IMG/VR virus record: IMGVR_UViG_3300021091_000225
Location: 1-34,470 of that record
Reading direction: 5' to 3' (one strand)
DNA from: a virus
Length of the DNA stretch: 34,470 bases
Shown here: in pieces, positions 1-34,470 of the stretch
Layout of the letters: the number at the start of each line of letters is the position of its first letter
Position numbering within the stretch: position 1 is the stretch's first letter
The notes under the pieces: generated by a model
What the model was told of the DNA's origin: nothing
Seen by the model: only the letters and a program-made list of their open reading frames with translations
Database searches by the model: none
Translations under genes and position numbers: made by a program

Positions 1-32
1 CGCTTCGCTGCCTTTCCTTCCCTCCCCTCCCG

Positions 33-72
33 CCCTCTAGGTTAGGTCCTAGGTGGCGGTCTGTCTAGAGGG
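33..72. repeat. 8-bp inverted repeat in leading non-coding stretch
   Basis: CCCTCTAG (33-40) is the exact reverse complement of CTAGAGGG (65-72). The 24-nt spacer holds two TAGGT copies. A second possible pairing joins GGTGGCGGTC (52-61) with GACCGCCACT (104-113), with one G-T pair. I see no convincing gene in bases 1-159; this stretch may hold the 3' end of an upstream transcript or a terminator. The function is not known. Confidence 0.4.
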
Positions 73-128
73 TAGTGGACACTATGACAAGTGGCACAAC
101 AGCGACCGCCACTGACCCCCTGACCCTC

Positions 129-159
129 TATACTGAGTCCATACCAAACGGACACCCAA
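129..159 (+). promoter_or_regulatory. Cassette promoter and leader 1
   Basis: TATACT at 129-134 is followed by a 25-nt A/C-rich leader containing CCATACCAAACGGACACCC, then a GTG start at 160. There is no Shine-Dalgarno sequence and no -35 box at 17 bp. It is the most diverged of seven similar elements in the first 1.8 kb, but it shares TGACCCTCTATACTGA with the element at 1276. Confidence 0.55.
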
Positions 160-348
160 GTGCTCACCTCCTCCCAGTCCAAACCGTTCATCGTGTCCAC
201 CTTCTCACGCGATGTCTCTGGTGACTTCTTCACGTTCTTTGCGGACACCTATGAAGAGGCAGTCCAACTCGCTGAGGACTTCTACCTCCAAACTGGTCGC
301 GTTGTGGCAGTTGAGGCACTGTCCACCCAACCCACAAACCCATCCTAG
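160..348 (+). CDS. Small protein of unknown function, 62 aa
   Basis: I do not recognise this protein. It starts at GTG 160, chosen because the repeated TATACT leader ends there, as it does at the ATG of the following genes. The sequence begins with a Thr/Ser-rich stretch, then FIVSTFSRDVSGDFFTFFAD, then a probable helix (TYEEAVQLAEDFYLQTG) and a strand (RVVAVEAL). This beta-alpha-beta look fits a small compact phage accessory protein. Codons are GC-rich (ACC, CTC, GTC), like the neighbours to 2097 and unlike the late genes. A 144-aa frame starting at 212 overlaps it, but its real coding part begins at 389. The next cassette element starts 7 bases after the stop. The GTG start is an inference. 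Confidence 0.5.
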   Translation: MLTSSQSKPFIVSTFSRDVSGDFFTFFADTYEEAVQLAEDFYLQTGRVVAVEALSTQPTNPS

Positions 349-355
349 GGGGTGC

Positions 356-388
356 CATACTAAACCCATCAACCAAACGAGACAACCC
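356..388 (+). promoter_or_regulatory. Cassette promoter and leader 2
   Basis: CATACT (356-361) is followed by AAACCCATCAACCAAACGAG and ACAACCC, then ATGACC at 389. The CATCAACCAAACGA core is shared with the elements at 686 (as CAACAACCAAACGA) and 1514. It has no Shine-Dalgarno sequence. Confidence 0.6.
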
Positions 389-646
389 ATGACCACCTAC
401 AACGGTTGGGCAAACTACGAAACCTGGAACGCTTCCCTCTGGGTTCAGAACGATGAGTTCCTCTACAACACCGCCAAAGCGTGTGTGACCTACTGTGCCG
501 ATTGGGAGACCCCCTGGGAGAAGTTCCAGCGGTGTATGATGGAAGGGCAGATTGGGCGGATGCTCGGTGCCACTGGCGACGGTGTGGCATGGAACGACCC
601 TAAGATCGACGCAGACGAGATGAACGACATGATGGTCGATCTCTGA
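389..646 (+). CDS. DUF7249-like cyanophage protein, 85 aa
   Basis: The N-terminus MTTYNGWANYETWNASLW matches a short protein type I recall from cyanophages and some other phages (YNGWTNYETWNVALW-like, filed under DUF7249). Its function is unknown. After the Trp-rich start come NDEFLYNTAKACVTYCADW, a helical middle with C31, C35 and C48, and an acidic tail ending DEMNDMMVDL. The start at 389 is preferred over the in-frame ATG at 212 because the repeated leader abuts it and the family begins at this residue. A G6/C6 hairpin begins 11 bases after the stop. Accessory small proteins of this kind usually lie in early or hypervariable phage regions. The family name is from memory; gene reality is well supported. 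Confidence 0.8.
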   Translation: MTTYNGWANYETWNASLWVQNDEFLYNTAKACVTYCADWETPWEKFQRCMMEGQIGRMLGATGDGVAWNDPKIDADEMNDMMVDL

Positions 647-656
647 ACTGTCCACA

Positions 657-676
657 GGGGGGTTGCAATGCCCCCC
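657..676 (+). terminator. G6/C6 hairpin after the DUF7249-like gene
   Basis: GGGGGG (657-662) pairs with CCCCCC (671-676) around the 8-nt loop TTGCAATG and is followed by ATTT. It lies between the stop at 646 and the next CATACT element. The U tract is weak, so intrinsic termination is plausible but not certain. Confidence 0.55.
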
Positions 677-685
677 ATTTCCTGC

Positions 686-717
686 CATACTAACCACAAC
701 AACCAAACGACCAAACC
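686..717 (+). promoter_or_regulatory. Cassette promoter and leader 3
   Basis: CATACT (686-691) is followed by AACCACAACAACCAAACGAC and CAAACC, then ATGCCC at 718. TTGCAA lies 17 bp upstream (663-668), a partial -35 match that falls inside the hairpin loop. There is no Shine-Dalgarno sequence. Confidence 0.6.
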
Positions 718-894
718 ATGCCCAAGACCCTCCTCACCCTTGCCCTTGGCGCTGCCTTTTACGCTCCTATCGCTGCTGTAGGATCTGCTGCCATCGAGTT
801 CGCTGCTGACACCGTTCAGGCAGTCAACCAACAGACCGCCGCCCGCTGTGCCACCTACAACAGTGTCCTCCCTGGCGCCTGTGAGATGCCCTGA
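718..894 (+). CDS. Putative secreted or periplasmic small peptide, 58 aa
   Basis: It starts at ATG 718 directly after the repeated leader. The N-terminus is MPKTLLTLALGAAFYAPIAA: one Lys, then a hydrophobic Ala/Leu stretch of about 20 residues, so it resembles a signal peptide or an N-terminal membrane anchor. The AVGSAA stretch (20-25) offers possible small-residue cleavage sites. The remainder contains two cysteines (C44 and C55), which could form a disulphide outside the cytoplasm. It ends GACEMP. I do not recognise a family. Codon usage matches the island. The next cassette's TATACT begins 6 bases after the stop. Export is an inference from composition. Confidence 0.55.
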   Translation: MPKTLLTLALGAAFYAPIAAVGSAAIEFAADTVQAVNQQTAARCATYNSVLPGACEMP

Positions 895-899
895 GCGCC

Positions 900-926
900 T
901 ATACTGATCACATCAACAGAGAACCA
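900..926 (+). promoter_or_regulatory. Cassette promoter and leader 4
   Basis: TATACT (900-905) is followed by GATCACATCAACAGAGAACCA, then ATGACC at 927. GATCACATCAAC is identical to the element at 1514. This is the shortest leader of the set, with 21 nt between TATACT and ATG. Confidence 0.6.
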
Positions 927-1112
927 ATGACCTTCGCAATCCAACCCAAATCCTTCGGCACCTTCGATCAGCACGGTGCTGAGTTCGCCCCTGATCTCGA
1001 CACTGCCAGGGACATCGCCTTCGATTGGTCAGTTGACGAGGGAGGCGCTCCTATGATCGTGTGGCGTCTGACCCATGGCAAACCCATCGCCTGGTTGGAG
1101 GTTGTCGCCTGA
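927..1112 (+). CDS. Small protein of unknown function, 61 aa
   Basis: I do not recognise this protein. It begins MTFAIQPKSFGTFDQHGAEF and continues with a probable helix (DLDTARDIAFDWSVDEG) and two strand-like stretches (APMIVWRL, PIAWLEVVA). The pattern suggests a small soluble alpha/beta domain with an acidic centre. The start sits 21 nt after TATACT in the repeated leader. Its stop overlaps the next start as ATGA (1110-1114), so the two genes form a translationally coupled pair sharing one promoter, the only such pair in the island. A regulatory relation between the two products is possible but not shown. Confidence 0.65.
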   Translation: MTFAIQPKSFGTFDQHGAEFAPDLDTARDIAFDWSVDEGGAPMIVWRLTHGKPIAWLEVVA

Positions 1113-1270
1113 TGACCACGGACAACGACCTGCGGCGATCCATCGCCATCATGCTATTCTGTTCCGTCAGCGTTGTGGTGGCATCTTGGACAGTCCACCT
1201 CCTCCATGAGAGCGATCAGCGGGTGCCACCTCCCAAGGTGTCCCTCAGCACCCCCACCCGCGCCCATTGA
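1112..1270 (+). CDS. Single-pass membrane peptide, 52 aa
   Basis: It starts at ATG 1112, which overlaps the upstream stop (ATGA), so translation is probably coupled. An earlier in-frame ATG at 1061 lies inside the upstream gene and is not preferred. After a charged N-terminus (MTTDNDLRRS) there is one hydrophobic stretch, IAIMLFCSVSVVVASW (residues 11-26), long enough to span a membrane. A hydrophilic Pro/Ser/Thr-rich tail ending TPTRAH follows. The arginines before the helix suggest the N-terminus inside and the tail outside. I do not recognise a family. Small inner-membrane peptides of phages often alter host envelope functions or superinfection, but nothing here identifies the target. Confidence 0.6.
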   Translation: MTTDNDLRRSIAIMLFCSVSVVVASWTVHLLHESDQRVPPPKVSLSTPTRAH

Positions 1271-1275
1271 CCCTC

Positions 1276-1308
1276 TATACTGATCAAGTCAACCAACGAC
1301 ACCGACCT
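1276..1308 (+). promoter_or_regulatory. Cassette promoter and leader 5
   Basis: TATACT (1276-1281) is followed by GATCAAGTCAACCAACGACA and CCGACCT, then ATGACC at 1309. TTGACC at 1267-1272 is only 3 bp from the -10 hexamer and cannot be its -35 box. Confidence 0.6.
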
Positions 1309-1464
1309 ATGACCACTTTCACCCTGACCGATGACCAGCAGATCGACGAACTGATCGAGACCTTCTGGGAAGATCTGGAGGATGACGACACCTTCTCGCT
1401 GTGGGATGACGACCAGGAACTGGAGGCATTTTGCCTTGAGTCCTGCTTCGGTCCTGAGGAGTGA
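1309..1464 (+). CDS. Very acidic small protein, 51 aa
   Basis: The start is ATG 1309 at the end of the repeated leader. An in-frame TTG at 1267 would read through the promoter itself and is rejected. The product is strongly acidic: about 18 Asp and Glu and essentially no Lys or Arg, including EDLEDDD and WDDDQELE. It also has two cysteines near the C-terminus (FCLESC) and aromatic residues. I do not recognise a family. Such short acidic phage proteins can mimic DNA or bind basic host proteins (Ocr-like or anti-sigma-like behaviour is known for some), but that is only an analogy here. A 7-bp hairpin follows 20 bases after the stop. Confidence 0.65.
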   Translation: MTTFTLTDDQQIDELIETFWEDLEDDDTFSLWDDDQELEAFCLESCFGPEE

Positions 1465-1484
1465 CACTCTAGGATCTGTCCATC

Positions 1485-1505
1485 AGGGGGCGACGGATGC
1501 CCCCT
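1485..1505 (+). terminator. AGGGGGC/GCCCCCT hairpin
   Basis: AGGGGGC (1485-1491) pairs exactly with GCCCCCT (1499-1505) around the 7-nt loop GACGGAT. It lies between the acidic gene and the next TATACT. A pyrimidine tract (TCCCCCTC) follows rather than a U tract. Confidence 0.55.
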
Positions 1506-1513
1506 TCCCCCTC

Positions 1514-1546
1514 TATACTGATCACATCAACCAAACGAACCAAACC
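1514..1546 (+). promoter_or_regulatory. Cassette promoter and leader 6 (closest to consensus)
   Basis: TATACT (1514-1519) is followed by GATCACATCAACCAAACGA and then ACCAAACC, directly before ATGACC at 1547. This copy agrees best with all the others. There is no -35 box at the expected place and no Shine-Dalgarno sequence. If transcription starts about 7 nt after the hexamer, the 5' UTR is about 21 nt and unstructured. Confidence 0.65.
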
Positions 1547-1723
1547 ATGACCAAACAGCAAACCCTCCAGATCGCTCGCAACGTTCTCATCGGTGCCCCC
1601 GATGCTCAGCGTTCCCCCCTGAAAAAGCAGGCGCTTGCCGAGGGTCGCGCCGCTGAGGCAGTCGCCAAGGCGAGCACGATGCGTCTTGCCCTGTGGGTCG
1701 CCAAGGGCACCAGCGCCATCTGA
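1547..1723 (+). CDS. Small helical basic protein, 58 aa
   Basis: It starts at ATG 1547 immediately after the best-conserved leader. A longer in-frame reading from 1382 runs inside the previous gene and through the promoter and is rejected. The protein is Ala/Lys/Arg-rich and probably mostly helical: KQQTLQIARNVLIG, then a Pro-containing break (APDAQRSP), then LKKQALAEGRAAEAVAKAST and a hydrophobic end (MRLALWVAKGTSAI). It could bind nucleic acid or a partner protein. I do not recognise a family. It is followed by a GC hairpin and a C-rich tract before the KTSC cassette. Confidence 0.6.
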   Translation: MTKQQTLQIARNVLIGAPDAQRSPLKKQALAEGRAAEAVAKASTMRLALWVAKGTSAI

Positions 1724-1732
1724 TGGACAATC

Positions 1733-1759
1733 GAGGGGGTGGCACTTCCTGCCCCCCTC
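1733..1759 (+). terminator. GAGGGGG/CCCCCTC hairpin
   Basis: GAGGGGG (1733-1739) is complementary to CCCCCTC (1753-1759). GGC (1741-1743) and GCC (1751-1753) offer an alternative inner pairing. It lies just after the stop at 1723 and ahead of the next leader. No U tract follows. Confidence 0.45.
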
Positions 1760-1776
1760 CTCCCTCCCCCCGCGCC

Positions 1777-1806
1777 TAGAATCACAGAGTCAACCACAAA
1801 CAGACC
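1777..1806 (+). promoter_or_regulatory. Cassette promoter and leader 7 (diverged)
   Basis: TAGAAT (1777-1782) takes the place of TATACT and is followed by CACAGAGTCAACCACAAAC and AGACC, then ATGACC at 1807. GTCAACCA agrees with the element at 1276. Confidence 0.5.
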
Positions 1807-2097
1807 ATGACCATCAACTCCCCCATCGCTCTCCCCCAGATCAGCACCGATCAGGACAGCATCGAACTGATCAAGACCCCAGAGCGCAACAGTAGCGCCA
1901 TCGCTAAGATTCAGGCGAGCATCAAGTATGGAACGGTGATTGCTACATTCAAGAACGGCAACTCCTACCTCTATCTCGGTGTATCCCGTCGCGCAATCGC
2001 TGCGCTGAAACTGATGCCTACTGTGTCCCTTGGTTTCTGGATCAATGAGCACTGTGTGCACGCTGATGGTGTAACGTTCACCCGCCTCGTTTGGTGA
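1807..2097 (+). CDS. KTSC-domain protein, 96 aa
   Basis: Residues from about 24 to 90 fit the KTSC domain, a short family named for Lys-Thr-Ser-Cys-like conserved positions and found as small phage and bacterial proteins of unclear role (sometimes beside lysyl-tRNA synthetases, hence the name). The order seen is KTPERNSSAIAKI, then VIATFKNGNSYLYLGVS (the 'tFkngsvYeY.dVp' pair of strands), then a helix (RRAIAALKLM), then the closing SLGFWINEH. The canonical terminal Cys may be C83 in EHCV. The start follows the repeated leader. A 7-bp GC hairpin follows the stop. It is the last gene of the GC-rich island. Confidence 0.7.
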   Translation: MTINSPIALPQISTDQDSIELIKTPERNSSAIAKIQASIKYGTVIATFKNGNSYLYLGVSRRAIAALKLMPTVSLGFWINEHCVHADGVTFTRLVW

Positions 2098-2105
2098 CAC
2101 TGAGC

Positions 2106-2124
2106 GGGGGGCACATCGCCCCCC
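2106..2124 (+). terminator. GGGGGGC/GCCCCCC hairpin closing the island
   Basis: GGGGGGC (2106-2112) pairs exactly with GCCCCCC (2118-2124) around ACATC. TTCGATG follows, without a U run. It comes 9 bases after the KTSC stop and is the last of the four G/C hairpins. Confidence 0.55.
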
Positions 2125-2335
2125 TTCGATGTAACTAACTGCCACGGCACTAAGTATAAAACAGTGGCGCGATTAGCGCCCTTATATAAGGCGAAGCCGT
2201 GCGTTTAAAATGCCAAGGGTCCCTTTAACCTACAAAGGTCCCCCAGGGACTTCGTATTAACGCCAAAATGAAAAATTTTTTTCTGGGTAAAAACGTTCAA
2301 TACCCAAATATATACAATAGTCGTATGGAGACACA
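2125..2335 (+). promoter_or_regulatory. Structured junction between GC-rich island and late operon
   Basis: No gene is seen. The stretch holds CACGGC (2143-2148) opposite GCCGTG (2196-2201); a perfect palindrome CCTTATATAAGG (2180-2191); GTCCC twice (2219-2223 and 2238-2242), either of which can pair with GGGAC (2246-2250); a seven-T run (2276-2282) preceded by five A; and GGGTA/TACCC around 2285-2300. A GGAG Shine-Dalgarno sequence sits about 8 nt before ATG 2336. TATAAAAC near 2156 is two mismatches from a T4 late promoter. Promoter or attenuator activity is likely but cannot be placed by eye. Confidence 0.45.
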
Positions 2336-2590
2336 ATGAATACGCCAAGTTATAGTTTCGACGAAAATTGGACAGATCATGTAAATTTTGACGATTGGGA
2401 TAGTAAAAGTTATGAAGAGTTTTATGAGGATGCCATAATGAATGTATCAAAAGATCCTATGATTGATTACGATAGTTTTATCGACAAGTTTATTTTAAAT
2501 GCTCCAGATGGCGACACGTATTACTTTAGAGATTACGAAGGAGCAGAGGACTTTTTCATGTTAAATTATTTGGAAGACAGTGAGGATTGA
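2336..2590 (+). CDS. Acidic small protein of unknown function, 84 aa
   Basis: This is the first gene of the AT-richer operon, with GGAG upstream of its ATG. The protein is rich in Asp, Glu, Tyr and Phe (FDENWTDHVNFDDWDSKSYE, then a tail YLEDSED) and has almost no basic residues. I do not recognise a family. Its stop overlaps the ATG of the next structural gene by one base (TGATG), so the two are translationally coupled. That position and the charge would suit a chaperone or assembly factor for the beta-rich protein downstream, but this is inference from context only. Confidence 0.65.
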   Translation: MNTPSYSFDENWTDHVNFDDWDSKSYEEFYEDAIMNVSKDPMIDYDSFIDKFILNAPDGDTYYFRDYEGAEDFFMLNYLEDSED

Positions 2591-4071
2591 TGCCATATTA
2601 TAAGCAGATCAATGAACCAATTGGAGTGAATCCATTTCAGATTGATGTTCTCTACGATGTAGACAAGGGGAATACAACGACTGGGCAATTTCCAAGGGGA
2701 ACTGCTGCGACACCATTACCAAGTGTCTCTGGTATGCTGAGAGGTATCCCAGGGACTTCTTTTCGTCAGCAAGAAAAGTTACCGACAAATTTTACACGTG
2801 ATGCGTGTAATAATACTCAGTTCAATGTGAGTGAGTATAGTAATATACGTAATAGGATTGTGTATATTGGTGAGGAACTTGGTGAATCATTGAACAATAA
2901 TTATACAGGATGTTGTTTTGATGAGAATGGCAATCAGGTTGCTGAACCATCGTTAAATCAGAGGAGGACGATGGATATTAGATTAGAGGCAATTGGATTT
3001 GATGTTTATGGAAAACCAAAGTGGGCGAGTCAACCAAATAATTTTTATTTTATAAGTTGTTCATCATCAGAACCAGTTGGAAGTATTGTAAGGAATGAGA
3101 CCTTTACGATTACATTTAATAGTATGGTTCCTAATATTGGAAGTACTGCACCATATTTGGATGATGATGCAACGGTTACATTTAGGAGAAGTGATGGTGT
3201 TACTGCAACTGCTACAAGTACGAGTGGTACGATTAGTATGACTGCTACATATCCACAAACAATTGACATTGAAGTCAGAGGTAAGTTTGGGAAAAAGTTA
3301 TTTCCAAATGATACTTGGGAATATTATTTTGAGAAATTTGACGCAGAGACAAGATTACCAAAGACCTATACTCCAGTATCAGGGCATTTGAAGATTTCTG
3401 TACCAACAGAATATCCAAGAGCATTTGATGTAATACAGACAAGTACTGCAGATGCAGTAGTAGATGGTAATGGTAACATAACACAGACCAAAGCAACAAT
3501 TACAAATACTCAATGGGTAACGCAGACAGGAACAAGTACGATTGATAAAGTATTACCTGTTGATCCCAATACGTTTATTGATGCATATCGTATTGATCAA
3601 CAAAATAAGAATGGAACGGGTATTGTGAGAGATTTATCTGAAGAGATACCAGCGAATGCTATGATTATGAAGTATGTACAAGATCCAGGTCAAGATCTAG
3701 ATGTAGTATTAAATTTTACTGTGACTAGTGTTATCCCATCATTAAATGCAATTGCATGGGCGATTGGTCTTACCTTAACTGCTGGGTCTTATGTAACTAA
3801 TGGCGGTAATACCTATTTGGTTGAAGTTGGTGGACTTGTTAGTCCTGGTCTTCCACCCGATGTCCCTCCTGATGTAGGACCCAGTGGAACTGCATTTTTT
3901 GTTGATAATAGTGGTATTACTTATCGTTATATACCATCAAATATTGCAAACGTACCCTCTCATGGTGCAGGATCATGGAGTACAACATTATATGTAATGA
4001 ATGATCAGAGAATTGGTGTAGAACTTTTTGAAGATGTTTTAGATGCTCAAGGTGTCAGGAGAGTCAAATAA
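2590..4071 (+). CDS. Beta-rich virion structural protein, probable tail spike/hub part, 493 aa
   Basis: The ATG at 2590 overlaps the previous stop (TGATG). A TTG one codon earlier is also in frame but less likely. The N-terminal 90 residues (MPYYKQINEPIGVNPFQIDV, SRQ-like FRQQEKLPTNF) are followed by Cys-containing segments (DACNN, TGCCFDENG). An Ig-like stretch lies around residues 165-255 (ATVTFRRSDG to LFPNDTWEYYF), and the C-terminus ends with WSTTLYVMNDQRIG. The Ig-like stretch resembles one in the next gene. The gene forms a one-base-overlap chain with its neighbours and leads to a PAAR gene, so a role in the central spike or hub is likely. I do not recognise it as T4 gp5 and see no lysozyme domain. 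Confidence 0.65.
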   Translation: MPYYKQINEPIGVNPFQIDVLYDVDKGNTTTGQFPRGTAATPLPSVSGMLRGIPGTSFRQQEKLPTNFTRDACNNTQFNVSEYSNIRNRIVYIGEELGESLNNNYTGCCFDENGNQVAEPSLNQRRTMDIRLEAIGFDVYGKPKWASQPNNFYFISCSSSEPVGSIVRNETFTITFNSMVPNIGSTAPYLDDDATVTFRRSDGVTATATSTSGTISMTATYPQTIDIEVRGKFGKKLFPNDTWEYYFEKFDAETRLPKTYTPVSGHLKISVPTEYPRAFDVIQTSTADAVVDGNGNITQTKATITNTQWVTQTGTSTIDKVLPVDPNTFIDAYRIDQQNKNGTGIVRDLSEEIPANAMIMKYVQDPGQDLDVVLNFTVTSVIPSLNAIAWAIGLTLTAGSYVTNGGNTYLVEVGGLVSPGLPPDVPPDVGPSGTAFFVDNSGITYRYIPSNIANVPSHGAGSWSTTLYVMNDQRIGVELFEDVLDAQGVRRVK

Positions 4072-4829
4072 TGCCAGTTCCTACCGTTTATACACCAATT
4101 CAACCACAACCTAGTATTGTGATGAAACCAGTCGTTTGGACTCCAAATATTTGGACTGGTGTGATATGCCCACCAATTCCACCTGGAGTACCAGAGGTTT
4201 TTACAGTCACTGTGCCTAGTTTCCAACCAGTAGTAAGCCCTTCTGCATATTTTGGAGATCCTGGTTTAATCGTCACATTAATCAGTACATCAGGTACAAG
4301 CGGTAGTGCTACCTTGGGGACTGGTGTGGCGACAGCAACATGTACCTTTCCTGGTACAATTACAATGACCGTTACGGGTACTTATACGGATTATCTATTT
4401 CCTAACAAGCAATATAAGTATCGTAATGATCTTCCTGGTGGTGTTATTCATTTACCGACCACTACAACATCTCCAAGTGGGTATCCAGCAACCTATGGAA
4501 CTTTAAATCAAGGATCTGCTACTCTTCGATCAATCTATAAAAATCCGTTAGGGGGGTTGCCGATTGCAGGGACACCTGTTACTGGAATGGAGGCTGAGAT
4601 TCCTAGTGGTCATAATCATATGCAGCATTATTATCCAGATCCAAACTACATGATTATTGTGCAATTTACGGTAATCGTTACAAGTTCATGCGGAATTGGA
4701 GCAGGAACATTCCCAATTAAACAAATTGTGTACGATGATAAAGACATTGCCTCACGAAGGTTTGTAAATAAGGTAAATAGTCAGACAGGTCGTTTGTCTG
4801 ACGAACAAATACTAGAAATTATAGGTTAA
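4071..4829 (+). CDS. Pro-rich beta-structured virion protein, 252 aa
   Basis: The ATG overlaps the previous stop as TAATG, with GGAG 9 nt upstream. The N-terminal 60 residues are Pro- and Val-rich (PTVYTPIQPQPSIVMKP, CPPIPPGVPE). The middle carries an Ig-like stretch (VTLISTSGTSGSATLG, TCTFPGTITMTVTGTYTDYL, FPNKQYKYR) that aligns with the stretch in the preceding gene. The C-terminal part (DPNYMIIVQFTVIVTSS) ends in a charged tail with SRRFVNKVNSQTGRLSDEQI. The gene lies 2 bases before the PAAR gene. A spike or collar role is inferred from this order; the exact family is not recognised. Confidence 0.65.
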   Translation: MPVPTVYTPIQPQPSIVMKPVVWTPNIWTGVICPPIPPGVPEVFTVTVPSFQPVVSPSAYFGDPGLIVTLISTSGTSGSATLGTGVATATCTFPGTITMTVTGTYTDYLFPNKQYKYRNDLPGGVIHLPTTTTSPSGYPATYGTLNQGSATLRSIYKNPLGGLPIAGTPVTGMEAEIPSGHNHMQHYYPDPNYMIIVQFTVIVTSSCGIGAGTFPIKQIVYDDKDIASRRFVNKVNSQTGRLSDEQILEIIG

Positions 4830-4831
4830 CT

Positions 4832-5137
4832 ATGAAAGGTTGCACATACATTGGAGCAATGTCCACTGGGCATATTTGCTATCCACCAACAGCGTTGACT
4901 CAAGCATCACAAAATGTCTATGTCAATATGATCCCTGCAGGCAGGATTGGAGACCTGTTTGCCCCCCATGCATGTCCATGTGCCCAATGCCCTCCTCCAC
5001 ACACCTTTAGACCGATCTCAGACGGTCCTCTGAACGTTTATTTTAACATGAGACCCCCTGGTAGGATTGGTGATCAGATCGCATGTGGCGATAAAATTGC
5101 TCAGGGGTCATATAATGTCTTTGCAGGTATCTTCTAA
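4832..5137 (+). CDS. PAAR-motif tail spike tip protein, 101 aa
   Basis: PAAR proteins sharpen the tip of the contractile tail spike (T4 gp5.4, or the tip of VgrG in type VI secretion). Two PAAR-like motifs are visible: PAGRIGD (35-41) and PPGRIGD (75-81), each preceded by a strand ending VYVNM or VYFNM. The usual ending GSYNVFAGIF is present, and the length is close to T4 gp5.4. Family members bind a metal at the apex through His and Cys. Here H14, C16, H46, C48, C50, C53 and H57 are candidates, and PHACPCAQCPPPH is unusually rich. The gene ends the hub/spike operon, 7 bases before a strong promoter. Confidence 0.85.
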   Translation: MKGCTYIGAMSTGHICYPPTALTQASQNVYVNMIPAGRIGDLFAPHACPCAQCPPPHTFRPISDGPLNVYFNMRPPGRIGDQIACGDKIAQGSYNVFAGIF

Positions 5138-5143
5138 ACCCTC

Positions 5144-5172
5144 TTGACAACTCCCCAAATCCCTGCTATACT
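5144..5172 (+). promoter_or_regulatory. Near-consensus sigma70-type promoter
   Basis: TTGACA (5144-5149, perfect -35) and TATACT (5167-5172) are separated by 17 bp, with TG at 5164-5165 forming an extended -10. It starts 7 bases after the PAAR stop and drives the 50-aa gene. The TATACT core and the Shine-Dalgarno-free leader resemble those of the GC-rich island. Confidence 0.85.
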
Positions 5173-5199
5173 AGTCATGTAGTTAAAAAATCCGAATCT

Positions 5200-5352
5200 A
5201 TGGCTGCCAGATCAAAAGTTGGATTAGCTCGTATTGAATTTAAACCAAGTGGACCGAAAAAAACACGTCAAGGGTGCTCAAAAAATACACTTCTGAGTGC
5301 TTCTTCTCGCAATGGACGTAAAAAAAGGTATCGTGGTCAAGGAAAATCCTGA
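5200..5352 (+). CDS. Very basic small conserved cyanophage protein, 50 aa
   Basis: This short ORF encodes a product with about 15 Lys and Arg, beginning MAARSKVGLARIEFKPSGPK and ending RYRGQGKS. The core KTRQGCSKNTLLSASSRNG and the ending KKRYRGQG are a pattern I recall from many cyanophage genomes as a conserved hypothetical protein. Strong positive charge suggests nucleic-acid binding or packaging with DNA, but no function is established. It has its own near-consensus promoter and a Shine-Dalgarno-free leader of about 20 nt (AGTTAAAAAATCCGAATCT), so it is probably expressed by host polymerase, unlike the surrounding late genes. A hairpin with a U tract follows 33 bases after the stop, making it a one-gene transcription unit. 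Confidence 0.75.
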   Translation: MAARSKVGLARIEFKPSGPKKTRQGCSKNTLLSASSRNGRKKRYRGQGKS

Positions 5353-5364
5353 ATAAAGTCCAAA

Positions 5365-5372
5365 AATAAATA
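5365..5372 (+). promoter_or_regulatory. Candidate T4-type late promoter AATAAATA
   Basis: The octamer differs in one base from the T4 late promoter TATAAATA and fits the looser ATAAATA form I associate with cyanophages. It lies between the basic gene and the hairpin upstream of the gp25 cluster. A transcript from here would include the hairpin. Confidence 0.4.
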
Positions 5373-5385
5373 TTTTTGGAGATAG

Positions 5386-5430
5386 AAACCTCCTTAAAAG
5401 TTCTGGAAACAGAATTTAAGGAGGTTTTTT
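5386..5430 (+). terminator. Terminator hairpin whose 3' arm is the next gene's Shine-Dalgarno
   Basis: A 13-bp perfect arm AAACCTCCTTAAA (5386-5398) pairs with TTTAAGGAGGTTT (5415-5427). After a 2-nt AG bulge, five more pairs (TTCTG 5401-5405 with CAGAA 5410-5414) close a GAAA loop. Six T follow (5425-5430). The 3' arm holds AAGGAGG (5418-5424), 7 nt before ATG 5432. Confidence 0.8.
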
Positions 5431-5431
5431 A

Positions 5432-5632
5432 ATGGCAAACTCACCAAATCCAGATTTTATTCCAGAAATCATGCAAAAAGAGCATGGAACACTGGTTCTG
5501 ATTACTAATTTAGCATCAGAAAAGTACTTAAAACTAGCAAAAAAAGCAAAATATACAGTGCCAGATGACCGTCTTTCTCGCCAATGTGGCGGAAAAGATG
5601 GTTTTGATGATTATGTGGAGTGGTTCGTCTAA
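5432..5632 (+). CDS. Small conserved hypothetical cyanophage protein, 66 aa
   Basis: It starts at ATG 5432, 7 nt after the very strong Shine-Dalgarno AAGGAGG. The sequence (ANSPNPDFIPEIMQKEHG, then TLVLITNLASEKYLKLAKKA, then VPDDRLSRQCGGKDGFDDYV) suggests a strand-helix-helix small soluble protein. I recall similar short proteins near the gp25/gp6 genes of cyanophages but cannot name a function. The first gene of the wedge cluster lies 33 bases downstream with its own AAGGAAGG site. Because its ribosome site lies in the hairpin stem, translation should depend on whether that hairpin folds. Confidence 0.65.
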   Translation: MANSPNPDFIPEIMQKEHGTLVLITNLASEKYLKLAKKAKYTVPDDRLSRQCGGKDGFDDYVEWFV

Positions 5633-5665
5633 TTTACCGCTATATAGTGTATAAAGGAAGGCAAA

Positions 5666-6058
5666 ATGGCGCAAATTTCTAAAAAATTTGTTGATCTTAA
5701 CCCAACATTAACACGTAATCCAATCACTGGCGATGTGGCGACACTAAAGAATGAGGATGCCATTAGACAATCAATCAAAAATATTGTTACTACAGCTAAA
5801 TTTGAAAGACCATTCTTACCATTTTTTGGTTCAAATGCATCTTTAACACTATTTGAGAATTTTGATGGCACCACAAATGCCACAATAGAGGCAGCATTGT
5901 CAGATGCAATAAGAGCATATGAACCAAGGGTCGAAATAGTGACTATAAAAGTCAATTCTAGTATTGATTCTAATTCAATAGCTATAGATATTAATTATAG
6001 CATAATTGGAATTCCTTTAGATATTCAATCACTTAACCTCGTATTAGAAAGAGTATAA
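5666..6058 (+). CDS. 25: Baseplate wedge subunit gp25 (GPW/gp25 family), 130 aa
   Basis: gp25 joins the inner baseplate wedge and contacts the sheath; it is the most conserved wedge protein of contractile tails. Evidence: the length of 130 aa matches the family (T4 gp25 is 132 aa). The N-terminus has FVDLNPTLTRNPITGDVAT followed by NEDAIRQSIKNIVTTAKFER, and the hallmark YEPRV occurs near residue 91 before a strand-rich end (EIVTIKVNS, ININ-like YSIIGIPLDIQSL). The Shine-Dalgarno AAGGAAGG lies 4 nt before ATG. The stop overlaps the next gene's ATG by one base (TAATG), as expected for two proteins that assemble together. Confidence 0.92.
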   Translation: MAQISKKFVDLNPTLTRNPITGDVATLKNEDAIRQSIKNIVTTAKFERPFLPFFGSNASLTLFENFDGTTNATIEAALSDAIRAYEPRVEIVTIKVNSSIDSNSIAIDINYSIIGIPLDIQSLNLVLERV

Positions 6059-7902
6059 TGGCTTTTAATCAGTTAACTAATTTAGATTTTGATGATATCA
6101 AAAAAAGTTTAAAAGAGTACCTCAGATCATCAGAAGTTTTCACTGATTATAATTTTGAAGGATCAGTTTTATCACAACTGATCGATGTTTTGTCGTATAA
6201 TACTTATTATACGGCAATGAATGCAAACCTTGTTGCTAATGAGGCATTTTTTGATAGTGCGTCTATTCGTGAAAACGTAGTATCTCTTGCTAAATTAGTA
6301 GGATACACTCCAAGATCTGCTGTTGCATCAAAGGCAACTATTACATTTGATGTTCAGGTATCACCAAATATCAAATCTTTAACAATGAAGAAAGGTATTT
6401 CCTTCATTGGTAGTAATGGATCTGGAAGTCATACATTTTCAATTTTAGATGACATTACAAGAGAATCGTATGTTGATATAAATGGTATACGAAAAATTAC
6501 ATTTAATGAAATTGATATCTACCAAGGGAATATTTTAAATTCAAACTATGTAAATGATACCTCAACATCTCAAAGATTTATTATTCCTAATGCTGATTCA
6601 GATGTAGAACTTACTAGGGTATCTGTACAAGAACCTGGATTTAGTGTTCCCCAATCATATAAGAAAGCAGTAGATATTACAGAAGTTGGACCAACAGATA
6701 AAATCTTTTTTATTCAAGAAAATAAAAACGAACAGTTTGAATTAATTTTTGGTGACAATACATTTGGTAGAAAATTACAAAATAAGGATATTATTTCAAT
6801 TGAGTATTTTATTACAGACAAAGATATTGCTAATGAATGTGCATCGTTTGAATTTATAGGATCATTGGAATATGGTTCTCAAATAATTTCAGATGTAGAT
6901 TCAACAATTACTGTCATTAATGCATCTGCTGGTGGAGCACAACCAGAATCTATTACATCAATTAAATATCTTGCTCCAAGATACTATGCTGCACAAAATA
7001 GAGCAGTAACTATCAGAGATTATGAAACTTTAATTAATAGAGTAGTTCCAAACTTAGAATCATTAACTGTTTATGGTGGAGAAGATGCAGATCCACCACA
7101 GTATGGTAAAGTTTTTATTGTTGCTAAACCAAAAGGATCAGAAGCGTTAACTACGACAGGAAAACAGAATTTATTAAAATCAATTAAAGAATACACTATT
7201 CTTTCAGTTATTCCAGAAATAAAAGATCCTTCATATCTTTATTTGGAAGTTGAAAGTTATGTTTATTATGATTCCAATAAAACTAGAAGATCTCAACAAG
7301 AAATTTCAGAACTTGTTCGCAAAACTATATTCTCATTCGGTGAATCTAAAGATGTAAACAAATTTAAAGGCAAGTTTAAGCATAGTAAGTTAGTATCATT
7401 AGTTGATAGCGTAGATCCTGGCATTACATCTAATATCACTAGAATTAGAATGAGAAAGAATCTTCCCATTCTTTCTAATATTTTTGCATCTTATCAAGTG
7501 TGTTATGGTAATAGAATATCAGAATCTACTGAAGTAACATCAACTGCTTTTAAAATTACTGGCGAAAATCCACTTTACAATTTCTACTTTGAAAAACTTG
7601 GTACTAATACAATAGCAATTTATAGAATTGATGGAAGTAAGAAAATCTATTATAATAAAAATATTGGCAATATTGACTATAACAAGGGTGAAATAAATAT
7701 TAGTGCTATTAATATTAACTCTGCAACAAATGGTTCTGGATATATTGAATTTTCAGTAAAACCAGCATCAAATGACATTATATCATTAAGAGATCTTTAT
7801 CTTTTAATTTCTGAGGAAGATATTACTGTGGTGACAATACTTGATCAAATTACATCAGCATCAAGATCATCAGGCGTAGGACAAATTCCAGTATCTAGTT
7901 AA
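6058..7902 (+). CDS. 6: Baseplate wedge protein gp6-like, 614 aa
   Basis: gp6 forms the ring that ties baseplate wedges together (baseplate J-like fold). Its length, 614 aa, is close to T4 gp6 (660 aa). The N-terminus (LTNLDFDDIKKSLKEYLRS, then FEGSVLSQLIDVLSYNTYY and NANLVANEAFFDSASIRENV, then LVGYTPRSA) is the typical start of cyanophage gp6. A central stretch FELIFGDNTFGRKL and APRYYAAQNRAVTIRDYE are the J-like core signatures. The C-terminus becomes Ser/Asn-rich and beta-like. It overlaps gp25 by one base and is followed after 2 bases by the giant gene. Assignment to gp6 is secure at family level. Confidence 0.9.
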   Translation: MAFNQLTNLDFDDIKKSLKEYLRSSEVFTDYNFEGSVLSQLIDVLSYNTYYTAMNANLVANEAFFDSASIRENVVSLAKLVGYTPRSAVASKATITFDVQVSPNIKSLTMKKGISFIGSNGSGSHTFSILDDITRESYVDINGIRKITFNEIDIYQGNILNSNYVNDTSTSQRFIIPNADSDVELTRVSVQEPGFSVPQSYKKAVDITEVGPTDKIFFIQENKNEQFELIFGDNTFGRKLQNKDIISIEYFITDKDIANECASFEFIGSLEYGSQIISDVDSTITVINASAGGAQPESITSIKYLAPRYYAAQNRAVTIRDYETLINRVVPNLESLTVYGGEDADPPQYGKVFIVAKPKGSEALTTTGKQNLLKSIKEYTILSVIPEIKDPSYLYLEVESYVYYDSNKTRRSQQEISELVRKTIFSFGESKDVNKFKGKFKHSKLVSLVDSVDPGITSNITRIRMRKNLPILSNIFASYQVCYGNRISESTEVTSTAFKITGENPLYNFYFEKLGTNTIAIYRIDGSKKIYYNKNIGNIDYNKGEINISAININSATNGSGYIEFSVKPASNDIISLRDLYLLISEEDITVVTILDQITSASRSSGVGQIPVSS

Positions 7903-7904
7903 AT

Positions 7905-10900
7905 ATGTTTAATCAATCGGTTGTATCTAGTTCTGTACAAAATCAATTTCCAGTTTTCTATCAAGATCAATATCCAACTCTTGTAAAATTTTTACAAAGT
8001 TATTATGAATTTCTGGAGTCCAATGGCAATCCTATTGATTTAATCAATGGGTTGTTAGATATTACAGATATTGATACCTATGCAGAAATAGATTTAAAAG
8101 CATCTACAAAAGAACCTATTTCTATCACAGATACTGAAATTTCAGTAATTGGTCACGTTAAGTTTCCACGAACTGATGGATTGCTTAAAATTGATGACGA
8201 AGTAATTTTATATAAGGAAAGAGAGTATATTACTGATGAATTTAATGTTTATAAAATTACTGTATTTAAAGGTTGCATAAGAGGTTACACTTATAATGAA
8301 TTAACTTATGAAGATGGATTTGTTCCAAATATTAAAACAGAACCAGCAAAGCATATTGCATCTTCTATTGTTTTAAATCAATCTTTCAATTACTTATTAT
8401 ATTTTCTTGATAAATTAAGACAGCAATTTTTAGTTAATTATCCACAAAATTCTTTAATAGAAAATAAAGATAAACTTAATTTTAATTTAATCCTAAAAAG
8501 AATCAAAGATTTCTATTTAAGTAAAGGAACTCCAAAAGGGATTGAATTCTACTTTAAATATCTTTTCCAAAATGTTCCTGAGATTACTAATTACAAATCC
8601 CAATTACTTGCTCCATCTGATGCAATTTATCAGACAAAATTTATTGTTCGTACAGAGTCGTTAGATAATTATTACATTCCAGATCTTGTTGATAAAATTC
8701 TTGTACAGAATGGTAAGGAATTTAATGTTCAAACGGTAGAGAATAACTTTGCTGCTTCAAGTCAAGTTTATGAACTTGAGGTAAGCAATGGGCAAAATAT
8801 TGTAGCAACTCAATTTGCAATTATAACTCAATACATTATCAACAATAGATTATATGTAGATACTACATTTGGATTTCCAGAAGTTGGTTTTCTGAGAATA
8901 GGTGATGATCTTGTAAAATATTCAAGAAAAGAATATAATTATTTTGAATTAGAAGAAATTCCAAGTTTTTATTCAATTGGGCAAAGAATTTATGATCTTT
9001 CTACTTTAGCATCAGTAAAAGATAGACCAGATTCATACTTCTTAATTTTCTCTGGTGTAGTGGGATATGATATATTAAAAAATTATACTTATTATCAAGA
9101 AGGTGATATTGGATTTGTAAAAGACGTATCAATTAATATATCAAATTTATTATTAACTTCTTGGGTAACTAATGAAAATATTCCAGTAAATTTGAATAAA
9201 AATTTAGTTGCTGGAGTTGCATCTTTATATACAGATCAAGAAGCAGTTTATCTGTATAGTTCAGGAATTCCTTATTATTCATTTTCAACACCATCAAATG
9301 TTAAAGTTGAAGATGCTGAACATTTTATAAAAATACCTTTAATTTATACAAAATCTCTTGAAGGATTTAAAGAAAAAACAACGCCAGATGCACCTGTTGG
9401 ATTTTTAGTTGATGGCACACCAATATTAAATTGGAAAAGTAACGTCGTCATTACTAGAGGATCACTTAAAACAGTTACTGTTACTGATGGTGGTTCAGAT
9501 TATAATGTTTCAAGTCCACCAGTAATAACATTTACTGCACCAAAAATCAGTGGTGGCACAACTGCATTAGGAAATTTAGTTGTCAATGGTTCTATTAAAG
9601 AAATTTATGTGGAATCCTTTGGAAAAGGATATCCAGCAACAACTATTATAACTGTAGATAAAGATCCAACAGATACTGAATTTAATAGTAAATTTAGATC
9701 TGCCGTTTTAGAACCTGTTGTTGTAAAGGGAAAAATTACTAGAGTAAAAGTTATTGATCCTGGATATGGGTATTCAAAACAACCAACATTAAGAATAAGC
9801 CCAAATTTCTTCAATGATGCCAATGCGTCTACTGAAGAAGCAGTATTATCTTGTTTAGTTGCAGGACCAATTCATAGAGTTAATATCACAAATCCTGGAT
9901 CAAAATACAATGACAATCCTTCCATATTAACTACATTTGGAGAAGGTGCTACTGCAATATTAACAATTGAAAGTGGAGTAATTACTGAAATAACCCCAGT
10001 TAATAATGGTCAAAGCTATAAGTCACCACCAATTGTCAAAATAGTTGATTCTACTGGAAAGGGACAGGGAGCAAAAATTATATCTAAAATCAATACTGTA
10101 ACAGGAGCAGTAATTGAATATAAAATTTTAAACGGAGGTATTAACTATTCTCAATTTGGAACAAGTATTCAAATTTTTGAATCTGGTTCTGAATCACTTT
10201 TAAATCCAATTGTAGATAATTGGACATTACTTAACAATTATAATACTGATAATGATCCAAATTATGATTCTTCAACAGGAGGATTACTTTTTGGCACAGA
10301 AGTACTTCAAAATATTGAAACAATAATTCCAAAATTTGAAGAAGTACCGTACCAACAAAATACTTCAGTTACTCAAAATGGATTAACTTCAGTTACTTAT
10401 GAAGGTGTTACCTATTCTGCAAATGTACCAGTTGTTGATTTAGTTAACGAGGTAGGATTTGATTTAGTTGACGATGGATATTTACAATTAAAAGTGCCTT
10501 TTGATATTAGATTTGGAACAACTTCAAACACTCCAACTTTAGTTAAAAAAGGAGAAAACCTTTTCGTAAGTACAAATGGATTTATTTTCTTCAATGAAAA
10601 TAATCCATTGGCATTAGAAGGATGGGCAGCAGAGCAACTTACCCCAACTTCTTTAGGTGCATCAATTCAAATAGGAAAAGATGATTTAATTATTGATAGG
10701 TTTTTTGACAGTTATGTAGAAAGATCAAATACAGTTACCGTTGACATTATTGCTTCTGTTTTTGGAGCAGAAAACACAAATAATTGGCCAAGTCCAAATA
10801 CTTCTGCACTTTATTTTAATGGTTTGCCCACAAGATCATTTACAACGCAACCATTTAATACTCTTAATGGAGGATTTTTTAAATTTGATTTAATTTATTC

Positions 10901-13900
10901 TGCTCCTCCTAATACAATTGGAAACTCTCCAGAAGTAAATGAACCTGTACAACTTCAATACAGTAAAAATAATGGTGCAACTTGGACTCCATTTTCAATG
11001 TATTCAATTGATACTTATGGAGGTGGAAGTTGGAAACCCATTACTGTAAGGCTTGAAGGTCCTTTATTAGATCCTTTTATTAGATTTAAATTAATACAAC
11101 CAAATTACACACGAACTAGTGCTGGACTTGATACTTGGGGATTAGATAATGTAGAAATGAGATTAAACACTGCAAATCAAGTATCAGATTTATATGTATT
11201 AAGATATGAAGGTTTTCATTTTGTAAGAGGATTTAATAGGACTAATCCTATTAAATTTGAAATTATTTTTGAAGAAAACGTATCTGGTCAAATTATTGAT
11301 AATAAATTTAGAATCAATATTATAGAGAATAATCCTCTTCCATCAGATTTAAAAACTTTACTTTTGACATATGGGGAAAATAATTCTTATGAATTTGATC
11401 CTGTTCCTGTAGAATCTGGAAAATCATATCAATATTCAAGTACTATCATTCCAGCGTCTGATAAAGTATTCCCCAAAAAATATACAATTATTGGGGCACC
11501 AAAACAATTAAAATTAAAAAAAAGTTTAGTTAATGTAAATTTAACTGATTCTACAAAGCATTCTCCTATAATTGGATGGTCCCTAGATGGTAGTCCAATT
11601 TATGGTCCATATGGATATCAAAATCCACTTGAAGAATCAACTATCAAAAAAATGGTTTCTGGTTGGAAAAAAATTGAGACCAATTTAAATCCAATTAGAT
11701 TATTGCCTTCTGCAAATGGAGGTCTTCAAAATTATGCAATTGGATCATTTGAAGAAGATTATTATTGGTCTCCTTCTCAAGCTACTTTAGACAGGCAAAA
11801 CGGAAGGTACTGCATAACTCCTGAATTTCCAAATGGAGTATATGCTTATTTTATGACAGTTGATCTTAATAATAAGCAATTGGGATTTCCTTACTTCGTG
11901 GGATCTGAATTTTCAGGAAAAACATATTCAGAATTCAATTTATCTGAGATTCCTTTATTAAATCAAATTTTTAATTTAAGTCGTTATTTAGATCCAGCAA
12001 CAGATGTATACAAAAAAACTAGACCATTAGATCCTGGAAGTTTTATTGTAGAGTCAATTCCATCATCAACAGAAGCTAGTGTCCAATCAATTAATATTGT
12101 TGACGGCGGTTCTGGATATAAAATTGGAGATAAACTAATATTCAATAATACTGAAACTAGTGGATTTGGTGCAGCTGGATTTGTTAGTGTTATAGAAGGA
12201 AAAGACATAGTATCAACAACATTTACTGAATATGATTACTTAGAATACTATGATGAATCAACTCCATTTTCAAATGGATCGACAATAAAAACAGCAGATG
12301 GATTTAGTGCAGTAATACATTCTGTCAATCAGAATGATAGATATGCATATTTAAAAAATGTTACTGGTAATAATCCATCTAGTGGAGAACCCATTTTTGA
12401 CTCTACATTAACACCAGAAGTTTTAATTTCCAACGAATTAACTGGAACTAATGCTACAGTGGCAGTTATAAATGGATTAGAAACTAAATGTACATTAGAT
12501 TCTGACATCGATAGTGCTACAACTTATTTAAGTATATTTGGATTTACAAATTGTACAATTGATGACTTTTTCTCCCTAACTATCAATAAGTATATAAAAA
12601 TTGATGACGAATACATGTTGGTGAAGTATAAGGCAAGTTCTGATAAGATCTTAGTTGAAAGAGGTATAAATTCAATTCAAACACCTCATGCAGATGGATC
12701 TACTGTTACTTTGTTGAGTGAATTACCAGTTTTTGATAGTTCAAAATTTAATATCGGAGATATTATTAAAGTAGATGAGGAAATTTTCAAAGTTGTTAAC
12801 ATTACTGTAACCAAAACAATTCAGAATTTATTTACCAAAATAAAAGATGGAAGTGGAACTACTGGAGCAAATACTTATTATCTTTTCATTAATGGTATTT
12901 TGCAACTTAATAGTAGTGCTCAAGTACCTGCTCAAGGAACTGTAGTATTAAATGCAAATGGAGATGTAAGTGATTTAGTTTTTGATCAACCACCAAACCA
13001 AACAGGTATTACTGTTAATGGTTCAATCATGTCTAATCCTAGAATTGAATTATTAACAAGTCAAACTTATATTAAAGCAAATATAGTATCAAATATTGAT
13101 ATAATAGGATCAAATTTTAAGCACATTCTTACTGTAGAAAGACAATCATTCAATACTGTAAGATCACTTCATTATCCAAGATCAATAGTTACTAAATTAA
13201 GATATATTAATGCAAAAGTAAAATCATATCAGGAAAATAGAATTCTATCTAGATTTACTTCAAATGGAAATGGATTGGTACAGGGAGATCAGATTACAGT
13301 TAATGCATCTAGAAAACTTGAAAATAACTATAATGTTAATTTTACAATAAATCCAGTTAATTTTACAATAACTAAAGGGAGTGAAACCTATACTAATGGA
13401 AGCACTCTTGAAATGTATGAAAGAAGTAAATATATTTTTAATGTTCAATCTGTTGAACCAATAACTGTTCAATTTTTTAGTTTTTCTACTGAATTAGATA
13501 AACAAAAAGAATATTTTGATATTGACAACACAATTGAACTTGATGGTAGTGGTAAAATAACAAAATTTACTATTGTACCAAAATCTTCAGATTTAACTAA
13601 TGTTATAATGCGTATTACTTTACAATCTCAGGGAATTTATAGAGATGTAAAGTTAAATATTAGATTTGAACCTTATAATGGTGAATTTTATGTTGAGAAT
13701 TCTACTTCAAATTATTTTGAGTTTTATATAGATAGAAATCCACTATTTACTGATTACAATTCAAATACTATTAATTATATTACTACATCAAAAGTTGCAA
13801 ATGGACCAATTCATAAAGCAACTTTGACTTCTGGTGGATTTGATTATAAAATTCTCCCTAGTGTAACTGGATTTGTAACTGCAAATGGAGTTGGCGCTAC

Positions 13901-16900
13901 TTTAGAAGCATTCTCTAGCACTGTTGGATCAGTTAAATCTATTGCTAATGCATCAAATGGTTATGGATATAGTCCAAATCCATCGTATTCACCTGTTATT
14001 TCTTTTCCAATAATAGCTAAGTTAAAAAATAATTATAAAGTTGTTTCGTATAGAATTGATGATCCAGGAGATGGATATTTATTTTCAAACAGTCCAGTTA
14101 TTAAAGGTGGAGGATTAGGAGATGGAGATACTCAACATGCATCCTTGATAGTAAATGTAAATAATGAAAAAGTAATTTCAGTAGATATAATTTATCCTGG
14201 AGTTTCGTATTCATCAGCACCTACTATAGATGTCGAAAAAACATATTTTACAACAATCAATAGTAATGGTGATTTGTCATTTAAATTTGATTTTACTGAT
14301 TATTTCCAAGAAAATGATTCTTATAAAGTAAGAGCATATTACTTAGATACAAATTCCAATTTAAAATATCAAGAATCGACTGTAACATTTTTTGCAGATT
14401 TACAAACAGCATCGATTAAATCAAAATTAACTTTAGCATCACAAACTTATGTTAATCCATTAGATTATATCTCTGTGCCAACAAACGCACAAGTACAATA
14501 TTATAAAGTTTTATTGAATGAAAGAAAAGCATCAATAACTTTAATTATTGATAAATCTGATTTCTTTGCAAATGAAAAAGTTATTATCAATGATAACCCA
14601 AATACTTTTGGATATGTGTCAACTATAAAAGGATGGCAAAAAAATAATTCAATATTAAGAATAACTGGATTGCAATATGAATTAAAAGTAAATGATATTA
14701 TAAGAGGAGTTAATTCTGAATCATATGGTAAAATAGATTTTGTTGATGGGGTTAATACATCATTAAAACTTGGAGCATATTTAGAACAACCAAAACTTTT
14801 CTTAAGTCAAAATTCATTCCTTGGCGAAAATATTTTTAAATTACAAGATAGTTTTAGATATCAAAAATTTGCTTATGAGATATCATCCAATGTCCCCGTA
14901 GATAAATGGAGAGAAAATTATATTTCAACCGCTCATCCAGCAGGATATAATTTATTTGCAAAAACTAAAATCAATCAACGTGCAAAATTACCAGTTACAT
15001 CAGAAACAAAAGTAACAATATCTACTGATGTATCTTCTATTGTGAGATTGAATCAAAAATATAATTATCTGATTACAAAAAATATCTCAGTTGATGAAGT
15101 TCAGGTTGCTAATAAACTATTAACTGATGTAAAAAATATTAAAACTTCTGTAGTTGCAGCATTTGAGGATTTTTCTAATGAGTTTAATGGTATAAAAACA
15201 TCATTTGAATTAAAGGTCATTGACCCAATTCAACCAAAAAATGATGACGGAGTAACTGATAAGTATATTACCAATTATAGTATTGATCAAATGCTTGTAA
15301 TTTTGGATAATATTGTTCAAACTTACGGAGATTCTTGGACTGTAACTGATGCTGATAAAACTTTTAGTTTTGAATCTGTAGAAAATGCAGGACAATTGAT
15401 GCCAGGTGGTGATGTTCTTTTTTATCGTCAATTAAATGAAGCAAATGTAATCTATGGTTTTAATGAAATTACAACTTCTGCATCTACAACGTTCCCATTA
15501 ATTCAACAAAATGGATCTGCATTCCCATCAGCAGTTGTTGGATCTAATTACAATGCCAGCGATTGGTTAGTTTTTGTAGATGGTGTCCTTCAATCAAGTT
15601 CAGATTCATATACATTGTCTGCTGGCAATTTAGTGTTCAGTGAAAGTATTCCCGCTGGTTCTCAAATATCAGCAAGATGTATAGTTGGTTCTCATAGAAA
15701 TCAGTTTACAAATGGATCTGTAACTAGTGGAAATGCAATTTCAATTGCTTCAAAACCAGTAACTGTATCAAAAGAAAGTTATTTTATATTTGTAGATGGT
15801 ATATTGATTAAAACTTCTGATTATAGTTTAAATTCATCAAACAATGTAATTTTTAACTATTCATTTAATTATGACTCGTTGGTTGTTTATATTGATCCAA
15901 AATTAGTTTCTTTAGAAACATCATCTCATAATATTCTTAGCGAATTGTATAATTATAAAATTGAAGATGGTCAAACTGATATCCCAGTTGGTTTAGTAAT
16001 TGATTCAAATCAATATATTCTTGATATTAATGGTGTAGTTCAAACTCCATTTGTTTCATACCTTGCTGGATCTAGTGGTATTAGAAAAATTAATTTTACT
16101 GAACCACCTCAAAAATATTTTAAAGGTGATATTGAAGTTGGAAGACAATTCGTAGGTCTTTTATATCAAAGACAAGATGTTTCTGGAGCATTGGGTTCCA
16201 CTCCAAATTATCAATTTGATGATATATCTAAAAATAGAATTTTTATAAAAAATAATGTTTCTAATTTAATTGTTGGCGATTATATTGTATCCCCAACTAA
16301 TGGATCTAATGCTATTGTTGATAATATTATTGATAAGCAAATCAGAAAAACAGTAATTCAATCTGTTAGTTCTACTGTTGTTGCTCCAAATAATACCATA
16401 ACAATTAATTTAAATAGCGTTCTTGGAATTTCTGTTGGGGATAGAGTTGTCTTTGATCCTGCAATAGGATTAACTTCTGTTGATGGAAATGAATTAGAAA
16501 TTACTTCTATAAACAAAATAAATTCAACAGTAACTTTAAGAAATATTAGTACATCTTCTCTCACTATAACATTACCCTTAAATAATTCAATTAGATTTAA
16601 TCATAGAGAATTAGTTGTTGTCAAAATTAATACTACTCAGGTCAATCGAGATAATGCGTTTAGTAGCGGTACAACTTTATTAAGTGGATATGTGTCTTCT
16701 TCAGAAACATCAACACAAACAACTCTCGATGAATCATATATGGTATTATCTTCCGATACCACAATTAATGTTGTAAGTTCAAGTGGATTTGCTAATGATG
16801 ATTATATTTTAGTTAATGATGTTGAAGTTATGAAAATTACTAATATTTCATCTAATGTTTTAACAGTTTTAAGAGGACAACTTGCATCAATTATTCCAAA

Positions 16901-18308
16901 TGTACATTCAAATGGATCAAATGTAACGAAAATTACTCCAGTTTCATTGGAATGTAGTGGATTTGCACGAGGATTTGATTCAAATAAAACAAGATTCCCA
17001 TTATTGAAGGATGGAAATTCAGTTTACATTGAAGCAAATAAAGACATTTTTGTTATTGTTAACGGCATTCTTCAAAAAAGAGGATCATCATATACAATTA
17101 TTGAAAATAATCCAAACAATACTTCAAATGATGGAGATGAGTATTCAGAAATTCAATTTAATGAACCACCAACAGATAGTACCCCATTTAATTGTTTCTA
17201 TGTTGGAGAAACTATTTCAATTCAAAATATATCTTCTCAATTTAATTCAATTAAAACTAATTTTGATTTAAGAAGTGTTACTGGAGAAATTTTTAGTTTA
17301 ATCTCAAATAATAGACCAGAAGCAAATATATCTGCTAATTTAATTTTATTCATAGATGGAGTTTATCAAATTCCATCTACAACAGAATCTGGTCGTTTAG
17401 AAGCATATAGTGATTCACTAAGTTCTTATAAATTATTAGGAAGTATTATTGATTTCAATTCTCCTCCAAAAAGAGGATCAGATTTTGAAGGATATATTTT
17501 TGTTGGATCACAATCTGATTATAATACAATTGATATTGATGTCGCGGTTGAACCAAATGATATTCTTTTACAATATAATGAAGTATCACCTAGAAGAATC
17601 CTTCAAAAAACTAGTGCTACTAAATTATCTGTAACTGAATCATTTGGAGTTTTATATGAAGCGTCAAATGGAATTGAATTGGGATCTGATAGGGGAAATA
17701 ATTGGTGGAAAACTGATTTAATCAAATCAGCTAGAGTTAGAGAATCATTAAGATCAAGAAGAACAATAAATTCAAGTATATTCCAAATCGGTACGCCATC
17801 TCCATATCCATTAACTGGTAAAACATTATTTACTACATCAATACCAAGTATAAAAATAAATAATGTTTCTTCTGATTTTCCAACATCTCCTGATGATGAT
17901 ACAAATAAAATATCTTTTATAATTCCAGCAGGAACAAATTTCCCAAAAAGAATGGTTGATTTTACTTATGTTTCTTTTGTTCCTAGAAATCAATTGATTG
18001 TTGGTAGTAAAGATGAATTGCAAAATTTAAAAATTGTAGATTTACCATTTAATCAAATATTAAAAGTTAGTGGATCTGCTTCTGATTTAAGTACTTATTA
18101 TTTTGGTGGCAATGCAAATACTAGTGAATTTACTGTTGTAAATTTTGATATAATTGATAAAATTATATACATCAAATTAACTGACACTGCGAAACCAGTT
18201 ACTACAGCAAACTGGACTAATTTTCTTGGATATACATTAACTGCTGATAATTTAATTAATGAATATCAAACATTAACAGTTGGCACAAATTTAATATATA
18301 ACTTCTAA
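7905..18308 (+). CDS. Giant baseplate-associated structural protein at the gp7 position, 3467 aa
   Basis: The gene occupies the place of T4 gp7 (between gp6 and gp8), but T4 gp7 has about 1030 residues. The N-terminus NQFPVFYQDQYPTLVKFLQ, then YYEFLESNGNPIDLI, is the form seen in cyanophage proteins at this place; about the first 330 residues look conserved. Then follow Gly-Tyr beta repeats (about 515-760), a sandwich region, a YHYH-like domain (about 1200-1345) with GWSLDGSPIYGPYGY at 1224-1238, four 'IDDE'-type modules (near 85, 310, 1540 and 2940), and seven 'VDGVLQ' modules (near 1661, 2464, 2556, 2629, 2706, 3050 and 3149). It probably builds the wedge with peripheral fibre-like extensions. 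No transmembrane segment or enzyme site is seen. Whether it is a true gp7 homologue is unproven. Confidence 0.75.
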   Translation: MFNQSVVSSSVQNQFPVFYQDQYPTLVKFLQSYYEFLESNGNPIDLINGLLDITDIDTYAEIDLKASTKEPISITDTEISVIGHVKFPRTDGLLKIDDEVILYKEREYITDEFNVYKITVFKGCIRGYTYNELTYEDGFVPNIKTEPAKHIASSIVLNQSFNYLLYFLDKLRQQFLVNYPQNSLIENKDKLNFNLILKRIKDFYLSKGTPKGIEFYFKYLFQNVPEITNYKSQLLAPSDAIYQTKFIVRTESLDNYYIPDLVDKILVQNGKEFNVQTVENNFAASSQVYELEVSNGQNIVATQFAIITQYIINNRLYVDTTFGFPEVGFLRIGDDLVKYSRKEYNYFELEEIPSFYSIGQRIYDLSTLASVKDRPDSYFLIFSGVVGYDILKNYTYYQEGDIGFVKDVSINISNLLLTSWVTNENIPVNLNKNLVAGVASLYTDQEAVYLYSSGIPYYSFSTPSNVKVEDAEHFIKIPLIYTKSLEGFKEKTTPDAPVGFLVDGTPILNWKSNVVITRGSLKTVTVTDGGSDYNVSSPPVITFTAPKISGGTTALGNLVVNGSIKEIYVESFGKGYPATTIITVDKDPTDTEFNSKFRSAVLEPVVVKGKITRVKVIDPGYGYSKQPTLRISPNFFNDANASTEEAVLSCLVAGPIHRVNITNPGSKYNDNPSILTTFGEGATAILTIESGVITEITPVNNGQSYKSPPIVKIVDSTGKGQGAKIISKINTVTGAVIEYKILNGGINYSQFGTSIQIFESGSESLLNPIVDNWTLLNNYNTDNDPNYDSSTGGLLFGTEVLQNIETIIPKFEEVPYQQNTSVTQNGLTSVTYEGVTYSANVPVVDLVNEVGFDLVDDGYLQLKVPFDIRFGTTSNTPTLVKKGENLFVSTNGFIFFNENNPLALEGWAAEQLTPTSLGASIQIGKDDLIIDRFFDSYVERSNTVTVDIIASVFGAENTNNWPSPNTSALYFNGLPTRSFTTQPFNTLNGGFFKFDLIYSAPPNTIGNSPEVNEPVQLQYSKNNGATWTPFSMYSIDTYGGGSWKPITVRLEGPLLDPFIRFKLIQPNYTRTSAGLDTWGLDNVEMRLNTANQVSDLYVLRYEGFHFVRGFNRTNPIKFEIIFEENVSGQIIDNKFRINIIENNPLPSDLKTLLLTYGENNSYEFDPVPVESGKSYQYSSTIIPASDKVFPKKYTIIGAPKQLKLKKSLVNVNLTDSTKHSPIIGWSLDGSPIYGPYGYQNPLEESTIKKMVSGWKKIETNLNPIRLLPSANGGLQNYAIGSFEEDYYWSPSQATLDRQNGRYCITPEFPNGVYAYFMTVDLNNKQLGFPYFVGSEFSGKTYSEFNLSEIPLLNQIFNLSRYLDPATDVYKKTRPLDPGSFIVESIPSSTEASVQSINIVDGGSGYKIGDKLIFNNTETSGFGAAGFVSVIEGKDIVSTTFTEYDYLEYYDESTPFSNGSTIKTADGFSAVIHSVNQNDRYAYLKNVTGNNPSSGEPIFDSTLTPEVLISNELTGTNATVAVINGLETKCTLDSDIDSATTYLSIFGFTNCTIDDFFSLTINKYIKIDDEYMLVKYKASSDKILVERGINSIQTPHADGSTVTLLSELPVFDSSKFNIGDIIKVDEEIFKVVNITVTKTIQNLFTKIKDGSGTTGANTYYLFINGILQLNSSAQVPAQGTVVLNANGDVSDLVFDQPPNQTGITVNGSIMSNPRIELLTSQTYIKANIVSNIDIIGSNFKHILTVERQSFNTVRSLHYPRSIVTKLRYINAKVKSYQENRILSRFTSNGNGLVQGDQITVNASRKLENNYNVNFTINPVNFTITKGSETYTNGSTLEMYERSKYIFNVQSVEPITVQFFSFSTELDKQKEYFDIDNTIELDGSGKITKFTIVPKSSDLTNVIMRITLQSQGIYRDVKLNIRFEPYNGEFYVENSTSNYFEFYIDRNPLFTDYNSNTINYITTSKVANGPIHKATLTSGGFDYKILPSVTGFVTANGVGATLEAFSSTVGSVKSIANASNGYGYSPNPSYSPVISFPIIAKLKNNYKVVSYRIDDPGDGYLFSNSPVIKGGGLGDGDTQHASLIVNVNNEKVISVDIIYPGVSYSSAPTIDVEKTYFTTINSNGDLSFKFDFTDYFQENDSYKVRAYYLDTNSNLKYQESTVTFFADLQTASIKSKLTLASQTYVNPLDYISVPTNAQVQYYKVLLNERKASITLIIDKSDFFANEKVIINDNPNTFGYVSTIKGWQKNNSILRITGLQYELKVNDIIRGVNSESYGKIDFVDGVNTSLKLGAYLEQPKLFLSQNSFLGENIFKLQDSFRYQKFAYEISSNVPVDKWRENYISTAHPAGYNLFAKTKINQRAKLPVTSETKVTISTDVSSIVRLNQKYNYLITKNISVDEVQVANKLLTDVKNIKTSVVAAFEDFSNEFNGIKTSFELKVIDPIQPKNDDGVTDKYITNYSIDQMLVILDNIVQTYGDSWTVTDADKTFSFESVENAGQLMPGGDVLFYRQLNEANVIYGFNEITTSASTTFPLIQQNGSAFPSAVVGSNYNASDWLVFVDGVLQSSSDSYTLSAGNLVFSESIPAGSQISARCIVGSHRNQFTNGSVTSGNAISIASKPVTVSKESYFIFVDGILIKTSDYSLNSSNNVIFNYSFNYDSLVVYIDPKLVSLETSSHNILSELYNYKIEDGQTDIPVGLVIDSNQYILDINGVVQTPFVSYLAGSSGIRKINFTEPPQKYFKGDIEVGRQFVGLLYQRQDVSGALGSTPNYQFDDISKNRIFIKNNVSNLIVGDYIVSPTNGSNAIVDNIIDKQIRKTVIQSVSSTVVAPNNTITINLNSVLGISVGDRVVFDPAIGLTSVDGNELEITSINKINSTVTLRNISTSSLTITLPLNNSIRFNHRELVVVKINTTQVNRDNAFSSGTTLLSGYVSSSETSTQTTLDESYMVLSSDTTINVVSSSGFANDDYILVNDVEVMKITNISSNVLTVLRGQLASIIPNVHSNGSNVTKITPVSLECSGFARGFDSNKTRFPLLKDGNSVYIEANKDIFVIVNGILQKRGSSYTIIENNPNNTSNDGDEYSEIQFNEPPTDSTPFNCFYVGETISIQNISSQFNSIKTNFDLRSVTGEIFSLISNNRPEANISANLILFIDGVYQIPSTTESGRLEAYSDSLSSYKLLGSIIDFNSPPKRGSDFEGYIFVGSQSDYNTIDIDVAVEPNDILLQYNEVSPRRILQKTSATKLSVTESFGVLYEASNGIELGSDRGNNWWKTDLIKSARVRESLRSRRTINSSIFQIGTPSPYPLTGKTLFTTSIPSIKINNVSSDFPTSPDDDTNKISFIIPAGTNFPKRMVDFTYVSFVPRNQLIVGSKDELQNLKIVDLPFNQILKVSGSASDLSTYYFGGNANTSEFTVVNFDIIDKIIYIKLTDTAKPVTTANWTNFLGYTLTADNLINEYQTLTVGTNLIYNF

Positions 18309-18313
18309 TGTCC

Positions 18314-18321
18314 TATAAATA
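18314..18321 (+). promoter_or_regulatory. T4-type late promoter TATAAATA
   Basis: The octamer is a perfect match to the T4 late consensus. It lies in the 32-base gap after the giant gene and 19 bases before the ATG of the gp8-like gene, which would place the RNA start a few bases before that gene. Confidence 0.75.
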
Positions 18322-18340
18322 ACAATAAAACGTTTAGAAA

Positions 18341-19771
18341 ATGGCAGCAATTTTAACGGATAAATTTAGAGTAATATTTGCTGAAAAATTTAAAGAAGCA
18401 ATTGAGGTTGGTGAGAATCAAACTCTTACTGCATTAGGTGTACCAAGTACTACAATTTGGTTATTTTTTGCAAAATCCGTTGCTTGGATTGATGGAGTTG
18501 TTTTAGATCCAACAGATAATCAGCAAGATTCATTTAGATTATATGATCAAATAATAGGTCTTAAAAAGATTCCTTCTGCTGAAATAAGACAGGTTATTAG
18601 AAATAATAAATGGATAGAAGGAACAATTTATGATATTTACCGAGATGATTATGGTAAACTATTAACTTCTGCTGGAACTACAAATACTTATGTTCAAGGT
18701 TTAAATTTTGAACAACATTTATATGAAACAAACTATTATGTGGTGACATCAGAATATAAAGTGTATAAGTGTTTATCTAATAATAAAAATTCTCCTTCTA
18801 CAGTACAACCATCTTCAGTAAGTGCTGCTCCATTCACATTATCTGACGGGTATCTGTGGAAATACATGTTTACTGTCAATGCTAATGATTTTGAAAAATT
18901 CAAAACTGATGAATATATTCCAATTCCAATTTCAATTCCAGTAAGTAACCAATTACCAGCGTCTGCAAATTTTGGAGGTTCCATTTATAATGTAGTTATT
19001 GAATCTGCAGGAACAGGATATACTGCCAATTCAGAATATGATATTGTTGGTGATGGTACTGGCGGAAAAGTAAAAATCACTTCAGTTTCTCAATCTGGAG
19101 CAATAACATCGGTATTAGTAATTAATCCAGGGAGTGCATATACATATGGACAAATTAATTTAGGAAGTGGAGGAGGATCATTAATTCCAATTATTTCACC
19201 AAAAGAAGGTACGGCAGTATCAATTGGTAGAGAACTTGGTGCATACCGAATTGCACTTCACGCAAAATTAGATAAAGATGATTTTGTTTTTGGTAATGAT
19301 TTTAGTATTGTTGGAGTATTGTATAATCCTATTGTCACTACTTCAGGAACTGATGTTGCTATTGGCACAAAACAATTAGTTTTGGCATCTGCTTTAAATG
19401 GCACAATAGAATATAATGATTTACAAATACGTGTTACTGCACACTCATCTGGAGCATTAGGGGTAACAGAAACTGCTGCTACTGGAAGAATTGTTCATTA
19501 TGAAAATACTACCAAAACCATATATTTCACTCAAGAAAATGAAGTTGGTTTTGGAATGGCTTCTAATGGTACAAGAGCATCCTTCTTACCTGGCGATACC
19601 ATTAGTATTGGTGCAGATCAAGAAACTGCTACTATTGCGGCAGGAAATACTTCAGTAAAATCCTCTGGACTATCTAGAGGATCTGGAGAAATCATCTACA
19701 TAGATAATAGGAGTACGATCTCCAGAGCAAAGGATCAAACAGAAGATTTTAAAATTATCTTAGAGTTCTAA
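18341..19771 (+). CDS. 8: Baseplate wedge protein gp8-like, 476 aa
   Basis: gp8 binds gp7 and gp10 in each baseplate wedge. The N-terminus MAAILTDKFRVIFAEKFKEA is characteristic of cyanophage gp8. The core YVVTSEYKVYKCLSNN, then PSTVQPSS, then SDGYLWKYMFTV (168-179) resembles T4 gp8 (YKCI...DGYKWKFMY). It is longer than T4 gp8 (334 aa) because of an added C-terminal beta part with the repeats IESAGTGYTANSEYDIVG and VLVINPGSAYTYG (about 215-275), which also occur in the neighbouring proteins. The end (SRGSGEIIYIDNRSTISRA, DFKIILEF) closes the domain. A perfect late promoter precedes it; the next gene begins one base after the stop. Confidence 0.85.
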   Translation: MAAILTDKFRVIFAEKFKEAIEVGENQTLTALGVPSTTIWLFFAKSVAWIDGVVLDPTDNQQDSFRLYDQIIGLKKIPSAEIRQVIRNNKWIEGTIYDIYRDDYGKLLTSAGTTNTYVQGLNFEQHLYETNYYVVTSEYKVYKCLSNNKNSPSTVQPSSVSAAPFTLSDGYLWKYMFTVNANDFEKFKTDEYIPIPISIPVSNQLPASANFGGSIYNVVIESAGTGYTANSEYDIVGDGTGGKVKITSVSQSGAITSVLVINPGSAYTYGQINLGSGGGSLIPIISPKEGTAVSIGRELGAYRIALHAKLDKDDFVFGNDFSIVGVLYNPIVTTSGTDVAIGTKQLVLASALNGTIEYNDLQIRVTAHSSGALGVTETAATGRIVHYENTTKTIYFTQENEVGFGMASNGTRASFLPGDTISIGADQETATIAAGNTSVKSSGLSRGSGEIIYIDNRSTISRAKDQTEDFKIILEF

Positions 19772-19772
19772 C

Positions 19773-22700
19773 ATGCCCCAGTCAACTAATCTGAACACTC
19801 CTCCATATTTTGAGGATTTTGATGCAAAGAAAAAATTTCATAAAGTATTGTTTAGACCTGGATATCCTCTTCAGGCTAGAGAGTTAACAACAATACAATC
19901 AATACTTCAAAATCAAATTGAAAATTTTGGTTCTAGCATCTATAAAGAAGGTGCTATGGTTGTTCCTGGTCAAATTGGATATGACCTTACTTACTATGCA
20001 ATTTTAATTGAAGAAGAGTATTTTGGAATTTCTGCTGATATTCTTTCTCAATATATTGTAGGACAGACAATTGTTGGAAATACTTCTGGTATTCGTGCTA
20101 AAGTTGTCAATGCTTTAACATCTGATCAGTCAGAAAAAGGATTTACAACGTTATATGTAAAGTATTTGAGTGCAAGCACTACTAATACAAATGGAACCTT
20201 TGGTAATGATGAAATATTAATTGCAGAAAATTCATTTAGCATTGGCAATACTGTAATTCAAAAAAATACTGATTTCGCAAAGTGTATTAGTTTAAATCCA
20301 ACTTCTATTGGATCTGCCGCAAAAATAACAAGCGGAATATATTATACAAAAGGGTATTTTGTTAATGTTGAAGAGCAAGAAATAATCTTAGATCAATTTG
20401 GAACTACACCATCATATAAGGTTGGTTTACAAATATTAGAAGAGATTGTAACCCCAGAGGATGACATTTCTCTTACTGATCCATCACAAGGATATTCAAA
20501 TTATTCTGCGCCAGGGGCACATAGATTTAAGTTAACAGCGATTTTAACTAAAAAAAGTTTAGATGATACTTCTGTTACTGATTTTATTGAACTTCTCAGA
20601 TTAGAAAAGGGGTATGTTAAAGAAATAGTATCTTCATCCAGAGCACAGTTAGCAAAAACATTAGAAGATACATTTGCAAGAAGAACTTATGATGAATCTG
20701 GAGATTATGAAGTTCGTCCATACGATTTTTCAAAAGACGAATGCTTCAATGATGGTATTAATAATGGTATCTTTTCATCAATTAATAGTACAGATGATGG
20801 AAATACTCCATCCAAAGATTTATTTGAAATAAATGTATCTCCTGGTAAATCTTATGTTAGAGGATATGAATTAGAAACATTAGCAACTACTTATGTTGAT
20901 ATTAAAAAACCAAGAGCAACTGAATTACTTGGAAATGCAACTATTAGAACAGATGCTAGATCTATAGAATTTAGAATCAGCAACTCTTCTAATAATAATC
21001 ACATAACATATTCTCAACTTACTTCATCATTAAATTCTATTGTACCGTTATTAGATACTAATGATGCTGTAATAGGATATGCAATAATGCTATCCTATGA
21101 ACAAGTCGATAGTGGATCATCAGATTATATAATTATTAGATTAGCAAATATAAGATTTATATCAACTTCATATAATTTATCTTCTATTAAAAAGATAAGA
21201 TTTGCGGGAACAATTACTTATACAACTACGCCAAATACATCAACTGGTGGAGTCATAAAAACAATTGATAAAATTAGTGGAGCATTTAACCCATTATTTT
21301 TTCCAGTTTATGAAACAAGTGTAATTAAATCTTTAACTGATACTAAAGTACAAGATGTTTTTACAAAATATATTGGTTCAACAGGATCTACAACTACAAT
21401 AACAATTAGTGGTAGAAGTTATTATTCAAAAAATGCAGCAGATTACACATTAAGAATTAATGGAGATGCTGGAACTACAGAAAGAACAATTAGCAATCTT
21501 GCAATCGATGGTAGTGGTACTTTAACTTTTGTTTTTAGTGGATCTGCTGTTTCTTCTGGAACTGCATACATATTAATTGGTCCAGAGAAAATTAACGTCC
21601 CAAGTATAAAATTAGCATCTCTCAAAAAAATGAGAGCATTGAGATTAGCAAATATTGCTAACAAATATAATGTAAATGATACTACAATTTCTTTAGGAAC
21701 AACTAGAGTATCCAAAATTCATGCAATTTACAATACTTCGTCTGGTACATTAACCGAATCAATTCTTCCCAAAATTACATTAAATGCTGGTGCTGGAGTA
21801 TTTAAAATTGGTGAAGTAATTGTTGGAAAATCAAGTGGGGCTAAAGGTAGAATTATAAAGCAAGATGTAAATGCAATTTATTTTACTTATATTAGTCAGA
21901 CAAATTTTGCTATAAATGAAGATATTTTTGGATATTTAAGTTCATCAACTGGCACTATTTCTGTAATTAATAATAATGGATTGCCTGATATAAAATCTCG
22001 CTATATGTTAGATGATGGTCAAAGAGATCAGACATTTGAATTTTCAACTTTAACAAAAGTATCTTCAGATAGCGTTATTTCTGGAGATCTTGTTGTTATC
22101 ATGGATCATTTCAAAGATCAAGTAACATCAGGTCAATTCTATACGGTAAATTCATATTATGATGCTGATATTGATGAAATTCCATCATATAATTATGATG
22201 GAAATAGAGTATATTTAAATGATCTAATTGATTGGAGAATCAATCAATTAGATACTTATGTCAGTACAACATCAGGCGAATATAATGCACCATATACAAT
22301 TAATGCTAATGAAATTTTAGCGAATACTAATTTATTATCATATGGAAACACTAACTATATCACTTCAGAATACCTTTTTCCATCTGGAACAACTGATGGC
22401 GATATAGAATACTATCTTGGTAGAATTGATGATTTATATCTTGATAAAAATGGCAAATTCCTTTCTCAAAAAGGAGTAGCAGCATTAAAACCAAAACCCC
22501 CAACAGATTCATTAGCTAATGCTATGAAAGTGTTGTCCATATCAATGCCTCCTTATGTTAGGAGTTTGGATGATGTTATTATAAGAAGATATAATAACAA
22601 AAGATATACAATGCGAGATATTGGCAATTTAGAAAAACGCCTTGATAATGTAGAATATTATACTCAACTTAGTTTGCTGGAAACAGATACAGCTAATTTG

Positions 22701-25700
22701 TTTATAGAAGATTCAAATGGAAATAATCGATTAAAAAATGGATTTTTAGTTGATAATTTTACTTCTCATTCAATAGGACAATCTGATCATCCAAATTATA
22801 AATGTGCTATTGATAGTGCTCTTGGGGAATTGCGCCCACCTCATTATACTACCAATGTTGCATTGAAGTATCAAGAAACACCTACAAAATATATTAAAGG
22901 TGATTTTATTATGCTTGATTATACTGATAAATTATTAATTGAGCAAAATTATGCAGCAGTTGTGGAAAATGTTAACCCATTTGCTGTTAGTTCCTGGGTT
23001 GGTCTTGCTTTTGTATTTCCAGCATCAGATGATTGGATTGATGAAAATAGATTACCAGAATCACTAACAGAAGTTGAGGGTGATTATTCTGCTACTGTCT
23101 TTGCAATGGGTGTTGATAGGAATACAGGTTTTGCTCCTATTGAATGGAATGCTTGGAAAACTCAATGGTCATCAACTTCTGTAACAACCCAAACGTGGAC
23201 AGAAGGTGGAGGTCCAATAAGAAACGTTGAACAAACAACAACTAGAACAGATAGATTCCAAACTAGATCTGGAATTAGACCTAGAGTTACCCCAAAAACA
23301 GAGAGAAAAGTTCTTGGAGATAGAGTAGTAGATACTAAATACGCATATTGGAAGAGATCTAGAAATATTTCAGTGACTTCATTTAGATTGAAACCAAATA
23401 TTAGAGTATATGCATTTTTTGATGGTAGAGATGTTACATCTTTTGTAACTCCAAAAATTTTAGAAATTGCTATGGCAGCATCTTCCGTTGCATTCCAAAT
23501 TGATGAAGATATTATCGTAACTGGCAATGTAAATAGAAAATTTAGAGCAAAACTTGTTGCTCCAGGATCTGGTATTGATAATTTGGGTCGTCCATACACA
23601 GTAAATCCATATAATGGTGAAACAATTACTGCAACTTCCTACACATCAACATCTACATTTTTAAATCTTGACATTCCATCAATGCAAGTATTAAATACAT
23701 CTGAAATGGGTGGATATGTACTTGAGGGAGATACCATTGTTGGATTAACAAGTGGTGCTACAGCAACAGTCATCAATAAAAAATTGATTGCCGATGAATT
23801 AGGCAACGTGCAATTAAGTTTTTACATTCCAGATCCAAATGATGATGCAAATCCAAGATTTAAAGTTGGGGAATCAGTATTCAGGGTATCTGATAGTCCA
23901 ATCAATTCATTAATACCTGGAGTTGTTGACAGCTCTGCAGAAGCATCTTATACTGCAAGTGGAACAATTCTTACAAAACAACAAGATACATTATTAGTTA
24001 GAAATGCAGAGGTTGTTAGAGATACTGTAAGTGATAGTAGAATGTTAACTAGTTCGTCAACTTCCACTAGAGTTGGAGGTTGGTATGACCCTCTTGCACA
24101 ATCATTCTTGATAGAAGAAAGTGGTGGATGTTTTATTACAAAAATTGATGTATACTTTAGCACAAAAGATTCTAATCTTCCAGTAACTATGCAGATTAGA
24201 GAGATGGTTAATGGGTATCCATCTCCAGAGATTTTAGGCACAATCAATAAAGATCCAAGTAATGTCTCTGTTTCTGCAGATGCAAGTGCTGTGACTACTT
24301 TTGTTTTTGATACTCCAATTTATCTTGCAGAAAGAAAAGAATATTGTTTTGCACTATTAACATCTTCAGTTGAATATAGAGTTTGGCTTTCTGAAATGGG
24401 TAAAGATGACTTAAGTGGAGAAAAAATATCTAAACAACCATATGCTGGTGTTCTTTTCAAATCACAGAATGCATCTACATGGACAACATCAGAAATGCAA
24501 GATTTTAAATTTAAGATTTATAGAGCATCATTTAATATTAATGAATCACCTACTATCAATTGGGTGAACGATAATAGCGGATCACTTCAATATACTCAAT
24601 TGAGAAGAGATCCAATTGAATTAAATGTAAATTCAAATAGAATAAAAGTAAATCACACTAATCATGGTATGCATGATCCTGCATCATTTGTAGACATTAC
24701 TGGAGTAAGTTCTGAACAGTATGCAACTTTATCTGTAAATTGGAGTGGTGCTCCAGGCGCAATTACAGTAAACGGCAATAGAACAGCATTCTATTATACT
24801 TCAAATATTAATGGAAGTCCTCCAACAAATACAAATCCTGGTTATTTAAAAATTGGTGGAGTTGTATATAGTTACAATCCAACTACAGTTGGAACTGCGG
24901 ATACAAATGGAAATTATACAATCACAACACTTGCAAGAATTTCTGGAACTGCTCCATCTGATGGATTTAAAGCAGATGAAGAATGGCAGGTCGAAAATTA
25001 TGTAATCGATGGAGTTCCATTAACATTGATTAATACGATTCACAGCAATTTAGAATGGATAACACTTGATAGTTATCAAATTAATCTACCAATAACTAGA
25101 ACATCAGCAACTAATTTAACGATTGGTGGAGATAAAGTATTTGTAAGTCAGAACATACAGTATACTCAATTTGAACCTCTTGTTACATATAAAGAATTAC
25201 CAGGAACTTCAATTTTGGCTTCATACTCTGGTACTACTGGTACTTCTATTGGTTCGTCTTCTTATTCAAATCCTTCCACATATACTTCACCTAATCAAAA
25301 ATCTTATATTAGAGATTCTGACTTCTTTCCAATAGTTTTAAATGAGAATAATTTACTTTCTGTTCCATATTTGATTGCTTCAAACTTAAATGAAGAAAAA
25401 CAAATGATTGGTGCAAAATCAGCAACCATGCGATTGGTTCTTTCTAGTACTAAGGAAAATTTAAGTCCTATTATTGATAAAAATAGAGTTAGTTTAGTGA
25501 CTACTAACAATAGAGTTACTGATTTTGATTCAACAGAATTTAAAAAACAATATTTCTTTAATTCTCCACCATCTCCCAATGACACTTTTAATATTGCAAT
25601 TGATCCAATTCATGATTACAATGCAGCAAACTATATTACAAAAATAGCAACTCTTGCAAATCCATGTACAGGGTTGAGAATTGAATTTGCTTCTTATAAT

Positions 25701-25961
25701 CCTTCTGTTTGTGATGTTGATGTTTATGTTAAGTTACTAACTGGTGATGAAAGTGATTACAATCAAATACCTTGGGAAAAACTAACAACAGCAAATTATA
25801 ATAAAAAGGATGAACTTAGATTTATTGATCTTTCTTATAATTATAACACTGCAAATGCAAACGAAACATTTAGTAAATATACAATCAAATTAAGAATGAG
25901 ATCTCGTAATGCTGCCGTTGCTCCGATTATTAAAGATTTAAGATGTATAGCTCTAGCTTAA
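19773..25961 (+). CDS. DUF4815-type tail/baseplate protein, gp10-like position, 2062 aa
   Basis: The N-terminal part fits DUF4815, a domain of cyanophage tail proteins: STNLNTPPYFEDFDAKKKFH, LFRPGYPLQARELTTIQSIL, then the YTKGYFVNVEEQEIILD and INVSPGKSYVRGYELETLA strands. Around residues 937-960, RRYNNKRYTMRDIGNLEKRL begins a helical stretch, probably the trimer-forming coiled coil. Near 1439 the motif DPLAQSFLIEESGGCFITKI starts a C-terminal domain (DVYFSTKDSNLPVTMQIREM) seen in the same family. In cyanophage annotations such proteins are called structural protein, gp10 or tail fibre; which T4 part it matches is uncertain. It overlaps the following small gene by 19 bases. Confidence 0.8.
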   Translation: MPQSTNLNTPPYFEDFDAKKKFHKVLFRPGYPLQARELTTIQSILQNQIENFGSSIYKEGAMVVPGQIGYDLTYYAILIEEEYFGISADILSQYIVGQTIVGNTSGIRAKVVNALTSDQSEKGFTTLYVKYLSASTTNTNGTFGNDEILIAENSFSIGNTVIQKNTDFAKCISLNPTSIGSAAKITSGIYYTKGYFVNVEEQEIILDQFGTTPSYKVGLQILEEIVTPEDDISLTDPSQGYSNYSAPGAHRFKLTAILTKKSLDDTSVTDFIELLRLEKGYVKEIVSSSRAQLAKTLEDTFARRTYDESGDYEVRPYDFSKDECFNDGINNGIFSSINSTDDGNTPSKDLFEINVSPGKSYVRGYELETLATTYVDIKKPRATELLGNATIRTDARSIEFRISNSSNNNHITYSQLTSSLNSIVPLLDTNDAVIGYAIMLSYEQVDSGSSDYIIIRLANIRFISTSYNLSSIKKIRFAGTITYTTTPNTSTGGVIKTIDKISGAFNPLFFPVYETSVIKSLTDTKVQDVFTKYIGSTGSTTTITISGRSYYSKNAADYTLRINGDAGTTERTISNLAIDGSGTLTFVFSGSAVSSGTAYILIGPEKINVPSIKLASLKKMRALRLANIANKYNVNDTTISLGTTRVSKIHAIYNTSSGTLTESILPKITLNAGAGVFKIGEVIVGKSSGAKGRIIKQDVNAIYFTYISQTNFAINEDIFGYLSSSTGTISVINNNGLPDIKSRYMLDDGQRDQTFEFSTLTKVSSDSVISGDLVVIMDHFKDQVTSGQFYTVNSYYDADIDEIPSYNYDGNRVYLNDLIDWRINQLDTYVSTTSGEYNAPYTINANEILANTNLLSYGNTNYITSEYLFPSGTTDGDIEYYLGRIDDLYLDKNGKFLSQKGVAALKPKPPTDSLANAMKVLSISMPPYVRSLDDVIIRRYNNKRYTMRDIGNLEKRLDNVEYYTQLSLLETDTANLFIEDSNGNNRLKNGFLVDNFTSHSIGQSDHPNYKCAIDSALGELRPPHYTTNVALKYQETPTKYIKGDFIMLDYTDKLLIEQNYAAVVENVNPFAVSSWVGLAFVFPASDDWIDENRLPESLTEVEGDYSATVFAMGVDRNTGFAPIEWNAWKTQWSSTSVTTQTWTEGGGPIRNVEQTTTRTDRFQTRSGIRPRVTPKTERKVLGDRVVDTKYAYWKRSRNISVTSFRLKPNIRVYAFFDGRDVTSFVTPKILEIAMAASSVAFQIDEDIIVTGNVNRKFRAKLVAPGSGIDNLGRPYTVNPYNGETITATSYTSTSTFLNLDIPSMQVLNTSEMGGYVLEGDTIVGLTSGATATVINKKLIADELGNVQLSFYIPDPNDDANPRFKVGESVFRVSDSPINSLIPGVVDSSAEASYTASGTILTKQQDTLLVRNAEVVRDTVSDSRMLTSSSTSTRVGGWYDPLAQSFLIEESGGCFITKIDVYFSTKDSNLPVTMQIREMVNGYPSPEILGTINKDPSNVSVSADASAVTTFVFDTPIYLAERKEYCFALLTSSVEYRVWLSEMGKDDLSGEKISKQPYAGVLFKSQNASTWTTSEMQDFKFKIYRASFNINESPTINWVNDNSGSLQYTQLRRDPIELNVNSNRIKVNHTNHGMHDPASFVDITGVSSEQYATLSVNWSGAPGAITVNGNRTAFYYTSNINGSPPTNTNPGYLKIGGVVYSYNPTTVGTADTNGNYTITTLARISGTAPSDGFKADEEWQVENYVIDGVPLTLINTIHSNLEWITLDSYQINLPITRTSATNLTIGGDKVFVSQNIQYTQFEPLVTYKELPGTSILASYSGTTGTSIGSSSYSNPSTYTSPNQKSYIRDSDFFPIVLNENNLLSVPYLIASNLNEEKQMIGAKSATMRLVLSSTKENLSPIIDKNRVSLVTTNNRVTDFDSTEFKKQYFFNSPPSPNDTFNIAIDPIHDYNAANYITKIATLANPCTGLRIEFASYNPSVCDVDVYVKLLTGDESDYNQIPWEKLTTANYNKKDELRFIDLSYNYNTANANETFSKYTIKLRMRSRNAAVAPIIKDLRCIALA

Positions 25962-26182
25962 TCCCAGTTGAAGGTCACGATGGTCTGTATCGTGACCTAA
26001 AAACAAATTCTATAGTAAACACAGACCAAGAGGCATATTTTAAATATGTGTCCCAAAGAAATAAAAAAAGAGAACAGGAAATAAAATTAGAAACTGCCGA
26101 AGAAGATATCAATAATTTAAAATTAGAAATAGCAGAGATAAAAAATTTATTGCTAGAACTGGTAAATAAGAATAGCAATTAG
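25943..26182 (+). CDS. Small coiled-coil structural or assembly protein, 79 aa
   Basis: The gene starts inside the end of the previous one (19-base overlap). The N-terminus SLIPVEGHDGLYRDLKTNSI followed by VNTDQEAYFKYVSQ matches a recurrent short cyanophage protein ('IPVEGHpdL.RD..tgAI.N'). The C-terminal half, from about residue 41 to 76, is a heptad-like helix (EIKLETAEEDINNLKLEIA, EIKNLLLELVNK), a clear coiled coil. Function is unknown; a chaperone or trimerisation role for the adjacent tail proteins is plausible. Its early codons form a 10-bp hairpin, listed separately. A late promoter follows immediately after the stop. Confidence 0.75.
   Translation: MYSSSLIPVEGHDGLYRDLKTNSIVNTDQEAYFKYVSQRNKKREQEIKLETAEEDINNLKLEIAEIKNLLLELVNKNSN
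25972..25998 (+). repeat. 10-bp perfect hairpin inside the start of the coiled-coil gene
   Basis: AGGTCACGAT (25972-25981) pairs exactly with ATCGTGACCT (25989-25998) around GGTCTGT. It lies 10 bases after the stop of the 2062-aa gene and is translated as part of the 79-aa gene. No U tract follows, so it is not a classic terminator; an RNA-processing or mRNA-stabilising element is possible. Confidence 0.6.
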
Positions 26183-26190
26183 TATAAATA
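26183..26190 (+). promoter_or_regulatory. T4-type late promoter TATAAATA
   Basis: A perfect octamer starts right after the 79-aa gene's stop, 22 bases before ATG 26213, with an AGTAGGA ribosome site between. It should start the fibre-gene transcript. Confidence 0.75.
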
Positions 26191-26212
26191 CACTTGAAGT
26201 AGGAATACTATA

Positions 26213-26551
26213 ATGTTAGCTGCTGTAACCAATTTAGTTGTTTACCAAGGAAGTGATTTCCAAACTACATTTTTTGTAACCAACGATAATGGTTCTCAGT
26301 TCAATTTGACTGGGTATACTGGTCAATCTTTGATCAAAAAACATTATACAAGTAGCACATCTGTTACTATGAATGTGAATATAAACCCTCCACAAAATAC
26401 AGGTTCCGTTACTTTATCATTACCAAATACAGTAACTTCTACCATGACACCAGGACGTTATGTTTATGATGTTGTTTTGACCAGCAATTCTAATTATAAA
26501 TCTAGAGTATTAGAAGGTGTTTTAACAGTAGTAGAAGGAGTAACACTCTAA
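26213..26551 (+). CDS. Ig-like small virion protein, 112 aa
   Basis: The protein reads as a single beta sandwich: NLVVYQGSDFQTTFFVTND, then FNLTGYTGQSLIKKHYTSS, then VTLSLPNTVTSTMTPGRYVY, then DVVLTSNSNYKSRVLEGVLT. This 'Y.g.dF......d..G....LtGyt..a.ik......' pattern is common in small cyanophage fibre-region proteins and in BppU-like phage adaptor domains that link fibres to the baseplate. It follows a perfect late promoter and lies exactly against the next gene (ATG right after TAA), at the head of the fibre operon. A fibre-adaptor role is inferred. Confidence 0.7.
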   Translation: MLAAVTNLVVYQGSDFQTTFFVTNDNGSQFNLTGYTGQSLIKKHYTSSTSVTMNVNINPPQNTGSVTLSLPNTVTSTMTPGRYVYDVVLTSNSNYKSRVLEGVLTVVEGVTL

Positions 26552-26761
26552 ATGGCAAGGGTTAGATTTGGAGATCAAGCATCTCCACAAGTATCAAGAG
26601 TAGCACTTGGCGGTGCAGCTACATTGCAAAATTTAGGTGACGTTGATGTCTTAACAAATGGTTTGCAAGATGGATATATTCTAATTTATAATGCTGCAAC
26701 AAGTAGATTCCAATCAGGAAATGTATTAAATAACGTAACAGTAAACGGGGGTAGCTTCTGA
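26552..26761 (+). CDS. Short fibre-module protein, 69 aa
   Basis: The start follows the previous stop without a gap; AAGGAG at 26535-26540 serves as ribosome site. The protein has a basic start (MARVRFGDQASPQVSRVALG) and then NLGDVDVLTNGLQDGYILIY with NAATSRFQSGNVLNNVTVNG. The 'lgDVDv....dGyiLiYnaat..f' segment is a frequent module in phage tail fibres ('L.DVd...p.dGqvLvYd.atgkW'). It may be a detached fibre domain or an adaptor. Its stop overlaps the next ATG by one base (TGATG), suggesting fixed-ratio expression with the 742-aa fibre. Confidence 0.7.
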   Translation: MARVRFGDQASPQVSRVALGGAATLQNLGDVDVLTNGLQDGYILIYNAATSRFQSGNVLNNVTVNGGSF

Positions 26762-28989
26762 TGGCATCAACCATCCTTATAAAAAGAAGTACTGGCACCA
26801 CAGTACCATCTTCATTAGAATTCGGTGAACTTGCAGTAACAGTTGGAACTGGCACTCAAGTAAATCGTGGTGATAGGATTTTTATTGGTGATAATAATAC
26901 CACAGTACAAGTTATTGGCGGTAAGTATTTCACTGACATGCTTGATCATGTTCATGGAACTCTTACTGCGAATTCTGGGGTTATTGTAGATAATAACTCA
27001 AAGATAAATCGCTTTAGAGTAGATGATATTAATCTTGACGGCAACGTAGTAGAAACAGATACTACTGATACTGATCTCATTTTCAGAGCAAATGGTTTTG
27101 GTAAACTTGTTATTGAAGATGAACAAGAATTGGAATTTGGTACTACAGGTGATATTGAATTAAAATTTGATGCTACTGCTAATGTCTTAAGATTAGATAG
27201 AGTTGGGTTAAATACCCCAGATTTTCGTTTAGATGATGATTTAAAAATTCAATTTGGTAGTGTTGGAAATGGTGGTATCAGATATGATGCAACTCAATTA
27301 AATATAATTCGTGTTGATGGGGCGGATTGGCAATATGATAATGGAGTTGCAGTTCAATTCTCAGACGTAACGGAATCATCTAGCAGAACTACAGGTGCTG
27401 TTAAGATTTCTGGTGGACTAGGTGTAGATAAAACTGCTTGGATTAAAGAACTTAGGGTAGATGATAATGCAATTCTTGGTACATCATCTAGCGATATCTT
27501 AACTGTAAATTCGACTACATCATTTAAAAATGGAGTTACATTTGAAGGCACAGTAACAAATTCCAATGTTACTGTTAATCAAACAGGTCAACTTAATATT
27601 GATAATTTAAGATTTGATGGCAATACAATTTCAACAACTTCTGGATCCACAATTATTTTAGATCCAGATCCAGCAAGCGGAGATGCTTCTGGGGAGTTAA
27701 TCATTCGTGGTAATCTTCAAGTTGCTGGTACAACCACTACTATAAACTCAACTCAAGTTACAGTTAATGATCCAATCTTTAACATTGGTGATCAAACATC
27801 TCAAAAAGTATTATCTGCAAATGCTATCGCAGGAACCTCTGCAATTAATATTGATAATCCTTCTGGTATCAATACTGGATCCTTGGTAACAGGAGATAAT
27901 GTTGGAACTGGTGGTAGAACCATCACTAGTATTGAAGTTGTTTTTCACGTTTCTGCTGGAGGGTTCGCTACTCCTCCAAGTATAGGAGCGCCAATTTATT
28001 TTTATAATGGTACAAATTATGAGCAAATTGGTACATACCAAACTCAAACTACTAATACAGTAAGAATTACAGTTTCTCCTACATTATCCTTAAGAGAAAG
28101 TTCATATTATGAAGGTGGTTCTTTAACCAAAGCAAATACTGGATCCCCACAACTTTTAATTCTTGTTAAAGAACCTACAGATAAATCTGTATTTGAAACT
28201 ACAATTTTAAATTTATCTAATGGTATTTCAGGTGCAATTAATCTTGGAGAATCTATTGATATTGTTCAAGGTTCAAACGATGGAATGGACCGTGGTATTC
28301 AATATACATATCACAATGGAACTTCAATTAAACATGGATTCTTTGGATATGATAGAACTGGAGGATCTGATGGTTTAGGTGCATTTACATTTATTGAAGA
28401 TGCTACAAATACAAATAATGTTTTCACTCATTCAGTGGGTGGAGTTGGATCAGTAGAGCGTGAAAAAAATGATTTAGATGTATCTAGTGGAACAACTCTT
28501 GCTGGTGCAGCAAATCAATTATATCCTTCATTAAATCCAACTGGTGGAAGTGGGTCTGGATTAGTAGTATCTGTTTCCAGAAATGGTTCTGGTGCAATTA
28601 GCACAATTACTATTACCTCTGCTGGAACTTATTATCAAGAAGGTGATCTTTTAACTATTAGTGGTAATTTAATTGGTGGTGTAGTTGGAACAGATGATCT
28701 TTTACTGAGAGTAATTTCTGTTATTTCAACTAGAGGAACAGTATTAATTGGTGATCTTGAATTAGACAATGATTTAGCGGTCCAATTTGGTGGTACTGGT
28801 AGAAGTGAATTTAATACTAATGGAATTCTTTACGGAAACGGAATTGGAGAACTCAAAGAAACTGCTGCTGCTAATATGGCAAATCCAGGAGTTGGTCCTG
28901 ATGTTGCAACTTCATTCCAAATTTTAACTGTAACTGCTGCTGGTATTCCAGTATGGACAGATACAGTTGACGGAGGAACATTTACCTGA
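26761..28989 (+). CDS. Tail fibre-like structural protein, 742 aa
   Basis: The N-terminus ASTILIKRSTGTTVPSSLEF, then GELAVTVGTG and RIFIGDNNTTVQVIGGKYF, is an attachment segment common to cyanophage fibres and resembles that of the last gene here. Fibre repeats follow (LDDDLKIQFGSVGNGGIRYD, VTVNQTGQLNIDNLRFDG). The module TTTINSTQVTVNDPIFNIGD (about 324-343), normally close to DRGIQYTYHNG and FFGYDR, is here separated from it by about 165 residues. A Gly-Tyr-type repeat (about 600-650) is followed by the fibre end motif GGTGRSEFNTNGILYGNG near residue 675 and TSFQILTVTAAGIPVWT. No receptor-binding domain is recognisable; the adjacent larger fibre may carry specificity. Confidence 0.8.
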   Translation: MASTILIKRSTGTTVPSSLEFGELAVTVGTGTQVNRGDRIFIGDNNTTVQVIGGKYFTDMLDHVHGTLTANSGVIVDNNSKINRFRVDDINLDGNVVETDTTDTDLIFRANGFGKLVIEDEQELEFGTTGDIELKFDATANVLRLDRVGLNTPDFRLDDDLKIQFGSVGNGGIRYDATQLNIIRVDGADWQYDNGVAVQFSDVTESSSRTTGAVKISGGLGVDKTAWIKELRVDDNAILGTSSSDILTVNSTTSFKNGVTFEGTVTNSNVTVNQTGQLNIDNLRFDGNTISTTSGSTIILDPDPASGDASGELIIRGNLQVAGTTTTINSTQVTVNDPIFNIGDQTSQKVLSANAIAGTSAINIDNPSGINTGSLVTGDNVGTGGRTITSIEVVFHVSAGGFATPPSIGAPIYFYNGTNYEQIGTYQTQTTNTVRITVSPTLSLRESSYYEGGSLTKANTGSPQLLILVKEPTDKSVFETTILNLSNGISGAINLGESIDIVQGSNDGMDRGIQYTYHNGTSIKHGFFGYDRTGGSDGLGAFTFIEDATNTNNVFTHSVGGVGSVEREKNDLDVSSGTTLAGAANQLYPSLNPTGGSGSGLVVSVSRNGSGAISTITITSAGTYYQEGDLLTISGNLIGGVVGTDDLLLRVISVISTRGTVLIGDLELDNDLAVQFGGTGRSEFNTNGILYGNGIGELKETAAANMANPGVGPDVATSFQILTVTAAGIPVWTDTVDGGTFT

Positions 28990-28997
28990 GGTAACTT

Positions 28998-29213
28998 ATG
29001 AATGAAATAGATGTTAATGTTTTGATTTCAATCCTTCAAAAAAAGGTTTCTGACTTGACCCTTACTAATGTAGTATTAGAAGCAAAAGTTAAAGATTTGA
29101 CAAATAGGTTAAATAGTATTATAGAAAAGTCACAACAAGAGAATGCTATAAATGGCAACCAGAATCAAGTTAAAGAGATCCCTAACACCGAACTCAGCAC
29201 CGACGACTTCTGA
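28998..29213 (+). CDS. Small coiled-coil protein, 71 aa
   Basis: The start is 8 bases after the previous stop, with GAGG overlapping that stop as ribosome site. The protein is nearly all helical: EIDVNVLISILQKKVSDLTL, NVVLEAKVKDLTNRLNSIIE, with regular Leu/Val/Ile spacing typical of a two- or three-stranded coiled coil. A polar tail with NGNQNQ and TELSTDDF follows. I do not recognise a named family, but short coiled-coil genes between fibre genes of T4-like phages often act as fibre chaperones or connectors. Its last 62 bases overlap the start of the large fibre gene in another frame. Confidence 0.7.
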   Translation: MNEIDVNVLISILQKKVSDLTLTNVVLEAKVKDLTNRLNSIIEKSQQENAINGNQNQVKEIPNTELSTDDF

Positions 29214-32200
29214 TCTTTACGACAAAGAAGTAGCTCTTAATATTGCTGATAGGACATTATTTGTAAATAATAATGGTACTATTCAAGAAGTTCTAAACGC
29301 AGATCCAAACGATGAAACCATTGTTCCATCAATGTTTTCATCTTTGATTACTGATGGAGTCGGAAAAACTTGGTATGTTTCAAAAAATGGAACAGACAAA
29401 GCAATACTTGGTTCTGTAAATCCTAGACACGGTTCTACTACTGGTTCAAATTCATGGGGCAAAACGCCAATGACGGCGTTTTCCTCATTAAAATATTGTC
29501 TTGATAATTATGCTACTGATGGGGATACTGTCATTGTGGGTTCAGGAGTTTATACTGAAACTTTTCCATTAACAGTTCCAGTTGGAGTTTCAATTACTGG
29601 TGCTGGATTCAAAACCACTTTTATTAAACCAACAGTTGGTACTAATAATAAAGATGCGTTTTTAATTCAAAGTAACTGTAATATAGAAAATATTACAGTT
29701 ACTGATTTTTATTATGATTCAGTAAATGATACTGGATATGCATTTAGAACAAAATCTGGATATACTATAAGTGTTTCAGGAAGAAGACCTTATGTTCAGC
29801 GTTGTTCTGTAATTACTAAAGGTAGTGTAACCACTGGATCCGATCCAAGAGGATATGCACAGGGAGATGCAGGAAGAGGCGTATTAATTGATGGTGGAGT
29901 AGTTGCAACTAATTCAGCAGAAGCATCTATATTATTTAATGAATGTACATTTGTTGTACCTAATTCAGTTGGATTATATTTAAAAAATGGTGCTAGATGT
30001 GAATGGTTAAATTCATTTACTTATTTTGCTGCAGATAGCGTTATTGGAGAAAATCCAGGCGGAACAGGATTTGCTGGTCAGGGAAGAGCAAGATTAAAAT
30101 TCAATGGTATGTCTGGCACATTTGCTGCTGGTAATACTATAACTCAATATGATACTGACGGTACAACTGTTTTAGCATCTGGTACTATTAATCAAAATGA
30201 TGGTACATATATTTACCTTACTGGTCAAGGAACAGGTAATTTTGTTGAGGCGTTACAATCATCATTAACTCCAAAGCAGGTAATTGTTAATGGTGATGCT
30301 CAAATTAGTACTGCTATTAAAAAATTTGGTAATAGTTCTTTAATATTAGATGGAACTGGAGATTACTTATCAGTAGCAAGTTCTTCTGATTTTAACTTTG
30401 GAGCTGCAAGTAATCCTAGTCCACCAGCAAGCACAACGTATACGTATACTGTAACTGCAAACACTGGTAGTACAAATAATTACCAATTTTCTGGAAGTGC
30501 AAGTGGAACTGCTCCAACTCTCAACGTAGTTGCAGGAGATATATTAGTATTTAATGTAAACGTTAGCGCCAGTCATCCATTTTGGGTTAAGACAGCACAA
30601 ATCACAGGCACTGGTGGTGGTGTAGGTAACGGAACAACAACAGGCACAATAACAAATAATGGATCTACAACGGGAACAATTACTTGGAATACAGCTGGAG
30701 TAACACCTGGCACTTATTATTACCAGTGTCAAAATCACACAAATATGTTTGGTGTGATTAATGTAGCAGCTGGTACAACAACTACTAGTGCAACTGGAGA
30801 TTTTGCATTAGAGTGCTGGGTATATCCTACTGAGTTTACTTCATATAGAACTATCTTTGACTTTAGAACTACCACTAGTGATACTAATGGAATTATCTTA
30901 GGTCAGAGTGACACTGGTGCGATATACTTCTATTATAATAGTAATTATAGAGTTGGACCTGTTGGATCGGTTACTCTTAATGCTTGGAACCATGTTGCTT
31001 TAACCAGATCAGGATCATCAACAAGATTATTCATCAATGGAACTCAAGTTGGATCAACTTATACTGATACAAACAATTATCCTGTACGTCCAGTTAGAAT
31101 TGGTGCAGATCCTAATGGTGCATATGCTTATAAGGGATATATTGATGAAGTAAGAATTTCAAAAGGAGTATCTAGATATACTGGAACTTTTACTCCTTCA
31201 ACAACGGCATTTACTGCTAGTATCAATACCTCTCTTCTTCTTCAATTTGAAGGATTGAATGGAAGTACTGAAATTATTGATGGAGGTATTGCATCACAAG
31301 ATATTAGAACTTCTGCTGGTGGAACTGCTAATTTTGTAACTTTGGCAGATTACACTGCATTTGGTGCAGAACTTCGTTCAATTGGATCAGCTTCAATTTA
31401 TGGAGAAAGAGGTCTTACTGCAAACGGAAAGGGAGTAAGATTATATTGTATTACTCATAATTTTAGTTATATTGGTACTGGTAAAAATGAAGATAATGAT
31501 ATTAGTCAGGTTAATCAGGCAAATGAAGTAATTGAAACTAATAATGGTCGTGCATTGTTCACAAGCGTTGACCAAAATGGTGATTTTAGAGTAGGAACAA
31601 CATTTATTATAGATCAAGAAAAAGGAACAGTATCTTTTGCTGGATCTGGATCTAGTACAACAACATTTGATAATTTAATTGTTTCAAGTGCAGGGAATGC
31701 TACTACGATTTTACCAACTTCAATTAATGTTGGTAATTTAACACTTTCTTCAAATCAAATAATATCAGGAACTGGGTTAGTACAAACTTCTCCTCTTAGT
31801 ATTGGAAACATTAGAATTGGTTCTGTAAATGCAAATACAATTAGCACTTCTACTGGAAATTTAGTATTAACTGCTCAGGGAAATAGCTTAGTACAAGTAA
31901 ATGATGATTTACAAATTACTGGCAATACTAATTTTACAGGTGACATAACTGTAGGTGGAAATATTGTATCAAATCAAAGTATTTCTATTGATAGTTCTAA
32001 TATTAGTAATGCTACTATTGGAACACTTACAGTAAATACATCTACAACCACAGGATCTTCCAAATTTTATGATGATATCACAACATATTCTGGAGAATTT
32101 GCTGGTATTATTACTGATGGATTAGGATATCCAGCAGGAACTTATACAAATGTTGATTTAACTGGTGGTAATGGATCTGGAGCAAAAGCGACTATTGTAG

Positions 32201-34470
32201 TTACTGGTGGTGGTATTTCTGGTGGATCAATATCAAATGCTGGAAGTGGTTACATACCTGGAACATATACTGTTCAATTAGCAAATGTATCTGGTACTGG
32301 AACTGGTGCTGTAGCAACAATAACTACAAGTATTACGACTCAAACTGTATCTAGTGTAGTTATAACATCATTTGGACAAGGGTATCAAGTTGGTAATGTA
32401 TTAACTGGTACATTTGGAAGTGGTAGTGGATTTACTTATACTGTATCTTCTGTCGATTCAGCAGTAACATCAGTAACAATAACTGATTTTGGTACAAGTA
32501 AATATGATATAAATGATATTCTTAGTGCTGCAGAGTCAAATTTTGGTACTGGACCATTTAATAATTTCTTAAAATATAAAATAACTTCTTTCTTAGAACA
32601 TGTAAAAATTCAATCTTTTGAAACTAAAGCGACATTTAGTGGAAATTTAGAATCAAAAGATACAACTTGGTTAGCTAGTGAAAAGCAAAACGCATTTGTT
32701 GCTATTGGTTTTCCATCAAATTTAGATCTTGGTGATCCATTAAACATCTATGATACTGAAAAATTAGAAGTAAACGGCAATATTAGAGCACAAGGAGATA
32801 TAAAAGCACTTAATAATATTGTTGCATCATTTGGATCAGTAACTGAACCATCTATAAAGTTTGATGCAGATCCACATTCTACATTGTGGAATAGAACAGG
32901 ATTTTTTGCAGAGTATGGAGAAGGTCATGGCAAATTTAGTGCTGTTGGAGATCAAGGAAGAATATTAAGATTTTCTGCAGATAGAACAGATTTTTATAAA
33001 AAAACAAATTTTGTAACTGTATCTTTTGCTGATCCAACAATACAAAAAGGTTCAGCATATCAATTAGGAAAATATACAAATCAAGAAGTTTTAGGTGGAA
33101 GTGGAAGTGGATTAAGATTTGATGTTACTGTTGCATTTGATGGTATTCTTACTGAACAAGGTTTTGGATATACTGATGCAACTTATGTAGATATTCCTTT
33201 AATTTATTCTGTTCTTCCAGGTGGTTCAGTATTAACTACTTCTAATTTAAATGGTGGATCAAATTATATCAATGGAACATACACAAATGTCCCATTGACT
33301 GGTGGAACTGGAAATTTTGCTAAAGCAACAGTTACTATTGCTTCTGGTTCTGTAACAAATATATCAATAACAAATGGTGGATCTGGATACACAGTAAATG
33401 ATACATTATCTGCAAATGTATCCAATTTAGGTGGATCACAAATTAATCAATTATCTATAACTTCTGGTGGATCAAATTATGCAAACGGTAATTATAATAA
33501 TGTAACTTTAACTAATATTGGTTCATTAGGTCAAGGAGCAACAGCAAATATTACTGTTTCTGGGGGTCTTATAACATCTGCAACTATAAACCAACCAGGA
33601 GCAGGATATGTATCAGGCGATACTTTATCAGTAGATACCACTAGTTTTAATAGTACTGCAACATACACGTATAATGTAACAGATACTTCTCCTTCTGGTT
33701 ATGTTTTTACTGGTTCTGCCACAGGAACAAATCCAACATTAACAGTAAATAAATTTGATGATTTGACTTTTGATGTAAGTGCTCCAGGAAATGGATTAGT
33801 AAATAATGCATTTTATATTGTATCTCAATTAGGTGCATATAGTGGATATGATCCGACCTATAATGTTGCAGGTGTTACGAATAATGGTGCTTCATCTGGA
33901 GTCATAACTTGGACACCTAATATTCCAGGTACATATTATTATATTTCAGCAAATAATTCTGCGTATTATGGTACAATACAAGTATTAGAAACCAACGTTG
34001 GTAGTGGTGCAACTTTAACAGTATCAACATTAACTAGTGGATCTGGATTTAATTTTAAAGTTGCTACAATTGGAACTTCCACTGGAGGAACTGGCGCAAA
34101 AGCAGACATTGAAGTTGTTGGTGGAAAAGTAACTTCAATTACAATAGTTGACGGCGGATCTGGATATCAGGTATTTGATCTACTCACGGTAGATCCCGCA
34201 AGTATGACATATGTTGATACAATAACTAATGCGGCAATACCATCAACAGTTCCAACTACTAGTTTTAAATTTAGAGTTGAAACTATTGGAGTAGTAACAG
34301 TAACTGAGATCAATAATTTAGGAATTGGATATGAAGAAGGAGATAAAATTTACCTTCCAAACTCATTTAGACCAGTTTATACAAATTGGACAGCAAATGC
34401 TCAAGTGCAATCTGGATCTTATGTAAAGCATCAATCTAATTTTTATGAAGTAACTGCCAGTGGTACTTTT
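29152..34470 (+). CDS. Large beta-helix tail fibre with LamG and cupredoxin-like domains (5' part, 1773 codons, cut by window end)
   Basis: The frame is open from ATG 29152 to the last base. The attachment start MATRIKLKRSLTPNSAPTTS, then EVALNIADRTLFVNNNGTIQ, is the cyanophage fibre form. A pectate-lyase-like beta helix follows (about 75-365: YVSKNGTD, DGDTVIVGSGVYTETFPLTV, GVSITGAGFKTT, RRPYVQRCSVITKG). A LamG domain begins near 380 (KKFGNSSLILDGTGDYLSV), is broken by a cupredoxin-like domain (about 429-538; H475, C526, H529, M532), and resumes at 549 (TGDFALECWVYP) to about 702. The helix ends with ASIYGERGLTANGKGVRLYC and TSVDQNGDFRVGTTF. Gly-Tyr repeats (about 984-1120, 1306-1500 and 1620-1730) and a second, ligand-less cupredoxin-like copy (about 1504-1613) follow. 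Probable receptor-binding fibre. Confidence 0.85.
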   Translation, partial: MATRIKLKRSLTPNSAPTTSDLYDKEVALNIADRTLFVNNNGTIQEVLNADPNDETIVPSMFSSLITDGVGKTWYVSKNGTDKAILGSVNPRHGSTTGSNSWGKTPMTAFSSLKYCLDNYATDGDTVIVGSGVYTETFPLTVPVGVSITGAGFKTTFIKPTVGTNNKDAFLIQSNCNIENITVTDFYYDSVNDTGYAFRTKSGYTISVSGRRPYVQRCSVITKGSVTTGSDPRGYAQGDAGRGVLIDGGVVATNSAEASILFNECTFVVPNSVGLYLKNGARCEWLNSFTYFAADSVIGENPGGTGFAGQGRARLKFNGMSGTFAAGNTITQYDTDGTTVLASGTINQNDGTYIYLTGQGTGNFVEALQSSLTPKQVIVNGDAQISTAIKKFGNSSLILDGTGDYLSVASSSDFNFGAASNPSPPASTTYTYTVTANTGSTNNYQFSGSASGTAPTLNVVAGDILVFNVNVSASHPFWVKTAQITGTGGGVGNGTTTGTITNNGSTTGTITWNTAGVTPGTYYYQCQNHTNMFGVINVAAGTTTTSATGDFALECWVYPTEFTSYRTIFDFRTTTSDTNGIILGQSDTGAIYFYYNSNYRVGPVGSVTLNAWNHVALTRSGSSTRLFINGTQVGSTYTDTNNYPVRPVRIGADPNGAYAYKGYIDEVRISKGVSRYTGTFTPSTTAFTASINTSLLLQFEGLNGSTEIIDGGIASQDIRTSAGGTANFVTLADYTAFGAELRSIGSASIYGERGLTANGKGVRLYCITHNFSYIGTGKNEDNDISQVNQANEVIETNNGRALFTSVDQNGDFRVGTTFIIDQEKGTVSFAGSGSSTTTFDNLIVSSAGNATTILPTSINVGNLTLSSNQIISGTGLVQTSPLSIGNIRIGSVNANTISTSTGNLVLTAQGNSLVQVNDDLQITGNTNFTGDITVGGNIVSNQSISIDSSNISNATIGTLTVNTSTTTGSSKFYDDITTYSGEFAGIITDGLGYPAGTYTNVDLTGGNGSGAKATIVVTGGGISGGSISNAGSGYIPGTYTVQLANVSGTGTGAVATITTSITTQTVSSVVITSFGQGYQVGNVLTGTFGSGSGFTYTVSSVDSAVTSVTITDFGTSKYDINDILSAAESNFGTGPFNNFLKYKITSFLEHVKIQSFETKATFSGNLESKDTTWLASEKQNAFVAIGFPSNLDLGDPLNIYDTEKLEVNGNIRAQGDIKALNNIVASFGSVTEPSIKFDADPHSTLWNRTGFFAEYGEGHGKFSAVGDQGRILRFSADRTDFYKKTNFVTVSFADPTIQKGSAYQLGKYTNQEVLGGSGSGLRFDVTVAFDGILTEQGFGYTDATYVDIPLIYSVLPGGSVLTTSNLNGGSNYINGTYTNVPLTGGTGNFAKATVTIASGSVTNISITNGGSGYTVNDTLSANVSNLGGSQINQLSITSGGSNYANGNYNNVTLTNIGSLGQGATANITVSGGLITSATINQPGAGYVSGDTLSVDTTSFNSTATYTYNVTDTSPSGYVFTGSATGTNPTLTVNKFDDLTFDVSAPGNGLVNNAFYIVSQLGAYSGYDPTYNVAGVTNNGASSGVITWTPNIPGTYYYISANNSAYYGTIQVLETNVGSGATLTVSTLTSGSGFNFKVATIGTSTGGTGAKADIEVVGGKVTSITIVDGGSGYQVFDLLTVDPASMTYVDTITNAAIPSTVPTTSFKFRVETIGVVTVTEINNLGIGYEEGDKIYLPNSFRPVYTNWTANAQVQSGSYVKHQSNFYEVTASGTF
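30289..31257 (+). other. Split LamG (ConA-like) domain with inserted cupredoxin-like domain
   Basis: The first LamG strands (KKFGNSSLILDGTGDYLSV) and the rest (TGDFALECWVYP, IFDFRTTTSDTNGIILG, WNHVALTRSGSSTRLFINGT, GYIDEVRISKGVSRYTG) are separated by 130 residues. The inserted part is a blue-copper-like sandwich with SHPFWV and CQNHTNM. Insertion falls in the loop where an uninterrupted LamG has only a few residues. Confidence 0.75.
33661..33990 (+). other. Second cupredoxin-like domain lacking copper ligands
   Basis: TYTYNVTDTSPSGYVFTGSA to TYYYISANNSAYYGTIQV aligns without gaps at its end with the first copy (TYYYQCQNHTNMFGVINV). Cys is replaced by S1599, His by N1602 and Met by Y1605, and the upstream His position is N1552. 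Confidence 0.7.

Follow-up and report, generated by a model that had tools for sequence, protein, structure and literature searches.

The baseplate region and its interrupted LamG domain

The window, the whole stretch of 34,470 nucleotides analysed here, is to judge from its genes the baseplate region of a T4-like phage. Its DNA resembles that of Synechococcus phages in similarity searches, and the source phage is a freshwater-type relative of cyanophages. The genes include those for a small baseplate wedge protein (5666-6058), a gp6-type protein (6058-7902), a giant wedge protein (7905-18308) and a gp8-type protein (18341-19771), after which come large structural proteins. A 2062-residue protein with DUF4815 (19773-25961) is flanked by the gp8-type gene and the fibre genes, and a small protein encoded at 4832-5137 matches the PHROG 'PAAR motif' family. 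The gene under study occupies positions 29152-34470 of the plus strand and encodes 1773 residues before running past the end of the window; in sister contigs the same frame stays open for 2240 codons. Its first 420 residues match PHROG baseplate wedge subunit families (E 1e-195), and this homology to annotated wedge subunits, together with the position of the gene after the gp6- and gp8-type genes, identifies the product as a T4-like baseplate wedge/fibre protein; a sequence search of the PDB with residues 1-379, which lie in the putative beta-helix ahead of LamG, returned nothing significant. The sister contigs, themselves fragments, gave no match to PF00124, a host photosystem marker, and neither a gp9 homologue nor a subtilase was found in the 75-kb sister contig, which is possibly incomplete.

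The protein carries a domain of the LamG/concanavalin-A-like, sugar-binding type, in two parts. The N-terminal part (30289-30400, plus strand; residues 380-416) is recognised by alignment with uninterrupted relatives. The remainder (30791-31257, plus strand) contains a Laminin_G_3 match (PF13385) at residues 541-671 that scores 83.7 bits against a cut-off of 27.6 (E 2e-23), and this score, along with the jelly-roll fold predicted by AF2 and Foldseek, places the domain in the LamG/Laminin_G_3 family. Between the two parts lies an insertion of 130 codons (390 bp; 30401-30790, plus strand), delimited with a 2-bp boundary ambiguity by an empty-site allele, in which GC content reaches 40.5%, against 34.0% for the whole gene. 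In uninterrupted relatives, the motif '..SSDFxFG' joins 'TGDFxxE..' directly, precisely where the window has its 130 extra codons, and in a 27-row alignment all of them are continuous across this position. Homologous fibres with an intact LamG, to which the initial annotation had pointed, account for 96 full-length, uninterrupted matches in the loci compared, while a split LamG occurs only in the window and in three contigs of the same species. A search across the junction brought up no additional example of nesting; one candidate, phrog_38322, was rejected, as it matches uninterrupted LamG domains too. Taken together, the empty-site allele, the alignment of relatives and the Pfam match confirm the earlier proposal that a cupredoxin-like domain is nested in LamG. 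This LamG differs from the LamG/Laminin_G_3 domains of other phage virion proteins in being interrupted by a complete second domain.

A predicted cupredoxin fold and its putative metal ligands

The inserted domain spans residues ~421-547, with a core at 30424-30768 on the plus strand (residues 425-539). A profile built from relatives, the window sequence included, matches the insert at E 7e-46, and the nearest independent relatives share 82% identity with it across the whole cupredoxin domain. Modelled alone by AF2 from a 17-sequence alignment, the domain reached a pLDDT of 82.9 and a pTM of 0.79 in the best of five models (range 39 to 83); its nine predicted strand elements agree with the Greek-key beta-sandwich of about eight strands that defines the cupredoxin fold. 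The best Foldseek matches in the PDB are rusticyanin, ascorbate oxidase, nitrite reductases, auracyanin and plastocyanins (probability ~1.00, query TM ~0.45-0.59), although the unrelated family SO1698 also scores among them. Compared with viral models, the domain comes closest to phage peptidase S8 proteins, gp9 connectors and proximal tail fibres (TM 0.73-0.80). The profile, the identity of the relatives and the AF2 and Foldseek results show that the ligand pattern did not simply arise by chance in an unrelated sequence.

The window copy has no match to the Pfam family PF00127 (Copper-bind) at E <= 1; 13 of 17 relatives do match it (best E 0.0012), the cut-off of 21.2 is just exceeded by the S-CAM4 copy with a score of 21.4, and models of plastocyanin and amicyanin match relatives marginally in profile searches. 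The window insert alone found only chance matches in a sequence search of the PDB, and profile matches to designed 'Cake' repeat proteins were rejected as spurious repeats. LamG and cupredoxin rows became mixed when aligned together with MAFFT, and a cleanly aligning set was used instead.

We also modelled the nested LamG and insert as a single 330-residue construct (AF2, five models). The best prediction has a pLDDT of 87.0 and a pTM of 0.65, all five models fall at 85-87, and Foldseek returns pentraxin/LamG folds. Since the nested model is confident and matches these folds, the two LamG halves appear to be packed together; that they might fail to do so was one of two outcomes named in advance as fatal to the nested reading, and in the models both halves instead form one confident LamG-type fold. 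The pTM of 0.65 leaves the orientation of the insert relative to LamG uncertain.

Four residues are predicted to bind metal: His475 in the motif SHPFWV (30574-30576, plus strand), and Cys526, His529 and Met532 in a C-x2-H-x2-M motif (30727-30747, plus strand), all of them conserved and all numbered exactly as in the initial annotation. The C-x2-H-x2-M spacing is that of amicyanin. This His, Cys, His and Met layout, in which the Cys closes the penultimate strand, is that of a type 1 (blue) copper site. In the model of the cupredoxin alone, a strand at 96-102 ends at C102, H105 and M108 lie in the following loop and the next and last strand runs from 109 to 115, while the residue corresponding to H475 is predicted immediately before a strand, as in blue copper proteins; the predicted ligands therefore occupy canonical strand and loop positions, and to that extent the other outcome named in advance as fatal, ligands lying far apart, did not arise. 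The fold, the ligand set and the position of the Cys are shared with small blue copper proteins such as amicyanin, plastocyanin and rusticyanin (PF00127), but these are free electron carriers, whereas the phage domain is a module in giant virion proteins.

The retention of the four ligands is evident across the family. They are invariant in the 17 aligned sequences and present together in 113 of 135 unique matches, the others being mostly fragments; in full-length copies they are conserved at 96-98%, among the top ten columns. Full-length copies in which the ligand-bearing search pattern is absent were counted separately as a check on bias, and 22 of these 25 keep all four, as do the copies in gp9, gp34-like proteins and subtilases from cultured cyanophages. 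From this conservation we infer a metal-binding site, copper being the likeliest metal.

The same protein contains a second cupredoxin-like copy (33652-33987, plus strand; residues ~1501-1611), absent from the earlier reading, in which the ligands are replaced by N1552, S1599, N1602 and Y1605. The matching copy in another locus (L204/L268) likewise lacks them, and these losses indicate that the fold is tolerated without metal. In a related gene of another phage (L205/L267), H, C and H are retained at the same place. An origin of the insert by duplication of this second copy within the gene was considered and rejected, as the cassette tree places the two apart.

A mobile cassette and its empty site

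The initial annotation treated the domain as a single oddity, a view that its distribution does not bear out: it is a mobile module found in many cyanophage virion proteins. At the DNA level, the insert is 86% identical over 381 of its 390 bp to a copy in a different, unrelated protein (L004), with a dN/dS of ~0.5 that is consistent with mild purifying selection, and 77.5% identical over 316 bp to the cassettes inside the subtilases of L005 and L006. In a tree of 113 columns that is weakly resolved overall, the window copy groups with those of L004, L005, L006 and L008 (SH-aLRT 93). The flanks of the cassette copies fall into 23 clusters upstream and 23 downstream, documenting shuffling from gene to gene. 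The closest well-sampled relatives are in cyanophage subtilase-like proteins (phrog_9158, Peptidase S8); in L005, L006 and L008 the cassette is nested in the protease domain, where it occupies a loop that precedes the conserved His motif, so that the host domain there is a protease, while in the window it is a lectin-like fold. Related domains also occur at the C-terminus of phage subtilases and in gp9, gp34-like and baseplate proteins. In cyanophage gp9, the baseplate wedge tail fibre connector (phrog_677) and a tail-fibre attachment protein, the C-terminal domain is cupredoxin-like with the H..C-x2-H-x2-M ligands intact (L281, 601-1827; L282, L284, L287). The domain is terminal and widespread in gp9, in contrast to its nested and apparently recently gained counterpart in the window. 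Relatives were found in 355 IMG/VR stretches and, with two different queries, in 162 and 349 phage records, the latter number being that of the records matched by the gp9 C-terminal domain. Related domains are also present in 23 MAG loci (L095-L117), mostly from marine Flavobacteriaceae and other Bacteroidetes, which possibly represent a cellular source pool.

The insertion itself is captured by an allele without it. Contig IMGVR_UViG_3300020179_000358 (L201/L273) carries the same gene minus exactly 390 bp (130 codons): it aligns with the window at 99.93% over 13,508 bp upstream and, after the 390-bp gap, at 100% over 442 bp. Compared with a filled sister contig (G002), it differs by only five SNPs in 13.5 kb, all of which fall in the fibre gene (window 29345-30396). 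Three of the five lie at most 117 bp from the insert junction (binomial P ~6e-6, computed post hoc), a clustering that suggests a recombination tract. Since the site is empty in all other relatives, parsimony favours a gain over a loss, and the insert is most simply read as recently acquired. On these alignments, the place of the cassette inside LamG is a strain-level insertion polymorphism. Insertion of one domain into another is usually inferred from distant relatives only; here, the presence of filled and empty alleles in near-identical phages opens the insertion event to direct study.

Possible roles of the displayed module

We favour, with moderate confidence, a reading in which this mobile cupredoxin cassette sits in a LamG loop, displayed toward the host, with a metal-binding site kept by selection. 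The cassette would have entered a surface loop of LamG in frame, in a baseplate/fibre protein of a T4-like cyanophage relative. Since LamG is predicted still to close around it, the cassette may be shown as an extra beta-sandwich on the host-facing apparatus, a position suggested by PHROG names and gene order. Its site would bind metal, most likely copper, and selection may retain the site because the metal stabilises the exposed module or joins in cell-surface binding; a role in stability or adhesion is thus the one we propose. In more general terms, the cassette is probably a movable, metal-binding display module of tail proteins, and its swapping would vary the surface that these proteins offer to the host.

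The main rival holds that the cassette serves only as inert structural filling or ornament, much as Ig-like domains do in other phages, and that its ligands are ancestral leftovers of little use. This reading has a real if minor claim: the second copy and its L204 counterpart kept the fold after losing all ligands, and the sister strain manages without the insert. However, few columns are as well conserved as the ligands when the domain is compared between unrelated host proteins, gp9 of cultured cyanophages among them, and at such distances drift should have removed C, H, H and M. A pure spacer, one of the uses considered in the initial annotation, is therefore disfavoured for the nested copy by ligand conservation, yet plausible for the second copy. 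Of that earlier interpretation, the nesting, the fold identity and the conserved ligands are upheld; we found nothing in favour of copper scavenging.

Two further readings give the predicted metal a more specific task. A redox-active type 1 copper centre could exchange electrons with, or oxidise, a component of the host surface during adsorption; the ligand set and spacing are the same as in amicyanin and the structural matches include rusticyanin, plastocyanin and nitrite reductases, but no partner, second copper site or linked redox gene was seen, and a virion has no obvious electron supply, which makes this improbable. Slightly more doubtful still is that copper or another metal borne on the tail mimics a nutrient recognised by a metal-uptake receptor of the host, after the Trojan-horse idea put forward for iron (PMC11705849). 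A predicted metal site that is conserved in the tail proteins of phages from aquatic habitats would suit such mimicry, and the Alteromonas phage R22Y tail fibre, with its proposed iron-binding HxH motifs, stands for a kindred idea, that the tails of marine phages bind metal (PMC11705849). Nevertheless, that proposal concerns another metal and another motif, with no cupredoxin described (PMC11705849), and nothing ties the present domain to a receptor. Finally, an assembly artefact or chimera is highly improbable: although limited to one species, the nested arrangement recurs without change in three IMG/VR contigs besides the window, which differ in sample number and as repeated assemblies already contradict an artefact, and the insert is in frame with boundaries that coincide with a domain.

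Cupredoxin and LamG are both known kinds of domain. In a search limited to a collection of open-access papers, we found no description of a cupredoxin, plastocyanin-like or blue copper domain in a phage virion or tail, and the nesting of one in the other in a virion protein of a phage, together with an allele in which the site is empty, appears to be new. It is tempting, if speculative, to extend the favoured reading to cyanophages and their relatives at large, which might bear working copper centres on the tail-fibre apparatus (gp9, proximal fibre, subtilase and baseplate adhesins); as cassettes inserted into loops, these would pass between proteins and alter the encounter between virion and host. 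That hundreds of cyanophages conserve the ligand set on gp9 and other tail proteins points to a testable metal requirement that has been overlooked in abundant aquatic phages.
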